Source of the DNA: a virus
Direction: 5' to 3' (one strand)
Virus record (IMG/VR): IMGVR_UViG_3300046820_000088
Coordinates: 1 to 64,000 of that record
Length of the DNA: 64,000 nt
The number at the start of each line of letters is the position of its first letter. Within the stretch, counting starts at the first letter, position 1. A program made the position numbers and the translations under genes. Positions 1 to 64,000 of this stretch are shown here, in pieces. The notes under the pieces were generated by a model. It was not told the DNA's origin. It saw nothing but the letters and a program-made list of their open reading frames with translations, and made no database searches.

Positions 1-321
1 CTGTTGTGCTGCTTGATCAGCAGGCGCTGCACTTTGCGCTGCTGGAGCCGTACCTTGTGTAGGAGCAGAAGCTGTTCCTGTCTTTGCTGCCGGTGCGGTC
101 GCTGCTGCCGGCTCCTCTTCGTCGCCTGCTGTTGCAACAGTTTTCTTACCTGCTGCAAACCCTTTCTTGAGTGCTGTGCCCATGCCTGCAATACCACCTG
201 CAACTGCTCCTGCACCTTTAGCAACTGCGCCAACACCTTTTCCAACGGCCGACCCTATTTTATTAAGTATAGGACCTTCTTGTATCTGCTCCGATTCTAC
301 AAGTATTTCGTTTAATCTCAT
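1..321 (-). CDS. Virion-type protein, partial (C-terminus beyond window)
   Basis: Reading leftwards from an ATG at 321 the frame stays open for 107 codons to the window edge, so the C-terminus is missing. The protein begins MRLNEILVESEQIQEG, a start I associate with virion proteins of T4-like marine phages. It continues with a Gly/Ala-rich amphipathic stretch (residues about 20-60) and an Ala/Pro/Thr-rich low-complexity segment with an acidic patch (DEEEP). The start codon overlaps the stop of the next upstream gene (TAATG), so the two are probably co-translated. No enzymatic motif is visible. A structural or internal head role is inferred from resemblance and context. The plus-strand frame over the same bases is Cys/Arg-rich and looks like a shadow. 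Confidence 0.7.
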   Translation of the reverse strand, partial: MRLNEILVESEQIQEGPILNKIGSAVGKGVGAVAKGAGAVAGGIAGMGTALKKGFAAGKKTVATAGDEEEPAAATAPAAKTGTASAPTQGTAPAAQSAAPADQAAQQ

Positions 322-1973
322 TATGCTACTCCAATCTGTTTATTTAAGTATTTTAATAGCCTAATTTTTCTATCTGTAGGCAATGCAGATATCATTTTCT
401 TAATGGACTCAATATCAACAGGTGCAGCTTTATCCATGGTTGGTTCCTGCAGACCTGGTGCAGCAGGTATTTTTAAATCACCATAAACAGTATCAACTAT
501 TCCTTGATCTACACCCTGTTGTGTTAAAAATGCTTTGAGTTCTTCACTATCAGTCGGTGCGCCTGCTTTCTGCCAAGCAGAGTTTAATTTGTCAGCAGTA
601 ACTTTAGTTGTTAGGTTTTTACCTTTGGTTTGTAACCAGCTGGCAGCTTTTCCAGCAGCGCCTTTAATTGCATCTAATGGGCCTTCCGTTAGTTGCCCTT
701 CAGCTAATGCTGTGTCGTTTAGTCTGCAAACACGATTAAAGACTAGGTATACTTGTCCTTCACTTAGAGGTCTAGTAGTCCTTGCAATACTTTCACCTTG
801 CATACTTTTTAGTAATGCAGCAGCTTTTTCTTTGCTGATCATTGGTCTAGGATGCTCACCGCTGATAACTTTCTGAAGATAGTCTGCACTGTAACCAGAT
901 GCTGCGTTACCTGCGGCATTTGCAGCAGCACCTACAGCTTGTCCGCCATTTTGTGCTTGCCAGTCCAGAGCTTTAGCAGCATCTTCTGGATTTATTTTAA
1001 ATCTAACTCCGCTCTTTCCGCCAGCGTCAACTACACGTTGTAGATATTCTGGGTCCATGCCTGCACCGTAGGGCTGAGATGTAGCAACATCAGCTGCTTT
1101 AGATGCAACGGATGCTACAGCATTGTCGTCTGGTATTCCTGGCATGCCTGCTCGTTGAGCCAACATAGGATTCATCTTCATAGACTGTCCCAGACTAGCT
1201 TTGTCTAACTTCTCAAAATCAGTTTTAAAACTAGAAGGCGCTGCGTCGGGTGCATTGTTAGGACCTCTCATGCCCAAACGAAGTGATCCATCTGGATCGT
1301 TTGGGTCAATGCCCTGTGCTCTCATCTGCTTAACATAATCAGAATCACCGGAGGCAGTTGGAGTAGCTTCGGGTTTGCCTTTGATCATGTCGCCAATCTT
1401 ACTAGCGCCATAGGCCATAGCGCCGGTCTTTGCGCCTGAATAGGCAGCGGAGCTAAATTTTTCACCCTGTAATAGTTTGTCTGTCATTTTTAACAGACCT
1501 AAAACTGCTGCACCACCTAGCCCTGCACCGCTGATACCAGCAGCAGCAATCAATGCTGAATAGATTATACCTTGTGCAATAGGATGTTCTTTGGCAAACT
1601 TACGATATTTTTGAATTACTTGGTTAACTGCATTGTCAGGGCCGCCTAGACCCTTTTCAATCTTAGCAACAGCACTGTCGTATGCGCTGTCTACATTTTT
1701 TACAGGACCAGAGTCCTGTACTTTTGTCTTTAGATCTTCCCAGGCTTTATTTACAGCTTCGGCAGCATCTTTGCCCTTGCCTATCAATGTACGATTACCG
1801 CCTGCTGCGGTAGCACCCTGCTCTACATTCTGAAATATCTGTTGTATTTGATCAGCTGTTAGTGCCGCTTCCTTTAATTTAAAGCCAGCACTTTCCCATA
1901 GCATCATGGTATTGCTTTCTATACGATTTAGATCTTCATAGAGATAGTTGTTTTGAATATTTGTTAGACGCAT
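321..1973 (-). CDS. Large Ala/Gly-rich virion structural protein
   Basis: A 550-residue protein with N-terminus MRLTNIQNNYLYEDLNRIE, the same MRL start style as its downstream neighbour. Around residues 135-165 there is a Gly/Ala-rich hydrophobic stretch that could be a membrane-active or buried helical segment. The middle (about 200-370) is low complexity, rich in Asp, Pro, Ala and Gly. The C-terminal third contains a repeat-like part (RPLSEGQVYLVF, then LAEGQLTEGPLDAI) that I associate with marine T4-like virion proteins. A late promoter lies at 1999-2006, about 25 bp upstream of the ATG, supporting late expression. No catalytic motif is recognised. The exact virion role (head-internal, injected or tail) cannot be decided from sequence alone. 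Confidence 0.75.
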   Translation of the reverse strand: MRLTNIQNNYLYEDLNRIESNTMMLWESAGFKLKEAALTADQIQQIFQNVEQGATAAGGNRTLIGKGKDAAEAVNKAWEDLKTKVQDSGPVKNVDSAYDSAVAKIEKGLGGPDNAVNQVIQKYRKFAKEHPIAQGIIYSALIAAAGISGAGLGGAAVLGLLKMTDKLLQGEKFSSAAYSGAKTGAMAYGASKIGDMIKGKPEATPTASGDSDYVKQMRAQGIDPNDPDGSLRLGMRGPNNAPDAAPSSFKTDFEKLDKASLGQSMKMNPMLAQRAGMPGIPDDNAVASVASKAADVATSQPYGAGMDPEYLQRVVDAGGKSGVRFKINPEDAAKALDWQAQNGGQAVGAAANAAGNAASGYSADYLQKVISGEHPRPMISKEKAAALLKSMQGESIARTTRPLSEGQVYLVFNRVCRLNDTALAEGQLTEGPLDAIKGAAGKAASWLQTKGKNLTTKVTADKLNSAWQKAGAPTDSEELKAFLTQQGVDQGIVDTVYGDLKIPAAPGLQEPTMDKAAPVDIESIKKMISALPTDRKIRLLKYLNKQIGVA

Positions 1974-1998
1974 TCTAGGACTCAGCAGTATATTAGTT

Positions 1999-2006
1999 TA
2001 TTTATT
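1999..2006 (-). promoter_or_regulatory. T4-type late promoter
   Basis: Minus-strand AATAAATA, one base off the T4 late consensus TATAAATA. The expected start would be near 1992, giving a leader of about 20 nt before the ATG at 1973. It lies directly downstream of a minus-strand terminator hairpin, a logical place for a late start separating the virion genes from the recombination operon. Confidence 0.6.
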
Positions 2007-2007
2007 T

Positions 2008-2030
2008 GAAAAAAGAGCTAAAGCTCTTTT
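2008..2030 (-). terminator. Intrinsic terminator for the gp46-GIY-YIG operon
   Basis: An 8-9 bp stem AAAAGAGC / GCTCTTTT with a short TAAA loop. On the minus strand it is followed by six T residues (A2009-A2014 on the plus strand). It would stop leftward transcripts from the 2476-6883 operon just before the late promoter at 1999-2006. With its flanking T-run on the other side it could act weakly in both directions. Confidence 0.6.
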
Positions 2031-2067
2031 GCGTTATCGCTTGCGCTCAACGCATTTTTCTTTTTTT
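2031..2067 (+). terminator. Terminator-like hairpin, plus strand
   Basis: Stem GCGTT/AACGC (2031-2035 and 2049-2053) with an inner CGC TT GCG, followed by ATTTTTCTTTTTTT. It has the form of a rho-independent terminator for rightward transcription, although no plus-strand gene lies to its left in the window. It may block antisense transcription into the gp46 operon. Confidence 0.45.
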
Positions 2068-2305
2068 AACACTGACTTATATAGTTAACTGCGAAGCAGT
2101 TTTTAATATTATCTAGATTGTTCAGTCACACTTTGCCCTTGCGGGCAAAAAATGAACATTATCTGAGTTGAACATGATCACTTAACGTTACAGCATTACC
2201 AAGGCGGTCGTCCGGTACCTTTAGCTGCGTCTTTATACGACGGCGGGTCTATACACATACGTTAACATATGTATAGCCGTGGGTTTTTCTCCCTCTTTTA
2301 GCCTT

Positions 2306-2551
2306 TTAAAATATTTTCAAACAGCAAAACCAGTTGTATGAAGGCATATCTGATCGTGGTCCTGTTAAGGATACTTGCTGAGTACTCTTTGCGGCGAGAG
2401 ATTTCTGTCCGGGCGTAGTTAAACCCCTTGTCCTAGGCGTCCGATATTTGCTAACGCTTGCTTTACTACCGCTGATTACTTGCCTGTGGGTTTTGATTTT
2501 TTGAGGATGTGTGAGCCGTGAACTCGAACCTGTATATGACCGTTGTACCAA
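2306..2551 (-). CDS. Doubtful small ORF or frameshift extension of GIY-YIG gene
   Basis: An 81-codon frame that can only start at a TTG (2551) well inside the GIY-YIG gene; no Shine-Dalgarno is seen and no ATG/GTG lies near 2475. The part past the GIY-YIG stop is polar, rich in Ser, Thr, Arg and Gly (for example TTPGQKSLAAKSTQQ), and could be real protein sequence. Its frame is -1 relative to the GIY-YIG gene, and a run of six A residues lies near the end of that gene, so a frameshifted C-terminal extension is an alternative. It may also be untranslated. Confidence 0.2.
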   Translation of the reverse strand: MVQRSYTGSSSRLTHPQKIKTHRQVISGSKASVSKYRTPRTRGLTTPGQKSLAAKSTQQVSLTGPRSDMPSYNWFCCLKIF

Positions 2552-2919
2552 TCATTAGATTCTAGAACTTTATGTTTGAATTGTTCTCTTGCCTCGATGT
2601 AGCTGCATTCAGATTTAGTTGTGCAGTAAAATAGAATTTCTCTGGTGAAGTTTTCTTTGCCTAGTGCCTGTATGTCTGCTGTTAGCGCATCGCTAGAACC
2701 GTAATAGTCCTTCCAATCGCTTTCAATTTTGCCTCTGATTTTCTTCTTTTTCTTTTTGCCGTTTTTAAGTGTAACTGTTTTGTATGTGGTTTTTGCGAAC
2801 TTTGCTAGTTTTTTGCCTATATACTTACGTCCAGAGATGACATTGGTAATAATGTAGACGAATCCGATGTATTCGTCAGAAATCTCAGTAACTTCTTTCT
2901 TTTTATAGTACCATGTCAT
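2476..2919 (-). CDS. SegE-like GIY-YIG endonuclease
   Basis: A 147-residue protein with the GIY-YIG nuclease core near the N-terminus: FVYIITN (about residues 20-26) followed by KYIGKK (about 34-39), then a Lys-rich loop with a KKKKKK run and the conserved-looking ESDWKDYYGSS block. This matches the SegE-like branch of free-standing phage GIY-YIG nucleases, which cut DNA and often act as intronless homing endonucleases. A Glu that could be the metal ligand lies in IEAREQ. It is the last gene of the gp46 operon and overlaps the preceding gene by ATGA. Homing activity is inferred from the family; a housekeeping nuclease role is also possible. Confidence 0.8.
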   Translation of the reverse strand: MTWYYKKKEVTEISDEYIGFVYIITNVISGRKYIGKKLAKFAKTTYKTVTLKNGKKKKKKIRGKIESDWKDYYGSSDALTADIQALGKENFTREILFYCTTKSECSYIEAREQFKHKVLESNDWYNGHIQVRVHGSHILKKSKPTGK

Positions 2920-3149
2920 CCCTTATGTATCTTAGGGGGTCTGCCTACCATGCCTTTTCTGGACTGTTTGCGTTTGTGCCTTTTATCTTGTATTTCTACT
3001 CGCCTAATACTTGCCTCGTTTCTTATTTCTGATAACCAATATCGTGCCTTTATGCCTGCTTCGTCAAAGCCTTTATATTCAAAACGATCCTGCCACTTGA
3101 AGTATTCTTGGAACGCTTTGATTAATCGGTCGTGTGCATCAGTGCTCAT
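2916..3149 (-). CDS. Conserved small basic phage protein
   Basis: A 77-residue protein beginning MSTDAHDRLIKAFQEYFKW, predicted mostly helical, with a strongly basic C-terminus (RHKRKQSRKGMVGRPPKIHKG region) containing a GRPPK segment that resembles an AT-hook. It overlaps gp46 (ATGA at 3146-3149) and the GIY-YIG gene (2916-2919), so it is translationally coupled to both. I recognise it as a type found next to gp46 in T4-like marine phages, with no assigned function. The basic tail suggests nucleic-acid binding, perhaps as a partner of the gp46/47 nuclease; that is inference. Confidence 0.75.
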   Translation of the reverse strand: MSTDAHDRLIKAFQEYFKWQDRFEYKGFDEAGIKARYWLSEIRNEASIRRVEIQDKRHKRKQSRKGMVGRPPKIHKG

Positions 3150-4924
3150 TGTACAATTTCTACGTCATTACTGTAACTTGTAAATCCGTTTTCTTTGATA
3201 ACCTTTAAAACATGGTTAACTCTACTGGTAAGATCGTCGCGATGGGAGATTAAGAACACATTTTTATTACGTTCTCTAGTCATTTTCTTAAGAACTGCAA
3301 TGCTGCTTTCTACACCGCTAGCATCCATCCCAGAGTCTACTAACTCATCGATAAACAGTAGATTTATACTGTGATATAGGTTTTCCCAAACATCACGGAA
3401 CGCCCAACTTAGACTTAAAATGAGTCTATTTCGCTCACCTCTGCTGAGATTATCGAAGTCTAAGTCCTGTCCTAACTGTGTAATAATGACCGATAAATCG
3501 TTCTGAAATTCTACAATATGCGGTAATCCGATCTTGTCAAGATAATAGGTCAACCGTTGATTTAAGAACGCTAGGTTCTGATCAATGATCCTTTTACGTA
3601 TAAAAGAGTCTTTATTAGTTAATAACTTATATAGGAATTCTTGGTGATCTTTAAGAGTTGTAAGTTCGTTAATAACAGTCCAATCGATATTTTGAACAGC
3701 AGTCTTTTGTAAATCGGATATTTGATCTTCATACGGGTTAATATCGGCATGTTTAGTCAACAGTTCTTTTTCTAAACTGCTAACAGTATTTTTATGATCT
3801 AGGGCTTCTTCTAGATTGTTGTAATGAATACTGGGACAGCTACCTAGTTCTCCTAGCTCTGTAAGCGTTTGTAGGTGCTCAAAACGCTGCGTGTCGTTCG
3901 CAAGCAACTGCAATGCTGTCTCTTGAAGATTTTTTTGTTTTTGCTGTTTAATTTCGTCTTGTTTAGAATCATGGATATCCTGCCCACAAGCATAGCACTT
4001 GTGATCTTCTAGCGATTCAATATCACGACGTAGTTGTTCTAAGGTTTTATTCAGCTTTTGATCATCTAACTCAATAGAACGAATCCATTTATTGGTTTCG
4101 TCGATCAGTTTTCTTTTGGCATTATATACTTCTAAATCTCGATGTGCTTGTATTTCAGCATCGATATCAATATGACTTAGATAATCTATACTTTTAAGTA
4201 GATCTTCTATCGACTTTTCTTTAGAATCGTCCCAGATTTTCTTTTTTCTTTCAAGTGAATCGATACTTTCTTGAATCTTTTGATTACTGATCTTAACAGT
4301 TTCGATTCGAGTGTTTTCAGTATTGATTGCATCTTTAGTTATTTTGATTTGATCTTTAAGAGCATCTGCTTTCTCAGATAACTGTGTTATTCCTAATAAC
4401 TGCTCAATAATGCTCCGCTGATCAGCTGCCTTCATTGACAAGAACGGCTCGGTATATGTGTTGAGGGCCACCAGATGTTTGAACATTTCATGACTCATAC
4501 TGAACAACTCTTCGATAGATTTTTGAGTTTCTCTACTATCACCTTGACTTTCGTCTTTGTCCTCAGCTTCAACTTCGTGCCCGTTTACACTAAACTTTAA
4601 AAGATTAGGCTTACGCCCTCTTTCAATATGATATTCAACACCGTCTTTTTCGCAGGTAATGGTTACTAACATGCCTTTACCGTTGATCTTGTTGATTAGA
4701 TTATCTTTTTTGATATTGGTAAGTGCTTGCCCATAGATAGCATAACTAAGACCGTTAATGATAGTAGTTTTTCCAGTACCATTACGAGCACCACTGTCGT
4801 CCCCGCCTAGATCTAAGTTTTCACCTAACACTAGTGTTAGTTGACCTTTGTCAAAGTCTATAGCCTGGGTTTGATTACCCACACTCATAAAGTTTCTTAC
4901 TGTTAGATTTTTTATCTTAATCAT
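3146..4924 (-). CDS. 46: gp46 recombination endonuclease subunit (SbcC/Rad50-like)
   Basis: 592 residues with full SMC-type ATPase architecture. The Walker A loop lies at about residues 42-54 (ARNGTGKTTIING). Two long coiled-coil arms flank a zinc hook CYACGQD near residue 308. The ABC signature LSRGERNRL lies near 495 and Walker B LLFIDELVDSG near 526. In T4, gp46 with gp47 resects DNA ends for recombination-dependent replication and host DNA degradation. The length is close to the T4 protein (about 560). It is coupled by ATGA overlaps both upstream (micro-ORF at 4921) and downstream. No defect is visible. Confidence 0.97.
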   Translation of the reverse strand: MIKIKNLTVRNFMSVGNQTQAIDFDKGQLTLVLGENLDLGGDDSGARNGTGKTTIINGLSYAIYGQALTNIKKDNLINKINGKGMLVTITCEKDGVEYHIERGRKPNLLKFSVNGHEVEAEDKDESQGDSRETQKSIEELFSMSHEMFKHLVALNTYTEPFLSMKAADQRSIIEQLLGITQLSEKADALKDQIKITKDAINTENTRIETVKISNQKIQESIDSLERKKKIWDDSKEKSIEDLLKSIDYLSHIDIDAEIQAHRDLEVYNAKRKLIDETNKWIRSIELDDQKLNKTLEQLRRDIESLEDHKCYACGQDIHDSKQDEIKQQKQKNLQETALQLLANDTQRFEHLQTLTELGELGSCPSIHYNNLEEALDHKNTVSSLEKELLTKHADINPYEDQISDLQKTAVQNIDWTVINELTTLKDHQEFLYKLLTNKDSFIRKRIIDQNLAFLNQRLTYYLDKIGLPHIVEFQNDLSVIITQLGQDLDFDNLSRGERNRLILSLSWAFRDVWENLYHSINLLFIDELVDSGMDASGVESSIAVLKKMTRERNKNVFLISHRDDLTSRVNHVLKVIKENGFTSYSNDVEIVQ

Positions 4925-4980
4925 AGTTTTTTCGGATCAACTTTTATTTTATATTCTTTGCTGGCAAACGTAAACTTCAT
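4921..4980 (-). CDS. 19-codon micro-ORF bridging gp47 and gp46
   Basis: ATG at 4980 to TGA at 4921, encoding MKFTFASKEYKIKVDPKKL. Its ATG overlaps the gp47 stop (ATGA at 4977-4980) and its stop overlaps the gp46 start (ATGA at 4921-4924). The spacing is exact at both ends, so ribosomes finishing gp47 could pass through it into gp46. T4 also has small genes between 47 and 46 (46.1, 46.2). Whether the peptide itself is functional or the ORF only transmits translation is not known. Confidence 0.55.
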   Translation of the reverse strand: MKFTFASKEYKIKVDPKKL

Positions 4981-5987
4981 AGGTCCTTGTAGATATCTAA
5001 CAATAGACCCTTGTTATAGCTGTCGCTTTCGATAGCATCGATCTGATTCATTACAATAGTGTCAACACTTTCGAAGGTAATATCTACGGGTGTAGTTGCA
5101 CTATCTACTTCTACTTTTTCTGGGATCAACATAAGCTCGCGTAACTTATACTGCGGCATAAATGTTTCTTTGATAAAGTTAGCTTCTTCAAAACTGATAG
5201 GCAAGTCAATAGTTACACGACAGTGCATCTTTTCACGCAACAGTTTTTCAGGAGTATCGATGATTTGACTTAGCTTATAGGTTCTAAAAGTAGGTTGATC
5301 GGGCCATGCTTTAAACTCGGGCTTGCCTCCCCACTCTAGAATCATCATTCCTCGTTCGTCGTCGCCGGAGTCTGCGTAGTTGTGCGGGAAAGCATTTCCA
5401 ATGTACCAAATGTTTTGTGCATTTTGACGTTTATGGAAATGGCCGGTAAAAACGTATTCCTGATTTACAAAGTGACTGCTCTGTACTTGCCCATGATCAG
5501 GCATCTGTACCATAGCGTTCATGTAGAAGCTAGGCAACTCTAAGTGACCGAACAGATACCTACTTTGAATACTTGGAATCTTTTTCCACTCGTCTGCAAT
5601 CAACCAAGGCATGATAGTTACATCGTCTTGCGTTAATGTTTCGTTAACAACGTGAATGTTAGGAAACAGTCTTGCAAACTCTAGACTGTGAATCTCTCTT
5701 TTATCTTTGTAGAACTCATCATGATTGCCCATGATGAGATACACTTTTTCAAAAGAGTTGTTTAACTTTTCTAAATTACTGACGGTATAGTTCATAGTGC
5801 TAACGTCAGTGGTATTGCGATTGTGATGCCAATCGCCTAGGAAGATTGCAGTTTCACAACCTTCCTTTTGTGCAGTATCACAGAACCAGTTTACGAAATC
5901 TTCGCAGTCCTGGTTGTGTGTACGACTACCTGATTTAAGACCAAAGTGTATATCAGTAAAACACGCTACTTTCTTGAATAGTGACAT
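4977..5987 (-). CDS. 47: gp47 recombination endonuclease subunit (SbcD/Mre11-like)
   Basis: 336 residues with the calcineurin-like phosphoesterase motifs of Mre11/SbcD: DIH at about residues 12-14 (FTDIHFG), GDWHHN near 50, GNHDEF near 88 and GHFHKRQ near 183, which together bind two metal ions. With gp46 it forms the end-processing nuclease of T4-type recombination. The start at 5987 is preceded by a strong AAAGGAG. The length matches T4 gp47 (339). It is the first gene of the tightly coupled 47-46 block and lies 41 bp downstream of gp55. Confidence 0.97.
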   Translation of the reverse strand: MSLFKKVACFTDIHFGLKSGSRTHNQDCEDFVNWFCDTAQKEGCETAIFLGDWHHNRNTTDVSTMNYTVSNLEKLNNSFEKVYLIMGNHDEFYKDKREIHSLEFARLFPNIHVVNETLTQDDVTIMPWLIADEWKKIPSIQSRYLFGHLELPSFYMNAMVQMPDHGQVQSSHFVNQEYVFTGHFHKRQNAQNIWYIGNAFPHNYADSGDDERGMMILEWGGKPEFKAWPDQPTFRTYKLSQIIDTPEKLLREKMHCRVTIDLPISFEEANFIKETFMPQYKLRELMLIPEKVEVDSATTPVDITFESVDTIVMNQIDAIESDSYNKGLLLDIYKDL

Positions 5988-6028
5988 AGAATCTCCTTTA
6001 ATAGTTTACTAGAATGTAACTACTAAAA

Positions 6029-6883
6029 TCAATCCCAATCACCACCTCCTTCGCTCATTCCGCCACCTCCTCCACTATAGGTATTTCCCGTAGAGTTTTG
6101 GCGAGTCCAAGAAGGATTCATTCCATTCATTTCTAAAATATCGTCTCTAATGTTTTGATTACGCTTCTCAATGTTGATAATTCTAACGAATGAATTAGTG
6201 ACAGCAGCAGTATAGTAAGCGAAAGGATTATCAGATTTGCTTTCATCGAATTGAAGTCCTATTTGAGTTAACTGAAGAATAGCCTGCCCACGCATTTCGT
6301 CGTTATAAGTATAGCCACGAACGTTGCCTCTAGTTGCATATCGTTCGCATAGCTTAATGAACATGCGAGCCAGATTGTTTGTCATGGTGCCGTGTTCTTT
6401 ATTAAACGAACCAGTCTGTAGATCTCCCTTCCAATGGCTTTTACCTACTAGAACTAGGTTGTCGTTCTCGTCAAACTTCCAGTGTTGGAATGGAGGAAAG
6501 TTTACTTTTTCGTGGCTGTCTGCTGTGTTCTTAAGAGTCTTTTTACGACCGGGTGCTAACGGCACATGCTCAAAAGTCATTACTCTAAATACCAAATCAG
6601 TTTTTTGGATTTTTTTATAATCGATTTCGTAGTCTTTAGCTGCGGCCTTTTTAACTGTTAACTGCGCTGTTTGATATGCAAGTTTTGATAGTTTGGCAGC
6701 TTTATTTCGTTTGGCTTCTGCAATAGTTCGTATGTTTAGCTTTTCTAAGCTAGGCACAATCAAGTCATAATCTGAATATTCCGGACTTGTAAACGAGCAG
6801 TATGTATTTTTGCTAAGATGTATTTCTCTGAGTAGGTCCTTGTTTGTAAGGTATTTTACCTTAGGTGGTTGTGTTATTGTCAT
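6029..6883 (-). CDS. 55: gp55-like sigma factor for late transcription
   Basis: 284 residues. The C-terminal half holds the sigma region 2-like segment: NDEMRGQAILQLTQIGLQF followed by NPFAYYTAAVTNSFVRII (about residues 195-245), comparable to T4 gp55, the minimal sigma that directs RNA polymerase to TATAAATA promoters. The N-terminal half (residues 1-150) has no T4 counterpart that I can align; T4 gp55 is only about 185 residues. The C-terminus is a Gly-rich linker (GGGGGMSEGGGDWD), possibly a flexible tether for an acidic/aromatic clamp-binding tip. It reads divergently from the baseplate genes, with a perfect TTGACA box at 6923-6928 (minus strand) upstream but no clear matching -10. Matching late promoters occur repeatedly in this window. 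Confidence 0.85.
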   Translation of the reverse strand: MTITQPPKVKYLTNKDLLREIHLSKNTYCSFTSPEYSDYDLIVPSLEKLNIRTIAEAKRNKAAKLSKLAYQTAQLTVKKAAAKDYEIDYKKIQKTDLVFRVMTFEHVPLAPGRKKTLKNTADSHEKVNFPPFQHWKFDENDNLVLVGKSHWKGDLQTGSFNKEHGTMTNNLARMFIKLCERYATRGNVRGYTYNDEMRGQAILQLTQIGLQFDESKSDNPFAYYTAAVTNSFVRIINIEKRNQNIRDDILEMNGMNPSWTRQNSTGNTYSGGGGGMSEGGGDWD

Positions 6884-6929
6884 AGATTAGATTTTCCCCA
6901 ATGCTTTAATAATAGCACATTTTGTCAAG

Positions 6930-6937
6930 AATAAATA
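6930..6937 (+). promoter_or_regulatory. T4-type late promoter before baseplate operon
   Basis: AATAAATA on the plus strand, 25 bp before the ATG at 6962. The expected start near 6944 places the CGGAGA ribosome binding site at the very 5' end. A weak inverted repeat ACTAAA (6939-6944) / TTTAGT (6955-6960) surrounds that site; its left arm would be mostly absent from promoter-initiated RNA. Confidence 0.6.
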
Positions 6938-6961
6938 GACTAAACGGAGATATATTTAGTT

Positions 6962-8068
6962 ATGACATTACCAATCAATCCATTAGCAAAACTGATTTCT
7001 AATGTGTCGGAAACAGTTTCTCAAGCCTCTAATGAAGCAAATGGTGCATTCCAGTCTGGATTGAATAGTTTATCAAAGCTAAATCTAGATGCTTCTGTTA
7101 ATAGATTATCAGGTGGCATCGGCAGCGGCCTAAATGGTATTACAGCAGGGCTTGGAGATTTATCAAATAAAGCAGGCACTGCATTAAAAGGTATAGGCAC
7201 TTCGGTACAGAGTAGTTTACCTGGTGGTGTAGGCAACGCTATATCTGGTTTGCAAGGATCTGTTGGATCGATCGCAAACGTAACAGCGGATATTTCCGGA
7301 AGCCTAAACAAACTTGCAGGTGGAAATCTAGCAGGTGGCCTAATGCAAGCCGCAGGCGCTATTTCAAAAGCAGCAGGTACTATTAACAACTTGTTGAGTC
7401 TAAAAAGAGGCGCTAACTTGCCTGCTGGAGCAGAGCTTTTTCAACAATCTGGTAGAGTGATCAAACTACAACCTGGCACCAAGAATGATTGGAGAATACG
7501 ATTAAATGCAGAATGGAGCGTCTTTAACAGTCCTTTATTTTCTCTATTGGAAAATACAGGAGGCATGGTATTTCCTTATCTTCCTAGTATTACAGTTAGT
7601 ACTAAAGCAAACTATACTTCTGTAGAAACCATACATAATAACTATCCGTTCATGGCATACAAAAACAGTGCTGTTGACGATATTACTATTACAGGGGAGT
7701 TCAGTCAGGAAACAGAGACTGATGCCGCTTATTGGATTGCTGCAACTACATTCTTAAAGACAGCAACAAAAATGTTTTATGGCCAAGGATCCAATGCAGG
7801 TAATCCTCCAATCATTTGCAATCTTTCCGGTTATGGCGGCAGTGTGTTTAATCATGTTCCGGTTGTGGTAAAAAGTTTTTCTGTAGATTTAAAAGAAGAT
7901 GTAAACTACATCAACTGCAATACGTTTGGTACCAATACCTGGGTCCCTGTACTGAGCACAATCACTGTTGTATTAACTCCAGTATATAACCGTGAAAGAA
8001 TTAGAAAGTTTAGTCTAGAAGATTATTCTAGAGGAAAAATAACAGGTAACAGTGTAGGATTCTTATAA
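6962..8068 (+). CDS. 48: gp48-like baseplate tail tube cap
   Basis: 368 residues. The first about 150 are Gly/Ala/Ser-rich with heptad-like Leu spacing; the rest is a compact beta-rich domain (from NDWRIRLNAEWSVF near residue 176 to the end) containing VETIHNNYPFMAYKNS and the FLKTATKMFYG segment that I associate with gp48/gp54-type proteins. In T4, gp48 and gp54 cap the baseplate hub and seed tail-tube assembly. Length is close to T4 gp48 (364). It starts the plus-strand baseplate series and abuts gp53 (stop and start share a base at 8068). gp54 is homologous to gp48, so the paralog assignment is by length and position. Confidence 0.8.
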   Translation: MTLPINPLAKLISNVSETVSQASNEANGAFQSGLNSLSKLNLDASVNRLSGGIGSGLNGITAGLGDLSNKAGTALKGIGTSVQSSLPGGVGNAISGLQGSVGSIANVTADISGSLNKLAGGNLAGGLMQAAGAISKAAGTINNLLSLKRGANLPAGAELFQQSGRVIKLQPGTKNDWRIRLNAEWSVFNSPLFSLLENTGGMVFPYLPSITVSTKANYTSVETIHNNYPFMAYKNSAVDDITITGEFSQETETDAAYWIAATTFLKTATKMFYGQGSNAGNPPIICNLSGYGGSVFNHVPVVVKSFSVDLKEDVNYINCNTFGTNTWVPVLSTITVVLTPVYNRERIRKFSLEDYSRGKITGNSVGFL

Positions 8069-8367
8069 TGGCTGAATATTCAAGATCTTCTCCTTGGGCT
8101 AATACCAATCAAAATAACTTTTATCTAGAGTTATTAACTATTAGACCAGTTCCTGCAGAAGCAGATGATTACAAGTATGTGATAGAAAATCAATATAAAC
8201 ATAGACCGGATTTGCTGGCCTACGATCTATATGAAAATGCAAAACTGTGGTGGATTTTTGTTCAAAGAAATATGAACGTTCTTAAAGATCCTATATATGA
8301 TTTTGTTCCGGGTACTGTAATATATTGTCCTAAAAAAACTAATATAGAAAAATATTTAGGAGTTTAA
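8068..8367 (+). CDS. 53: gp53-like baseplate wedge subunit
   Basis: A 99-residue protein with the conserved core YKHRPDLLAYDLYENAKLWW, followed by FVQRNMNVLKDPIYDFVPGT, typical of T4-like gp53, in which a LysM-like fold is part of the wedge. T4 gp53 is longer (196), so this is the short marine version. The C-terminus IYCPKKTNIEKYLGV ends the LysM-like unit. It begins at the last base of gp48 and is followed 3 bp later by the putative hub gene. Confidence 0.85.
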   Translation: MAEYSRSSPWANTNQNNFYLELLTIRPVPAEADDYKYVIENQYKHRPDLLAYDLYENAKLWWIFVQRNMNVLKDPIYDFVPGTVIYCPKKTNIEKYLGV

Positions 8368-8370
8368 TCA

Positions 8371-10575
8371 GTGTTAAACATTGCTAGCGGTATAGCTAAA
8401 GTAGTAACTGGATTTCAACAGGCAAGTGCTGTACTAAATCTTGCAGGAGGTCTAACAGGTAAACAAGTTGGGCAGATAATCTCCGACATTACAAAATCTA
8501 GTGATTCTCAAGGTAGACATGTTTTTGGAATACCTAATCCTCTTGAACAGTTTGCTAGTTATACCCCTTTGTGGACATTAGCCTGTTTAACCCCTCGACA
8601 GTTTAATGATCCGAGAAGTTATAGAAACAGTCCGGCAGATTTAAAACATGTTGTATTTTCGTCAGCAGGAAGATACGACAGTGCTAGAGTAAAAACAGCA
8701 TACGGTGCTCCTGAATATTTTATCAATAACTTTAACATGGCCTGTGCTATTGCTCCAACAGCAGCAACAGGTAACTCTAATGCTATCGGATTTTCGTTCG
8801 ATATTTACGAACCCCATTCTATGGGATTATTCTTGCAAAGCCTACAACTGGCTGCACTAAATGCAGGATATAAGAATTATCTCAATAATGCTCCCTATGT
8901 TTTAAAACTTGATATTGCCGGTTTTACAGACGACGGTAAAATGCTAAAGACTATGAAGTCAAAATATTTTACTGTCCGTTTAACTAAAGTTACCTTTAAT
9001 GTAAATGAAGGCGGAACAACATATAAAGTAGAAGCACAGCCGTTTAATCATCAAGGCTTTAGCACTATTAACAACCAGTTGTTCAAAGATGTTGCATTGT
9101 CTGGAGACAATGTAAAAACACTTCTAGTTTCTGGAGAACGCAGTCTTTGCCAAGCACTAAATGATAACGAAAAACTACTAGTTGAAGATAAAAAGAAAAA
9201 GTATCCAAACATTTACGAAGTACAGTTTCCTGAAACACAGGATCAGTTGTTGAATACTACAACTTCTGCGCCCACAAACTCTGCAACTGTAAAAACAACT
9301 CCTGTAGAAGTTCGATCAGTTGGTACTCGTCCTGCTGCATCGGCAGATTACGGAAATAATCCTATTGGGCAATCAGACATGGGATTTGATCAAAAGTCTG
9401 GCGGTAACTATGTCTTTAGAAAAGAAGGCGATGTTTACGACAGTAAGACAGGAAAAGTAAAAAGAGATCAAATGACTATTGATCCTAAGTCTAGAACTTT
9501 TCAGTTTACCCAAGGACAATCGATTACCGCAGTTATATCTCAAATAATAATTAGCTGTAGATATATTGTTGAAAATATTAGAAATGTTAAACTTGACGAA
9601 AAGGGATTAATCGATTGGTTTAAGATTGATGTTCAGATGCAACTGTTAGAGTTTGATGACATCATTGGTGATTATCAAAAGAAAATTATTTTTAGAGTTG
9701 TTCCTTATAAGACCCATATTAGTATATTTGGTAGCCCAACGGCTGCACCTCCTGGATACGGTGAGCTAGAGAAAATAGTAGCTAAGAAATATGAATATAT
9801 CTATACTGGTCAAAATAACGACATTCTAAGTTTTAATATTCAAATCAATAACTTGTTCTATGTTGGAGTCAATCCTAGTGCGGAAAAAGATAATGCAACG
9901 GTTTCTAACAAAGATCAAAACGCACCTGCTGAAGAAAACTCAACAAAGACTGAAGTTAACAGTGCTCCTGCAGGCGATGCAGCATTAACATCGAATACTG
10001 GTGGTATTAGGGTTGGCCCGGATGCTGATCAAGCCGGTAAGAATGACGGCGGAAGCGGAGATGTTACCGAAGCTAAAAAAGTTGCAGAGGCATTCAATAG
10101 CGCCTTCCTAAAAAGCAATAGCGATCTAGTTTCGATAGATTTAGAAATACTAGGCGATCCTTATTGGTTAGTTGATAGCGGAATAGCAAACTATCTATCA
10201 CCTCCTACTGCTACAGGTAGTATGGTTTTAAAAGATGGTTCTATGAACTATGAAGGCGGACACGTTTACATCTATCTAACCTTTAGAACACCTGCAGATA
10301 TAAATGAATACACAGGAATGTATGTGTTTCCTGGTGGTGCAAAAGAAAGTTCTTTTAGCGGATTGTATCGTGTTACAAGATGTGAGAACGAGTTTAGAGA
10401 TGGAATCTTTAAGCAAAAACTAAAATGTAATAGACTTCCGATGCAGTCTTCAGACATGGATAATAAACCACAACCTATCGACAAGGCTAAAGCAGCAGCA
10501 GTATCTGTTACACAAGAAGAGAAACCGCAGACTGCGCCGATCGATCTATCGGACTTCCCTCCAGGTATCCCTTAA
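8371..10575 (+). CDS. Putative baseplate hub structural protein
   Basis: 734 residues starting with GTG, chosen because TTTAGGAG lies 8 nt upstream and the previous gene ends at 8367. The N-terminus has a helical Ala-rich segment; residues about 60-270 look like a beta-rich tail domain (FNDPRSYRNSP, YEPHSMGLFLQSLQLAALNA). A low-complexity insert (about 510-570, Ala/Asn/Glu/Thr) precedes a final beta-domain ending with GLYRVTRCENEF and KQKLKCNRLP, typical of phage hub proteins that contact the gp5 spike. Its place between gp53 and gp5 suggests the gp27 or hub role. That is inferred from position and general form; I cannot align it confidently to T4 gp27. Confidence 0.6.
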   Translation: MLNIASGIAKVVTGFQQASAVLNLAGGLTGKQVGQIISDITKSSDSQGRHVFGIPNPLEQFASYTPLWTLACLTPRQFNDPRSYRNSPADLKHVVFSSAGRYDSARVKTAYGAPEYFINNFNMACAIAPTAATGNSNAIGFSFDIYEPHSMGLFLQSLQLAALNAGYKNYLNNAPYVLKLDIAGFTDDGKMLKTMKSKYFTVRLTKVTFNVNEGGTTYKVEAQPFNHQGFSTINNQLFKDVALSGDNVKTLLVSGERSLCQALNDNEKLLVEDKKKKYPNIYEVQFPETQDQLLNTTTSAPTNSATVKTTPVEVRSVGTRPAASADYGNNPIGQSDMGFDQKSGGNYVFRKEGDVYDSKTGKVKRDQMTIDPKSRTFQFTQGQSITAVISQIIISCRYIVENIRNVKLDEKGLIDWFKIDVQMQLLEFDDIIGDYQKKIIFRVVPYKTHISIFGSPTAAPPGYGELEKIVAKKYEYIYTGQNNDILSFNIQINNLFYVGVNPSAEKDNATVSNKDQNAPAEENSTKTEVNSAPAGDAALTSNTGGIRVGPDADQAGKNDGGSGDVTEAKKVAEAFNSAFLKSNSDLVSIDLEILGDPYWLVDSGIANYLSPPTATGSMVLKDGSMNYEGGHVYIYLTFRTPADINEYTGMYVFPGGAKESSFSGLYRVTRCENEFRDGIFKQKLKCNRLPMQSSDMDNKPQPIDKAKAAAVSVTQEEKPQTAPIDLSDFPPGIP

Positions 10576-10589
10576 ACTAAAGATAATAT

Positions 10590-12152
10590 ATGAGTATTGA
10601 AAAACGATTACCAGCTAATGCACCTAATAAAAAACTGCCTTCCGGTCCTCTGCTGGCCAAAGTAGTCGGTCATTTAGATCCAAGTTTTATGGGAGGTTTA
10701 GAAGTTACCCTACTACGTGACGAGGGTAATAATCTAGGAAACTCTAATCAAACTTACACTGTAAGATATGCAAGTCCTTTTTATGGATCTACAGCATTTG
10801 AGCACATGGGTCAAAATAAAGCAGATTTTAATGACACACAAAAAAGCTACGGAATGTGGTTCACCCCACCTGACGTTGGTGTCACAGTTATGGTTGTGTT
10901 TATTGATGGTCGTCCACAGGACGGATATTGGATAGGCTGTATACCCAGCAGATTTACTAACAACATGATTCCTGCTATTGCATCTTCAGAGAATGTGGAA
11001 CTAACTCCTGAAGATAAAAAGAAGTTTGGTACTAGTACACGTCTCCCAGTTGGCGAAGCAAATAGACGAGCTAACGATTTAAAAGTCGGAATGGACATTG
11101 AAAAAGTTAAGAAGCCAGTGCATCCTATTGCAGATGTTTTTTTAGCACAAGGATTATTAGATGACGATATTCGAGGAACCACAAACTCTTCCTCTAGAAG
11201 AGATATTCCTAACATGGTCTTTGGAATATCTACACCTGGTCCTTTAGACAGAAGAGATGGTGCAAAGAAAGGTTATATTGGAAAGAAACAAAGTATTAGT
11301 CCTCCAGTCCCAGTTAGTAGACTTGGCGGAACTACAATGGTCTTTGATGACGGTGACGATCAGTATAGACGAGTATTACCTCCTGATAGAGGTCCTGTAG
11401 AATATGTTGATACATTAGATCCTAAAGAAACAAAGAAAGGACAGCCCGACATCCCCTACGGTGAATGTTTTAGAATCCGTACAAGAACAGGCCATCAAAT
11501 ATTAATGCATAACAGTGAAGATTTAATCTACATTGGCAATGCAAAAGGCACCACCTGGATAGAACTTACAAGTAATGGAAAGATTGATATTTTTGCAGAA
11601 GATTCTATATCTATTCATACTCAGAACGATTTGAACATCAGGGCTGATAGAGATATTAACATGGAAGCAGGCCGTAATATTAACTTTAGAACAGAGTCTG
11701 GAAAGTGGCACGCAGATATTGCAACAGACATGGAGTTCTTTGTCAACAATGATGCTAAGATTACTGTGGGTGCAAACTTGGACCTGCTTGTTGGTGGAAG
11801 TACTAAGATATCTTCTGTTGCAAACTTTGATCTAAACACTAACGGTAACAATACAGTTAGTGCAGGCGGCGATACAAACATAGGCAGCGGTGGAGATTAT
11901 ACACTATCAGCTGGCGGTGAAATTAATATGAACGGGCCAGCAGCAGCAAAAGCAGCAACGGCTGAAACTGTTAAGCCTTTAGAGTTAAGAGATAATCCGA
12001 CAACAAATACAGCCTCTGGATGGGGGAAGAAATATCAGTCAGGCACATTAACAAGCATTATGAAAAGAATACCTATGCACGAACCTTGGCCGTTGCATGA
12101 AAATCAAGCACCTTCTTTCTTTACGCCGGATAACACAGACAGAGATGTCTAA
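10590..12152 (+). CDS. 5: gp5-like baseplate hub spike, no lysozyme domain
   Basis: 520 residues. The N-terminal OB-fold-type domain (residues about 20-130, including GLEVTLLRDEG and YGMWFTPPDVGVTVMV with DGRPQDGYWIG) matches gp5/VgrG spikes. From about residue 300 a domain begins with RIRTRTGHQILMHNSEDLIY, then short repeats (LNIRADRDINMEAGRNINF, then NTVSAGGDTNIGSGGDYTLS) form the triple-stranded beta-helix needle. T4 gp5 carries a lysozyme between these two parts; here the linker (about 130-300) has no visible lysozyme motif, so wall lysis must come from elsewhere or is not needed. The C-terminus has extra residues after the needle. Confidence 0.9.
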   Translation: MSIEKRLPANAPNKKLPSGPLLAKVVGHLDPSFMGGLEVTLLRDEGNNLGNSNQTYTVRYASPFYGSTAFEHMGQNKADFNDTQKSYGMWFTPPDVGVTVMVVFIDGRPQDGYWIGCIPSRFTNNMIPAIASSENVELTPEDKKKFGTSTRLPVGEANRRANDLKVGMDIEKVKKPVHPIADVFLAQGLLDDDIRGTTNSSSRRDIPNMVFGISTPGPLDRRDGAKKGYIGKKQSISPPVPVSRLGGTTMVFDDGDDQYRRVLPPDRGPVEYVDTLDPKETKKGQPDIPYGECFRIRTRTGHQILMHNSEDLIYIGNAKGTTWIELTSNGKIDIFAEDSISIHTQNDLNIRADRDINMEAGRNINFRTESGKWHADIATDMEFFVNNDAKITVGANLDLLVGGSTKISSVANFDLNTNGNNTVSAGGDTNIGSGGDYTLSAGGEINMNGPAAAKAATAETVKPLELRDNPTTNTASGWGKKYQSGTLTSIMKRIPMHEPWPLHENQAPSFFTPDNTDRDV

Positions 12153-12161
12153 GGAGCAAAT

Positions 12162-12599
12162 ATGGCAAGACTATACAACCAAAAATCAGTAGCAGTTAGC
12201 AAAGCATCGCTAGGAGATAAGAATAGCGGTGCGTTTACCTATAAAGGATTTAGCAGTAAGGAAACTACTAAAAACTTTAAACTCTATGACATCGACCTAG
12301 TTAAACAAGATTTGATTAATCATTTTTATATTAGAAAAGGCGAAAAGCTAGAAAATCCAGACTTTGGCACGGTCATCTGGGATATATTGTTTGAACCGTT
12401 TACTGAAGAAATTAAAACAATCATTGCAAAAGATGTAGAAGCTATTATCAACTATGATCCTAGAATACAGGTTAATGAAATAACGGTTGATAGTACAGAA
12501 CAAGGTATTAGAATAGAAGCGTCAATCACTTATATGCCGTTTAATATTAACGAACTAATGTCTTTTGATTTTGATAAACAAAACTCGGTCATAAACTGA
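12162..12599 (+). CDS. 25: gp25-like baseplate wedge subunit
   Basis: 145 residues with the gp25/TssE-like core: LINHFYIRKGEKLENPDFGT then IWDILFEPF and DPRIQVNEITV. In T4, gp25 sits in the wedge and nucleates sheath assembly through a handshake-like domain. Length matches T4 gp25 (132) with a short N-terminal extension. AAGGAG lies 6 nt before the ATG. Order gp5-gp25-gp6 is a typical T4-like arrangement. Confidence 0.95.
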   Translation: MARLYNQKSVAVSKASLGDKNSGAFTYKGFSSKETTKNFKLYDIDLVKQDLINHFYIRKGEKLENPDFGTVIWDILFEPFTEEIKTIIAKDVEAIINYDPRIQVNEITVDSTEQGIRIEASITYMPFNINELMSFDFDKQNSVIN

Positions 12600-12640
12600 C
12601 CAGTTAACTTATTTGGGTAAATACGGTATAGGATTAAAAA

Positions 12641-15600
12641 ATGACAACAACGTCTAGACAAAACAACTTAATTCTCAACGAAGATTGGACAAGAATCTAT
12701 CAGACATTTAGAAATGCTGATTTCAAAAGCTACGATTTTGAAAATCTACGTCGAGTTATTATCGAATATCTTCGCGAAAACTATCCCGAAGATTTTAATG
12801 ACTACATTGAAAGCAGTGAATACCTTGCTTTAATAGATGCTGTTGCATTTTTAGGCCAAAGTTTAGCCTTCCGTATCGATCTAGCTAGTCGAGAAAACTT
12901 TATTGAACTTGCAGAACGTAAAGAAAGTGTACTTAGATTAGCACGTATGTTGGCGTATAATTCAAAGCGTAACGTGCCTGCAAGCGGTCTTTTGAAGTTT
13001 GACACCGTAAGTACTTCGGAGAACATTTTAGATAGCAACGGGCGTGATTTAGCCCAGCAGGTTATTGTTTGGAATGACCCGACAAACGCTAACTGGGCAG
13101 AACAGTTTATCACAGTATTGAACTCAGCTATGGCTGACAATACTGAGTTTGGTAGAAGTCAAGGCTCAGATACTATTCAAGGTATATTAACAGATCAATA
13201 TAGATTTAGAACCGCTAGTGCAGATGTTCCTGTTTATACCTATAGTAAAACAGTTGCTGGAAGAAGTATGGTTTTTGAAGTAGTCAGCACTTCATTTAAA
13301 GGTGCAGAAGAAATATACGAAGAACCTCCAGTTCCGGGAAATCAGCTAGGATTTATCTATAGACAAGACGGTAAAGGCGCTGGTAGTAATAATACTGGTT
13401 TCTTTTTAATGTTCAAACAAGGAAGTCTTGAACTAGCAGATTTTGCTATAAGTGTTCCTACAACAAATGAAATAGTTTCTGTTGGTAGTGAAAATATTAA
13501 TAATACCGATGTATGGTTGTATTCTCTAAATGCTGACGGTAGTCAAGGCAGTATGTGGACACAGGTATCTAGCCTAACTGGAAATAATATTGTTTACAAC
13601 AGTATCGAAAACAGCATCAGAAACATTTACAGTGTAACAACTAAAACTAACGATACAATCGATTTATTGTTTGCAGACGGAGTTTATGGAAATCTTCCTC
13701 AGGGTTCTTTTAGAACCTACTATAGAGTAAGTAGCGGACTTTCTTATACTATTGCTCCAGCCGATATGAGAAGTATCACAATCTCTATCCCATATGTTAA
13801 CAAGCAAGGATCTGCTCATACACTAACAGTTAGCATGAGTTTAAAAACATCTGTTGCTAACTCTGCACCTTCAGAAGATATTGACAGTATTAGATCTAGA
13901 GCTCCGGCAAACTACTATACACAAAACAGAATGATTACCGGAGAAGACTATAATCTTGCTCCTTTAACCAGCAGTCAAAACATTCTTAAGGTTAAGTCAA
14001 TTAACAGAGTGTCGAGCGGTATTTCTCGCAACTTTGATATTATTGATGCTACTGGAAAATACAGTTCTGTAACTGTGTTTGGCGATGATGGTATGATCTA
14101 TAAAAATGAAACAGAAAGATCGTTGGCATCTAAGTTTACCAGCCGAGTTGACATTATTAACTTTATTCGTCAAAGTATTGAACCGTTGTTTACTGACACC
14201 GGAGTCTATAACTTTTACATAACAAAATATAATAAGATTAACTTTACAGATATCAACACATTGTGGACTCAGGTTACATCTGATGTAAACTCTACAACTG
14301 GGTATTTTACCAACGCAGTTGACAACTCATTATTAAAAGTAGGAACATATACTACTAACACCTTAAAGTATATTACATTTGGATCAATGGTCAAGTTTGT
14401 CCCCCCATCCGGTCAAGCATTTAAGAAAGGTAAGTTAGTTGCTGCTAGTGCTGCTGATCCAGAGCAGACAGATAAGATCTGGACCAAGATAGTAAAAGTT
14501 GTTGGAGACGGAACCAACGCCGGTAGAGGTGTGTTGTCAACTGGACTAGGTCCCATCACATTCAGCGACACTGTTCCTACAGGCGCTATTGCTTCTCGTA
14601 TCGTTCCTAAGTTTGTAAACGATCTTCCTACAGCACTAGAGTCAGAGATAGTTAACCTGGCCTATTCTAATCTTAACTTTGGATTGAGATTTGATATTGG
14701 TACAGCAGAGTGGAAGATTGTTACTTCTTCAAACTTAAACTTGATTGATAACTTTAATCTAGGTAAAACTGGTGATATTTCAAATACAAACTTAGACTCG
14801 TCTTGGATTCTTGCATTTGTAAAAGAAGCAGATCAATATGTAATCCGTGTAAGATCTATGGATTATGTCTTTGGTAGTTTAGAATCCAACAGATTTTATT
14901 TTGATAAAAGTCAAAAGATTTTTGATAGTAAGACTGGAAAAACTATAAAAGACCAGGTAAAAGTCTTGGGTATTAACACTGGCGTTGATTTCTTAACTCC
15001 TCTAAAACAAGATCTAACTTTTGAAATCAGCGACACTATTAAGTTCGAAGATGGTTACGAAAGTGCAAATGAGATTAAGATTGCATTTGCAGACTCTGAT
15101 GATGATGCTGTTATTGACAATCCTGAGAGTTTTGAACAGATTGTTGGAGAAGACCTTGCATTAAACTATCTTTTCTTCGTTGAAAAAATCAACAACTATG
15201 GCGATCAAATATTCGAGTATGTTGACAATACTGATGGACATATTGATATTGTTCAGAAAGAAAGTTTAGTCAATGTTAACAACTATGCTAACGGTGACTT
15301 GATTTATTTTTATGATACTGATGAAGACAGAGTAAAACGTGTGGACAAGTCTACAAATACTCTAGTGCTTGAAAGTTCTTATAGAGCAAACATTGGTCGT
15401 GCCGGACTCAAGTTCCAATATATTCATAATGCAAACGTTGACAGAAGAATCGATCCTAGCGTTAGCAATATTATCGATGTCTATCTCCTAACGAAGAGCT
15501 ATGACACAGATTATAGAAACTATATTCTGGGCGCAACTGCTACAGCTCCTGAAGCTCCGTCGAGCGACACATTAAGAATTAACTTCGGATCTACATTGAA

Positions 15601-16048
15601 CGCTATTAAGTCCATTAGCGACGAAGTTATATATCATCCGGTGACATACAAAGTATTGTTTGGTCCTGGTGCCGACGAGCATTTGAGAGCACAGTTTAAG
15701 ATTGTTAAAAACTCTAACAAGTCGATTAATGACAACGATCTAAAAGTTAGAATCATTTTAGCAATCAATGAGTTCTTTGATGTTAACAACTGGGACTTCG
15801 GTGATAGGTTCTATTTAGGTGAGTTAATAACTTACATAACTAATTCAGTAGCCCCAGATATTAGCAATATTGTGATTGTCCCAAGACAGCCGACACAGGT
15901 GTTTGGTAGTCTATTTGAAATACAGAGCCGTGCTGATGAAATCTTTATTAGTGGTGCAACAGTAGATGATATTGAAATAGTATCAGCTATCACAGCAACA
16001 GAGATTCGTGCAAGCATGGATGCGATAGTTTCTAGTACAAGTGTTTAA
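12641..16048 (+). CDS. 6: gp6-like baseplate wedge subunit, enlarged
   Basis: 1135 residues. The N-terminus (LRRVIIEYLRENYPEDFND, then YLALIDAVAFLGQSLAFRID and NFIELAERKESVLRLARML) is the hallmark of gp6/J-like wedge proteins. The C-terminal block (VRIILAINEFFDVNNWDFGD then LITYITNSVAPDISNIVIVP) is also conserved. T4 gp6 is 660 residues, so about 450 residues of beta-rich sequence are inserted in the middle (roughly residues 450-900). In T4, gp6 dimers form the ring that changes from dome to star on infection. An AGGATT lies upstream of the ATG. Confidence 0.92.
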   Translation: MTTTSRQNNLILNEDWTRIYQTFRNADFKSYDFENLRRVIIEYLRENYPEDFNDYIESSEYLALIDAVAFLGQSLAFRIDLASRENFIELAERKESVLRLARMLAYNSKRNVPASGLLKFDTVSTSENILDSNGRDLAQQVIVWNDPTNANWAEQFITVLNSAMADNTEFGRSQGSDTIQGILTDQYRFRTASADVPVYTYSKTVAGRSMVFEVVSTSFKGAEEIYEEPPVPGNQLGFIYRQDGKGAGSNNTGFFLMFKQGSLELADFAISVPTTNEIVSVGSENINNTDVWLYSLNADGSQGSMWTQVSSLTGNNIVYNSIENSIRNIYSVTTKTNDTIDLLFADGVYGNLPQGSFRTYYRVSSGLSYTIAPADMRSITISIPYVNKQGSAHTLTVSMSLKTSVANSAPSEDIDSIRSRAPANYYTQNRMITGEDYNLAPLTSSQNILKVKSINRVSSGISRNFDIIDATGKYSSVTVFGDDGMIYKNETERSLASKFTSRVDIINFIRQSIEPLFTDTGVYNFYITKYNKINFTDINTLWTQVTSDVNSTTGYFTNAVDNSLLKVGTYTTNTLKYITFGSMVKFVPPSGQAFKKGKLVAASAADPEQTDKIWTKIVKVVGDGTNAGRGVLSTGLGPITFSDTVPTGAIASRIVPKFVNDLPTALESEIVNLAYSNLNFGLRFDIGTAEWKIVTSSNLNLIDNFNLGKTGDISNTNLDSSWILAFVKEADQYVIRVRSMDYVFGSLESNRFYFDKSQKIFDSKTGKTIKDQVKVLGINTGVDFLTPLKQDLTFEISDTIKFEDGYESANEIKIAFADSDDDAVIDNPESFEQIVGEDLALNYLFFVEKINNYGDQIFEYVDNTDGHIDIVQKESLVNVNNYANGDLIYFYDTDEDRVKRVDKSTNTLVLESSYRANIGRAGLKFQYIHNANVDRRIDPSVSNIIDVYLLTKSYDTDYRNYILGATATAPEAPSSDTLRINFGSTLNAIKSISDEVIYHPVTYKVLFGPGADEHLRAQFKIVKNSNKSINDNDLKVRIILAINEFFDVNNWDFGDRFYLGELITYITNSVAPDISNIVIVPRQPTQVFGSLFEIQSRADEIFISGATVDDIEIVSAITATEIRASMDAIVSSTSV

Positions 16049-16050
16049 AT

Positions 16051-19000
16051 ATGTCAGATAAAAAATTCCCTAACAGCGATCTTCCAATCAGAAAAACTTC
16101 TGAACTATTACCAAAGGTATTTCAAACGCCTGCCAACGAAAAGTTCATGGCAGGTGTTCTTGATCCTTTAGTACAGCCGGGCGTATTGGAAAAAACAGTC
16201 GGGTACATAGGACGTCGATACGGAAAAACCTACAAAGGTAGCGATGTCTATCTTGACAGCGATAACACCCTAAGAAGTAGATACCAACTAGAACCTGGAG
16301 TCGTTGTCACAGAAAACAATAAGATTTCGAAGTTTTATGATTATATTGATTTTAAAAATCAACTGAGATTCTTTGGCAACACCGAAGAACGCGATGATCT
16401 TGTAACTGCACAAGAACACTATGCATGGAACCCACCTATTGATTGGGACAAGTTTGTTAACTTTAGAGAATACTACTGGGTTCCAGAAGGACCGCCGGCA
16501 ATCACTATTACTGGGCAGGCACAAAACATTGTTAGTGGGTATACTGTTCGTTTAGGTAACAACTCTACTTATGTCTTTACGCCAGATGGATATACAGTTA
16601 ATCCTACCTTAACTTTATACAGAGGACAGACATACAAGTTTAACGTTAATGCTCCTACCGATGGGCTAGTCTTTAGATCTGTCTACGATTCTGGAAGTCC
16701 TTTCCAGTCTCCTATTGAGTATAAAAAAGGCGTAACAAACAATGGAACTGAGAATGGAGTTATAACATTTACAGTTCCATTCGACGCACCGGACATGATT
16801 TACTATCAAAGTAAAGTTGATGTTAATCGTCTAGGTAGATTTATGATTTCCGATGTTGAATCAAATACAAAGATTAACATTGAAAAGGAAATATTAGGAA
16901 AGCCTACATACACTAGCAGCAATGATATTGTTCTGAGTAACGGTATGAACGTTAGATTCACAGGAATGGTTACTCCTGAAAAATATGCATCAGATACATG
17001 GATTGTTGAGGGTGTTGGATCTGCTATTCATCTAGTAAGGCTGCAAGACCTAGTAGTTTCACCGGCATTGAATGCCAACGTACCGGAAGTTCTATTTGAT
17101 AACGCAGGCTTTGATGCCGATCCTTTCGATGATGCAACAGCTTACCCATTGTCTAAGGACTATGTTCTAATCAATAGAGCAAGCCCTGATAATAATCCTT
17201 GGAGTCGATACAATCGTTGGTTCCACCGCAGTGTTCTTGAACAAGCACATGCATTTAACAATTCTAGTTTTGAATCCACAGAAGAAACTAGAGCCAAGAG
17301 ACCAATTATAGAGTTTAACATTGGTATACAACTTTATAATCACGGTTCCATTGCTAAAGCCACTGTTGATTATGTTGACACGTTTACAACTGATGTATTT
17401 TCTAAGATCGAAGGTAGTCTTGGCTATAATGTCGATGGCGAGCAACTTTTTGAAGGTGCCCGCCTACTAGTAATAAACGATTCTGATTCTTTAGTAAACA
17501 ACAAGATCTATAAAGTAACTTTTATTACTCATAATAATACAAAACAAATCAGCTTGAGAGAAACAGAAGATTCTGTTTCAAGTATCGGCGAGGGTGTATT
17601 AGTTCGAAGAGGAAATGTTAACAAAAGTTTAATGTACCATTTCAGCGGTACTGCCTGGGTTAAAAGTCAAGAAAAAACTGCAATAAATCAAGCTCCTATG
17701 ATTGATGCGTTTGATAAAAACGGTGTAAGTTTTTCGGATACTGATACATATCCTGTAAGTTCTTTCAAAGGAACAGAACTTGTAAGTTACAAGAAGGGAG
17801 TCAGCGTTGTTGATAGCGAACTAGGATTTAGTCTAAGTTATTTGAATATTGACAACGTAGGAGATATTGAGTTCGAGTTTGATTGGGATAAAGATACCTT
17901 CACTTATCAAAATCAGCAGTTTGTATTATCTAAGAAAGTAAACTCTGGATTCTTTAAGTTTAACCCTGCAGGAGAATACGATAACGGTTGGAAGAAGTCA
18001 GCAGAAAAATACATTCAGGCTATTATTGACAGCCAGATCATTTCTGCTCCTACTTCTACTGTGCAGTTTAATACCGTTGATTGGAATACTGATAAAGCTC
18101 TCGAAATATATTTTTATATTAATGGAAAAAAATATACAGGGGAGTTTTCAAGAGCAGGGTCTAATTTTACATTAGGCCAAACATTAGCTGCAAACGATGT
18201 AGTTGTAATAAAAGTATTCGGTGACATTATTCCGAATCAAGGATATTACGAAATCCCTGTTGGCTTAGAAAAGAATCCTTTGAACTCTAACCTACTTGAG
18301 TTTACATTAGGAACTGCATCTGACCATGTGTCAACAGCAATTGAGTTTAATAATGAGTTTATTGGAAGCTATCCTGGAAACAGTAATCTTCGTGATTTGT
18401 CACCGTATATTACTCACGGAAAGAGATTTTTAAAACATGCCGGCATTCCATCGGTTGCAATATCTTTGTTATGCGACAAAGATGTTAACTTAATCAAGTC
18501 TTTACAGTTTTCTAAAAAGTCATATACTGAGTTTAAAAATAACTTTGTAAAGTTGTCAACAACTTTATATTATAATCAAACCCCTGCTGATTTTGTAGAT
18601 GACATCTTGTCAGAAATGGCGAGAACAAAAACATCTATCACACCATTCTCGGATACCGACATGGTTGGTAGCGGAGCACATACAAAAATTGAATATACTG
18701 TTGAAGATACAGGCATTAAGACTTTTGCATTGTCTTCTAAGTTTAGTCTTGATACATTAAGTAGAAAGGCAGTCTATGTCTACCTCAATGATGTTCAACT
18801 ATTAGTTAATACACAATATGAGTTTAACTCGTCTTTTGGTTTTGTACAACTAAAAGTAGACCTGCAAGAAGGCGACAGAATTGAGATTAGAGAATATGCA
18901 TCTACTGCATATAACTTTATTCCAGCAACACCTACAAAACTAGGACTGTATAAAAAATACACTCCTATGATATTTGTTGACAACACCTATGTAACACCTC

Positions 19001-22000
19001 GTACTATGATACAAGGTCACGATGGTAGTCTAACAACTGCCTACGGAGACTTTAGAGATAACGTTATATTGGAGCTAGAATATAGAATCTATAACAACAT
19101 CAAACAAGAATACAACGAAGAAGTATTTGATATTGATAAAGTTTTAGGCGGCTATTATGGATCCGGATTCTACAATAAAGAACAACTGGACCTTATTGTT
19201 AATAGAGAGTTTTTAAAATGGATTGCAGATACAAATATCGATTATATTAATAATCAATACTTTGATAGCGAAAACCCATTTACCTATACCTATTCTAGAA
19301 TGTACGATCTAGCCGGATCTACTAACCTACCAGGATACTGGAGAGGAGTTTACAAGTGGTTCTATGACACTGATCGTCCTCACCGTTGTCCGTGGGAAAT
19401 GTTAGGATTTTCAGAAAAACCAGCATGGTGGGAAAGCGAATATGGCGTTGCACCATATACCAGCAACAACATGCTATTATGGGAAGATCTTAGAGACGGA
19501 GTTATTCGTCAAGGATCTCGAGCAGGTGTCCACCAACGTTATAAGAGAGAAACACTTTTATCTCACATTCCGGTAGATGCCGATGGTAACCTATTAAATC
19601 CTTTAGATGCAGGACTGGCGCAAGGTTTCTCTTTAGTAAACAGCAAGGGAGATTTTAAACTTGGTGATATTGCTCCTGTAGAACATGCGTGGAGATCTAG
19701 TTCTGAATGGCCATTTGCAATAATCATAGCAATGTCTTTGATGAAACCGTTTGAGTTTATCACCGATAGTTTGGATAGATCAAAAACAACAACAAACATA
19801 TTAGCACAAACAGTCAGTACGTCTACTGATTTGTTTTTAACATTATCTGATATTTCTGTACCAACAGTAACTGGATTACAAACTACAGGTCTAATAAACT
19901 ATATTGCCGATTATTTAAAGAACAAAAATCTTAACGATTCTGCAATCACAAATATCCTACAGAATATTGACGTTAAGTTGACTTCTAGATTGTCTGGATT
20001 TGTTGATCAGCAACAACAGAAATATATCTTAGACAGCAAAAATCCAAGAGCAACTTCCAGCAGCGTATTTGTCCCTCCGGAAAACTATGACATTATATTC
20101 AATGTAAGTTCTCCTATTTCTTTTATTTCATACAGTGGTGTGATATTTGAAAAGACTGAAAATGGCTGGAAGATAAATGGTTACGATAATGCTGAGCCTT
20201 TCTTTACATATTTTGAGCCAGTTCCTAGTCAGGTTGATCCGTTAATGAGAGTTGGCGGAGTTAGTGAGAGTTTTTACGAATGGACTGCTGAAAAGTTTTA
20301 TGGCAATGGAGTTATTGTTCGGTACAATAACGAATACTATAGAAGTTTAAAGAGCCATACTAGTGAAACAACATTTACTAATACTAGTTGGAAAAAACTT
20401 CCATCATTACCATTGACCGGTGGTGTAGAAGCATTTAAGAGAAGAACGTTTAATACTTTAAGAACAAAGCAACTCACCTACGGAACTATTCTAACTACGA
20501 TTCAAGAGGTAGTAGATTTCTTATTAGGTTATGAAGTTTATCTAAAATCTGTAGGATTATTATTTGACGGATATGATTCTGAAACACAGACTGCTAAAGA
20601 TTGGACAACAGCTTGTAAAGAGTTTATGTTCTGGACCAAGCACAACTGGGAAGCCGGATCATTATTGACTCTAAGTCCCTCGGCAAATAAAATTGAAATA
20701 TCCTTATCAGTTGGTGTTGCAGATAATGTATTAGATAGTTTTTACGATTATCAAATATTAAAAAGCGACGGAACTCCGTTGGCTCCTGCCTACATAAATG
20801 TAACCAGAGATTTTCAAAAGTTTTATTTAGAAACAACTAATACCCTTGAAGGTATCTACTACCTAAAAGTTTATTTCGTTCTAAAAGAGCACGTTGCTAT
20901 TTTTGATGATAGGACAGTGTTCAATGACGTTATCTATGACAAAACAACTGGATATCGTCAAGAACGAATCAAGACTCGTGGATTCCGTACGGTTGACTGG
21001 GACGGTGATTACACTAGCCCCGGATTCTTGTTTGATAATGTAAGAATAAACTCTTGGCAACCGTTTGTTGATTACAACCTGGGAGATATTGTAAGTTATA
21101 AATCTTATAACTGGGTTAGCAACTTTAATCAAACGGGAACAGAAGAGTTTGATAATGAAAAGTGGAGCAAACTAGATAGTACACCTACAAAATCTCTAGT
21201 GCCAAACTTTGATTATAGAATTAATCAGTTTGAAGATTATTTTGATTTAGATGCATATGGGCTAGGCTCTAGTCAACGCGATCTAGCAAGACATGCTATT
21301 GGTTATCAAACCAGAGACTATCTACAAGAACTAGCTGAAGACGAAGTAAGCCAGTTTAAGTTATATCAAGGCTTTATCAGAGAAAAAGGTACTTCTAATT
21401 CTGTAGTCAAAGTATTTGACAAGTTAAGCAGAACAACAGACGACAGTATTGTCCTTAACGAGGAGTGGGCATTTAGAGTAGGTCGTCTTGGCGGAACGGA
21501 CCAGTTGAGAGAAATTGAGTTTAGAATAGTTAAGGACAAACTAGAAATAAATCCACAGCCTATGCTGGTATTGCCTACGGTATATTCTGGATCTATTGTT
21601 GATCAATACCTCAGAATCAATCCTACAGACTTTACAGTAGCCGACACTCCTTTTACTGCTGAAATAAATCCAGTTGCACTGTATGACGGTCAAAATAGAT
21701 CAGCCGGCTATGTAAAGACAGACCAGATTAACTTTACAGTTAGAACACGAGACGATATTTTAGATCTCAATATCTACAGCTTTGTAGAAAATGACAGCGT
21801 CTGGGTAACATTTGATGGACCGTCTTGGTCTGTTATAAGATATAACGAATCTCCGGTCTTGTCAGTTGAGTCGTTTGAAAAATCTGGAACAACAGTTACT
21901 ATCAACACCAATAGAAGCCATACACTTGCTGTTGGTGATATTATCGGTCTAAAGGATGTTATAAATCTAACAGGATTCTTTAAACTAACCGACATTGGTT

Positions 22001-25000
22001 TTAGAACTTTAACTGTTGAAGTAGCCGAAGGTGTTGAAAATCCAGAGTTTGACTCCAGTACAACAGTAAACATTCATATGTTTACAAACGCTAGATTTGG
22101 GTCATATCAAGATGTTGATCCTAGACAAGTCGCATTGTTGAAGTATGGATCAAAACTATGGATTGATTCTAACGAAGACAATCTATGGGAAGTTGTTGAG
22201 AAAACTCAACAGTTTTCTGTCAAGGATCTAGCAGACTACGGAACAAGTACTCCTGAACAGACAGGTTATGCTATCAAATATATTGACAGTTTGAAGCAGA
22301 TTATCTCTAGTATGCCTAGACAAGGATTTGTGATGTCCTATGTTGAAACCTCGGCAGGACTAGGATTAAGACAAATCATTGCACCGTCAAGTGATTACAC
22401 TTCTAAAATAGCATATTCTTTTGGTAAGTCATTGGATGTTACTCCTGATGCTAAGTTTATGGTAGTTGGTTCTCCGGATGCAGGATATATTACATCGACG
22501 TTTAGAGGAGACTTTGATTTCTCTGGACAATACTTTATTGGAGAAACAGTTCTCTTCGAAGGAAGACTTTGGACAGCAGTAAACGATGTTGTTGGTGATG
22601 GCAGCAGTATTAATGTTTATAATCAAGATTGGAAACTAGAAACTCTTCTAGTTGGAAATCCTATAGGCCGCGGAGTTGGCTACGGTAATCAAGGCATGGT
22701 TACTATATTCAAGTGGCAAGACCAACAGTGGACTGAAGACTTAACAATCATTAGTCCGCGACCTTCCGACGGCGAACATTTTGGACACAAGGTTACACTG
22801 GCACAATCTGGTTCTACATATTATATGGCAGTTTCTGCTCCTGGATCCCAAGATAGCAGAGGTCGTGTATACTTGTACATTTACGAAAACAGTCAATGGA
22901 GGCATTTAGAATCTACTGCATATCAAGGCCTATATACCAACGGAGAGTTTTATCCGGCCGATACAATAGTTTGGTCAAATGGTTCATTATGGGAAGCTAC
23001 TTCGGATGTTACCGGAACTTCCGGAGGCCTAATAGTTGATTCTTTAAGCTGGACAAAACTAGATCCTATTGCAACATCCTGCTCTTTGCCTAAAAACGTA
23101 ACAGTTGACGACGACGGTTCTACACTTGAGTCCGGAATGTTGTCAGGCACTGACCTAAGCGAACTAACCAAACAAGGCGATCAGTTTGGTTCAGTTATGT
23201 CTATGAATAGAGATGGTAGTATCCTAGTTGTTGGTGTACCGTTGAGTGACGACCAATACTTTGCAAACTATCGCGGAGACTGGAAGTTATGGGAAACATA
23301 CACTGAGGGTGATGTTATAAGATACTATGATCCAGCAGAAGGATATTGGACTTATCATAAACTTGTTGATCCAAGAGAAGATGTTGAAGATTCTTCTATT
23401 GTATACACAAATACTGGAACAGAACCAGTTGGCAGTCCTTGGGAAAATGTCGGCGACAGTACAGTAAAAACTACTGGTAAGGTCTACGTCTATCAAAGAG
23501 ATGCTAACAAGCGATATTCACTCAAGCAGACAATCTCTGCAGGTTCCCTAGTCGACATCAATGATCTAGGAACAACCGAAACCATCAGCTCAGGCGATGA
23601 ATTTGGTTATAGTTTAGATATTGATTCTACCGGAACAACTATTGTAGTAAGCAGTCCAGAAGCAGATATTAATGGACAAAATCAAGGATCTGTTTATATT
23701 TTTAAAACAACTGATTTTACAAACTTGTCTTACAGACTAAAGCAGAAAATCGAAAGTTTTGAAAACTTTACAAATGAGTTTTTTGGATCAAGTGTGAGCA
23801 TTAGTGCAGGTACCGAGAGAGTAATAGTCGGTGCTAAAAATGCTCCTTACAAACTGGTAACTAGATTTGATACAGGTTTAGGCACATACTTTGATCAAGG
23901 TAAAACAGTTTTCTCAGAAAGTCAAGGGTATCCTGGGCAAGTCTATGTTTTTGAAAGAAAAGATCAACAGTACATGTTGGTAGAAAAACTACAAGCAGAG
24001 TTAATCAACAATGAATCTTTTGGATTTAGTGTTGACTGTACATCCTCAGTTGTAGTTGTTGGATCTCCGACTTACAAACAAGAAGATGTATTAGTTGGCA
24101 GAATAAGACTATTCAAGAAGAGTACTACAGAAAACTCCCTCAAGACACTATCGAATCAAACTGATCTAGTTGATATATCAAAGTTAAAAACTATTTCTTT
24201 ATATGATCCTCAAAAGAATGTTAAGATCTCTGACATTGATATTGTTGATCATTTCAAGATGAAAGTTTTAGGTATTGCAGAACAAGAGATCAAGTTTAAG
24301 ACAATGTATGATCCTGCAATTTATAATGTAGGAACAGAAGACCAGGTAGTTGATAACAGTCAAACATGGTTTGAAAAACATGTCGGTGAACTATGGTGGG
24401 ACCTAAACACTGTAAAATGGATCAACTACGAACAAGGGGATATTTCTTATCGTGCAGGTAACTGGAACAGTCTAGCATTTGGTGCTAGTGTTGATATTTA
24501 CGAATGGGTAGAAACTCCTTTATTGCCTTCCGAATGGTCGCTTATTGCTGATTCAGTAGAAGGCCTAGTTAACGGCATTTCTGGACAGCCTTTATACACC
24601 GACGATACTGTTTATTGTGTTAAAGAGATATACAATACTTCAACAGGCCTAACTACCGGAACATTGTATTACTATTGGGTTAAGAATAAAAAGATTTTAC
24701 CCACTGATGTTACTGGAAGAAAACTTGCTGCAACAGAAGTTGCAGCATTGATTGAATCCCCTGCATCTTCTGGTACTCCTTTTATTGCCTTTATTGATAA
24801 AGACAAGTTCTTGGCCTACAACTTTGATTCATTAATATCTGCTGATACAGCATTAATGAATATTCAGTATCTAAAAAATACCAAGCCATTAAATCTAATA
24901 CACAACGAGTATCAGTTATTAACTGAAGCACAAGCAGATAGCTTGCCGAGCGCATCTTTAGAAACTAAGTGGATTGACAGCTTAGTAGGCTTCGATCTAA

Positions 25001-28000
25001 CAGGCAATACTGTACCTGATACAAAACTGCCTGCAAAACAAAAATATGGTTTAGGATTTAGACCTAGACAAAGTATGTTTGTTGATAGACTGAAAGTTTT
25101 AAAGGTAGTGGTAGAAAATGTTAACTCTATTCTAATGACACAGCCATTTGCTGATACAGTTGATTACAAGAATTTAAATCTTGTAGATACTGCACCAGTT
25201 GCCGAGTTGAGAGAATACGATCTTGCTGTAGATTCTTACATTGATTTAACACAAGTCGGTACTATCAGAATCAAACAGGCTGTCTTAACACCGAACATTG
25301 TTGATGGAAAGATTGACACTATTGATATTACGGATCCCGGATTTGGATATAGAGTCGTTCCTACTATTAAGATTGAAGGGACTGGATACGGAGCAACAGC
25401 AGTTGCTACACTAGATACCCAAGGAAGAATCTCTTCAGTTACTGTTTTACAGAAGGGTAAAAAATATAGTTCTGCTATTGCTAAGATTAGACCATTCTCT
25501 GTGTTAATAAACTCAGACGAAACATCTAATAACTATTGGACAATCTATGCATGGGATCAGCAACGCAAGATTTTTTATCGTAGTAAATCGCAAGGCTATG
25601 ATACCACTAGATATTGGGAATATGCAGATTGGTGGGCAACTGGATATTCTTCATCTACTAGAGTAAACAAAGAAATCACAGAGTTTTATTTAGAATCTAC
25701 ATTAACACTTCATGTTGGAGACCTAATAAGAGTAAAAGAATTTACCAATGGCGGTTGGGCAGTTTTAGAGCGCACAGAAGAAGGTGCAGGAACATTGCTT
25801 GGCAAGTACATCTTGATTGGAAGAGAAAATGGTACAATTCAGTTGAAAAACACACTATATAATTCTTCTACATCGTCGATTGGTTTCGACAACGTAAGTT
25901 CGTATGATGCTGCTTTCTATGATCTTCAACCAACTGTAGAACTTAGAAACATTCTAAGAGCAATCAAAGAAGATATTTTTGTTAACAATCTACGAGTTGA
26001 ATGGAATAAACTATTCTTTACCTGTATTCGTTATGCGTTCTCTGAACAGCTTTATATTGATTGGGCATTTAAGACAAGTTTCTTAAATGCAGTACATAAT
26101 GTTGGCGACCTAGAGCAGCGAACAAACTATAAGAATGATAACCTCGATGCATTTAGACAATACTTAGCAGAGGTCAAACCTTATAGAACCAGCATACGTG
26201 AATACACTAGTAGATACACCGAAATACAAACTACCAACTCTTCAGTTACTGACTTTGACTCGCCACCGGTATACTCAACAGAGTACGGAACAATACTTCC
26301 AGTAAACGAGTCATATGATAGATTCAACGAATATCCGTGGAAGTGGTTTGCAGACAATCAAGGATATTCTATAACCTCAATCGAGGTAGCAGAAGTTGGT
26401 GCTGGTTATACTAGTGCTCCGACAGTTATTATTGAAGGCAACGGTATTGGAGCTCAAGCTAAAGCCTATATCTCTAGCGGTAAGATTTCTGGAATAGTAA
26501 TCTTAAACGAAGGGTCTGGATATACACAGACTCCTGTAGTGACCCTAGTGGGTGGAAACGGCGCAGGTAATGCTGTTGCTAAAGCTGTTGCTATTTTAGG
26601 CAAAGGTAAGATTAGAAACTTTAATATTTCTGTTAAGTTTGACAGAATTTCTAAAGAAGGTATCTATCAAAACTTATCTCAAACACAGACCTTTACAGCA
26701 ACCGGCCAAAGTTCAGTTATTAACTTGAACTATGCTCCTACACAAGATAAGAGTAAGATTATAATCTTGAAAAATAGTCAACCTGTATTAAACTCTGAAT
26801 ACACAATCAGTTTATACAAGTCGTCAGTTGACACTTATAGTCTATTGAAAGGAAAAATAACATTCAAAACTCCGCCCGAGAAAGGAGATGTTATTGAAGT
26901 TACCTACGAAAAGAATGACTCTTTGCTAGACAGCATTAACCGAATTGAAAAATATTATGCTCCAAAGCCTGGAATGAAAGGCAAGGAGATGAATCAGTTA
27001 ATGACTGGTATCGACTTCGGTGGTGTTCAGATTCAAGGTACAACATTTGATGTAACAGGCGGATGGGATGCTCTTCCATGGTTTACTGATGGTTGGGACG
27101 GAGTTGAATCTAATGCAGATCATTATGTGGTTACTGATGGTTCAACTACTACTGTTACCTTACCTTCTGCTCCTGCGGTTGATCAGATGATTACAGTCTA
27201 CATTAAAAGAGCCGGAGAACAACGAGCTACAAGAATAGATGATCCTTATTATGGAATGTATGACGGGTCTACTATTCAACCCAATGGCAAAGTCGAGGCT
27301 CCGTTAACTGCTGTTATGCCAACATTTATCGGAAATGGTGTAACTAGAGAAGTTGAAATAGGACAGTATGTTAGAACATACTCCGGTGACACGTTAATAT
27401 TCAGACCTATTGAAAGTGATGGTTCTGTGACTATCAACGATGTAAACTTACTTGATACTCGTTTAAGCGGCGGCTCTTTATCTGCGATAGATAATGCCTA
27501 TGTATCTGCAACTGGATTACTAGCAGAAGATATTAATGTTGACGGTGGAAAGTTTAGCAGTCCTGACTACGTTCCTGCAACAGAAGAAAATATTCCTGGC
27601 CAGGTTCTAGATAGTGTTAGCATTAAGGTCTTTACTTCGTCAGTGTCTGGTGCAACACCGTTACAAACAAAGATCTATACCGCTAACGGAACTACTACTA
27701 GCTTTGCAATAGGACTAAAAGTTTTAGAAGCACAGTCTGTAATAGTATATGTTGATAAGATTAAACAAACTGATTACTCTTTAGACTTTATTAATAATGT
27801 TGTTGATTTTACAACTGCACCAGCAGAGAGACAACTTGTAGAAATTATTTCTATTGGTATCGGCGGCGTTGAGATTTTAGATTATCAGGAATATGTTGCT
27901 GACGGTGAAACTAGTTTGTTCTTAACCAAGGCCAAATACAATCAAACTCAATCAGTAGTTGTTACTGTAGACGGAGTGATGATTGATCTCGGGTTTATTG

Positions 28001-29598
28001 AAAGTACCGGTATAGTTGATCAAATCGGTATGACCTTGATACAGTTTGGTATCAAGCCTTCTAGAAGACAAGTGGTTAAGATTATCTGCTTGGGTGTTGC
28101 TCTTGATACTGATTCAGGCGGCCAATCAATCATCCGTATTAATCAGCAACAACTAACTTTCGAAGGAAGCACCCGCAGTTTTGACTTAGATAAGTTTGTA
28201 ACTTTGTCTAGAGGTTCAACACAACCTAGCATGGTAGTTGAAGTTAACGGCCGAGCACTTGTAGGTGTTGATACTTCTTATAGAGTATATGACGGTACTA
28301 ATAATAGAATTGTTGTGGGCGTTGATCCAGAAGAAGCAGTTGGTACTATTACTTCCGGTAACATCAAAGTATTTTTAAATGGTCGCTTGTTGAGATTTGT
28401 TATCGAATATACTTACGACGGTAATCAAAATACTATTGAAGTACCGTCAACTTCTCTAGAAATAGGAGATATTATTAAAGTTGAATCTGATGTTAGAGCA
28501 GAGTATTATGTTGACGGCAGCAATCTAGTTATTAGTGATCTAGTAACATTAGTCGATGAAGATATTATCGACGTTACTTGGTTCAGCGAATACCCAACTA
28601 TGGATCTAATATCCGACGAGTTTACAGGCGGTAAGGTTCAATATCAGCTTGCTAGAACACCGTTGAGTGTTAGCTATGTATGGGTATACAAGAACGGAGA
28701 ACGCTTAACTCAAGATCAAGAATACTATATTTCTCTACAAAGAAGAGCAGTTTATCTAACTATTCCTACAACTACAGATGACAAGATTAAAATAGTTCAG
28801 TTCTCTAGCGATGTATTTGCATTACCTAGTGCATACGAGATCTATAAGGATATGTTAAACGTTTATCACTATAAGCGATATTCTAAGAATTCCGTAGTGC
28901 TGACAAAGGATCTCTATTACTATGATCAACAGATTGAAGTAAGTGACGGATCTATATTAGCAACACCTGTTAAAAATAGAAATATTCCGGGCGTAGTTAC
29001 AATAAACGGAGAAAGAATTGAGTATCTAGAGAAGTCGGGCAACATCCTTAGCCAACTAAGAAGAGGTAGTTTGGGCACAGCCATTGGCGATGTTTATACA
29101 GTCGGTGTAGCTGTAGTTGATGTAGGATACAAAGATACTATTCCGTATTCTGAATCTCAAGATAAACTTGATTTTATCAGCGACGGTAGCAGTTTATTAG
29201 TAGGTCCTCTAGAATTTACTCCGCAGCAGGGCAGCAGATCTACATGGTATAGATCAAGTATCCCTGTAGAATATGGTGCCTGCGACACGCTAGAAGTGTT
29301 TGTAGCAGGTCGTAGACTAAGAAAGAACCCTATGGACGTCTACGACGAAGAACTAGGTGCTGGCAGCCCTAGTGCAGACGTCCAGGTTGAAGCTGAGTTT
29401 TCAGTAGATGGACTAAATCCATACATAAGACTAACTTCAGCGCCAGCAGCAGGAACAAGAATAACAGTTATTAGAAAAACTGGACAAGTTTGGTACGAAA
29501 AAGGCGCAGCTACTATTACTACTGGGAAAACTTTACTAGAAAACAATACTTCTATTGCTAGATTTATTGTTGCTAAGACTACTGATTTGCCCGAATAA
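16051..29598 (+). CDS. Giant 4515-residue baseplate/tail structural protein
   Basis: One uninterrupted frame of 13.5 kb, about a fifth of the window. The N-terminus (SELLPKVFQTPANEKFMAGV, then LVQPGVLEKTVGYIGRRYGK) resembles large structural proteins of T4-like marine phages found after gp6, where T4 has gp7 and gp8. Residues about 2120-2690 contain six FG-GAP-like units (FGHKVTL, FGSVMSM, FGYSLDI, FGSSVSI and FGFSVDC, each followed about ten residues later by VVGSP-like ends), suggesting a beta-propeller. Between blades and near 1410 and 1670 are Trp/Tyr modules of the form GD.V.Y....Y......W that resemble chitin-type carbohydrate-binding modules. GAGY..AP/GA.A units occur near 3095 and 3445. 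The C-terminal 700 residues are repeated short beta-units. No peptidase or lyase motif was seen. It starts 2 bp after gp6 without a clear Shine-Dalgarno. Confidence 0.85.
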   Translation: MSDKKFPNSDLPIRKTSELLPKVFQTPANEKFMAGVLDPLVQPGVLEKTVGYIGRRYGKTYKGSDVYLDSDNTLRSRYQLEPGVVVTENNKISKFYDYIDFKNQLRFFGNTEERDDLVTAQEHYAWNPPIDWDKFVNFREYYWVPEGPPAITITGQAQNIVSGYTVRLGNNSTYVFTPDGYTVNPTLTLYRGQTYKFNVNAPTDGLVFRSVYDSGSPFQSPIEYKKGVTNNGTENGVITFTVPFDAPDMIYYQSKVDVNRLGRFMISDVESNTKINIEKEILGKPTYTSSNDIVLSNGMNVRFTGMVTPEKYASDTWIVEGVGSAIHLVRLQDLVVSPALNANVPEVLFDNAGFDADPFDDATAYPLSKDYVLINRASPDNNPWSRYNRWFHRSVLEQAHAFNNSSFESTEETRAKRPIIEFNIGIQLYNHGSIAKATVDYVDTFTTDVFSKIEGSLGYNVDGEQLFEGARLLVINDSDSLVNNKIYKVTFITHNNTKQISLRETEDSVSSIGEGVLVRRGNVNKSLMYHFSGTAWVKSQEKTAINQAPMIDAFDKNGVSFSDTDTYPVSSFKGTELVSYKKGVSVVDSELGFSLSYLNIDNVGDIEFEFDWDKDTFTYQNQQFVLSKKVNSGFFKFNPAGEYDNGWKKSAEKYIQAIIDSQIISAPTSTVQFNTVDWNTDKALEIYFYINGKKYTGEFSRAGSNFTLGQTLAANDVVVIKVFGDIIPNQGYYEIPVGLEKNPLNSNLLEFTLGTASDHVSTAIEFNNEFIGSYPGNSNLRDLSPYITHGKRFLKHAGIPSVAISLLCDKDVNLIKSLQFSKKSYTEFKNNFVKLSTTLYYNQTPADFVDDILSEMARTKTSITPFSDTDMVGSGAHTKIEYTVEDTGIKTFALSSKFSLDTLSRKAVYVYLNDVQLLVNTQYEFNSSFGFVQLKVDLQEGDRIEIREYASTAYNFIPATPTKLGLYKKYTPMIFVDNTYVTPRTMIQGHDGSLTTAYGDFRDNVILELEYRIYNNIKQEYNEEVFDIDKVLGGYYGSGFYNKEQLDLIVNREFLKWIADTNIDYINNQYFDSENPFTYTYSRMYDLAGSTNLPGYWRGVYKWFYDTDRPHRCPWEMLGFSEKPAWWESEYGVAPYTSNNMLLWEDLRDGVIRQGSRAGVHQRYKRETLLSHIPVDADGNLLNPLDAGLAQGFSLVNSKGDFKLGDIAPVEHAWRSSSEWPFAIIIAMSLMKPFEFITDSLDRSKTTTNILAQTVSTSTDLFLTLSDISVPTVTGLQTTGLINYIADYLKNKNLNDSAITNILQNIDVKLTSRLSGFVDQQQQKYILDSKNPRATSSSVFVPPENYDIIFNVSSPISFISYSGVIFEKTENGWKINGYDNAEPFFTYFEPVPSQVDPLMRVGGVSESFYEWTAEKFYGNGVIVRYNNEYYRSLKSHTSETTFTNTSWKKLPSLPLTGGVEAFKRRTFNTLRTKQLTYGTILTTIQEVVDFLLGYEVYLKSVGLLFDGYDSETQTAKDWTTACKEFMFWTKHNWEAGSLLTLSPSANKIEISLSVGVADNVLDSFYDYQILKSDGTPLAPAYINVTRDFQKFYLETTNTLEGIYYLKVYFVLKEHVAIFDDRTVFNDVIYDKTTGYRQERIKTRGFRTVDWDGDYTSPGFLFDNVRINSWQPFVDYNLGDIVSYKSYNWVSNFNQTGTEEFDNEKWSKLDSTPTKSLVPNFDYRINQFEDYFDLDAYGLGSSQRDLARHAIGYQTRDYLQELAEDEVSQFKLYQGFIREKGTSNSVVKVFDKLSRTTDDSIVLNEEWAFRVGRLGGTDQLREIEFRIVKDKLEINPQPMLVLPTVYSGSIVDQYLRINPTDFTVADTPFTAEINPVALYDGQNRSAGYVKTDQINFTVRTRDDILDLNIYSFVENDSVWVTFDGPSWSVIRYNESPVLSVESFEKSGTTVTINTNRSHTLAVGDIIGLKDVINLTGFFKLTDIGFRTLTVEVAEGVENPEFDSSTTVNIHMFTNARFGSYQDVDPRQVALLKYGSKLWIDSNEDNLWEVVEKTQQFSVKDLADYGTSTPEQTGYAIKYIDSLKQIISSMPRQGFVMSYVETSAGLGLRQIIAPSSDYTSKIAYSFGKSLDVTPDAKFMVVGSPDAGYITSTFRGDFDFSGQYFIGETVLFEGRLWTAVNDVVGDGSSINVYNQDWKLETLLVGNPIGRGVGYGNQGMVTIFKWQDQQWTEDLTIISPRPSDGEHFGHKVTLAQSGSTYYMAVSAPGSQDSRGRVYLYIYENSQWRHLESTAYQGLYTNGEFYPADTIVWSNGSLWEATSDVTGTSGGLIVDSLSWTKLDPIATSCSLPKNVTVDDDGSTLESGMLSGTDLSELTKQGDQFGSVMSMNRDGSILVVGVPLSDDQYFANYRGDWKLWETYTEGDVIRYYDPAEGYWTYHKLVDPREDVEDSSIVYTNTGTEPVGSPWENVGDSTVKTTGKVYVYQRDANKRYSLKQTISAGSLVDINDLGTTETISSGDEFGYSLDIDSTGTTIVVSSPEADINGQNQGSVYIFKTTDFTNLSYRLKQKIESFENFTNEFFGSSVSISAGTERVIVGAKNAPYKLVTRFDTGLGTYFDQGKTVFSESQGYPGQVYVFERKDQQYMLVEKLQAELINNESFGFSVDCTSSVVVVGSPTYKQEDVLVGRIRLFKKSTTENSLKTLSNQTDLVDISKLKTISLYDPQKNVKISDIDIVDHFKMKVLGIAEQEIKFKTMYDPAIYNVGTEDQVVDNSQTWFEKHVGELWWDLNTVKWINYEQGDISYRAGNWNSLAFGASVDIYEWVETPLLPSEWSLIADSVEGLVNGISGQPLYTDDTVYCVKEIYNTSTGLTTGTLYYYWVKNKKILPTDVTGRKLAATEVAALIESPASSGTPFIAFIDKDKFLAYNFDSLISADTALMNIQYLKNTKPLNLIHNEYQLLTEAQADSLPSASLETKWIDSLVGFDLTGNTVPDTKLPAKQKYGLGFRPRQSMFVDRLKVLKVVVENVNSILMTQPFADTVDYKNLNLVDTAPVAELREYDLAVDSYIDLTQVGTIRIKQAVLTPNIVDGKIDTIDITDPGFGYRVVPTIKIEGTGYGATAVATLDTQGRISSVTVLQKGKKYSSAIAKIRPFSVLINSDETSNNYWTIYAWDQQRKIFYRSKSQGYDTTRYWEYADWWATGYSSSTRVNKEITEFYLESTLTLHVGDLIRVKEFTNGGWAVLERTEEGAGTLLGKYILIGRENGTIQLKNTLYNSSTSSIGFDNVSSYDAAFYDLQPTVELRNILRAIKEDIFVNNLRVEWNKLFFTCIRYAFSEQLYIDWAFKTSFLNAVHNVGDLEQRTNYKNDNLDAFRQYLAEVKPYRTSIREYTSRYTEIQTTNSSVTDFDSPPVYSTEYGTILPVNESYDRFNEYPWKWFADNQGYSITSIEVAEVGAGYTSAPTVIIEGNGIGAQAKAYISSGKISGIVILNEGSGYTQTPVVTLVGGNGAGNAVAKAVAILGKGKIRNFNISVKFDRISKEGIYQNLSQTQTFTATGQSSVINLNYAPTQDKSKIIILKNSQPVLNSEYTISLYKSSVDTYSLLKGKITFKTPPEKGDVIEVTYEKNDSLLDSINRIEKYYAPKPGMKGKEMNQLMTGIDFGGVQIQGTTFDVTGGWDALPWFTDGWDGVESNADHYVVTDGSTTTVTLPSAPAVDQMITVYIKRAGEQRATRIDDPYYGMYDGSTIQPNGKVEAPLTAVMPTFIGNGVTREVEIGQYVRTYSGDTLIFRPIESDGSVTINDVNLLDTRLSGGSLSAIDNAYVSATGLLAEDINVDGGKFSSPDYVPATEENIPGQVLDSVSIKVFTSSVSGATPLQTKIYTANGTTTSFAIGLKVLEAQSVIVYVDKIKQTDYSLDFINNVVDFTTAPAERQLVEIISIGIGGVEILDYQEYVADGETSLFLTKAKYNQTQSVVVTVDGVMIDLGFIESTGIVDQIGMTLIQFGIKPSRRQVVKIICLGVALDTDSGGQSIIRINQQQLTFEGSTRSFDLDKFVTLSRGSTQPSMVVEVNGRALVGVDTSYRVYDGTNNRIVVGVDPEEAVGTITSGNIKVFLNGRLLRFVIEYTYDGNQNTIEVPSTSLEIGDIIKVESDVRAEYYVDGSNLVISDLVTLVDEDIIDVTWFSEYPTMDLISDEFTGGKVQYQLARTPLSVSYVWVYKNGERLTQDQEYYISLQRRAVYLTIPTTTDDKIKIVQFSSDVFALPSAYEIYKDMLNVYHYKRYSKNSVVLTKDLYYYDQQIEVSDGSILATPVKNRNIPGVVTINGERIEYLEKSGNILSQLRRGSLGTAIGDVYTVGVAVVDVGYKDTIPYSESQDKLDFISDGSSLLVGPLEFTPQQGSRSTWYRSSIPVEYGACDTLEVFVAGRRLRKNPMDVYDEELGAGSPSADVQVEAEFSVDGLNPYIRLTSAPAAGTRITVIRKTGQVWYEKGAATITTGKTLLENNTSIARFIVAKTTDLPE

Positions 29599-29601
29599 AT
29601 A
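29594..29601 (+). promoter_or_regulatory. T4-type late promoter
   Basis: AATAAATA overlapping the last codon and stop of the giant gene. A start near 29608 would exclude the ATG at 29607 and leave a leader of about 20 nt with AAGAGA before the ATG at 29628. This supports 29628 as the start of the next gene. Confidence 0.55.
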
Positions 29602-29627
29602 TACTTATGGAATCAAAAGAGACAAAT

Positions 29628-30272
29628 ATGCCAACTAATACAGACAATCCTAAAGAACAATCGGACGCCCCACAAGAAGTGGGCGGATTCCACTTTGAGG
29701 GCCATATTAAAATATGGGAACCAGAAACTGGTGTTGTTCATAGAGATCAAAGAAATGCTATTCACTATGAAAATATGTCAGTAGCAATGGTTAACTCGCT
29801 TTCCAATCAAGGTCAGGGTACTATTTATGAAATGGTTTTCGGAACTGGTGGAACAACAGTAGACCCTACAGGGATTATTACATATCTTACACCTAATACT
29901 GTTGGGGTAAACTCCAGTCTTTATAATCAAACATTTAGTAAAGTGGTTGATCAAAATGCAACTGAAAATACAGACCCTGTAAGAAACAAAATGGAAATCC
30001 GTCATGTGAGCGGTGCTACTTATAGTGATATTATTATAAGTTGTTTATTGGACTACGGTGAACCTATTGGACAAGAAGCGTTTGATAACAGTCAAGATTT
30101 AAGTGGCAACTTTGTTTTTGATGAGTTAGGTTTAAGATCATACAACCCTAACGGAACTGGAAAGTTATTAACACATGTTATTTTTCACCCAGTACAAAAG
30201 TCATTAAACAGACTTTTACAGATCGATTACACAGTTAGAGTACAGAGTCTAACTGGATTTACAGAGGTTTAA
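29628..30272 (+). CDS. Virion structural protein, tail-associated
   Basis: 214 residues from the ATG at 29628; the in-frame ATG at 29607 is rejected because it lies at the expected start point of the promoter at 29594-29601 and lacks a ribosome binding site, whereas 29628 has AAGAGA upstream. After a polar N-terminus comes GGFHFEGHIKIWEPETG, then a beta-rich body with two hydrophobic strands (YSDIIISCLLDYG and LLTHVIFHPV) ending in IDYTVRVQSLTGF. The family resembles proteins near the tail-fibre genes of T4-like marine phages; I know no function. Position between the giant protein and the fibre array suggests a connector or baseplate periphery role. Confidence 0.7.
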   Translation: MPTNTDNPKEQSDAPQEVGGFHFEGHIKIWEPETGVVHRDQRNAIHYENMSVAMVNSLSNQGQGTIYEMVFGTGGTTVDPTGIITYLTPNTVGVNSSLYNQTFSKVVDQNATENTDPVRNKMEIRHVSGATYSDIIISCLLDYGEPIGQEAFDNSQDLSGNFVFDELGLRSYNPNGTGKLLTHVIFHPVQKSLNRLLQIDYTVRVQSLTGFTEV

Positions 30273-30275
30273 TAA

Positions 30276-32345
30276 ATGCCATATATTGTTAACTTTACAG
30301 ATAAAGAAAATAAAGTACCTATTACGGTATATGATAATACCTCGAGCACAGATACTAGTTTAACATTTCCGGGTCGAAATGTTACTGGTTATGGACAGAT
30401 TATTGCTGAAAACTTTTTAGCATTACTAGAAAACTTTGCCAAAGAGACTGCACCGGTTAACCCTGTTGAAGGCCAACTATGGTATGACACATCTGCTGGT
30501 GTGTTACAGATATGGGATAGTACAAACTGGAAAGCAGCCAGTAACATTCAAAAGAGCGGCGTTGAACCGGGTGTTGACCAATCTAAGATTGGCGAGCTTT
30601 GGGTAGATACTACTAACCAACAGTTATATGTTTTTAGTGGAACACGCTGGATTTTAGTTGGTCCAAACTTTTCAACAGGTTTGCGAAGCGGACCACTAGT
30701 TGAATCAGTTATCGACTCGGACGGTTTAACTAAGGTAATATTATCTTTCTACGTTGAAGACAAACCAGTTATTATTATCAGTAAAGATAGTTTCACACCT
30801 AAGATTACGATTTCTGGATTTGTAACTATCAAGTCCGGTCTAAATATTACTGAAGATGAAACAGGAATCTTAGGAGGATTTGCAGCTAAGTTATACGGAA
30901 CTTCGGTTAATGCAGACTCGTTAAACGTTGGCGGCGTAGAAGTAGCCGCTGGTAAGTTTTTAAGATCTGATATTGTTAATACTACTGAATACGGATTCAA
31001 CGTTAGAAATAACTCCGGTATAACAGTGGGTATTGACGGAACATTCAGTATTTCAACATCTGCAACTGCTGCTAAAGTATATAACTCTGCCGCAGGTAGT
31101 AGTTTAGATCTACAGTTGAATAGAGACGGTATTCCTAACACTGTTGTTCGACTAATCGACGACAAGGTTGGCATTAACAATCTGACTCCTCAAGAAGCAT
31201 TAGATGTAGATGGAAATATTACAACTAATGGTGCTGTTATTATTACTGACACATCTGAAAGCACTAACTTTAACAACGGAACTTTTAGAACAGCAGGTGG
31301 TATTGCTGTATCTAAAAATGTATTGATTGGCGCAGGATTAAATGTTACCGGTACTACTCAGGTAAATCATATTCAACCTGCTACTACAGATACATATGAT
31401 TCTGGTACAGCAACTAAGCGTTGGAATACAGTTAGAGCAAAAACTCTTATTGCAGATTCTATACAAGGTGTACTAGAAGGAAACATTGTAGGAAATGCAA
31501 CTACTGCTACTAACCTACGTTTTCCAACTACCTTTAGTATGGTAGGCGACGTTACTGCTCCTAATATTACATTCGACGGACAAGTAGGCGGAACTACTAA
31601 AACTTTTAATACTGCTCTAACAGCTACTATTATTAGCAGTAAGAGCGAACCATTTCCTAACGTGTCAACAGAAGATGACACAATATTGGTATTCAGACCC
31701 GGTACAGGCCTGATTAAAGAAAAACGTAATGTATTCATCGCAGACTTAGGAGTACCTATTGGTGCTATTCTTCCGTACGCTGGACAAAACGTACCAGACG
31801 GATACTTGTTCTGTGATGGCAGCGAAGTTGAAAGAACAAAATACCCAGATCTATATGACATTATCGGTACAACATACGGTGCAGCGATCTTAGGTGTAAA
31901 CACATTTAAGTTACCAGACCTTAGAGGTAGATTTCCTTTAGGTCGTGATAACATGGATAACGGACAAACTGTACCTAACTCTACAGGCGGATATGTTGAT
32001 GCCGGCGGCGGAAATGCTGACAGAGTTCCTGGTACTGATCCAGACAACGTTGGCGGATCTGGTGGTCAGAGTTCTAACAACTTGATCGTATCGAACTTAC
32101 CAGATCATGAGCATAGTATGAGAGGTTCAACAGGACAGCAATATTATGCTACCAGAATCGACACCGGAGCTCCACTAGATACTGGATCATTCTCGGACAA
32201 AGGACCAACAACTGTTGGACAAAGTCAGTATGTTCCTAGTTCAGGCGGTATTAAAACTGCTGGTAGTTTGGGACAACCGTTCTCTGTTATGAATCCGTTC
32301 TTGACACTGAACTACATTATTCGTTCCGGTCCAGCAGCATTCTAA
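30276..32345 (+). CDS. Tail fibre with tail-collar domain (gp12-like tip)
   Basis: 689 residues, first of four tandem fibre paralogs. Residues 25-135 form the shared N-terminal module (GYGQIIAENFLALLENFA, EGQLWYD, GELWVDT, LYVFSGTRWILVGP). The middle is beta-repeat rich (residues 140-480). A phage tail-collar domain begins near residue 492: VPIGAILPYAG, PDGYLFCDGSEV, TFKLPDLRGRFPLG, followed by NLPDHEHS and the terminal MNPFLTLNYII. Tail-collar domains form the receptor-binding tips of T4 gp12-type short fibres, where His pairs can bind metal. This is the only one of the four carrying the collar, so it is the best candidate short tail fibre. AGAGGT precedes the ATG. Confidence 0.88.
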   Translation: MPYIVNFTDKENKVPITVYDNTSSTDTSLTFPGRNVTGYGQIIAENFLALLENFAKETAPVNPVEGQLWYDTSAGVLQIWDSTNWKAASNIQKSGVEPGVDQSKIGELWVDTTNQQLYVFSGTRWILVGPNFSTGLRSGPLVESVIDSDGLTKVILSFYVEDKPVIIISKDSFTPKITISGFVTIKSGLNITEDETGILGGFAAKLYGTSVNADSLNVGGVEVAAGKFLRSDIVNTTEYGFNVRNNSGITVGIDGTFSISTSATAAKVYNSAAGSSLDLQLNRDGIPNTVVRLIDDKVGINNLTPQEALDVDGNITTNGAVIITDTSESTNFNNGTFRTAGGIAVSKNVLIGAGLNVTGTTQVNHIQPATTDTYDSGTATKRWNTVRAKTLIADSIQGVLEGNIVGNATTATNLRFPTTFSMVGDVTAPNITFDGQVGGTTKTFNTALTATIISSKSEPFPNVSTEDDTILVFRPGTGLIKEKRNVFIADLGVPIGAILPYAGQNVPDGYLFCDGSEVERTKYPDLYDIIGTTYGAAILGVNTFKLPDLRGRFPLGRDNMDNGQTVPNSTGGYVDAGGGNADRVPGTDPDNVGGSGGQSSNNLIVSNLPDHEHSMRGSTGQQYYATRIDTGAPLDTGSFSDKGPTTVGQSQYVPSSGGIKTAGSLGQPFSVMNPFLTLNYIIRSGPAAF

Positions 32346-32354
32346 GGTTAAGAC

Positions 32355-34130
32355 ATGGCATATCAAATTAATAAAACAGATGGTACAATACTAGCAACTG
32401 TGGCCGATGGCCAAGTTGACCAACTTAGTACGGACCTTACACTGATTGGAAAAAACTACAGTGGCTTTGGTGAAGTTTTAAATGAGAACTTTATCAAACT
32501 ACTTGAAAACTTTGCTGAAACTATTGAACCAGAAAATCCTATTAAAGGTCAGATTTGGTTTGATAGCTCAGAACTAAAGTTAAAAGTTTACAACGGCTCT
32601 GCCTTTGTTCCGGTTAGTTCGGCAACAATATCAAACACACAACCGTTAACATTAGGTGTTGGCGACCTTTGGTTTAATGATATTGATAAACAATTATTCT
32701 TCTATGACGGAACTAATACCATATTATTGGGCCCTTCCTACTCAGCAGGACAGGGTCTCAGTGGTTTAAGAGTTGCTAACATTTTAGACACCCTAAACCA
32801 GAATCGTGTTGTTACATATCTATACAACAACGGGGTGTTGCTAGGAATCTTTAGTAAGGACAGTTTTACTCCAAAGATCGCTATTGAAGGGTTTGACGGG
32901 GATATCATTCCAGGTTTTAATGCAGGTACATTAAGCGGAATGAAGTTTGATGTTACTGTAACTAACTCTGAACAACTAGGTGGAGAACCAGCAAGTTCTT
33001 ACGTAAGAAACGACACATCGAACATTATTAACGGACAGTTAATTTTAACTTCAAACTTAGGTTTGATTGTTGGAGATGCAAGTCAGCTACAGATGTTTGT
33101 TAGTTCTGGCAACGTTGTTATGGCTAACATTGCATCGAACAAAAAGATGACATTCAACGTTAGACGAGGTGTTGTATCCGAAGAAGCTATCGACGTTGAC
33201 TCTGAAAATAGAACAATTACATTCTACAATGGATTACTAGACAGCGAAGTTATCACAGGCGGAAACTTTACAGTAAGAGGCAATCTTGTAGTTGAAGGTG
33301 ATACAACAACTGTTCAAACCTCTGTTCTAACTATCGAAGACAAAAATATTGTTCTTGCTAGTCTAGGAGACAGTTCTGCAAATAACGACGAGTACGCCGA
33401 CGGCGGCGGTATTGTTCTTAAAGGTGCAAGTGATCACGAGTTTACTTGGGATAGAGCACAAACTGCTTGGTATTCTACAGAACATATTAACCTAGCATCT
33501 GGAAAGGCACTAAAGATCAATGGTATAACAGTTATCGATGGAACATCTTTAGGCCCATCGATTACCAGTATCCCTGGGGTTACTAGTTTCGGTGCTCAAA
33601 CAGAACTAACTGTTGATGATTTTTATATCAACGACAATATTATACAAATAACTGCATCAAATACTGACTTGGTGCTTGACATAAACGGTACTGGCACATT
33701 AAATCTTAGCAATAAAAAGATTTCTAATCTTGCAGATCCTGTCGTAGAACAAGATGCTGCAACTAAAGAATATGTTGACAATACTATAGAAACTAGAAAC
33801 TTAGTTTTTAGTATAGATATTTCGGACGGTATTTCAAATACTGGTATCGGTACATATCTTACACAGCTAGCACCGCCAGGGGAATATCGAGACGGTACTC
33901 TAGCAAGAATTTTGTGTACTATTATTTCTAATAGTGCAGCAAGTTTGGATATCAATGCATTGGTTGATCCAAACAAAGTACCGACAGAAGTATTAACTCC
34001 TAGCGGTACTGCGTTTGTGACAGGCAGTTTTGCTTTTGACACTGCAAGTATTCCAGCCCAATCAGTATCTGTAACACGTATTGTTAAGATTTATCAACTG
34101 GTTAGCGGCGCATGGACATTCATATCATAA
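32355..34130 (+). CDS. Tail fibre paralog 2
   Basis: 591 residues. It shares the N-terminal module (residues 30-130: YSGFGEVLNENFIKLLENFA, KGQIWFDS, GDLWFND, LFFYDGT) with its three neighbours, which suggests docking to the same baseplate site. The middle contains beta-repeats and a segment NFTVRGNLVVEGDTTT found in fibre shafts. The C-terminus has ISNLADPVVEQDAATKEYVD near residue 460, a classical trimeric-fibre motif, and then a unique globular end of about 115 residues in place of a collar domain. The tip therefore differs from the other paralogs. AAGG precedes the ATG. Confidence 0.85.
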   Translation: MAYQINKTDGTILATVADGQVDQLSTDLTLIGKNYSGFGEVLNENFIKLLENFAETIEPENPIKGQIWFDSSELKLKVYNGSAFVPVSSATISNTQPLTLGVGDLWFNDIDKQLFFYDGTNTILLGPSYSAGQGLSGLRVANILDTLNQNRVVTYLYNNGVLLGIFSKDSFTPKIAIEGFDGDIIPGFNAGTLSGMKFDVTVTNSEQLGGEPASSYVRNDTSNIINGQLILTSNLGLIVGDASQLQMFVSSGNVVMANIASNKKMTFNVRRGVVSEEAIDVDSENRTITFYNGLLDSEVITGGNFTVRGNLVVEGDTTTVQTSVLTIEDKNIVLASLGDSSANNDEYADGGGIVLKGASDHEFTWDRAQTAWYSTEHINLASGKALKINGITVIDGTSLGPSITSIPGVTSFGAQTELTVDDFYINDNIIQITASNTDLVLDINGTGTLNLSNKKISNLADPVVEQDAATKEYVDNTIETRNLVFSIDISDGISNTGIGTYLTQLAPPGEYRDGTLARILCTIISNSAASLDINALVDPNKVPTEVLTPSGTAFVTGSFAFDTASIPAQSVSVTRIVKIYQLVSGAWTFIS

Positions 34131-34156
34131 TGTTAAATATGTTTAGGAGCGAATAA

Positions 34157-35968
34157 ATGCCTTATATTATCAATAGAGCTAGTGGAGAGCAGTTTTTAAC
34201 TTTAGAAGACGGAACACTAGACACGTCTACCAGTATAGGGCTGGTTGGTAGAAACTACACCGGATATGGAGAAGTTCAGAACGAAAACTTTTTATTTTTG
34301 TTAGAAAACTTTGCTAATGAAAACCCACCTGCTAGACCAGTATCGGGCCAACTGTGGTTTGATTCGGTCATTGGTGTCATTAATGTCTATGATGGTGACA
34401 GTTGGAATCCTGTGGGTTCAGCAGGTGTGTCGGAAACTTCTCCAGTGGCAACTACTGGTGCGCTGTGGTTAAAAGAATCAACAAACCAACTTTATGTTTT
34501 TAATGGAAACGAATGGACTTTAATAGGACCAGAAGCTGTAGAAGGCTTCGGGGTAACTAAAGTAGTTGCTCTTTCTATTCGTGCTACTGACAATAATAGT
34601 TATCCTATACTAGCAGTTACGGTTAATGACAGTGTGATTGCTATACATGCATCGAGCAACTTTACTATTGATGCATTAGATGCTATCCCTGGCTTCTCAG
34701 ATATTGTTGTCGGTACAACATTATCAACAGCATCAGACGCAACAATAAAAGGTCACCTAACTGGCAATGCAGACACTGCTACTCGATTAGAAACACCTCG
34801 TTCTATTAACGGTGTTCCATTTGATGGACAGACCGACATTACTATTACATCTTCTACAACAGGAACACTGCTCAAAGGTAACTACATCACTGGTTCAAAC
34901 TACGATGGCTCGACAACTATCACCTGGGCCGTTGATGCAACTTCATCAAATATAATTGGAAAAGTTGTTGCAAGAGATAGTGCAGGTGATTTTAGTGCAG
35001 GAACAATTACTGCTGATCTAGTTGGAAATGTTACAGGCAATGTAACATCAGAAGGTGGGGTCAGTAGCTTCGATATTATTGAAGCAAATGAGATTAGGGG
35101 AGCAACACTATCTGGTAACTCTTACTCTGCTTCTAGATTGCAAACAGCAAGAAAGATTAATGATATATTATTTGACGGATCTGCTGATGTAACGGTGCCG
35201 GCGGATGCTAATACACTAACAGGTTCAGTTCTAAATCCGTCAGTGCTTGAATCTAGTTTAACCAGTGTTGGCTCATTAACTTCCCTGAAAGTATTAGATG
35301 CTGGTATTGTTATTGGTAATAATGACGATATTATCTTTAGAGTAGAGGGCGGAACAGTACCAACATTGGCTGTACAGAACGGACTAGGGCTTGCGATTAC
35401 CATTAATGATCCCCAGCAAGCTGGCGGCACAGCAAGTTTTGAGTTTGTGTCGAGTGAAGTTTCTCTAGAAGCAGGCGGCTCAGAAGACCCTTCGTTTGTA
35501 GGCGATTTAAACTCAAAATGTAATATCGGATTACCTACAAGAACATTTGGAAACGTATATTCTGATAACTTTATCGGTATTGCATCCTCGGCAAAGTATG
35601 CCGATCTTGCAGAGCGTTATTCTGCAGATGCTGCATACGAACCAGGAACAGTATTAGAGTTTGGCGGTGAGTTTGAAGTTACTCTAGCATCAGTTGAAAC
35701 TGCTAAAGTTGCTGGTGTAGTTTCAACAAATCCTGCGTATCTAATGAATTCAGAACTCAAATCGACAAATACAGCAGATATTGCATTACAAGGCAGGGTT
35801 CCTTGTAAAGTTTTAGGTAAAGTTAGCAAGGGAGATATGCTTGTTAGTGCTGGAAATGGCTATGCAAAAGTATCTAACGCACCATCTATAGGCACTGTTA
35901 TCGGTAAATCCTTAGAAAACTTTAACGGTGAAGTTGGGGTAATCGAAGTGGTAGTTGGTAGGATTTAA
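34157..35968 (+). CDS. Tail fibre paralog 3
   Basis: 603 residues with the shared N-terminal module (YTGYGEVQNENFLFLLENFA, SGQLWFDS, GALWLKE, LYVFNGNEWTLIGP). The shaft has LVGNVTGNVTSEGG-type and MNGVPFDG-like beta-helix units (INGVPFDGQTDITI and INDILFDGSADVTV). The last about 130 residues form a domain starting AKYADLAERYSADAAYEPGT, with GVVSTNPAYLMNS and GRVPCKVLGKVSKGD, shared with paralog 4 but not with 1 or 2. That domain recurs in phage fibres; whether it is a tip, a trimerisation unit or an intramolecular chaperone is not clear from sequence. TAGGAG precedes the ATG. Confidence 0.85.
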   Translation: MPYIINRASGEQFLTLEDGTLDTSTSIGLVGRNYTGYGEVQNENFLFLLENFANENPPARPVSGQLWFDSVIGVINVYDGDSWNPVGSAGVSETSPVATTGALWLKESTNQLYVFNGNEWTLIGPEAVEGFGVTKVVALSIRATDNNSYPILAVTVNDSVIAIHASSNFTIDALDAIPGFSDIVVGTTLSTASDATIKGHLTGNADTATRLETPRSINGVPFDGQTDITITSSTTGTLLKGNYITGSNYDGSTTITWAVDATSSNIIGKVVARDSAGDFSAGTITADLVGNVTGNVTSEGGVSSFDIIEANEIRGATLSGNSYSASRLQTARKINDILFDGSADVTVPADANTLTGSVLNPSVLESSLTSVGSLTSLKVLDAGIVIGNNDDIIFRVEGGTVPTLAVQNGLGLAITINDPQQAGGTASFEFVSSEVSLEAGGSEDPSFVGDLNSKCNIGLPTRTFGNVYSDNFIGIASSAKYADLAERYSADAAYEPGTVLEFGGEFEVTLASVETAKVAGVVSTNPAYLMNSELKSTNTADIALQGRVPCKVLGKVSKGDMLVSAGNGYAKVSNAPSIGTVIGKSLENFNGEVGVIEVVVGRI

Positions 35969-35974
35969 AAATAA

Positions 35975-35982
35975 GATAAATA
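35975..35982 (+). promoter_or_regulatory. T4-type late promoter before fibre paralog 4
   Basis: GATAAATA 22 bp before the ATG at 36004, with GGAG at 35993-35996. The predicted start near 35989 gives a short leader that still contains the ribosome binding site. Confidence 0.55.
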
Positions 35983-36003
35983 ACAGTATAACGGAGTGGA
36001 TGA

Positions 36004-37773
36004 ATGGCATATCAAGTAGACAGATTTAATGGAACGTTTTTAGTCTCAGTGGACGACGGTACCATTGATACAACCACCGATTTAAGATTTGTAGGTAAAA
36101 ACTATGCCGGCTACGGCGAAGTACAAAATGAAAACTTTTTGCACTTAATGGAAAACTTTGCCAATACAAGTCCACCTCCAAAAGTACTTTCCGGGCAAGT
36201 TTGGTATGATAGCGGCAATAAAAAGCTAAAGTTTTACGACGGAAACAGATTTAAAAATGCAGGCGGTGCCGAAGTAAGTGGCACAGCTCCTTCCGGGCTA
36301 GCAGAAGGCGAGTTCTGGTGGGACAGTTCTGCACAACAACTATATGCATGGACAGGAACTGACTATGTTTTAGTTGGTCCCGAGTCAGCTCCAGATCTAG
36401 GAGCTTCATCAATTGTATCATTGGTTGTAAAAGATACACTAGGAGTTAACCATAGCATCGGCAAACTTCAATCCGGTGGCGACTGTATTGCTATCATAAG
36501 CAAGGATACATTTACTCTGAATAGTGTTGTTAATCCTATTACTGGATTCAGTGTTATTAAGAAAGGTATGAACCTTATTAATACCGGAGGAACTACTGGA
36601 GTTACTACATCTGATCATTATTTCTGGGGAACTGCATCAAACTCATTGAAGTTAGGCGGGTTCAGTGCAGAGGATTTTGTCAGAGCTGGTAGTGCAACAT
36701 TTAACACAGCAGTTGGTTTTGGTGATTCTGGGTTTACTATCGGCGACCAGAATGACATTCGTTTCAGAATTGAGAACGGAGATGAGCCTGTATTAGAAAA
36801 TCAACTAGGTAATTCTATCAAAGTTAGAATCAGAATCAGCGATGTTGATCAGCGAGATGTATCTATATTTACTACTACTGGTGTTGTTCCGGGTACTACA
36901 GATTTTTATTCATTAGGATCATCTTCCAGCAAATGGGCTAACGTATTTTCTACTACATTTACTGGAGCACTATTAGGCAATGTAACTGGTAATGTATCTG
37001 GTAATGTGACAGGAAACATCTTAGCATCTGATGCAAGTGTAATGGTTAACTCTGCTACCAAGACATTTTTTGGTACATTGGGTTCACCGTCCACATTGGC
37101 TACTGTTTATGGTAACCTTTTAGGCGATGTTACTGGTACAGCAAGTAATGCAATCACGCTGAACGGAAGTTTATCATCTGTTTCAGCTACAGCTTCTACT
37201 CTAGCACTAAGAGATACTGGCGGTAATCTTACATCAACTAGATTTATTGGTACAGCAGATCTAGCAAATAGAATTAAAATAGATGACTCGGCAGTAGACA
37301 CTGATCCGTCTTATAGAACTGCAAAAACAATAGCTATTGCTAATACAATCGCTGCAAGAACCAGTTCTGGAAACTTAGTAGCAAACGTATTTGAAGGTAC
37401 TGCTACTAGCGCACGTTATGCTGATTTGGCAGAAAAGTATCTAGCAGACGCAGAATACGAACCAGGAACGGTGGTTTGTATTGGAGGCGAAAAAGAAGTT
37501 ACTGCAAGCACCTGGGGCAAACGTGCCATTGGTGTAGTAAGTACCAATCCGGCGTTTATGATGAACAAGGATTTAGAAGGCGGAACATATATTGCATTAA
37601 AAGGCCGTGTACCAGTTAAGGTTATCGGACGTATCAAGAGAGGCGAAGATTTGATTGCAGCAAATAACGGTTGTGCCGTAATGGCAGTGCCACATGCTAG
37701 CGGAGTCTTTGCAGTTGCATTAGAAACTAGCGATGATGAAGGCGTAAAAGTCATAGAAGCATTGGTACTATAA
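36004..37773 (+). CDS. Tail fibre paralog 4
   Basis: 589 residues with the shared N-terminal module (YAGYGEVQNENFLHLMENFA, SGQVWYDS, GEFWWDS, LYAWTGTDYVLVGP). The shaft includes the triplet-like GNVTGNVSGNVTGN repeat near residue 325. The C-terminal domain (ARYADLAEKYLADAEYEPGT, GVVSTNPAFMMN, GRVPVKVIGRIKRGE) is homologous to that of paralog 3 but its final 30 residues diverge. It has its own late promoter (35975-35982), so it can be expressed independently of the upstream fibres. GGAG precedes the ATG. Confidence 0.85.
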   Translation: MAYQVDRFNGTFLVSVDDGTIDTTTDLRFVGKNYAGYGEVQNENFLHLMENFANTSPPPKVLSGQVWYDSGNKKLKFYDGNRFKNAGGAEVSGTAPSGLAEGEFWWDSSAQQLYAWTGTDYVLVGPESAPDLGASSIVSLVVKDTLGVNHSIGKLQSGGDCIAIISKDTFTLNSVVNPITGFSVIKKGMNLINTGGTTGVTTSDHYFWGTASNSLKLGGFSAEDFVRAGSATFNTAVGFGDSGFTIGDQNDIRFRIENGDEPVLENQLGNSIKVRIRISDVDQRDVSIFTTTGVVPGTTDFYSLGSSSSKWANVFSTTFTGALLGNVTGNVSGNVTGNILASDASVMVNSATKTFFGTLGSPSTLATVYGNLLGDVTGTASNAITLNGSLSSVSATASTLALRDTGGNLTSTRFIGTADLANRIKIDDSAVDTDPSYRTAKTIAIANTIAARTSSGNLVANVFEGTATSARYADLAEKYLADAEYEPGTVVCIGGEKEVTASTWGKRAIGVVSTNPAFMMNKDLEGGTYIALKGRVPVKVIGRIKRGEDLIAANNGCAVMAVPHASGVFAVALETSDDEGVKVIEALVL

Positions 37774-37782
37774 GGATAAGAA

Positions 37783-38697
37783 ATGGCAGTCGGCGATTTT
37801 ATTACAGCAACAGACTATAATACCATCCGATCAAAGGTAGCATCGGTATTAGGTAACGGGTCTATTAGCTACGGATATGGACAAACTGTACAAAGTTCAA
37901 CAGTTGCAGTTGGAAACACTGTAACTAAAACACAGTGGGATGCTTTGCGTTGGGATTTATACAATGCATTATTTCATCAAACAGGCACAGTTCCGAGTAT
38001 TACACAGGTAGCGGTCGGCGACGTTATTCAGTTTGGCGCCGGATTTCCAAATAACCAATATAACACACTAGCTGATACAGCCGTTACTAACAGATTTAAT
38101 CTTGGTACAGGACAGTATGTTACAGAAGTAAAAGGATCAGTTAGCAAGACTGATTCTTGGTATTCAAATGTATCTTCTACAGTTACAGTTACATTTCCTA
38201 CACAATATCACGCAAATCATTTTTTTAATAGCGGTGGAAAAGTTAGATTTACTAGCACAAGAACTGGGGGCAGTGCTGTAGCGCAGAATAGTTCTTGGAG
38301 TAACATTTTAGCATCAGCTGGAACGCAGGCTTTTTCTGCAACAACTACACTAAATCTTTATAATCTAACCAGCAGCGATCAAACATTCTACACACTATCT
38401 GGTAGCAGCCCGTATTCATCAAACACATATCGTATACAGGCAAGATGTAATGTTGCTAACAACTCCGGCGGTACTGCAAATGTTATTACATTTACAGTCA
38501 GTTGGATTGACAACTATGTTGACTCCGGCCCAGCAACATCGGAAAATCCTGCTCCGGGCGATCTAGTTGATGGTACATTAACATTAGATGTTGACCAAAT
38601 ACGTGCAACTGGTACACTGCAACCAGCTCCTGCTACCGGTCCATTTACTATTTCTGGACCATCTGGTTACACAATCTCTGCAATCTCCGGAACTTAA
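37783..38697 (+). CDS. Virion structural protein near fibres
   Basis: 304 residues. The N-terminus (DFITATDYNTIRSKVASVLG then SYGYGQTVQSS and VTKTQWDALRWDLYNAL) recalls small virion proteins of marine phages that I have seen near fibre genes. The middle and C-terminus are beta-rich with many Ser, Thr and Asn, and the last 60 residues look like an Ig-like or adhesin-like strand set (GTLTLDVDQIRATG, TISGPSGYTISAI). It ends the fibre series and is followed by the hairpin/promoter at 38705-38748. The exact location in the virion is unknown. Confidence 0.7.
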   Translation: MAVGDFITATDYNTIRSKVASVLGNGSISYGYGQTVQSSTVAVGNTVTKTQWDALRWDLYNALFHQTGTVPSITQVAVGDVIQFGAGFPNNQYNTLADTAVTNRFNLGTGQYVTEVKGSVSKTDSWYSNVSSTVTVTFPTQYHANHFFNSGGKVRFTSTRTGGSAVAQNSSWSNILASAGTQAFSATTTLNLYNLTSSDQTFYTLSGSSPYSSNTYRIQARCNVANNSGGTANVITFTVSWIDNYVDSGPATSENPAPGDLVDGTLTLDVDQIRATGTLQPAPATGPFTISGPSGYTISAISGT

Positions 38698-38704
38698 AAT
38701 TTAA

Positions 38705-38748
38705 CTCCTATTAAGTACCACATAAATAATGTGCGTATTTAATAGGAG
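38705..38748 (+). promoter_or_regulatory. Late promoter inside an SD-masking hairpin
   Basis: CTCCTATTAA (38705-38714) pairs perfectly with TTAATAGGAG (38739-38748), and an inner CACAT/ATGTG stem closes on AAATA. The loop holds the late promoter CATAAATA (38721-38728). Right-arm AGGAG is the ribosome binding site of the gene starting at 38754. RNA reading through from the fibre genes would fold and hide that site; RNA starting at the promoter (about 38735) lacks the left arm and leaves it free. The same layout is known for T4 gene e. Confidence 0.7.
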
Positions 38749-38753
38749 ATCTC

Positions 38754-39104
38754 ATGGACGAACGTCTACAAAAAGCCTTAGAATTTTCTAACTACAGGCA
38801 AACACTCTCAATCCAACGTAAGCAACTTAAAGAAAAGATTGACGCTAGATTAACCTACGGATTTAACGGCGGTATCTTTAAGATTGATAGATCTCTGTTA
38901 ACATTTGTACAGATGTTATTAGATCAAGGCAGAGCAACAGATGTTCCGTTGTTAGATTCTAATGAGAATCCAATATTGATTAATAATCTTGAAGCATTTA
39001 GGGATGAAATATTGGATAGATATTTTACATCAACGTATGAATATTACGAAGAATATCAAAAACTAAAACAGAGCAGGTCTGTTGAAAAGTTACTAGATTT
39101 ATGA
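38754..39104 (+). CDS. Conserved phage protein at head of GT operon
   Basis: 116 residues beginning MDERLQKALEFSNYRQTLSI, with a helical Lys-rich N-terminus (about 1-35), then RLTYGFNGGIFKIDRSLLTF and a Leu-rich helical C-terminus containing a YEYYEEYQ stretch. I associate this family with T4-like marine phages; no function is known. Its ribosome binding site AGGAG lies in the right arm of the hairpin at 38705-38748, so it is probably made only late. The stop overlaps the start of the following glycosyltransferase-like gene (ATGA at 39101-39104). Confidence 0.75.
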   Translation: MDERLQKALEFSNYRQTLSIQRKQLKEKIDARLTYGFNGGIFKIDRSLLTFVQMLLDQGRATDVPLLDSNENPILINNLEAFRDEILDRYFTSTYEYYEEYQKLKQSRSVEKLLDL

Positions 39105-39964
39105 ACAAAGGTGTATTAATATTTGCTCATAACAATCCTAACATTGATTATGGTCTAATGGCGATTATTGCCGGAGGGCTTGCTAAGAAAAACTTAGGAG
39201 TTCCTGTGTCTGTTATTACGGACAAGTGGACAATCTCTTGGCTAAAAGAAACAGGTATGTACGACAAAGCTGTTGAGGTGTTTGATAAAATAATAGAAGT
39301 TGAAAAGCCTGTTACAAAGAATACTCGAAAGTTACACGACGGTTTTGACAGCAAGATTGTTCCATTTGAAAACTCTAACAGATATTCAGTATATGATTTA
39401 AGCCCTTATGATAAAACACTTATGATTGACAGTGATTATCTAATCTTCACTGATACACTAAATGAGTATTGGGATGTTGATGCAAGTGTTATGATGAGCG
39501 AATCGATGAATGATATTATAGGAGATCGCGTAGGTATCCTTGACAAGCGTGTATCCGAAACAGGTATTCATATGTTTTGGGCCACAACTGTGATGTTTAC
39601 AAAGAATGAAGAGAGTCGGTTCTTCTTTAAGCTAGTTGACTTTATTAAAGACAACTATAGATACTATGCAGATTTGTTTAGATTTAATCCTAAACAATAT
39701 AGAAACGATATTGCGTTTAGTATTGCAAAACATTTAATGAATGGTTTTGAAACTGAGTTTGTCTATACCTTACCGCCTGTGCTAACAGTTTCTGATAAAG
39801 ATATGCTTCACTTAGTTAAAGATAACGGCGACTTGATATTTTTATTAGATCAGCCACTCGATTGCGGCAGCTTTTGGTCGTCGGTTACACGTTCGGCAGA
39901 TATACATGTAATCAATAAACAAAGTATCATTAGACATTCTAAACCTCTATTGGAGTTGATATGA
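39101..39964 (+). CDS. Glycosyltransferase-like protein (GT-A type)
   Basis: 287 residues. The layout fits a nucleotide-sugar GT-A fold: an N-terminal strand VLIFAHNNPNIDY, a nucleotide-binding region, and the metal-binding DxD near residue 109 in KTLMIDSDYLIF. Further on, WATTVMFTKNEES and KQYRNDIAFSIAKH resemble acceptor-side elements of family-8-like enzymes. It probably transfers a sugar to a phage or host polymer in the cytoplasm; substrate unknown. It overlaps both neighbours by ATGA, so it is coupled within the operon. Distant homology to the next gene (same order: strand, DxD, DEAFA/NDIAFS) suggests an old duplication. Confidence 0.7.
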   Translation: MNKGVLIFAHNNPNIDYGLMAIIAGGLAKKNLGVPVSVITDKWTISWLKETGMYDKAVEVFDKIIEVEKPVTKNTRKLHDGFDSKIVPFENSNRYSVYDLSPYDKTLMIDSDYLIFTDTLNEYWDVDASVMMSESMNDIIGDRVGILDKRVSETGIHMFWATTVMFTKNEESRFFFKLVDFIKDNYRYYADLFRFNPKQYRNDIAFSIAKHLMNGFETEFVYTLPPVLTVSDKDMLHLVKDNGDLIFLLDQPLDCGSFWSSVTRSADIHVINKQSIIRHSKPLLELI

Positions 39965-40803
39965 ACTTTGGGTACCTAATAGTTGTATCGTCAAACTCTG
40001 AAGTGGACTATCTCAAGTTAGCCTATGCTGCCGCATTGAGTATCAAGAATACACAAAAAGAAGGTTACGATAAGGTAGCGCTGGTCATCGATGACAACTC
40101 CAAACTATCTGATATAAAGAGTCCTTGGGTATTTGATCACGTTATTGAATGGAGTCAGGAAACATTTTGGGATGGCCGTAGTTGGATGGATCAGCTAAGT
40201 CCTTTCGAATACACAGTCTGTATTGACGCAGATATGTTGTTCTTAAGAGATTACAGCCATTGGATAGATTATTTTATTGAAAACTCTGAGTTGTATGTTG
40301 CTAATAAAGCATACACCTTCCGAGGCGAAGTTATCACAAATGACTTTTATAGAAAAGCATTTACTAAAAATGATTTGCCTAATCTTTATTCAATGTTTAC
40401 GTTCTTTAAAAAGGATGCAGCAATTGTTAACGAGTTCTTTTCTTTAGGGAGATATATTGTTAAAAATCAAACAGAGTTTTCTAACTTGTTTTTAACAGCA
40501 CACAAGCCAAAGATTATTGGAACAGATGAAGCATTTGCATTGTCTGCAAAGTTGTTAGATATTACAGATGAGATTGCATATACTTTAGATTTTCCTAAAC
40601 TAGTACATATGAAACCTATGGTACAAAACTGGCCATGGCCTGCTGATCGAGTTACTGACCATGCAGGGTTTTACCTGTCAACAAATGGAAAGTTGAAGAT
40701 AGGAAACTATCAACAACACGACATTATTCATTATGTTGAAAAAGATATTATAACTGATGAGCTAGTTAGTATGTTAGAGGAGTTAGCATGGCACAAGAAA
40801 TAA
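39961..40803 (+). CDS. Glycosyltransferase-like protein (GT-A type)
   Basis: 280 residues. The N-terminal strand YLIVVSSNSEVDYLKLAYAA, then the DxD motif near residue 87 in EYTVCIDADMLFL, and IGTDEAFALSAKLL near 190 give the same order of elements as the preceding gene. HMKPMVQNWPWP near 220 is rich in aromatic residues that could line an acceptor site. It likely is a cytoplasmic sugar transferase with unknown donor and acceptor. Starts at ATGA 39961 and overlaps the following gene by 16 bp, within the late operon. Confidence 0.7.
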   Translation: MNFGYLIVVSSNSEVDYLKLAYAAALSIKNTQKEGYDKVALVIDDNSKLSDIKSPWVFDHVIEWSQETFWDGRSWMDQLSPFEYTVCIDADMLFLRDYSHWIDYFIENSELYVANKAYTFRGEVITNDFYRKAFTKNDLPNLYSMFTFFKKDAAIVNEFFSLGRYIVKNQTEFSNLFLTAHKPKIIGTDEAFALSAKLLDITDEIAYTLDFPKLVHMKPMVQNWPWPADRVTDHAGFYLSTNGKLKIGNYQQHDIIHYVEKDIITDELVSMLEELAWHKK

Positions 40804-41372
40804 AAGACTTCGATGAGTGGCTAGCAACATTTCAGGCTCCAACAGTTGAGTACTTTTTTTCTTACGACGAGGAAGGAAAGGTAACGGCATTATATTCTAC
40901 ATTTAATGTAGGAGATTTGACTAATATAGTAAAAGTTGATACTGAAGTTGCAGACGCAATCAACTCTGGATTAGAAACACTATTTTCCTATCGTGTAGAT
41001 ATTCGAACAAAGCAGTTGATAAAGATCAATAGATTTTTAACTCACGGACTTGTTAAGATTGACGATGTATTACATAGAGTAGTTGATAAAAAATGGTCAA
41101 CAATAGATGATCCTGACCTTAACATCGTATATGATTCTGTAAGCAGTCAACTATCATTTGAGATCAACAAAAAATATAACTCTACCTACTGGGCAGGGGA
41201 AACTGAAATGATATTTTTAATCACTGCCTATAACGATCCGAATCAGTTAAACGATATGATAAGTGTGAACGTTGCTGATTTATCAAAGAAAACATTTAAA
41301 ATAACACCGCCTAAAAAGTTTAGCATTTATACTCGCAGAATCTTTGAGAACTACGTATTTGAAACATTATGA
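40788..41372 (+). CDS. Conserved hypothetical protein in GT operon
   Basis: 194 residues with no motif I recognise. The N-terminus is acidic (IKDFDEWLATFQAP), followed by a beta-rich stretch (VEYFFSYDEEGKVTALYSTF) and another VDIRTKQLIKINRFLTHGLV. No Cys or DxD pattern is present, so an enzyme role is not supported. GAGGAG lies just upstream of the ATG, which is 16 bp inside the previous gene. It is coupled to the next gene by ATGA at 41369. Being sandwiched between glycosyltransferase-like genes, it may be a scaffold or acceptor protein; that is inference. Confidence 0.65.
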   Translation: MAQEIKDFDEWLATFQAPTVEYFFSYDEEGKVTALYSTFNVGDLTNIVKVDTEVADAINSGLETLFSYRVDIRTKQLIKINRFLTHGLVKIDDVLHRVVDKKWSTIDDPDLNIVYDSVSSQLSFEINKKYNSTYWAGETEMIFLITAYNDPNQLNDMISVNVADLSKKTFKITPPKKFSIYTRRIFENYVFETL

Positions 41373-42247
41373 AAACAGTTGAACTAGATATTGTATTTTT
41401 AAGTTACGATGAGCCCAACGCTGATCTACACTACGCTGACCTATGTAATAAAGTACCATGGGCAAAACGTGTACACGGAGTCAAAGGAAGTGATCACGCA
41501 CATAAAGCTGCCGCAGAGCTCAGTGAAACTGAATGGTTGATCACAGTTGATGCTGACAACATTGTTGATTCTAGATTCTTTAATCTTGATATAGACACAT
41601 CAAATCCGAAAGTTGAAGTTTTTAGTTGGCTTGCAAGAAACAAGATTAACGGTCTTCTGTACGGAAATGGTGGATTAAAAATCTGGAAAAAAGACTTTAT
41701 CCTTAACATGAAAAGTCATGAAGCTAGTGACAGCGAACGTGCTCAAGTTGACTTCTGTTGGGAAGATGGTTATGTACAGTTTAAAGATTGTTATAGCGAA
41801 ACAGTTATAACAGGCAGTCCTTTCCAAGCATGGCGTGCAGGATTCCGTGAAGGCGTTAAGATGACCTTGCTCGACGGAATTAAAGTTCCTCCTCAAGAAA
41901 TCAAAGAACGTATCTGGTGGCATAATCTTCATAGACTAAAAATGTGGTCAACTGTTGGCGCTCATGAAGAAAACGGAAAGTATGCGATCCTTGGAGCACG
42001 CATGGGAACATGGATGACCAACTGTACAGATTGGAACTATGTAGATGTGCGTGACTTTGAAGTGTTAAAAAACATTTATGAACAAAATGTCAATCATACT
42101 TTCTTAGAACAGGACGCACAAGATCTAGGAGTCAAAATTAAACAACAACTGGGTTTAGATTGGCCTTGGCTAGATGAAAAACAAAGTCAATATACATTAG
42201 ACTTATACGAAGAAACAATCAAACTCACAAACACATACCTAAGATGA
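41369..42247 (+). CDS. Glycosyltransferase-like protein with DAD motif
   Basis: 292 residues. The first strand reads DIVFLSYDEPNADLHYADL, followed by PWAKRVHGVKGSDHAHKAAA and the metal-binding DAD in LITVDADNIVD (about residue 60). Later YGNGGLKIWKKDFIL and PFQAWRAGFREGVKMTLLDG are shared with the C-terminal domain of the next gene, so the pair are paralogs. Activity is probably sugar transfer, as in GT-A enzymes; donor and acceptor are unknown. ATGA overlaps join it to both neighbours. Confidence 0.7.
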   Translation: MKTVELDIVFLSYDEPNADLHYADLCNKVPWAKRVHGVKGSDHAHKAAAELSETEWLITVDADNIVDSRFFNLDIDTSNPKVEVFSWLARNKINGLLYGNGGLKIWKKDFILNMKSHEASDSERAQVDFCWEDGYVQFKDCYSETVITGSPFQAWRAGFREGVKMTLLDGIKVPPQEIKERIWWHNLHRLKMWSTVGAHEENGKYAILGARMGTWMTNCTDWNYVDVRDFEVLKNIYEQNVNHTFLEQDAQDLGVKIKQQLGLDWPWLDEKQSQYTLDLYEETIKLTNTYLR

Positions 42248-43896
42248 TTTATGATATCTTTTATGCTTCGAGGTCGTCTATAGACTCTGATGACTGGAAT
42301 CAGTTTCATTCTAGATTTCCGTCTTCTCAAAAAATAGAAAATGTAAAAACATTTGCCGATATAAAGAAGAAAGCATTTACTAAGTTCTTTTGGGTAGTTT
42401 GGAACGATTTAACAATATCACCCGAGTTTGATTTTAGTTACAGGGTTCCTAAGTGGGACGAAGAGTACATACATATTTGGAAAAATGCAGAATATTTTGA
42501 CGGGGTGTGTTTATTTTCTAAAGGAAATACTTTTTCTCAAAGAGAGTTTGACACACGATTCTTTGTTAATAACAAAAAAGAAATAGATGAAGTTGCTAGC
42601 TACCCAAAAGCATTTGAAATAGTAACCATCGATACCTATGAAGAATATCTAGAAACTATTGAGTCTGCAAAGACAAACATGTTCTGGATAGTTTGGAACG
42701 ATCTAATGCCGTTAGACAGTTTTAAGTTTGATTTTCAGGTACCTTTTTATAATCAACATATTCCTCACATTTTTAAAAATGGAGAGTTTTTTGACGGTAT
42801 TGTATTATTGTCTAAAACTAAACCAGTTTCTAAAAAAGAGTTTGTACATAGATTTTTTATCAATAAAAAAGAAATCAATATACTGGCAAGCGTTCCAAAA
42901 CAATATGAACAGTTTTCTTTAGAATATTATGAAGACTATCTAGAAGCCAAAGAAAAGTCAAAGACTGAACTTTTCTATTTGGTACCTGAAGAAGTTGAAG
43001 TTAAAGATAACTTTAAGTTTGATTTATATTTCAGCCATCATAATAGTTACGAGCGTAAGATAAATCACGTATTTAAAAATCAAGATATCGATGAAGACAA
43101 GTACAATGGTATAATGCTGTTGTCAAAATCTAGTGAACTTAGTAAGAGAGAGATTGATTTTAGATATCTGATCGAGAAGAAAGAATACGATGTTGTAGCA
43201 AGTACACTAAAGTATTACGACATTATTTTTATCAGTTACAATGAGCCAAATGCTGACGAAAGCTATAAAACACTTTTAAAACGCTTTCCTGGGGCAAAAC
43301 GTGTACACGGAGTCAAAGGTATACATCAAGCGCATATAGAAGCTGCAAAGCTGTCTAAGACGCCAATGTTTTGGGTAGTAGATGCCGATGCAACTATTGT
43401 TGACGATTTTAACTTTGATTTGCGTTTGCACAAGTATGACAGAGACATTGTTCATATTTGGCACAGCCGTAATCCTGTCAACGATTTGGAATACGGATAT
43501 GGCGGAGTTAAACTACTTCCAAAATATCTAGCGTTATCTATGAGCACTGATACTGTAGACATGACAACATCTATCAGCAAAAAGATTAGAATAATGCCTA
43601 CAGTTAGTAACTATACATCGTTTAATACTGATCCTTTCAGTACCTGGAAATCAGCATTTAGAGAATGTGTAAAACTTGCTAGCCGAGCTATTGATAGAGA
43701 TTATCAAGCAGAGACTGAATCTAGATTAAGAACTTGGTGTACAGTTGGATCCGATAAACCATTTGGCAGCTATGCTATTGCCGGAGCAATAGCAGGAGCC
43801 AAATACGGATATAACAATATTACTGATCCCGAAGCCTTGTCTAAGATTAACAACTTTGAATGGTTGTTAGAACAATATCAGTTGTCAATAAACTGA
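42244..43896 (+). CDS. Multidomain protein: three degenerate GT-like repeats plus GT domain
   Basis: 550 residues. The C-terminal part (from about 325) is a full GT-A-like domain homologous to the preceding gene: IIFISYNEPNADESYKTLL, KRVHGVKGIHQAHIEAAKLS, the DAD motif in FWVVDADATIVDD (about 379), YGYGGVKLLP and STWKSAFRECVKLASRAID. Before it are three tandem units of about 97 residues, each with an FW.V core, F.FD, then H..KN..FDG, LLSK, EF..RFF and NKKEI. Units 1 and 2 have VWND (about 51 and 149) where the catalytic DAD should be, and unit 3 has VPEEV (about 245), so they are probably inactive copies. The gene ends the operon and overlaps the oppositely oriented radical-SAM gene by 19 bp. 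Confidence 0.7.
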   Translation: MIYDIFYASRSSIDSDDWNQFHSRFPSSQKIENVKTFADIKKKAFTKFFWVVWNDLTISPEFDFSYRVPKWDEEYIHIWKNAEYFDGVCLFSKGNTFSQREFDTRFFVNNKKEIDEVASYPKAFEIVTIDTYEEYLETIESAKTNMFWIVWNDLMPLDSFKFDFQVPFYNQHIPHIFKNGEFFDGIVLLSKTKPVSKKEFVHRFFINKKEINILASVPKQYEQFSLEYYEDYLEAKEKSKTELFYLVPEEVEVKDNFKFDLYFSHHNSYERKINHVFKNQDIDEDKYNGIMLLSKSSELSKREIDFRYLIEKKEYDVVASTLKYYDIIFISYNEPNADESYKTLLKRFPGAKRVHGVKGIHQAHIEAAKLSKTPMFWVVDADATIVDDFNFDLRLHKYDRDIVHIWHSRNPVNDLEYGYGGVKLLPKYLALSMSTDTVDMTTSISKKIRIMPTVSNYTSFNTDPFSTWKSAFRECVKLASRAIDRDYQAETESRLRTWCTVGSDKPFGSYAIAGAIAGAKYGYNNITDPEALSKINNFEWLLEQYQLSIN

Positions 43897-45125
43897 TCCC
43901 AGTTATCCTTATTAGGTCTTGGGTTATCTTTGTGAGACCAGATTTTGTCTATCTGACTATTTTCGCCACAGGTGTTTGCACAGAACATAAGTTTATTAGC
44001 ACCTGTTTGATTCCAAGAATCGGCAAACACTCTGTTTAAGTGTCCTGCTTCTAATATTTCTTCTAAAGAATAGTTATTAAGATTAAAATATTGATTGCCG
44101 TAATCCTGTAGTTTTTTCTTTAGTTGTACGATTTCCGGAGTTGAATGTGTAGTTTCGATGTTAGTTCCGACATAGCAACACGGACTTACTCTTCCGGCTG
44201 AACTAACATATATTTCTCTACCGCCTCCCCAGGTTTCGGACTTGCATGAAATGTTTTTACAATCTGTATCTGTATAATCGATTTCGCGCTCTTTGAAAGA
44301 TTTACCGTCAAACTTGTCAACAAGCTCGTTGTGCGGATCTAATACAGCATATTTGTAAAACTTGATTACTGATGGTTCAATATGGTCGAACCTTGGGATT
44401 GGATCTTTTGCAATATCGAAGTTTCTGTTATCAAGCTCAGTAGGTGGTTCTAACCAATACTTGAACTCTCCTTCTTTTCCTAGTGCTGCTACTTTGACTA
44501 GTTTTCCTTCGTTGTTAAATCCCAATGCTTTTTTAGGAGCAAAGGTTGCAAATCCAAGTTCTATGGATAAGTTCTTGGCTTCTTGGATCTGATGTTCGTT
44601 GTGACGAAATATTAAAAAGTCCCACTCAGCCTTTCCTCCTGCATTAATAAATGCTTTGGAGTTTTTCATTAAAGTGTTCCAGTTTACATTTCTTCTGTAA
44701 AGATGGTTGGTATCTTCTAGACCATCGATAGAAAATATAACTTTAAATCTTCGATTAAAACTGTTGGCTGAAAGATGTCCTAATCTAGTCCAATCCTTTT
44801 CTCCCCTCATCCCACCGTTAGTATTAACAGTGATGTTAACCGTAGGATTGATTGTAAGAATGTGTTCAATGATATTGATAGCATCCTTTGCCATCATAGG
44901 ATCACCGACAGTACCGCAGAATATCCAATGATTAGTTTTCTTAACAATATCGTCAGAGAACCACTCTTTAAACTGTTCGAGAGTTATTTGATTTAACTCT
45001 ATATCTGGTCGGAGTATTTCTGTGCCTTCGTAGTATCTAGGACATAGGGGACATGCAGCATTACAATAACTTGAAAGCTCGCAGTGTATTTGAAATAACT
45101 TTTCTTTAATCCAAAAATCTGTCAT
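43878..45125 (-). CDS. Radical SAM protein with C-terminal SPASM-like cysteines
   Basis: 415 residues. The radical SAM cluster motif is CNAACPLC (residues 21-28), followed by an SAM-binding-type GT.GDP region (FCGTVGDPMMAKDAI, in place of GGEP) and VTVNTNGG. The C-terminal quarter holds several cysteines (CKNISCKS, SPCCYVG, FCANTCG), a SPASM-like auxiliary cluster domain. This is the standard order and differs from the three upstream paralogs, where the auxiliary cysteines come first. Radical SAM/SPASM enzymes often modify peptides; the substrate here is unknown. It is the last gene of the unit and is coupled by ATGA to the gene before it. Confidence 0.85.
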   Translation of the reverse strand: MTDFWIKEKLFQIHCELSSYCNAACPLCPRYYEGTEILRPDIELNQITLEQFKEWFSDDIVKKTNHWIFCGTVGDPMMAKDAINIIEHILTINPTVNITVNTNGGMRGEKDWTRLGHLSANSFNRRFKVIFSIDGLEDTNHLYRRNVNWNTLMKNSKAFINAGGKAEWDFLIFRHNEHQIQEAKNLSIELGFATFAPKKALGFNNEGKLVKVAALGKEGEFKYWLEPPTELDNRNFDIAKDPIPRFDHIEPSVIKFYKYAVLDPHNELVDKFDGKSFKEREIDYTDTDCKNISCKSETWGGGREIYVSSAGRVSPCCYVGTNIETTHSTPEIVQLKKKLQDYGNQYFNLNNYSLEEILEAGHLNRVFADSWNQTGANKLMFCANTCGENSQIDKIWSHKDNPRPNKDNWDQFIDN

Positions 45126-46297
45126 TTGTATTTTTTAATAAGTTCGCCGAACTCTTTGAATGTTTCGTAATAGTTTTCTTTTCGATAAGCATCATGTATA
45201 TCGATCTGTTCTTTGAACTTATTCCAACGCCAGTCTGTAAATGTCCCGTCTTGAACAAACTTTATAATACCGGGAATCTGATGCCATTCTCTTTCAAACT
45301 TTTTATCGATGCTTTCTAGTTTTTTACATATTGCTTCTTTTATCTCATCTGGAAAGATATTAGAACAATAGTAGTCTGGATAGTGTACAAGATTTAGATA
45401 TATATGCCAGTTTTCTTTTTCAAAGAATTCTAAAAACTCAGGCACATAGTAGACGTTCAATGCACTGATGGTATGACATATTCCGAATAAAATATTGTCT
45501 CGACCTTTAGCCCATTCTCTAGCTTTTTGCATATTTGCATATACTTCGTTCCACTTTGCAGGATGTCTCATAAATTCAAACTGTAGACCAATACCATCGA
45601 TGCTGAAGCCAATATCGACAAACTTGAAATGATCAAACAACTTAATATGTTCTTCATTCCATTGAGTTCCGTTGGTATTGTAGTGTAGAGTTTGATTCTT
45701 GCTCCAGCCGTTAGCTACAGACTTTTCAATAAACTCCCACTGCTGTTTTATAAGCCAAGGTTCTCCTCCGTAGAAATCTATTTGAATAACATCTTTACCG
45801 ATGTCCTCTATTTCTGACCACAGCTTGCTTTCTTTTTCCCAGCTATCGTTATATATTTTAGCATTGATGAGATATTCTTTCTTTGGTAGCTTAACACCTT
45901 CGATCATTGTGTCGTAATATTCGTTAAGCCATAGGCTGCTGCTATATGGGTGACAAGTTCTGCATTTAATATTGCAGGTGTTGCCCATGTTTAGTTCTAG
46001 TGTTTTAATACCGTCTGTTTCTGCAAAGTCAAACTTTGCATTGTCTCGGATTCGTTTACTATCACGCCCGGCATCTTCTTCGTTCCAGCACTTAATACAC
46101 GCAGGATGTCTTTCACCTTTTTTAAACGCCTCCCTAACATCTTCCATATAGGGATCTTTCCATAACTCTGTTAGTGTATGATCAACGACTCTATTTTTAG
46201 ATGATCCGTCAATCATACAACAGTGTTTTATAGACCCCGTTGAATTTATGCTAAGATTATGAAATGCATTGACACAATAAAACTTTTTATTTTCCAT
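45122..46297 (-). CDS. Twitch/SPASM-type radical SAM protein
   Basis: 391 residues from the ATG at 46297, preferred over 46336 because it reduces overlap with the upstream gene to 11 bp and begins MENKKFYCVNAF, like the paralogs. An N-terminal cysteine module (C8, CC at 26-27, C67-x2-C70 followed by WNEEDAGRDSKR) comes first; the radical SAM cluster CNIKCRTC is at 108-115, and FYGGEPWL supplies the GGEP motif. This N-terminal auxiliary module followed by a radical SAM core is the arrangement named twitch domain-containing radical SAM proteins. The reaction is unknown. Overlaps the next gene by ATGA. Confidence 0.85.
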   Translation of the reverse strand: MENKKFYCVNAFHNLSINSTGSIKHCCMIDGSSKNRVVDHTLTELWKDPYMEDVREAFKKGERHPACIKCWNEEDAGRDSKRIRDNAKFDFAETDGIKTLELNMGNTCNIKCRTCHPYSSSLWLNEYYDTMIEGVKLPKKEYLINAKIYNDSWEKESKLWSEIEDIGKDVIQIDFYGGEPWLIKQQWEFIEKSVANGWSKNQTLHYNTNGTQWNEEHIKLFDHFKFVDIGFSIDGIGLQFEFMRHPAKWNEVYANMQKAREWAKGRDNILFGICHTISALNVYYVPEFLEFFEKENWHIYLNLVHYPDYYCSNIFPDEIKEAICKKLESIDKKFEREWHQIPGIIKFVQDGTFTDWRWNKFKEQIDIHDAYRKENYYETFKEFGELIKKYK

Positions 46298-47681
46298 AGT
46301 TCTCGTACTCTGTTTTACATATAGCCATAAACTCACTATACTCTGGAAATAGGGTGTGAAAGTCTGTTCCTAATCTTTTGTCGTTTTCTGTAAAGAAACT
46401 ATAGAAGTCTCTGCGTCCTTGTTTAATCTTTTCGTCGCTGACTGGATTTTCTCTCATGTAATCTACTACACGCTTGAACACTTCGTACTCTAGTTCGTTA
46501 AATCCTACAGCTAGTCCATTAGACATCATGTTGTCTTTGATAAACTGTAGATTATCTGACATGTACTGATTGAAGCTTTCTGGTAAGATATTGATCATCC
46601 AGTGTGGAGGTTCTTTTAAGTACGGAGTATCGAACTGCACACGTTGATGCCACGGAGTTCCTGGATAGTCTCTTCTAAGTTCTAAGATCTTTTCCAACAG
46701 TGTTCTAAAGTTTGCAACTGTTAGTACATTAAAGGTAATCATAAAACTGATATCTTGTTGAGGAAGATTATCTAGATAGTATCTAAGATTCTTTTCCCAA
46801 AGAACAATGTCTAACCCAGTGCGAATATATTCGGCTTGTGGCCCCCAGGTGTCGATACTGGTATACAACTTAAACCCTTTGATGGCTTTTTTCTCTAATA
46901 ACACCTTAACATGATCAACTAGTTTTTGTACAAGTCTGTGTGTTACTCCTAGATTACTGTTAAGATGAATTTCTAAGTGCGGACTAGGATCGTTTTCCAA
47001 CATCTCTAACATCTTAAATGTATTCGGATTCATCAACGGCTCTCCGCCTGTGATACGGAACACACGTAGATCTTTCTTAAGACTAGGCCACCATTCCCAG
47101 AATGCATCTACATAGGGATTGGGGTCATCTTTATTAAAAAATTCGCTGTAATTTAAAAAATCGATACCATACTGATTGTATGTTAGATCGTAGTTGCCGT
47201 GTCTCTTTACTTCTTCCATCCAACTACTAGATGCCTGAGGGCAGCAATATCCACATCTAAAGTTACAACCGTTTCCGAAACTAACTTCGAGATGTCTAGG
47301 ATTCCAATCGGCTTCCCAACCACCGGCAACAATATCGTCGATTGTAGAGTCGATATAGTTAGAACTGTGCTTCATGCGATCACTAATATGCTCGCCCGGC
47401 AAGTCTTCAATATTCCAGCAATAATAACATTCTTGAGGTCTGCCACCCTCCATCATTTCTTTACGTTGTTGTTTTTTCCAAGGTGTATTATGTAATGCAC
47501 TAGGATTGTCTTTCAGCAACGTTTTGTCAATTTTGTGTGGCCGTGGATGATAGCAGCTATGATTATCTCCCATGTGAAGATATAGCGTTTCCATATTCCA
47601 TTTTGCTAGACAAAATCCTTTGCCTACTTTGTTTAACTGGTCTCGTGTATCCTGTATAATCTCGATGTATTTTCTTGTCAT
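46287..47681 (-). CDS. Twitch/SPASM-type radical SAM protein
   Basis: 464 residues. The N-terminal cysteines (C24, C43 in HSCYHP, C85-x2-C88 in CYYCWNIED) precede the radical SAM cluster CNFRCGYC at 139-146. The GGEP motif is in FRITGGEPLMNPNTF. The spacing of all these elements matches the 539-residue paralog next door (CNFKCSYC at 142-149), so the two arose by duplication. The C-terminus (RLGTDFHTLFPEYSEF) is also shared with that paralog. Substrate unknown; peptide or sugar modification is plausible. Its ATG overlaps the upstream stop (TAATG). Confidence 0.87.
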   Translation of the reverse strand: MTRKYIEIIQDTRDQLNKVGKGFCLAKWNMETLYLHMGDNHSCYHPRPHKIDKTLLKDNPSALHNTPWKKQQRKEMMEGGRPQECYYCWNIEDLPGEHISDRMKHSSNYIDSTIDDIVAGGWEADWNPRHLEVSFGNGCNFRCGYCCPQASSSWMEEVKRHGNYDLTYNQYGIDFLNYSEFFNKDDPNPYVDAFWEWWPSLKKDLRVFRITGGEPLMNPNTFKMLEMLENDPSPHLEIHLNSNLGVTHRLVQKLVDHVKVLLEKKAIKGFKLYTSIDTWGPQAEYIRTGLDIVLWEKNLRYYLDNLPQQDISFMITFNVLTVANFRTLLEKILELRRDYPGTPWHQRVQFDTPYLKEPPHWMINILPESFNQYMSDNLQFIKDNMMSNGLAVGFNELEYEVFKRVVDYMRENPVSDEKIKQGRRDFYSFFTENDKRLGTDFHTLFPEYSEFMAICKTEYENYGK

Positions 47682-49300
47682 TATTTTCCTAGATAGATAT
47701 TTGGAAATGCTTTTTTAAAATCTGTTCCTCTTCGTTGATCGTGTTGTACAAAAAACTCAGATAGATTTTGAATATTAGTTTCTCTTATTTCAGCGGTGTA
47801 TTTATTTTCTTCTATTAGCGCGATGTTTCTTTTCAACTTCTCAACCTCGTAGGGTTTAAATCCAGTTAAAGATTTTTGATATATGTTTTCGTTGCAGTGT
47901 GTTTCCATCCATGTAAGTACTCCTTTCAAATGCTCTATATCTTTATCAGTAGCATTAAAAATATTAAGCCATTGGGGATTTCTTAATACTGGAATATCAA
48001 ACCATACTCGTTGAAATGGTCTTATTTTATATTTCATTTGAGCTAATACTGACCATTCTTTTCTCAACTGAAGAATCATTTCTAAGTATTCTTTTATATT
48101 AGGTATACTTAAAAGATTGAATGTATTGATAAAACTCACGCTGGTATTTCTGGTCTTACTTAAGAATGTTCTAGTATTTGTCAACATTCTATCAAAGTCA
48201 AGACCATTGCGTATATATTCGGCCTGCTCGCCTACGCTATCAACACTTACATAAAGTGTAAAATGTTTACAGGCTTTATCATTGTATTTGTAAAGATAAG
48301 TGAAGCTACCATCTTCAAGAGCGTGACCTATTACTGGAAATGTTTGAGGAATATCGAATCGTTCAATACTAGGAAGATCGCTGTTGTGATATTCTTTAGA
48401 GTCTTTACCGATGATAAAATGCTTCCACGAAGTCCAATCGCTTCCGTCTTTAGGATCAGGAACATAGCATTCTGCAGAATGTTCTACAGTATCTAATGCT
48501 TTAACTTTATCTACAAACTTATCAAACAGTTCCTGCTTCGGAGGGCACATGTTACTAGTAATGCTTAATTCTAGATTTTTATTAGGATTATCTTTTACGT
48601 AGTCTAGAACCTTAAAGGTATTTGCATCTAGCAAAGGTTCGCCGCCAGTCATGCGAAATACTTTGAGATTGGCGTATATGTCCGGCCACCATTTCCAGAA
48701 AGCTTCAACATAGGGATTATCTTTGTTTGCAAGACCGATTGGCATCAATCCAACATTTTTTAGAACAGCAATATTATTGTGTTCTTCTTTTCCTATGTTA
48801 TAGGGACCGTATATTTCGATTTCGTTTTGCCATTCACTACTTAGGTGAGGACTACAGTAACTACATTTAAAGTTACATGTTTGATTGAAGTTTACTTCAA
48901 CGTAAGTTGGCTTGACGTTAAAGTCAAACGGCTGACTGACAATCTCGTCGATTTTATCAACAGCCCAATGTTCGCTACTTCTGTAATATCTATCGCTAAC
49001 GTGCCCGGCATCTTCAATCTTCCAGCAGTAATCACACCCTGTAGGTCGTTGACCTTCGAGCATCATTTTTCGTTCTTCGAACTTTTGATAGGTATTATGT
49101 AATGCACCAGGATCTAACTTTAGCTGATCTAAGTTAATCTGATGTGTGGGAGGGTGATAGCAACTATGTGTGCGACCATTAGTTAGATGCAAACTAACTT
49201 GAAGCCATTTGGCCGCACAGAAGCTCGGGCTTATACTGTCTATATGAGATTTTGATGAATCAAAACCTTTAACGTAAAAGTTGACTTTTTTTGTTTCCAC
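47681..49300 (-). CDS. Twitch/SPASM-type radical SAM protein, longest copy
   Basis: 539 residues with N-terminal cysteines C28, C47 (SCYHPP), C89-x2-C92 (CDYCWKIEDAG) and the radical SAM motif CNFKCSYC at 142-149. FRMTGGEPLLDANTF gives the SAM-binding GGEP. Compared with the 464-residue paralog it has an insert of about 70 residues after CPPKQELFDKF (about residues 270-345), with further cysteines. The C-terminus ends RRGTDFKKAFPN like its paralog. It is the first of four radical-SAM genes and starts 1 bp after the preceding small gene, so it probably depends on the late promoters at 50753 or 51485. Reaction unknown. Confidence 0.87.
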   Translation of the reverse strand: METKKVNFYVKGFDSSKSHIDSISPSFCAAKWLQVSLHLTNGRTHSCYHPPTHQINLDQLKLDPGALHNTYQKFEERKMMLEGQRPTGCDYCWKIEDAGHVSDRYYRSSEHWAVDKIDEIVSQPFDFNVKPTYVEVNFNQTCNFKCSYCSPHLSSEWQNEIEIYGPYNIGKEEHNNIAVLKNVGLMPIGLANKDNPYVEAFWKWWPDIYANLKVFRMTGGEPLLDANTFKVLDYVKDNPNKNLELSITSNMCPPKQELFDKFVDKVKALDTVEHSAECYVPDPKDGSDWTSWKHFIIGKDSKEYHNSDLPSIERFDIPQTFPVIGHALEDGSFTYLYKYNDKACKHFTLYVSVDSVGEQAEYIRNGLDFDRMLTNTRTFLSKTRNTSVSFINTFNLLSIPNIKEYLEMILQLRKEWSVLAQMKYKIRPFQRVWFDIPVLRNPQWLNIFNATDKDIEHLKGVLTWMETHCNENIYQKSLTGFKPYEVEKLKRNIALIEENKYTAEIRETNIQNLSEFFVQHDQRRGTDFKKAFPNIYLGK

Positions 49301-49301
49301 A

Positions 49302-49610
49302 TTATTCTAGTAAACTTTTACTTTTAGCAGTGACATCTTTTCTTAACCGTTCGACGTCCACTTTAAAATCTACTTTCTTGATTTCGTTTCTGTACTCGTA
49401 GAATGTTTCTAAAAGTTTATCTGCAACGACCTGTGCTTTTGTTTCTTGGATCTTATTCTTTATATCTATTTCCCAAACTCTACCGTTGGTAAACTCTAGA
49501 CGAATATAATCTAGGTAAGCAACCGGTAGAGTATTAATATAAAGGTCTTCAAAAATCTCAGGCCATTCTCTAACTAGGTCTAAAGGCGGTCTGAAGAAGT
49601 TTTTAGACAT
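49302..49610 (-). CDS. Conserved small phage protein
   Basis: 102 residues: MSKNFFRPPLDLVREWPEIF at the N-terminus, a short beta-segment (YLDYIRLEFTNGRVWEIDI), then a charged helical C-terminus. I associate this family with T4-like marine phages; function unknown. It overlaps the upstream gene by 8 bp and sits immediately before the radical-SAM genes, so it is part of the same transcription unit. Confidence 0.75.
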   Translation of the reverse strand: MSKNFFRPPLDLVREWPEIFEDLYINTLPVAYLDYIRLEFTNGRVWEIDIKNKIQETKAQVVADKLLETFYEYRNEIKKVDFKVDVERLRKDVTAKSKSLLE

Positions 49611-50262
49611 CAGCAGGTTCGTCGACCTTCTTAGTTACTTTCTTTACAGGTGGATCTAACGAATCTGCTTCTTTACGTAATCTAGCAGCTTCCTTATACA
49701 TAGCATCTGCTTGACTACGATATGATTTAGCAATGTCTTTGTCGCTTAACACTTCATTAGCCGCCGCCTTCAATGGCTCAACTCTTGTAGGAATGTTTGG
49801 CTCTCCGACATCTCTTCCTAGATCTTTAACTTCTACGATTTCTTCTACAGAAGAATTCTTCTTAGGAGCACCTGCCACAAATGTATATAGATCATCTATA
49901 GCACAGTTTTTTTGTTCTGCAATCAATACGTTTAGCTGATGAAGGTCGATAGCTGTTCCCGGAGTGGGGGTCATTTCGATAGAATCAGTAGGAACTTTTT
50001 GTAGAGCGCTGTCTGCATTTAATGCCTGTAGCATCGGACGTCCGTCTGGAAATGTTCGTGTGAACATAATCTCGCCAAACTCAAATGCTTCTTGTGCTTG
50101 ATCAGTTTCAACAACTTTCATGATAGAATCATGATACTCATTTGAGAGTGGAGCAACTGGCAGTATCAATGCATAGTTTGATTCGCCGGGTAGTGTTCTA
50201 AACACTACTAATACTTTCGCCCCAGTTTTTTTAACCCTTCCAATGTGCTTTAACGATTTCAT
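49603..50262 (-). CDS. Conserved phage protein, 219 aa
   Basis: The N-terminal domain (MKSLKHIGRVKKTGAKVLVV then RTLPGESNYALILPVAPLS) looks like a small beta-barrel; the middle holds RTFPDGRPMLQALNADSALQ and VPTDSIEMTPTPGTAIDLHQ; the C-terminus (residues 140-219) is polar, helical and rich in Lys, Glu and Ala. The N-terminal part resembles proteins of T4-like marine phages, with no assigned function. It is coupled by ATGA (50259-50262) to the upstream gene and overlaps the downstream one by 8 bp. The Lys/Ala-rich tail could be a nucleic-acid-binding extension; that is inference. Confidence 0.75.
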   Translation of the reverse strand: MKSLKHIGRVKKTGAKVLVVFRTLPGESNYALILPVAPLSNEYHDSIMKVVETDQAQEAFEFGEIMFTRTFPDGRPMLQALNADSALQKVPTDSIEMTPTPGTAIDLHQLNVLIAEQKNCAIDDLYTFVAGAPKKNSSVEEIVEVKDLGRDVGEPNIPTRVEPLKAAANEVLSDKDIAKSYRSQADAMYKEAARLRKEADSLDPPVKKVTKKVDEPADV

Positions 50263-50471
50263 TGTTGTTCCCTTTTAGCAACGGACTCTAAAAATGTATT
50301 GAGTTTGTTATAAACTTTACCTACAGCTTCCATCTCAGCTGCTTTGAAAGCACCTCGTTGGCTTGCAATATCGATTACACTTTTTAATGCTACTAGATCA
50401 GAAATATTAAGATCTGGTGCAGCTTGTTGTGGAGCAGCTGGTGCAGCTTGCTCTTTTACTTCTTCGGTCAT
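50259..50471 (-). CDS. Conserved small helical phage protein
   Basis: 70 residues. An Ala/Pro/Gln-rich N-terminus (KEQAAPAAPQQAAPDL) is followed by a well-conserved helical core, NISDLVALKSVIDIASQRGA then FKAAEMEAVGKVYNKL. I associate this core with T4-like marine phages but know no function. It follows the 90-residue gene with no gap (50471/50472) and overlaps the next by ATGA. Confidence 0.75.
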   Translation of the reverse strand: MTEEVKEQAAPAAPQQAAPDLNISDLVALKSVIDIASQRGAFKAAEMEAVGKVYNKLNTFLESVAKREQQ

Positions 50472-50744
50472 TTAGTTTCTCCTTAAGTGAGGACAAGCTA
50501 ACATAAAGTAGGTAAGTTCTTTCTGGTCCTCAAATCCAACAACTGTTGAAGATTTAAACTTTCCTTGTGAATCAACACCAGGATTTTTAAGAACAAAAAA
50601 CCTGCCTTTTAGTTTGCTTTGAATCCAGTTGATCATTTTCTCATTATAGTAATCGCTTTCGTGTAGCGTAGCTTTGTTAAAATGAACACATGCTACTTTT
50701 ACACGACGTTGACCTAAAACATCTAATGGGTTTATATCAAACAT
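50472..50744 (-). CDS. Conserved phage protein behind a late promoter
   Basis: 90 residues beginning MFDINPLDVLGQRRVKVACV, with a beta-rich body and C-terminus ELTYFMLACPHLRRN. Conserved-looking in T4-like marine phages, function unknown. A perfect late promoter TATAAATA lies at 50753-50760, only 9 bp before the ATG, and there is no Shine-Dalgarno in the gap, so transcripts from it would be nearly leaderless. Read-through from the upstream gene would supply a leader but no obvious binding site either. Confidence 0.75.
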   Translation of the reverse strand: MFDINPLDVLGQRRVKVACVHFNKATLHESDYYNEKMINWIQSKLKGRFFVLKNPGVDSQGKFKSSTVVGFEDQKELTYFMLACPHLRRN

Positions 50745-50752
50745 AGTGTGAA

Positions 50753-50760
50753 TATTTATA
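50753..50760 (-). promoter_or_regulatory. Consensus T4 late promoter
   Basis: Minus-strand TATAAATA, an exact match to the T4 late consensus, 9 bp upstream of the ATG at 50744. The predicted start (about 50746) would leave only about two bases before the start codon. It would serve the genes from 50744 down through the radical-SAM quartet. Confidence 0.7.
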
Positions 50761-50768
50761 GAGTGGGG

Positions 50769-51170
50769 TTAATCTTGAGACGATTCTTGGTTTAATCGCT
50801 TGGATAATGCTTTGTTGTAGCCCATTTTCCGTATATCTCCTGAAAACAGATATAACTCAAATGCTGCACGTTCTTTCATTACAGTGATAGATTTCTTTGT
50901 GATGTAAAAAGGGGATTCGATATGTTGATCTAACCATACCAAGACTTGTGGAGTTATTCCAAAATCTGGAGGAAAGTCAACTTTGTATGTTTTTATTTTA
51001 GCATACTTTTCAATAAACTCCAAACATTGATCAGTCATTCGGAGTCCGCCGCTGTGCTTGTCTCTGATGTTCCACCACCAAACGGCTTTGTATTTCTTTC
51101 TTAACTCTTCATTAGCTTCAATACCAGCAGCTTTCAAAAAAACTGAAGTATAAGCATCTTTAAGTTCCAT
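50769..51170 (-). CDS. Conserved phage protein, 133 aa
   Basis: 133 residues: KDAYTSVFLKAAGIEANEEL, then KAVWWWNIRDKHSGGLRMTD, then FPPDFGITPQVLVWLDQHIE and a C-terminal KERAAFELYLFSGDIRKMGY. The Trp-rich WWWN segment and the surrounding blocks appear typical of a T4-like marine-phage family without known function. It lies 1 bp from the upstream gene (51171). A structured protein is likely from the even distribution of hydrophobic residues. Confidence 0.75.
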   Translation of the reverse strand: MELKDAYTSVFLKAAGIEANEELRKKYKAVWWWNIRDKHSGGLRMTDQCLEFIEKYAKIKTYKVDFPPDFGITPQVLVWLDQHIESPFYITKKSITVMKERAAFELYLFSGDIRKMGYNKALSKRLNQESSQD

Positions 51171-51455
51171 TTACTTAATTTCTTCACCTTGTGTCAACTT
51201 ATATACTGCAAAATCATTAGTCTTAAACAGTTTGTTTAGTTTTTTGGCTAGATTATGAGCATGGCCTGGATTCGAAAAGCTGACCTTTTTATATTTTGGT
51301 CCAGGATAACTAGCAACTAAACTACCACTTTTTAAATTAAATGGTTGCCCTTTATAAAAAACAGCCCAGATGGCTTCGCTTTCAAGGATCTGTTCGATCT
51401 TGAAGTTTTCCTTGTTAGCATATTCGAGAATCACTCGAGGTTTTGGTCGACTCAT
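51171..51455 (-). CDS. Conserved small phage protein with hairpin-controlled start
   Basis: 94 residues: MSRPKPRVILEYANKENFKI, then AIWAVFYKGQPFNL and YPGPKYKKVSFSNPGHAHNL, ending in a helical KLNKLFKTNDFAVYKL. I recognise the block around GPKYKK.SFSN as a marine-phage family without known function. A late promoter and an 11-bp hairpin precede the start (51454-51492): AGGA lies in the loop and the first two bases of the ATG in the stem, so translation is predicted to be blocked in read-through RNA. Confidence 0.75.
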   Translation of the reverse strand: MSRPKPRVILEYANKENFKIEQILESEAIWAVFYKGQPFNLKSGSLVASYPGPKYKKVSFSNPGHAHNLAKKLNKLFKTNDFAVYKLTQGEEIK

Positions 51456-51492
51456 ATATACGTGTTCCTAATTAACCACGTATATATTTATC
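51454..51492 (-). promoter_or_regulatory. Late promoter overlapping a start-codon hairpin
   Basis: Minus-strand GATAAATA at 51485-51492, then an 11-bp perfect inverted repeat: ATATATACGTG (51454-51464) and CACGTATATAT (51477-51487) around a 12-nt loop that holds the AGGA ribosome binding site. Read-through RNA would have both arms and pair the AU of the start codon at 51455. Promoter-initiated RNA (start about 51478) lacks nearly all of the promoter-side arm. Confidence 0.65.
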
Positions 51493-51495
51493 TTT

Positions 51496-51744
51496 TTAGA
51501 ACGCCCCGCCGTCGAACTTAACTTCTACACTAGATGTAGATGCTTTTATTTCGGACAACATTTGATGTATCTCTTGGACTGTCTTACCAAGTTTAGATGT
51601 CATAATAGCTAATTCATTAGTAAGATCTCTTGCCTCTTGAATAGATATTCGAATATCTTTCTGTTGGGACTTTTCGGCAGCATTTACTCGTTGAATGAGT
51701 TTTTCAACACTGGGTAGATTGTTTGGCAGATTACTTTGAGACAT
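51496..51744 (-). CDS. Small coiled-coil phage protein
   Basis: 82 residues. After a polar Asn/Pro-rich N-terminus (SQSNLPNNLPSVEKL), residues 20-70 form one long amphipathic helix (heptads in LTNELAIMTSKLGKTVQEIH) compatible with a coiled coil. The tail ends VEVKFDGGAF, a hydrophobic-acidic tip. T4-type clamp-binding proteins such as gp33 also end in an acidic-hydrophobic motif, so a transcription co-activator is possible but not supported beyond that. Overlaps the upstream gene by 14 bp. Confidence 0.65.
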   Translation of the reverse strand: MSQSNLPNNLPSVEKLIQRVNAAEKSQQKDIRISIQEARDLTNELAIMTSKLGKTVQEIHQMLSEIKASTSSVEVKFDGGAF

Positions 51745-52201
51745 TTGACAGTACCTGCTTCATTTCTATTTCAGTTTTAAACGGACCTTTGTAGTCATAT
51801 CGTTGCAATGTAATCAGTTTAGGACAGTGCGACTTAACCCACCCTTTTTCGAACTTAATAACATAGTAACCAGCACAATAAAGACTTTTACTATCTCCGC
51901 TTTTAGTAAATAACGGTAGTTTTCTTTTAACATCAAACATTGCGTTGTGCGGAGTAGCAGATGTAGAATATCCGTGTACTTCATTGGGTTCGGCGTTGTC
52001 TGCTTCTTTAACAATCTTAACTGTAAAAAAGTCTTTACCGAATTGATCTGTTAGACTTTCTTTATTGTCGTAGATCTTAATCCCTGACTCATTGCTGAGA
52101 ACAAAACGATCATCTTCGTTCTTTCTAAGTGTTGCAAACTTTGAACCGTTTTGTTCTACAATCCAAAACTTATCTTGAATAATCGGTTTTGCTTGAATCA
52201 T
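51731..52201 (-). CDS. Conserved phage protein, 156 aa
   Basis: Start set at the ATG at 52201 because CGAGGAAAC lies just upstream; the longer frame from 52258 would overlap RNase H by 35 bp. The protein starts MIQAKPIIQDKFWIVEQNGS and contains two hydrophobic beta-blocks (FGKDFFTVKIVKEAD, and SLYCAGYYVIKFEKGWVKSH) with LITLQRYDYKGPFKTEIEM near the end. It resembles a family of T4-like marine phages with no function assigned. Overlaps the downstream coiled-coil gene by 14 bp. Confidence 0.75.
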   Translation of the reverse strand: MIQAKPIIQDKFWIVEQNGSKFATLRKNEDDRFVLSNESGIKIYDNKESLTDQFGKDFFTVKIVKEADNAEPNEVHGYSTSATPHNAMFDVKRKLPLFTKSGDSKSLYCAGYYVIKFEKGWVKSHCPKLITLQRYDYKGPFKTEIEMKQVLSNVSK

Positions 52202-52223
52202 TTCTGTTTCCTCGCATGTATCA

Positions 52224-53228
52224 TTATGCTGTAATACTTTCATTGTTGTATCTTGCATTTAGTGGTTCCGCATAGCTTTGAGCTTGTTCGGAGATTTTTT
52301 TCAGATCATATAAACCACAGAACTTCATCAGTCTAAGACCAACTTGATTAATATTCTTGTTAAGAGAAGTTGCTTCGGCAATAGTTTCAGCAATACGCAT
52401 TTTAATATCATCGGGTTGATGGTTTAAATCAATAAGTCTTCGATTTCGTTCGTAGTCATCGATTACTCTGTGTTCGACACCTTCGTGGTCAGTCCATCTC
52501 TGTAACATGAGATTGTTCCAGGCATATCCTTTGCTTTTACGATCTTCGAACGCTTCAGTAAGACCCACTTTTTTGCTTGTGCCTTTAGTACGTACACCCG
52601 GATACGCCGAGAAGACATTATCACTGGTATCACCGCGCATACATTTTTCGAACAAGAGCCACTCTGGATTTGGAGCTGCTTTTTCTTCTTGAGTTTTTTT
52701 GTCGATGATCGGTTTGCCTTTATCATCAAAGTAGCCTTCGTGTGTAATAGTAGTTTCTTGAACACCGTTGTATTGTTTTACATTGGGCGCGATTAACTGC
52801 ACAAAGTCTGTGTCTGTAGAGATAATAACGTGATTATCGTTCGGATGACTTTGTATCCATCCTGCAATTAAATCATCAGCTTCTAAAGAAGCGTGTTGCA
52901 TTACAGTGCAGTTAGTTTTTTCTTTGACAAAATCTTTGAATGTGTCAAATGCTTCCCAAAAAACTTTTTCTTCTTCAGCTTCTCGTTCTGTGTGTGCAGC
53001 GCGAGCATCTGATCGATTGCGTTTGTAAGGAGCATAGTAGTCTTTACGCCAGCTACGACCTTCTAAGCAAAAGATAACATGACTACCATTAAACTGATTC
53101 CATGCTTTTCGAATACTGTTTAATGTAATATGAAAGGCCATGCCGAGTTTAATATCGGCGTCGCCGTTGATAACGTGTCTAGCACGAAAAAATGTATTAG
53201 CTGTGTCTACTAAAATGTATGTTTTCAT
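52224..53228 (-). CDS. rnh: RNase H / 5'-3' exonuclease (FEN family)
   Basis: 334 residues, a flap-endonuclease-type nuclease as in T4 RNase H, which removes RNA primers from lagging-strand fragments. Metal-binding acidic residues appear in the family order: ILVDTANTFFRARH (D8), FCLEGRSWRKDYYAPYKRNR, ASLEADDLIAGW, VIISTDTDFVQLI, and RGDTSDNVFSAYPGV. The length is close to T4 RNase H (305). It overlaps the previous gene by ATGA (53225-53228). No missing key residue was noticed. Confidence 0.93.
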   Translation of the reverse strand: MKTYILVDTANTFFRARHVINGDADIKLGMAFHITLNSIRKAWNQFNGSHVIFCLEGRSWRKDYYAPYKRNRSDARAAHTEREAEEEKVFWEAFDTFKDFVKEKTNCTVMQHASLEADDLIAGWIQSHPNDNHVIISTDTDFVQLIAPNVKQYNGVQETTITHEGYFDDKGKPIIDKKTQEEKAAPNPEWLLFEKCMRGDTSDNVFSAYPGVRTKGTSKKVGLTEAFEDRKSKGYAWNNLMLQRWTDHEGVEHRVIDDYERNRRLIDLNHQPDDIKMRIAETIAEATSLNKNINQVGLRLMKFCGLYDLKKISEQAQSYAEPLNARYNNESITA

Positions 53229-53686
53229 TGTTGTTCTTTTTTAAGGCGTTCTTTTAGACTACCAGAATCTATAGGACCGCCATAATCTCCGTCAACAACT
53301 ACGTTTGCACATAGTTCTCGAAACCATCGATCAACGATTTCTTCATCGGGATCTCCGTCGGAGCCGTAACCCTCTTGTTTTAATTTTAACACAAAATACT
53401 CATTCCAGTCAAGCTCTAAGAACCCGTTGCGAATATTATCTTCGTTAACATGAGTATTAAGTACTCCTACCCAGGATTCTTTTTTACGAGTTGCACGTTC
53501 TTTTGGACTGAGTTTTGATAGTTCTTCAGCTTCTTTTGCTTTTTCAGCTTCTTGCCTAGCACGTTCTGCTTCACGCTGATGAGCTGCTGTTTCTTCTACA
53601 GCCTGCATTAGTTTCGATTCTGCATCTGCAATAGTCTTTTCTAACTTATCTACACCAGTAATCTTTTTAAAGAATTTTCCTAACAT
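53225..53686 (-). CDS. Coiled-coil phage protein, 153 aa
   Basis: Starts at the ATG at 53686, whose A is shared with the QueE stop (TAATG); the longer GTG start at 53698 is rejected. The N-terminus MLGKFFKKITGVDKLEK is followed by a long Glu/Ala/Lys coiled coil (residues 20-60) and a globular C-terminal half with NTHVNEDNIRNGFLELDWNE, DPDEEIVDRWFRELCANVV. Resembles a conserved family of T4-like marine phages; function unknown. It sits between queE and rnh, coupled to both. Confidence 0.75.
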   Translation of the reverse strand: MLGKFFKKITGVDKLEKTIADAESKLMQAVEETAAHQREAERARQEAEKAKEAEELSKLSPKERATRKKESWVGVLNTHVNEDNIRNGFLELDWNEYFVLKLKQEGYGSDGDPDEEIVDRWFRELCANVVVDGDYGGPIDSGSLKERLKKEQQ

Positions 53687-54525
53687 TATGTTCCCCACTC
53701 GTTTTTAAACAACGGCACTTGTAATCGATCACTGTATCGTAAGCCATTCTTCATTGCTAAATCTGCCACTGTTCGATTGTTTAGTGTGTAAACACTTTCG
53801 ACGCCACCTACTGGCATTAGATAAACGTGTCCTTTAAATCCAGCCGCACGATACGCACCAATAGCACACTCTGCATCAGCAAAGTCTTGTTCTGTAGCAA
53901 TAACAAACTTTAGATAAGCTGTGCCAACTTGTTCGTATTCGCATACAACGTCTGGCAGGATGGCTTCTTCCCACTTCTCGCCACTGCATGGAAGTTTAGC
54001 ACTTACACTGAATGTGATTTCTCTATCAGTTCTGCCAGCCCACATATTCAAATAAGATTTAAATTCTTCTGTTAGCTTTTGAGTACCGTTTGTTTCAAAC
54101 GTAATTTCTTTAAGCCCACGCATTTTATTGTGTTCTAGCAAATCTGGATAAGCACGTTGCCAACCCAGCAACGGCTCACCACCTGTAATTACAAGATGTT
54201 CGTCCCGCCATTCTTTGTACGGTAGCGTATCCACAATAGCATCGGCAATTGAATCAGAAGAAAGAACGGGAGATAGATGCTTAAAGCGAGGATCCCAGCT
54301 AGCGTAACTATCACAACCTGTACTAACCAAAGGTAACGATTTGTACTCGGAGTAAAGAGACGGGTTAATATTTTCTGCTTCATTGCTAAGTTCTCCTCTA
54401 GTCATACCAAACCCTGCACATTTGAAGTTACACCCAAATGTACGTAAGAAAACAGAAGGAACTCCCATGTAACGTCCTTCGCCTTGTATGCTGTAGAACA
54501 GCTCTGCTATTTTAATTTTACTCAT
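53686..54525 (-). CDS. queE: QueE-like 7-carboxy-7-deazaguanine synthase (radical SAM)
   Basis: 279 residues. Family hallmarks: IAELFYSIQGEGRYMGVPSV at the N-terminus, FLRTFGCNFKC with C32 and C36, VITGGEPLLGWQ near 112, ITFETNGTQ and FSVSAKLPCSG. QueE converts 6-carboxytetrahydropterin to 7-carboxy-7-deazaguanine, the first base of the deazapurine pathway. The third cluster cysteine does not follow at the usual distance; C71 in TGCDSYASWD is the likely third ligand, after an insert of about 30 residues. FolE-, QueD- and DpdA-like genes lie in the same strand series. Overlaps MazG by 8 bp. Confidence 0.85.
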   Translation of the reverse strand: MSKIKIAELFYSIQGEGRYMGVPSVFLRTFGCNFKCAGFGMTRGELSNEAENINPSLYSEYKSLPLVSTGCDSYASWDPRFKHLSPVLSSDSIADAIVDTLPYKEWRDEHLVITGGEPLLGWQRAYPDLLEHNKMRGLKEITFETNGTQKLTEEFKSYLNMWAGRTDREITFSVSAKLPCSGEKWEEAILPDVVCEYEQVGTAYLKFVIATEQDFADAECAIGAYRAAGFKGHVYLMPVGGVESVYTLNNRTVADLAMKNGLRYSDRLQVPLFKNEWGT

Positions 54526-54790
54526 AAATGTTTGACCACTTCTTTAGTTTTTCGATCTTAGCAGCCTTAGCAGATTCTAAGTGACTATTAGCAACAATGC
54601 CTTTTTCAAGAAGGATGTCGATCATTGCTAACACATCGCCGATTTCTTCTTCTAGGTGTTCACGATTTGTTTTAGGTTTTCCTGGTTTGAGATTATCAAT
54701 ACCGAACCTGCTGATTTTGCTTACAGCTTGAATAACCTCTGCACATTCTTCTTGCAGAATATCCATAACTTCTTTTGTTTGTGTATTCAT
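54518..54790 (-). CDS. mazG: MazG-type NTP pyrophosphohydrolase
   Basis: 90 residues, a single MazG-like helical bundle. Metal ligands lie in LQEECAEVIQAVSK (about residues 12-25) and EEEIGDVLAMIDIL (about 47-60), matching EExxE and ExxD patterns. Such enzymes hydrolyse NTPs or dNTPs to monophosphates; phage copies are proposed to adjust nucleotide pools or ppGpp. It lies between a small membrane protein and queE, with overlaps on both sides. Confidence 0.85.
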   Translation of the reverse strand: MNTQTKEVMDILQEECAEVIQAVSKISRFGIDNLKPGKPKTNREHLEEEIGDVLAMIDILLEKGIVANSHLESAKAAKIEKLKKWSNIYE

Positions 54791-54978
54791 GTTGTTATTT
54801 TACTACCTTTCATATATTCTTGTCTACGTTTGCGACATTCTTCTTTTACTGCTGGAGGCACATCTGGATGCCATTCGGCTACTCTACAATCATATATTTT
54901 TTCTTCAGTGTCTGGTAAAATCCAAGCCAGACCAAAAATAAATGCAATACCGGCAATAAATCCTATGATATATTTCAT
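54787..54978 (-). CDS. Small single-span membrane protein
   Basis: 63 residues from the ATG at 54978 (ATGA overlap with the upstream gene; the longer frame from 55032 would overlap it by 57 bp). MKYIIGFIAGIAFIFGLAWI forms a hydrophobic N-terminal helix that could be a membrane anchor or signal peptide; the rest is polar and charged with two cysteines (IYDCRVAEW and EECRKRR). Function unknown. Confidence 0.65.
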   Translation of the reverse strand: MKYIIGFIAGIAFIFGLAWILPDTEEKIYDCRVAEWHPDVPPAVKEECRKRRQEYMKGSKITT

Positions 54979-55445
54979 GTTGCCTTTGATTTGTTGTATC
55001 TTTCTTGTAGATACTGTTCGTGTTGAACCCATTTATTATTAACTAAAAATCCCCATTCTCTTTTCTTGGGGCCTGGCATGAACAGAGTCCATGCTGTCAC
55101 GTTAGGATCAAGCTCAATACGATGATAGCTGTTAGCCCCACATACACGAAAATGGCCGGGTCCTCGCCATACACATATTTCAGCAATCTTGTCGCCTTTG
55201 TTGTTAAACTGAGGAAGCCATTCATAATATCCGCCCTTTAGAATAAGTGTTGCATACGGCCACGGATGGTCATGCACATCATCCGGGTCACCTTTTAAAA
55301 ACTTATGTAGGAATACATTGAACGGAAAGTTCTCTCGATCTTTTAAGAACAGATAATAACGTTCTAAGTACGGCTCGTCACTTTGACGGTCCATGACAAT
55401 ACGCTTACGACCCATGCGTTCTAAAAGATTGAGAAACCATTTCAT
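54975..55445 (-). CDS. Cupin-fold protein
   Basis: 156 residues. The cupin-1 motif is visible as DVHDHPWPYATLILKGGYYE (about residues 56-75), with His residues and a later Glu that could bind metal, followed by WRGPGHFRVCGANSYHRIEL as the second motif with another His. Similar cupins are frequent in T4-like marine phages, but their substrate is unknown; sugar isomerase and dioxygenase roles occur in the fold. ATGA overlaps on both sides place it in the co-translated cluster between FolE and MazG. Confidence 0.75.
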   Translation of the reverse strand: MKWFLNLLERMGRKRIVMDRQSDEPYLERYYLFLKDRENFPFNVFLHKFLKGDPDDVHDHPWPYATLILKGGYYEWLPQFNNKGDKIAEICVWRGPGHFRVCGANSYHRIELDPNVTAWTLFMPGPKKREWGFLVNNKWVQHEQYLQERYNKSKAT

Positions 55446-55657
55446 TTACATGTCTCCAGGTATTCATTAAGTCTGTGTGCAGCTTCGTCGAAATCAACAG
55501 CCCAAACTTTAGCTGCAATTTCTTCACCGTTGATCTGCATATCAAAAGGAACAACACCGTTGAATCTAAATCCCTCGGGTACCGTTGTAGTAACTACAAA
55601 CTCGTTTAGATTCTTAGCTCTAAAGATAAGATTATTAGCCATGTCTACTGAGTTCAT
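55442..55657 (-). CDS. Conserved small phage protein
   Basis: 71 residues: MNSVDMANNLIFRAKNLNEF, a beta-rich middle (VVTTTVPEGFRFNGVVPFDM) and an acidic helical C-terminus. GGGAG lies 5 nt before the ATG at 55657. It overlaps the cupin gene by ATGA (55442-55445). I know no function for it. Confidence 0.7.
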   Translation of the reverse strand: MNSVDMANNLIFRAKNLNEFVVTTTVPEGFRFNGVVPFDMQINGEEIAAKVWAVDFDEAAHRLNEYLETCK

Positions 55658-55659
55658 AC

Positions 55660-55863
55660 TTACTCCCTAAAGTACTTTTCCATCATTTCTAGTTTGTCAT
55701 GATATTCAGCAATCAGATCAACTTCTTTCTCGATAGCATCCATTAGATCTGAATGATCGTGAATAGCTGTAGGATTGTTTAACATAATGTCAACATTCAT
55801 TTTATGTTTACGAATGTGTGCTTCGAAGTGCTGTTTAAGAACACTGATCATTTCATTTCTCAT
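55660..55863 (-). CDS. Conserved small helical phage protein
   Basis: 67 residues, helical throughout: MRNEMISVLKQHFEAHIRKH, then MNVDIMLNNPTAIHDHSDLM and an acidic helix. The block around LNNPTAIHDHSD looks like a marine-phage family without function. AAGGA lies upstream of the ATG; it starts 9 bp after the FolE stop. Confidence 0.7.
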   Translation of the reverse strand: MRNEMISVLKQHFEAHIRKHKMNVDIMLNNPTAIHDHSDLMDAIEKEVDLIAEYHDKLEMMEKYFRE

Positions 55864-55872
55864 AATATCCTT

Positions 55873-56697
55873 TTATCGTGGTGCAAACTCTTGTTGCAGT
55901 TTAATGTTATCAAAGAACTCTTTCTTAGTGTTACCGTCGTCTTTAAACGCACCTTTAAGCACAGTAGTCTGTGTAAGACTGGAGTGTGCCATAATGCCGC
56001 GATTCTCACAGCAACCATGCACTGCTTGAATGTAAACGCCTAAATCTTCTGCTCCAGTAGCCTTAGCAATTTCTCGAGCGATATCATTAGCCAGTTCTTC
56101 TTGAAGTGTACCACGGCGAGCGCACCACTGAGCAATACGAGTGTACTTGCTAAGACCAATGAGCTTTTGAGCGGCAATAATCCCAATATAAGCAACGCCA
56201 CTAACAGGCTGGTGGTGATGTGAACACATACTACGAAGCTCACTACGTACCACCAGCATACCTTCGTATCGATCTTCGCTATCATTTGGAAAAGCCGTTG
56301 CATCCGGGGGTGCTTCATATCTACCTGCCATTATTTCGTTGAAGTACATTTTCGCAAGACGTCTTGCAGTACCTTTAGAGTTGGGATCGTTGTCGCGATC
56401 AATCAGCAGACGATCAAGCACTAGTTCAAATGCTTCTGTTGCTTCGTCGATTAGTTTTTCTTTATCGCCTTCGCTTAGGTATTCACTAATGTTATCGCCC
56501 GCCCAGAAACGTTTATTATCACGTTTCATTTTAAAACGAAGTGTGTCTCCGAGATATGCTTCTTCGTAGCCTTTATCAGACATTGCATCTGAAGCCTTAA
56601 CATATACTTCTTTCTTTAAGGGAACGTATGTATCTTCTTTAAAATCTGGTTTAAGATTGGATTCTATTACTGGGTCTAGTTTAAATGTATTTGTCAA
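55873..56697 (-). CDS. folE: GTP cyclohydrolase I (FolE)
   Basis: 274 residues. The GTP cyclohydrolase I core occupies the C-terminal two thirds: GTARRLAKMYFNEIMAGRYE, the zinc-binding CSHHHQPVSGVAYIG (about residue 157), GLSKYTRIAQWCARRGTLQE and HGCCENRG (about 226). The enzyme makes dihydroneopterin triphosphate from GTP, the precursor for QueD and the deazaguanine pathway. The N-terminal about 70 residues precede the core. The start is a TTG (56697) with GGAG 8 nt upstream; the next in-frame ATG would remove the first 38 residues. Located in the same strand series as queE- and queD-like genes. Confidence 0.92.
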   Translation of the reverse strand: MTNTFKLDPVIESNLKPDFKEDTYVPLKKEVYVKASDAMSDKGYEEAYLGDTLRFKMKRDNKRFWAGDNISEYLSEGDKEKLIDEATEAFELVLDRLLIDRDNDPNSKGTARRLAKMYFNEIMAGRYEAPPDATAFPNDSEDRYEGMLVVRSELRSMCSHHHQPVSGVAYIGIIAAQKLIGLSKYTRIAQWCARRGTLQEELANDIAREIAKATGAEDLGVYIQAVHGCCENRGIMAHSSLTQTTVLKGAFKDDGNTKKEFFDNIKLQQEFAPR

Positions 56698-56738
56698 TTA
56701 TTATTCTCCGAGTTAGTGTCGTGGATGACATCATATAG

Positions 56739-57839
56739 TTATTTTAACAGTTCTAAGAGTTTATTACAACTGAAGAACTGTTCAGTTAGATCACTTACCT
56801 GTTTATTTAGGCTTGGTAAAAACTTTTCGTAACTATTCATGTATTGAATGATTTTATTGCAGACATCTGGTCTATGCACAGTATATGCTTCATAACTTTC
56901 AGTCCACTCACTAGGATACTTAAAAGTATCAAATGCCATTTCACTGTAGCTTAGTCGATCCGGAACCATAGGAATAGCATCAACTACTGAGCCTTCATAC
57001 CAACTGATGCCCAGTGTTTCTTGCAAGTTTGCACTAAAGACTAGTTTTGCTTCGCCTAATAAGTTATGGTATTCATTCTTTGTTAGTTGTTGATCTTGGC
57101 ACACAACAAATTCATATTGTGGCAAGTGTTCTTTTAAATCTCTAAAGATTTCAACTTGCTTCTCTGGAGCGATGCGATGTGGGAATAATATAAGGTCACG
57201 CTTAGGCATATTCTTATACATCATTAATGTATCGGACATGTACTCCATCGGCCAACCTGTACGTACAATTTTACTAGCTGATACCCACTCCTTAACGTCA
57301 GCCCTTTCTAGTACAGGTGTACTAGATTGGATACCATTGTTAAGCAGATTAATGAAAAACATTTCGATGTGAAAGTTTGTAGCAAAGTGGTTGTGATCAA
57401 ATGCATGGAAGAAACTCTTCTCAGCGTGTCTAACCCAAGGCTTATTTCCAACAAGACGCCCTAAAAAGTCCTGAGGATCATAACTGCCAGCATGCCATAA
57501 GCCGTGTGTAACTACTGGAATATTCAGTAGTTCACTCATATACTTTAGATTAATGATACCTGGGTGCCAAGCATCAGTAAAGATAAAATGATCGCCAGTC
57601 TTGACGGATCCTGAACAAAAAAGTCTTCCAAGCTGCTCAACTTGGTTTGCCTTATAGATATTAGTGCCCCCAAAATTGAGAAATGCACCAGGAGTAGTGG
57701 CGCTAGGGATGTCGCTAGGGCCCGATATAACATGAACTTCATGTCCTGCCTTTTGTAAGAGATTAGGTACATGGGACTTCCATTGTCCCGTGTACCTTGT
57801 TTCTACGCTTTCTAGATCAACGAGAAAAATTTTGCTCAT
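56739..57839 (-). CDS. GT-B-type glycosyltransferase
   Basis: 366 residues. The layout fits a GT-B fold: an N-terminal half with IFLVDLESVETRYTGQWKSH and AGHEVHVISGP, a central linker, and a C-terminal half with DLILFPHRIAPEKQVEIFRD, FVVCQDQQLT, and a terminal LGISWYEGSVVDAIPMVPDR, comparable to the E-x7-E nucleotide-sugar binding region of GT4-like enzymes. In T4, glucosyltransferases modify DNA bases; here the position among deazaguanine genes makes a DNA-base target conceivable, but lipid or protein targets are equally possible. It overlaps the upstream small gene by 23 bp. Confidence 0.8.
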   Translation of the reverse strand: MSKIFLVDLESVETRYTGQWKSHVPNLLQKAGHEVHVISGPSDIPSATTPGAFLNFGGTNIYKANQVEQLGRLFCSGSVKTGDHFIFTDAWHPGIINLKYMSELLNIPVVTHGLWHAGSYDPQDFLGRLVGNKPWVRHAEKSFFHAFDHNHFATNFHIEMFFINLLNNGIQSSTPVLERADVKEWVSASKIVRTGWPMEYMSDTLMMYKNMPKRDLILFPHRIAPEKQVEIFRDLKEHLPQYEFVVCQDQQLTKNEYHNLLGEAKLVFSANLQETLGISWYEGSVVDAIPMVPDRLSYSEMAFDTFKYPSEWTESYEAYTVHRPDVCNKIIQYMNSYEKFLPSLNKQVSDLTEQFFSCNKLLELLK

Positions 57840-58053
57840 TGTAGCGTGGCTTGAAGTTTCTGTGGCCGTTATTATTAAATCTACGACCGCCTCTCTTGTT
57901 GGCTAGATAGGCTTGATAGTTTGCAGAATCCTTACGATAAAGATCTGCGGGATTAAACTCGCACAATTCAAAACGACAGTAGTCGTGATATGCATCTAGG
58001 TCGTCAAAGACCTTAGTAGCTTCGGAACGGTGATCGTTGTAATGTTTAGCCAT
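57817..58053 (-). CDS. Small basic phage protein
   Basis: 78 residues: MAKHYNDHRSEATKVFDDLD, a helical middle, then an Arg/Asn/Gly-rich tail (GGRRFNNNGHRNFKPRYNE) that resembles RNA-binding RGG-type tails. AAGGAAAG lies upstream of the ATG. Overlaps the glycosyltransferase by 23 bp. Function unknown; nucleic-acid binding is inference from the tail. Confidence 0.65.
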   Translation of the reverse strand: MAKHYNDHRSEATKVFDDLDAYHDYCRFELCEFNPADLYRKDSANYQAYLANKRGGRRFNNNGHRNFKPRYNEQNFSR

Positions 58054-58068
58054 TATAGCTTTCCTTAA

Positions 58069-58458
58069 TTAATATTTGATGAAAGAACCATTTTCTCCGT
58101 CTTCGGAGACCTCAATCCAAACCTCACGGCCTGGATACTTGCTGGAAATGCTGTCATATAAATCTTGTGACATCATCTCGCAACTCTTGTAGTCTAGTTG
58201 TAGTGTGCCTTCTTTATAAAGGTTTTCCAACCAGCGCTTAAACTGAATAAACTCAATATCACGATCGTCATGTGTAACACCAATCCACACAGTAAAGTGG
58301 AAGATATGACGATGCGGATGACCTAAAAAACTTACATCATATTCATCACCTGTAGCAAGTGCCGGGTCTGTCAATGCCGCTGGGTATTTGTGCATACCCT
58401 CTTTGCGAAATGTAACCCAGATCATTTTGTTAGGGCGAACGTCTTGTTTAATATTCAT
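58069..58458 (-). CDS. queD: QueD-like (6-carboxytetrahydropterin synthase family) protein
   Basis: 129 residues from the ATG at 58458 (ATGA overlap with the upstream gene); a longer GTG start is rejected. Family form: MIWVTFRKEGMHKYPAA with H23, then GHPHRHIFHF with H49 and H51, matching the three zinc histidines of QueD, and VWIEVSEDGENG near the end with a conserved-position Glu (E119). QueD makes 6-carboxytetrahydropterin from the FolE product. By my alignment the catalytic Cys is replaced by L45 and the His of the LDH motif by Y90 (LDYKSCE), so activity may differ from the bacterial enzyme. Confidence 0.75.
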   Translation of the reverse strand: MNIKQDVRPNKMIWVTFRKEGMHKYPAALTDPALATGDEYDVSFLGHPHRHIFHFTVWIGVTHDDRDIEFIQFKRWLENLYKEGTLQLDYKSCEMMSQDLYDSISSKYPGREVWIEVSEDGENGSFIKY

Positions 58459-58682
58459 ACTGATAGTAATCCTTTGCACAGTTCTCCAATCTCTTCTTTG
58501 GTAAGATGAAAGTTGTATGTGCTAGTGAAGTCTACTTCACCGTCTTTATTTAGGCATTCCTGAACAAAGTCTACATTATGAAGACCCTCGGGACTAGTTA
58601 CTTCCCAAGAACGTACTTTCATTCTAAATGCTTTATCTTCTTTAACGACAAACTCGTTAACGGTTAAACTTTCGTGAATCAT
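58455..58682 (-). CDS. Conserved small phage protein
   Basis: 75 residues: MIHESLTVNEFVVKEDKAFR, a beta-rich middle (WEVTSPEGLHNVDFVQECL) and helical C-terminus EEIGELCKGLLSV. No motif recognised. ATGA overlaps on both sides (58455-58458 and 58679-58682) place it within a fully coupled series. Confidence 0.7.
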   Translation of the reverse strand: MIHESLTVNEFVVKEDKAFRMKVRSWEVTSPEGLHNVDFVQECLNKDGEVDFTSTYNFHLTKEEIGELCKGLLSV

Positions 58683-59044
58683 CTTAGACTCTCCATTGTA
58701 ATAATTTTACCAAGCTCTTCTCCAAGATCTTGATTCTCGGTAACAATATGCAGTTTGTTAATGTTACGATCATTGCGTTCATCATACAACCGAGTTTCAA
58801 CGACAAAACCACCATTTGCTTTGTATAGATTAAATCTCATACCATTGCTGTTGATAGTCTCAGTCTCCTGAGCAACTGGATTGAGATATTGATCGTCGTT
58901 ACTAGAACTAGTGAGCCAGTTAGCTAGTCGCTGTTTCCATGTTAGTTTCATTTCTTTTTTTAATCCTATTCGTCGTACGGGGGTAACTCGTCCTCTGCTA
59001 AGAGTTGAAGCAGACTTTGCTTGTGCGTAACCAGTTGAACTCAT
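58679..59044 (-). CDS. Conserved phage protein, 121 aa
   Basis: 121 residues. The N-terminal 30 are basic and Ser-rich; MKLTWKQRLANWL follows, then a conserved-looking block MRFNLYKANGGFVVETRLYD and LHIVTENQDLGEELGKIITM. The second half resembles a family of T4-like marine phages without function. The start at 59044 is supported by an ATGA overlap with the upstream gene. The region before the internal MKLTWK could be a lineage-specific extension. Confidence 0.7.
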   Translation of the reverse strand: MSSTGYAQAKSASTLSRGRVTPVRRIGLKKEMKLTWKQRLANWLTSSSNDDQYLNPVAQETETINSNGMRFNLYKANGGFVVETRLYDERNDRNINKLHIVTENQDLGEELGKIITMESLR

Positions 59045-59553
59045 TTTATAATCTCATCATTTTTGTAAGCGTCCCAAGAAGTAAACTTTGAACGATTAGT
59101 TAGGTCATGAAGACTATGTGACCATACACCTGGATTTGTTGCTTTAAAATCTTTATCGTCAATCTTAACCATAGTGTTATAGTTCCATAGTTTGACGTAT
59201 GGAATAGGAACTCTAATCTGCGGAATAAAGTTGTCGTAGGAGTTTAAACTACCGTCATTAAATTGTTCAACAGCACTTAGCGGAATATCTAGACTGCAAA
59301 GATAATCTTTTTGTAGAAAGAACTCGATCATTTCTTCCCAGTCATGCCACTCTTGCCATGTAGTAGGGTTAAAGCTGTGATTGGCACCAAAAAAGATGTG
59401 CTCACAACCATTTAGTTTTGAAGCAATATTATCGTATGTTTGTACCCCAGTTACAAACAGAGTCTTTTTTCCGTATGCAGGAGTATGCTCAACTTCGATA
59501 CCTGTAAAGAACGTAACATTGCCGTGCTCGCCTGTATTATAATCACGAATCAT
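59041..59553 (-). CDS. Conserved phage protein, 170 aa
   Basis: 170 residues: GNVTFFTGIEVEHTPAYGKK and TLFVTGVQTYDNIAS at the N-terminus, EHIFFGANHSFNPTTWQEWH in the middle, and IPYVKLWNYNTMVKIDDKDF with a C-terminal NPGVWSHSLHDL. These blocks look like those of a T4-like marine-phage family of unknown function found near queuosine-type genes. The even spread of hydrophobic strands indicates a soluble enzyme-like fold. Overlaps neighbours by 4 and 11 bp. Confidence 0.75.
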   Translation of the reverse strand: MIRDYNTGEHGNVTFFTGIEVEHTPAYGKKTLFVTGVQTYDNIASKLNGCEHIFFGANHSFNPTTWQEWHDWEEMIEFFLQKDYLCSLDIPLSAVEQFNDGSLNSYDNFIPQIRVPIPYVKLWNYNTMVKIDDKDFKATNPGVWSHSLHDLTNRSKFTSWDAYKNDEIIK

Positions 59554-59986
59554 GATTTTCCTTATTTGCTGACATAGCTTCTTTTTCTATAATGTGAAAG
59601 TCGCACAATGTTTGTACCCAACCCCCACTTGTGCGTTTTCCAACATTGCCACATTCTTCGCAACTGTGTGACGCCCATGCTTCGGCCATACGTACCATTC
59701 CGTAAATGGTATCATCGCCGCCTTCGTAGTAAAACCGCAAACCGCCAAACTTTTCTTTAATCTGATCTACAGTTACCTGTCGAATAGGTTTATGTTGATC
59801 GGGGTATTGACTTGCAAGTAAGTTTCGGTGTTTAAGATGAGCCTGTATATTATCGCACAGACTAGCAATAATCGGCCACCAGCCTGCACCAACAGCGACT
59901 CCGCCGTATTCTTTGGAAAACATTTCGGGATACTTACGATGCAATGTATCTACAAATACATCGTAGTTTTGTTCAACGGTTACCAT
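59543..59986 (-). CDS. Conserved phage protein with zinc-ribbon-like cysteines
   Basis: 147 residues. GAGWWPIIASLCDNIQAH lies at the N-terminus, QIKEKFGGLRFYYEGGDDTI in the middle, then SCEECGNVGKRTSGGWVQTL with CDFH, which together could bind zinc (C-x2-C and C-x2-H). The KFGGLRFY...G block is widespread in phage proteins that lack an assigned function. Overlaps neighbours by 7 and 11 bp. Confidence 0.75.
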   Translation of the reverse strand: MVTVEQNYDVFVDTLHRKYPEMFSKEYGGVAVGAGWWPIIASLCDNIQAHLKHRNLLASQYPDQHKPIRQVTVDQIKEKFGGLRFYYEGGDDTIYGMVRMAEAWASHSCEECGNVGKRTSGGWVQTLCDFHIIEKEAMSANKENHDS

Positions 59987-60168
59987 GAGCTTACGTCGGT
60001 GATATCAACAGTTACTTCGTTTCCAGACATTTGGAATGATACCGTTGTTGTTGGTCCAATACCGCTAGAATTGTTCAAAAGTATTTCAAACGATTCCACT
60101 TCTTTGAATCGAGTTGTTAGCTCGGCTAGTGTTTTGATCTGTGTAGGTGTAAGTGAAAATGACTTCAT
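59980..60168 (-). CDS. Small conserved phage protein
   Basis: 62 residues: MKSFSLTPTQIKTLAELTTR, then SFEILLNNSSGIGPTTTVSF and VTVDITDVSSW. Small alpha-beta form, no motif recognised. ATGA overlap with the upstream coiled-coil gene at 60165-60168; overlaps the next gene by 7 bp. Confidence 0.65.
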   Translation of the reverse strand: MKSFSLTPTQIKTLAELTTRFKEVESFEILLNNSSGIGPTTTVSFQMSGNEVTVDITDVSSW

Positions 60169-60350
60169 TTATTTTGCAATAGTTGTTGCTTATTCTTAAG
60201 TATAGAGATCTCATCTCGCAAATGCAACCTTTGCTTCTTCAAATCTGCAAGTTCGTTGTCGTTAAAATGTCCATTACTTTCTAACTCATCAACTTTTTTA
60301 TCTAGAACTCTGTGAGATTCTTCTAAATGCTTTATTCGATTTTCGTACAT
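60165..60350 (-). CDS. YdcH/DUF465-like small coiled-coil protein
   Basis: 61 residues forming two antiparallel helices: IKHLEESHRVLDKKVDELES, a short turn with DNELADLKKQRLHL and RDEISILKN. This matches the pattern of the YdcH (DUF465) family of small coiled-coil proteins. GGAGG lies 5 nt before the ATG. Function unknown. Confidence 0.7.
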   Translation of the reverse strand: MYENRIKHLEESHRVLDKKVDELESNGHFNDNELADLKKQRLHLRDEISILKNKQQLLQNK

Positions 60351-61892
60351 TTATTCCTCCACAATATTAGATTCGAGATTGCGAAGTTGATCATCGTCTG
60401 GATTACTGAAATCAATTTCTTTTTGTTTTTTGCCGTCTTCGAACTCGACCAAAGATTTATTTCCATAGGTAACAGGACCGCCTTGCAAACGAGTACCGTC
60501 TAAACTGGTTAAGAACTGAGATGCAGTGTCAATCATTGCAAACGCTTCTTCTTTATTTTTTGTGTTAAACAGTTCTTCAATAAAGTTTCTAAAGTACAAA
60601 ATCTTATTAGGCACCCAGTCGCTGTAATCTTTTTCTTTCTTTCCTTCAACACCCCAAGATCTCCAGTTTGGATTATATTTTGCACACTCAGTATCCATTA
60701 ACTGTTGAGCACGTTGTACAGCCTTGATATGACATTCTACATTATGACCCATCATTAAAGCATAGGCAAAACTATCCCAAGAAGTTTTACCTTCTTTACC
60801 GATCTTGTTTAACATGCCAGGAGCATAGTAACAGATATCGCCCATAGTTAATCTACTACCAAACTCACTTTCGAAAGGAAACGGAATATCTGATCCTGCA
60901 AGTGCTTTTGTATCCGGTGCCTTGTCCATGATAACTGACCAACGCTTGTTAGTGTGTTGTGCATTTGTATAAACAAGACCGTGTGCTGTTGCAATAAACG
61001 GACTTGCACAGTCAAAACTAATAGTAAGTTCGGGATTAATATGCTTCTTGATCTGTCTTTGTATTAAGGTTAAGAAACAACTCCAATCTAACTGAGCAGT
61101 ACCTAGAAAGTGAATCCAGTTCTTGCCAGTTAACATTCCTTCATCACGCATTACCATGAGACGCTTTAGTGTAATATTCATCTTACACATGTTTGCACCA
61201 CCAAAGGCCCAACCTTCAGCTTCACGCCCTGCGTATTTGCCCTTAGGATCGCTAAACTCTTTTACACCTTCGTACCACTTTTCAGCGGTATCCCAGTCAC
61301 TGCCCTGCAAGACGTTTAGCCACTTAGTTTGGCCTAATCGATTCATCAAAAAGTAGTCGTTGTTGTAACGAGTCTTCTCAAGACAGTCTTCAAATGTCTT
61401 TAACCCTGTCTTTGGACTATGAATATGATCACACGCCCATGTCGGAACGTCAAGCATCATAGACCAGTCAGCAGTTACTTCTAACCATTCGAGAATCTTT
61501 TGACGAGTCTTAGTTGCTTCGGGACCTTCAAAGTTTAACCAGTCAAACTTAAGAACACCCTTACCAATCTGGTATCCGCCTGAGTCGCCTAGAATCATTG
61601 TGTTTCCGCGATCTCTTTGTTGGATCATTGATTCTTGTGTTTGTGCTTTAACAACATCGAGTTGTGCATGACCTGCAGAGTATAGACCATACTTATAGGT
61701 AAAATATCCTTGTTCAGGATTTAAGAAGTTCATTCCCTCAATACCGCGATCAAAGCCTTTAGGAATACGCTCATCTGGGATAAACTTTTCTAATCTTTGT
61801 TTTGCTACATATGTGGAATAAAAAGAACTGATAGCAGGCAAATATACTGCATAGTCTTTTTGTAATGGTGTTAAGTTAACTTGTCGTGTCAT
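60351..61892 (-). CDS. dpdA: DpdA-like 7-deazaguanine DNA transglycosylase (TGT superfamily)
   Basis: 513 residues, related to tRNA-guanine transglycosylases. LGDSGGYQIGKG at about 102-113 carries the TGT-type DSGGxQ motif (D103), MLDVP at 146-150 supplies a second acidic residue, and EGWAFGGANMC and ISFDCASPFIATAHG follow in the expected order. I see no C-x-C-x2-C zinc motif of bacterial TGT. Phage DpdA enzymes exchange guanine in DNA for a 7-deazaguanine base, protecting the DNA from restriction. FolE, QueD-like and QueE-like genes nearby would supply the base. A tRNA substrate cannot be excluded. Overlaps the upstream gene by 17 bp. Confidence 0.75.
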   Translation of the reverse strand: MTRQVNLTPLQKDYAVYLPAISSFYSTYVAKQRLEKFIPDERIPKGFDRGIEGMNFLNPEQGYFTYKYGLYSAGHAQLDVVKAQTQESMIQQRDRGNTMILGDSGGYQIGKGVLKFDWLNFEGPEATKTRQKILEWLEVTADWSMMLDVPTWACDHIHSPKTGLKTFEDCLEKTRYNNDYFLMNRLGQTKWLNVLQGSDWDTAEKWYEGVKEFSDPKGKYAGREAEGWAFGGANMCKMNITLKRLMVMRDEGMLTGKNWIHFLGTAQLDWSCFLTLIQRQIKKHINPELTISFDCASPFIATAHGLVYTNAQHTNKRWSVIMDKAPDTKALAGSDIPFPFESEFGSRLTMGDICYYAPGMLNKIGKEGKTSWDSFAYALMMGHNVECHIKAVQRAQQLMDTECAKYNPNWRSWGVEGKKEKDYSDWVPNKILYFRNFIEELFNTKNKEEAFAMIDTASQFLTSLDGTRLQGGPVTYGNKSLVEFEDGKKQKEIDFSNPDDDQLRNLESNIVEE

Positions 61893-62247
61893 AGTTTCTC
61901 GCTAGTTTGGCTGTTATGTCCAGCTGACGTTTTGCATTTTCTAAATTTTCTAATGCTATTCTAACTGCTTCGTTTTCCAACGCTAAAGATTGCCAGACTA
62001 GTTCTTCGTCACGTCTTTGACGTGCCCAATCAAGAAGGCTTTCGGCTTCTCCTGTTAGTCCTACGGATGCAGACCCCATATTAAGTGTAATCCAACTACT
62101 TCCGTCGTAGACTTCTATATTTTGATTAGAAGTATTGTATCGCATATTACCGGTACCTATAGCACCTGAGTAGTTGTTTACATAGGTGCTGGCAGTACCG
62201 CCAGCTACCTGTGTGTATCTTCCACTGGGAAAAATAGTCTTAATCAT
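61876..62247 (-). CDS. Conserved phage protein, 123 aa
   Basis: 123 residues in two parts: a beta-rich N-terminus (SGRYTQVAGGTASTYVNNYS and MRYNTSNQNIEVYDGSSWIT, resembling fibre-associated modules) and a helical C-terminus (ESLLDWARQRRDEELVWQSL, then LENEAVRIALENLENAKRQL). It could be a small fibre or baseplate accessory, though it lies among replication genes. Starts 2 bp after the stop of the clamp gene. Confidence 0.65.
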   Translation of the reverse strand: MIKTIFPSGRYTQVAGGTASTYVNNYSGAIGTGNMRYNTSNQNIEVYDGSSWITLNMGSASVGLTGEAESLLDWARQRRDEELVWQSLALENEAVRIALENLENAKRQLDITAKLARNYDTTS

Positions 62248-62249
62248 AT

Positions 62250-62987
62250 TTAGGTTGTTACAGCAAGAATAATATATTTGTAAGTTGCCAAACCGCTATC
62301 AAGAGTAATCTGAATAGCACCTTCGTTACTTAGACTCATCTTAGCATTGTTTGCATCAGCAATATTTAGAATGCTCAAGATTGGCAGTACCGGCCAAGTC
62401 CAGCCTCGATCTAACTTTCCTGTAACACCGCTAGCAAATACAAACTCACCTGCATGTGAACCTGCATTACCGAAGATAAACTTTAGATTTCCACCATCTG
62501 TCTTAGCTAAGAAGGTTGGAGATTCGTTATTAGCACCAGCCTGGAACTTAAATCGTTGGATAGATTCAACAGTTGGCTCAATCTCAACATCCCACTTAAC
62601 TCCACGAAACTTTACAGTCTTCATTTTTTCAACAATGATTTCTTGACTCATGAAACCGTAATCGTTTTTAACATCGCCGTCTTTGTTCTCAAAGCGAATG
62701 CCTACTGGTACAGTTTTATCGTTTCGTGGTTCAAACTTAACTTCGATCTTTGCTCCTTCTTTGTAGACAGCACCGTCTAACAAATACTTGAGCTTGTTAA
62801 GTTGTGGCATACCAAAGATGCCGATCATGTCCGGATATGGATTTGCAGTTTCTGCCTCCATAATAACACTGCGATCGTCTGCAATGCTATTGATGATTGT
62901 TTTTTCTTCTGTGCCTGTTACTTTAACTGTAGTAATGAAGCCTAGATTCTGTGTATGACTTACAATGTCTTGTAAAATATCTTTCAT
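62250..62987 (-). CDS. 45: Sliding-clamp (gp45-like) candidate
   Basis: 245 residues from the ATG at 62987, chosen for AGGAGA 8 nt upstream; the 43 codons before it are ignored. Two similar-sized halves fit a PCNA/gp45 clamp: MKDILQDIVSHTQNLGFIT, FGMPQLNKLKYLLDGAVY, a middle KMKTVKFRGVKWDVEIEP, and the clamp-like end NAKMSLSNEGAIQITLDSGL then YKYIILA. T4 gp45 is 228 residues; the T4 clamp sequence itself is not clearly alignable. Position next to gp43 and its own sigma70-like promoter support a replication role. The clamp also activates late promoters through gp55 in T4. Confidence 0.6.
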   Translation of the reverse strand: MKDILQDIVSHTQNLGFITTVKVTGTEEKTIINSIADDRSVIMEAETANPYPDMIGIFGMPQLNKLKYLLDGAVYKEGAKIEVKFEPRNDKTVPVGIRFENKDGDVKNDYGFMSQEIIVEKMKTVKFRGVKWDVEIEPTVESIQRFKFQAGANNESPTFLAKTDGGNLKFIFGNAGSHAGEFVFASGVTGKLDRGWTWPVLPILSILNIADANNAKMSLSNEGAIQITLDSGLATYKYIILAVTT

Positions 62988-63009
62988 TAAAGATTCTCCT
63001 GTTATTAAG

Positions 63010-63038
63010 ATTATATTTAGATCGTTGGTAAAATGCAA
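63010..63038 (-). promoter_or_regulatory. Sigma70-like promoter for the clamp gene
   Basis: Minus-strand TTGCAT (63033-63038) and TATAAT (63010-63015) separated by exactly 17 bp, a close match to the host housekeeping consensus. It lies in the 58-bp gap between gp43 and the clamp candidate, so the start would be about 63003, giving a short leader that contains AGGAGA. Suggests early or middle expression by host polymerase. Confidence 0.6.
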
Positions 63039-63045
63039 CAGCAAT

Positions 63046-64000
63046 TTACTCAAAGTCGAATAGTTTGTTAAATGTGTTATCACTTCTAGTAGAAGCAATA
63101 TCCCATTCCAGCACACCGATTAAGTTTTCTAACTTTTCGTCGATAACTGTAGTTTCCATTAGGCCATCGTCGAATGGTAAGTCCTTAAACCATTGCGGTA
63201 ATCGCAACTCGTCTACTGGATAGGCCACTGACGTATAGGCCATCGGGTTATCTTTGAGTTTACAGACAATAACTTTTGCACCGTCTGTAATGTTCATTGA
63301 ATACTTGTCGTCCATCATACGCTTTAAAGTGTTCCAGTTAAGGCTTGCACGAACATGCCCTGGCATATTTGCCTTACCTGCTTTCTTCTCTTTATCGCGA
63401 TACTGAGAAATATTGTTAGCACGTTTAGGACTACCTTTCTCCCAGCCCGGGCGAGTCTTAAACTCTGTTCGGAAGTTAGTGATGTATTCTAAGACAACTT
63501 CTTTCTCAACACCGTTTAGGACCTGTGTTAATACTTCGCTTAAAAAGTCTTGGATAACAACCGGGGTATCTGAGCGCTTGAGGTCCAACCCCATCGCTTT
63601 AATCTTTCCTGGCTTTCCGTCAATGTCTGATCTCTTTCCTTCTTTGTCGTAGTAAAGAACTGCATATCTCTTCTTAGTAATAAACAAACCTTTTGATGCG
63701 ACAATTTCTCGTCCTGCTTTGATAACTTCTCCTCTGCTTTTTGGGCAGTGGAAAGTGTCCTGCATGAATTTTGGAAATGTTCCATTAACTTCTTCTCCTA
63801 TGGTATCGTAAAGTTCAATAACTGCTTCTTTGCTCCACGGAATAAGACCTTTATCAATGTCTTTCTTCAGGGTACTGTATGCACTAAAATAACAAGAGTC
63901 AGTGTCACCATAAATGATAGACTTACCTCTGTAATCATAGTCGCCTGTAATGATTTCATTTACTTTACCTGCCATGTGTTTAACAATCTGGCGACCGGTA
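63046..64000 (-). CDS. 43: gp43 family-B DNA polymerase, C-terminal part
   Basis: Frame open to the window edge; about 318 codons visible, representing the palm and thumb. Motif B-type TGRQIVKHMAGKVNE appears at the edge, followed by motif C YGDTDSCYFS with the two catalytic aspartates, then KKRYAVLYYDKEGKR and the thumb. It replicates the phage genome with the clamp encoded just downstream. The C-terminus lacks an obvious extra domain. The N-terminal exonuclease part lies outside the window. Confidence 0.95.
   Translation of the reverse strand, partial: TGRQIVKHMAGKVNEIITGDYDYRGKSIIYGDTDSCYFSAYSTLKKDIDKGLIPWSKEAVIELYDTIGEEVNGTFPKFMQDTFHCPKSRGEVIKAGREIVASKGLFITKKRYAVLYYDKEGKRSDIDGKPGKIKAMGLDLKRSDTPVVIQDFLSEVLTQVLNGVEKEVVLEYITNFRTEFKTRPGWEKGSPKRANNISQYRDKEKKAGKANMPGHVRASLNWNTLKRMMDDKYSMNITDGAKVIVCKLKDNPMAYTSVAYPVDELRLPQWFKDLPFDDGLMETTVIDEKLENLIGVLEWDIASTRSDNTFNKLFDFE

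Follow-up and report, generated by a model that had tools for sequence, protein, structure and literature searches.

T4-like viruses that encode several radical SAM (rSAM) proteins have been described before (PMC5332604; PMC7029224). One T4-like marine viral genome carries 12 rSAM genes together with Fe-S carriers, which the authors interpreted, in the passage dealing with them, as Fe-S-related metabolism (PMC5332604). In the host-recognition cluster of pelagimyophages, rSAM gene cassettes are presented, in the passages concerned, as one of the variable parts, next to glycosyltransferases and tail fibres (PMC7029224), and viral samples from the Tasman Sea were enriched in rSAM as well as glycosyltransferase genes (PMC7150976). 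In the open-licence literature, we found no description of a coupled glycosyltransferase-rSAM cassette or operon or of its function, and no paper reporting an activity or function for NF033640 (N_Twi_rSAM), the NCBIfam model of twitch domain-containing radical SAM proteins with an N-terminal twitch module followed by the core.

Here, we analyse four tandem rSAM genes, R1 to R4, in a window of 64,000 nucleotides (positions 1 to 64,000 of the IMG/VR virus record IMGVR_UViG_3300046820_000088), and compare them with 80 related loci, giving a set of 81 with this stretch. Judged by its baseplate gene, this uncultivated T4-like virus is nearer to jumbo T4-like phages (Salicola phage SCTP-2 and Agrobacterium phage Atu_ph07; ~36% identity) than to the pelagimyophages. 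Downstream of the baseplate wedge gene, the plus strand encodes a virion structural protein of 4515 residues with FG-GAP repeats (16051-29598; PHROG 10938).

Results

Four radical SAM genes with two auxiliary-cluster layouts

The initial annotation had placed four intact rSAM genes in tandem at 43878-49300, and the span proved exact (Table 1). The four open reading frames run head to tail on the minus strand, with neighbours overlapping or abutting, and their cluster motifs are present together with the loop motif GGEP in R1-R3 and GDP in R4. The genes just upstream of R1 (49302-49610 and 49603-50262) likewise overlap or abut. The 50-bp overlap between R2 and R3 suggests that the true start of R3 may lie further in than the annotated GTG. 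All four proteins scored 30.4-35.3 bits against Pfam Radical_SAM (PF04055), above its gathering score of 29.5 bits. In comparisons with relatives, dN was 0.04-0.30 with dS saturated or near-saturated, and this strong bias to synonymous change points to strong purifying selection on the quartet.

Table 1. Features of the glycosyltransferase cassette, the radical SAM block and the late-promoter-like sites.
Feature	Position	Strand	Remarks
Tail fibre/virion structural genes	30276-37773	+	upstream of cassette; match tail fibre PHROGs
u304	37783-38697	+	directly after tail fibre genes; conserved ahead of cassette
CATAAATA, late-promoter-like	38721-38728	+	ahead of glycosyltransferase cassette
u116, first cassette gene	38754-39104	+	conserved in cassette order
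GT2a, putative glycosyltransferase, glycogenin/GT8-like	39101-39964	+	weak match, E ~0.04; DxD invariant in family alignment
GT2b, GT2a paralogue	39961-40803	+	invariant D89-x-D91
u194, conserved cassette protein	40788-41372	+	
A1, predicted GT-A fold glycosyltransferase	41369-42247	+	invariant D61-x-D63; modelled fold
A1-long	42244-43896	+	three degenerate half-copies of a GT-A domain, then the domain itself at the C-terminus; gene converges on R4
R4, radical SAM protein, SPASM/twitch-like Cys module at C-terminus	43878-45125	-	415 aa; GDP instead of GGEP
R3, N-terminal-twitch radical SAM protein	45122-46336	-	404 aa, GTG start; bacterial homologues exist
R2, N-terminal-twitch radical SAM protein	46287-47681	-	464 aa; in tandem with R1 throughout
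R1, N-terminal-twitch radical SAM protein	47681-49300	-	539 aa, GTG start; NF033640; own orthologous clade
TATAAATA, T4-type late promoter -10 like	50753-50760	-	heads gene run ending in R1-R4

The proposal of two auxiliary-cluster layouts was borne out by the cysteines kept in at least 93% of relatives in our alignments. These are C28, C47, C89 and C92 ahead of the core C142/146/149 in R1; C24, C43, C85 and C88 ahead of C139/143/146 in R2; and C21, C39/40, C80 and C83 ahead of C121/125/128 in R3. In R4, the core C21/25/28 comes first, followed by C294, C316/317, C382 and C386. Thus four cysteines precede the CxxxCxxC core in R1 and R2 and five in R3, whereas five lie behind it in R4. NF033640 scores agree with the division: R1 (293 bits), R2 (306) and R3 (306) exceed the cut-off of 170 and are members of this family, whereas R4, with its C-terminal module, scored 45 bits and is not.

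The order seen in the three module-first genes had been called twitch/SPASM-type, and here the assignment has to be reversed. In canonical SPASM/twitch enzymes, the auxiliary module stands after the core, as in R4, and it is the module of R1-R3 that is permuted to the N-terminal side. R4 reached 19.3 bits against the SPASM domain PF13186 (cut-off 21.5). Because its module holds the five conserved cysteines, we read it as twitch-like with one cluster rather than as a full SPASM domain.

Structure prediction, a check suggested earlier, gave R2 a radical SAM fold. The best PDB matches of the AlphaFold2 model (pLDDT 83) are radical SAM enzymes, among them AprD4, viperin, SuiB and MoaA, all matched weakly (TM ~0.3), so the matches do not tell the substrate. 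AprD4, an aminoglycoside-acting enzyme, ranked first; we rejected it as a sign of a sugar substrate on account of the low scores.

Another rSAM-like gene lies at 53686-54525 on the minus strand. Its QueE-like product scored below the Pfam Radical_SAM threshold, and its putative cluster cysteines two and three stand ~33-40 residues apart (GCNFKC-AGFGM...STGCDSYASW), with the insert kept in relatives.

The quartet is conserved among related viruses

Relatives of R2 are encoded in at least 376 IMG/VR stretches and those of R4 in at least 596 viral stretches. A synteny search for the quartet had been recommended, and it found the set conserved: four rSAM ORFs occur in 44 of the 81 loci, five in 22 and seven in 4, with R1 and R2 adjoining, or nearly so, throughout the loci examined. 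In a tree built by a quick method, with long branches outside these clades, R1, R2 and R3 each formed one clade (99% SH-aLRT), R1 and R2 being sisters (86%). Since each of the three forms a single supported clade, the rSAM set is old and orthologous.

Neither R2 nor A1 had a match by tblastn among 50,697 phage records, so cultured relatives were sought via R3 and R4. They carry distant versions only: R3-like genes in Vibrio phages and an R4-like fragment in Pelagibacter phage Mosig. K566 and phi-pp2 are among the Vibrio phage counterparts, and Vibrio phage QD01, which has V. natriegens Vmax as a laboratory host, carries N-twitch rSAM genes. That such a row is unusual for a phage, as first noted, holds for isolates only; among the uncultivated aquatic T4-like viruses studied here, it is the rule.

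Some related viruses (L020-L023) have seven rSAM ORFs in a row without the glycosyltransferase cassette, adjoining fatty-acid-desaturase-like and 2OG-oxygenase-like genes. We also considered an Fe-S carrier as a defining partner of the rSAM genes and rejected it: an IscA-type carrier is encoded in 5 of 20 related records, and the family was not found in this record.

A glycosyltransferase cassette is coupled to the radical SAM block

Gene clustering across all loci revealed a recurrent order of tail fibres, u304, u116, two GT2 genes, u194, one or two A1 genes and the rSAM block. By its place, u304 is probably a virion protein. The rSAM block is co-directional with the glycosyltransferase cassette in 60 of the 73 cassette-bearing loci. 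All 28 distinct adjacent A1/R1 pairs overlap (gap at most -4 bp, median -15.5), gaps between rSAM genes are 10 bp or less in 125 of 128 cases, and most other internal cassette gaps are near zero. In 13 loci, including this stretch, the block lies on the opposite strand beside the conserved 49302-55000 gene run; in the clade of this stretch, it is split from the glycosyltransferase run and inverted. Eight of the 81 loci have the block without the cassette, some of them being truncated contigs. From this arrangement, the tail-fibre-adjacent glycosyltransferase and rSAM genes probably constitute one late operon in most of these aquatic viruses.

A1 is predicted to be a GT-A glycosyltransferase because of its fold matches and the invariant D61 and D63. 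Its model (pLDDT 89.5) matched GT-A glycosyltransferases as the leading Foldseek hits in the PDB, headed by the PBCV-1 capsid glycosyltransferase 2p6w (E 1e-5) with SunS/ThuS next, at TM-scores of only ~0.3 and without a Pfam match. The half-copies in A1-long are ~30-35% identical to its own catalytic domain and have lost the DxD site, with the final domain intact; the protein varies in length among relatives, up to 876 aa. PDB profile searches with R4, A1 and u194 returned nothing.

Accessory genes found inside or after the rSAM block of other loci resemble glycan tailoring functions: GDSL-like/SGNH hydrolases, SDR and methyltransferase. Related loci also have a 2OG-oxygenase-like gene and, close to the block of one relative (L059, 14934-16850), a gene for a B12-binding radical SAM protein, a possible methyltransferase. 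The GDSL-like calls are sub-threshold, and the SDR, 2OG-oxygenase and several SGNH readings were made by eye only. We could demonstrate no gene for nucleotide-sugar synthesis in the record, whose last 38 kb are annotated in part only.

Late-promoter-like sites

Late promoters had been reported upstream of the rSAM genes. There is indeed a late-promoter-like TATAAATA at a distance of 1.45 kb ahead of R1, all intervening genes being on the same strand, and no NATAAATA-type site immediately before R1. We rejected the notion that such motifs are abundant, since TATAAATA occurs once in the whole stretch against 6.5 expected by chance, showing no overall enrichment; the weight rests on positional conservation. 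NATAAATA stands ahead of u116 in 26 of 45 loci and ahead of the 51171-51455 gene family in 31 of 33; for the gene family of 50472-50744, 24 of 35 loci have it in the 60 bp that precede the gene. As these positions recur far above the chance background of ~0.5% per 60 bp, T4-type late transcription of both halves, the cassette and the rSAM run, is likely as far as a motif can tell.

Recurrence in cultured phages and bacteria

In Vibrio phage K566 (OZ196521), four N-twitch rSAM genes are interleaved with two Pfam GT8 genes, with PagP ~3 kb further on. Close to their rSAM genes, Vibrio phages have PagP, which acts in lipid A acylation, or an RfaF-like heptosyltransferase. In Pelagibacter phage Mosig, the R4-like fragment and other MoaA-like genes stand beside genes annotated as an ArnB-like aminotransferase, a carbamoyltransferase and an epimerase.

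Bacterial homologues of R3 are many in Bdellovibrionota and Bacteroidota. Their neighbours include carbamoyltransferases, GDSL lipases, DegT aminotransferases, GT2 and WbsX (counts without a matched control), as well as mannose-6-P isomerase-like and nucleotidyltransferase genes. Two bacterial proteins combine such functions with an N-twitch rSAM in a single chain: L098 joins SPASM, rSAM, methyltransferase and WbsX glycosyltransferase domains, and L109 joins sulfotransferase, methyltransferase, SPASM and rSAM domains. A cassette of R2, R3 and R4 in a binned Flavobacteriales contig (L088) was set aside as bacterial evidence, as the contig looks like a phage.

On one bacterial contig (L092, 4619-12025), four rSAM genes belonging to the R1/R2, R3 and X classes stand in tandem, with a phage-type integrase ~1 kb upstream. 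This set is probably a mobile island, and such rSAM sets may travel on islands too.

Discussion

The link between rSAM and glycan genes recurs in three settings, namely this virus group, Vibrio and Pelagibacter phages, and bacteria, and we take it as the best guide to the class of substrate. R1-R4 would then be the half of a glycan module, expressed late, that does the tailoring. The GT-A glycosyltransferases GT2a, GT2b, A1 and A1-long would assemble a short glycan, and R1-R4 would employ 5'-deoxyadenosyl radicals and one auxiliary Fe-S cluster each for C-H chemistry, such as epimerisation, dehydration or oxidation, on sugars or on the glycan in its activated or attached form. The product would decorate a surface. 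Since the module is tied to the fibre locus and has late-promoter-like sites, the adjacent tail fibres or virion are a somewhat likelier place than the host envelope. We infer the sugar substrate, the type of reaction and the place of display from this genomic context, and regard a late module that builds and radically tailors a glycan for the virion or host surface as moderately probable. Within this reading, display on the virion itself is a tentative choice, the remainder being left between the virion and other late-stage surfaces. The most specific form, in which a phage operon of wide occurrence combines glycosyltransferases with four distinct rSAM enzymes as a fixed set to build a radical-tailored glycan on tail fibres, is somewhat doubtful.

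The same chemistry could instead be directed at the host envelope, where remodelled LPS/O-antigen or capsule would keep out superinfecting phages or aid the release of progeny. Bacterial homologues in surface-polysaccharide-like loci and the Vibrio phages with PagP or RfaF-like neighbours fit this target, and the authors of the pelagimyophage study, in the passages concerned, read the glycosyltransferases of the host-recognition cluster in this way (PMC7029224). The late-promoter-like motifs and the linkage to tail fibres, however, fit virion assembly better than early exclusion, and we recognised neither a flippase nor a ligase among the cassette genes, which leaves a host-envelope target doubtful. 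A further alternative is that the rSAM proteins are maturases of a tail fibre protein, u304, u116 or u194, introducing RiPP-like cross-links or epimerisations while the glycosyltransferases act separately. Many characterised SPASM/twitch rSAM enzymes modify peptides, the R3 profile matches SkfB (E 3e-8), R3 has weak hits to many peptide-maturase models, and the fibre genes adjoin. Against this, the overlapping rSAM genes leave no room for precursor-peptide genes between them (elsewhere, the search covered ORFs of at least 60 aa), u116 and u194 are neither Cys-rich nor core-peptide-like, R1-R4 all scored far below the curated cut-offs of the RiPP maturase equivalog models, and fusions and neighbours point to glycans. 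Peptide modification, as in such protein maturation, is possible but improbable.

Marine viral rSAM genes have also been listed as auxiliary metabolic genes, in the parts of the reports that treat them (PMC5332604; PMC7150976), and the IscA-type carrier of some related records would suit a role in host small-molecule or cofactor metabolism. Yet R1-R4 reached no cut-off among the cofactor-pathway equivalog models, pathway partners are missing beside the rSAM genes, and the coupling to glycosyltransferases is strict; cofactor metabolism is unlikely, and an auxiliary metabolic role altogether highly improbable. Returning to the glycan module, the suggestion of a virion- or late-stage substrate keeps its force insofar as a virion location is possible. 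As a bare reading, it misses the glycosyltransferase coupling, and a glycan is the better-supported substrate class. The rSAM enzymes probably take part in making or decorating an unusual surface sugar, and modification of a bare virion protein is the less likely role.

For NF033640, the coupling to glycosyltransferases, the GT8 neighbours and the bacterial fusions together offer a testable hypothesis: in the recognition between phage and host, these enzymes would apply radical chemistry to sugars of the surface. A product on the virion would represent a new kind of phage surface modification, and a product on the host would be a new way to mask receptors. A radical-tailored glycan on tail fibres, if true, would be a virion modification chemistry for which the literature searched gave no phage description.

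The locus resembles those of marine T4-like viruses, which have as many as 12 rSAM genes (PMC5332604), and differs from them in its glycosyltransferase coupling, which is absent from the passage found there. Likewise, orthology, operon coupling and late promoters do not feature in the passages on rSAM cassettes of the pelagimyophage study (PMC7029224). SkfB, SuiB, AprD4 and MoaA share the rSAM core and, in most cases, an auxiliary module with our proteins, as weak profile or fold matches; the module of R1-R3 is permuted to the N-terminus, and the substrates of these enzymes are not transferable. A likeness in a phage isolate is the group of four N-twitch rSAM genes among GT8 genes in Vibrio phage K566, which is distant (~23% identity, R3 match), has another gene order and yielded no R1/R2 class. 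With the NF033640 family, R1-R3 share the permuted N-terminal Cys module followed by the rSAM core. The name of that model gives no function; in the loci described here, an orthologous set made up of three paralogous classes is maintained together with a fourth, non-member enzyme.
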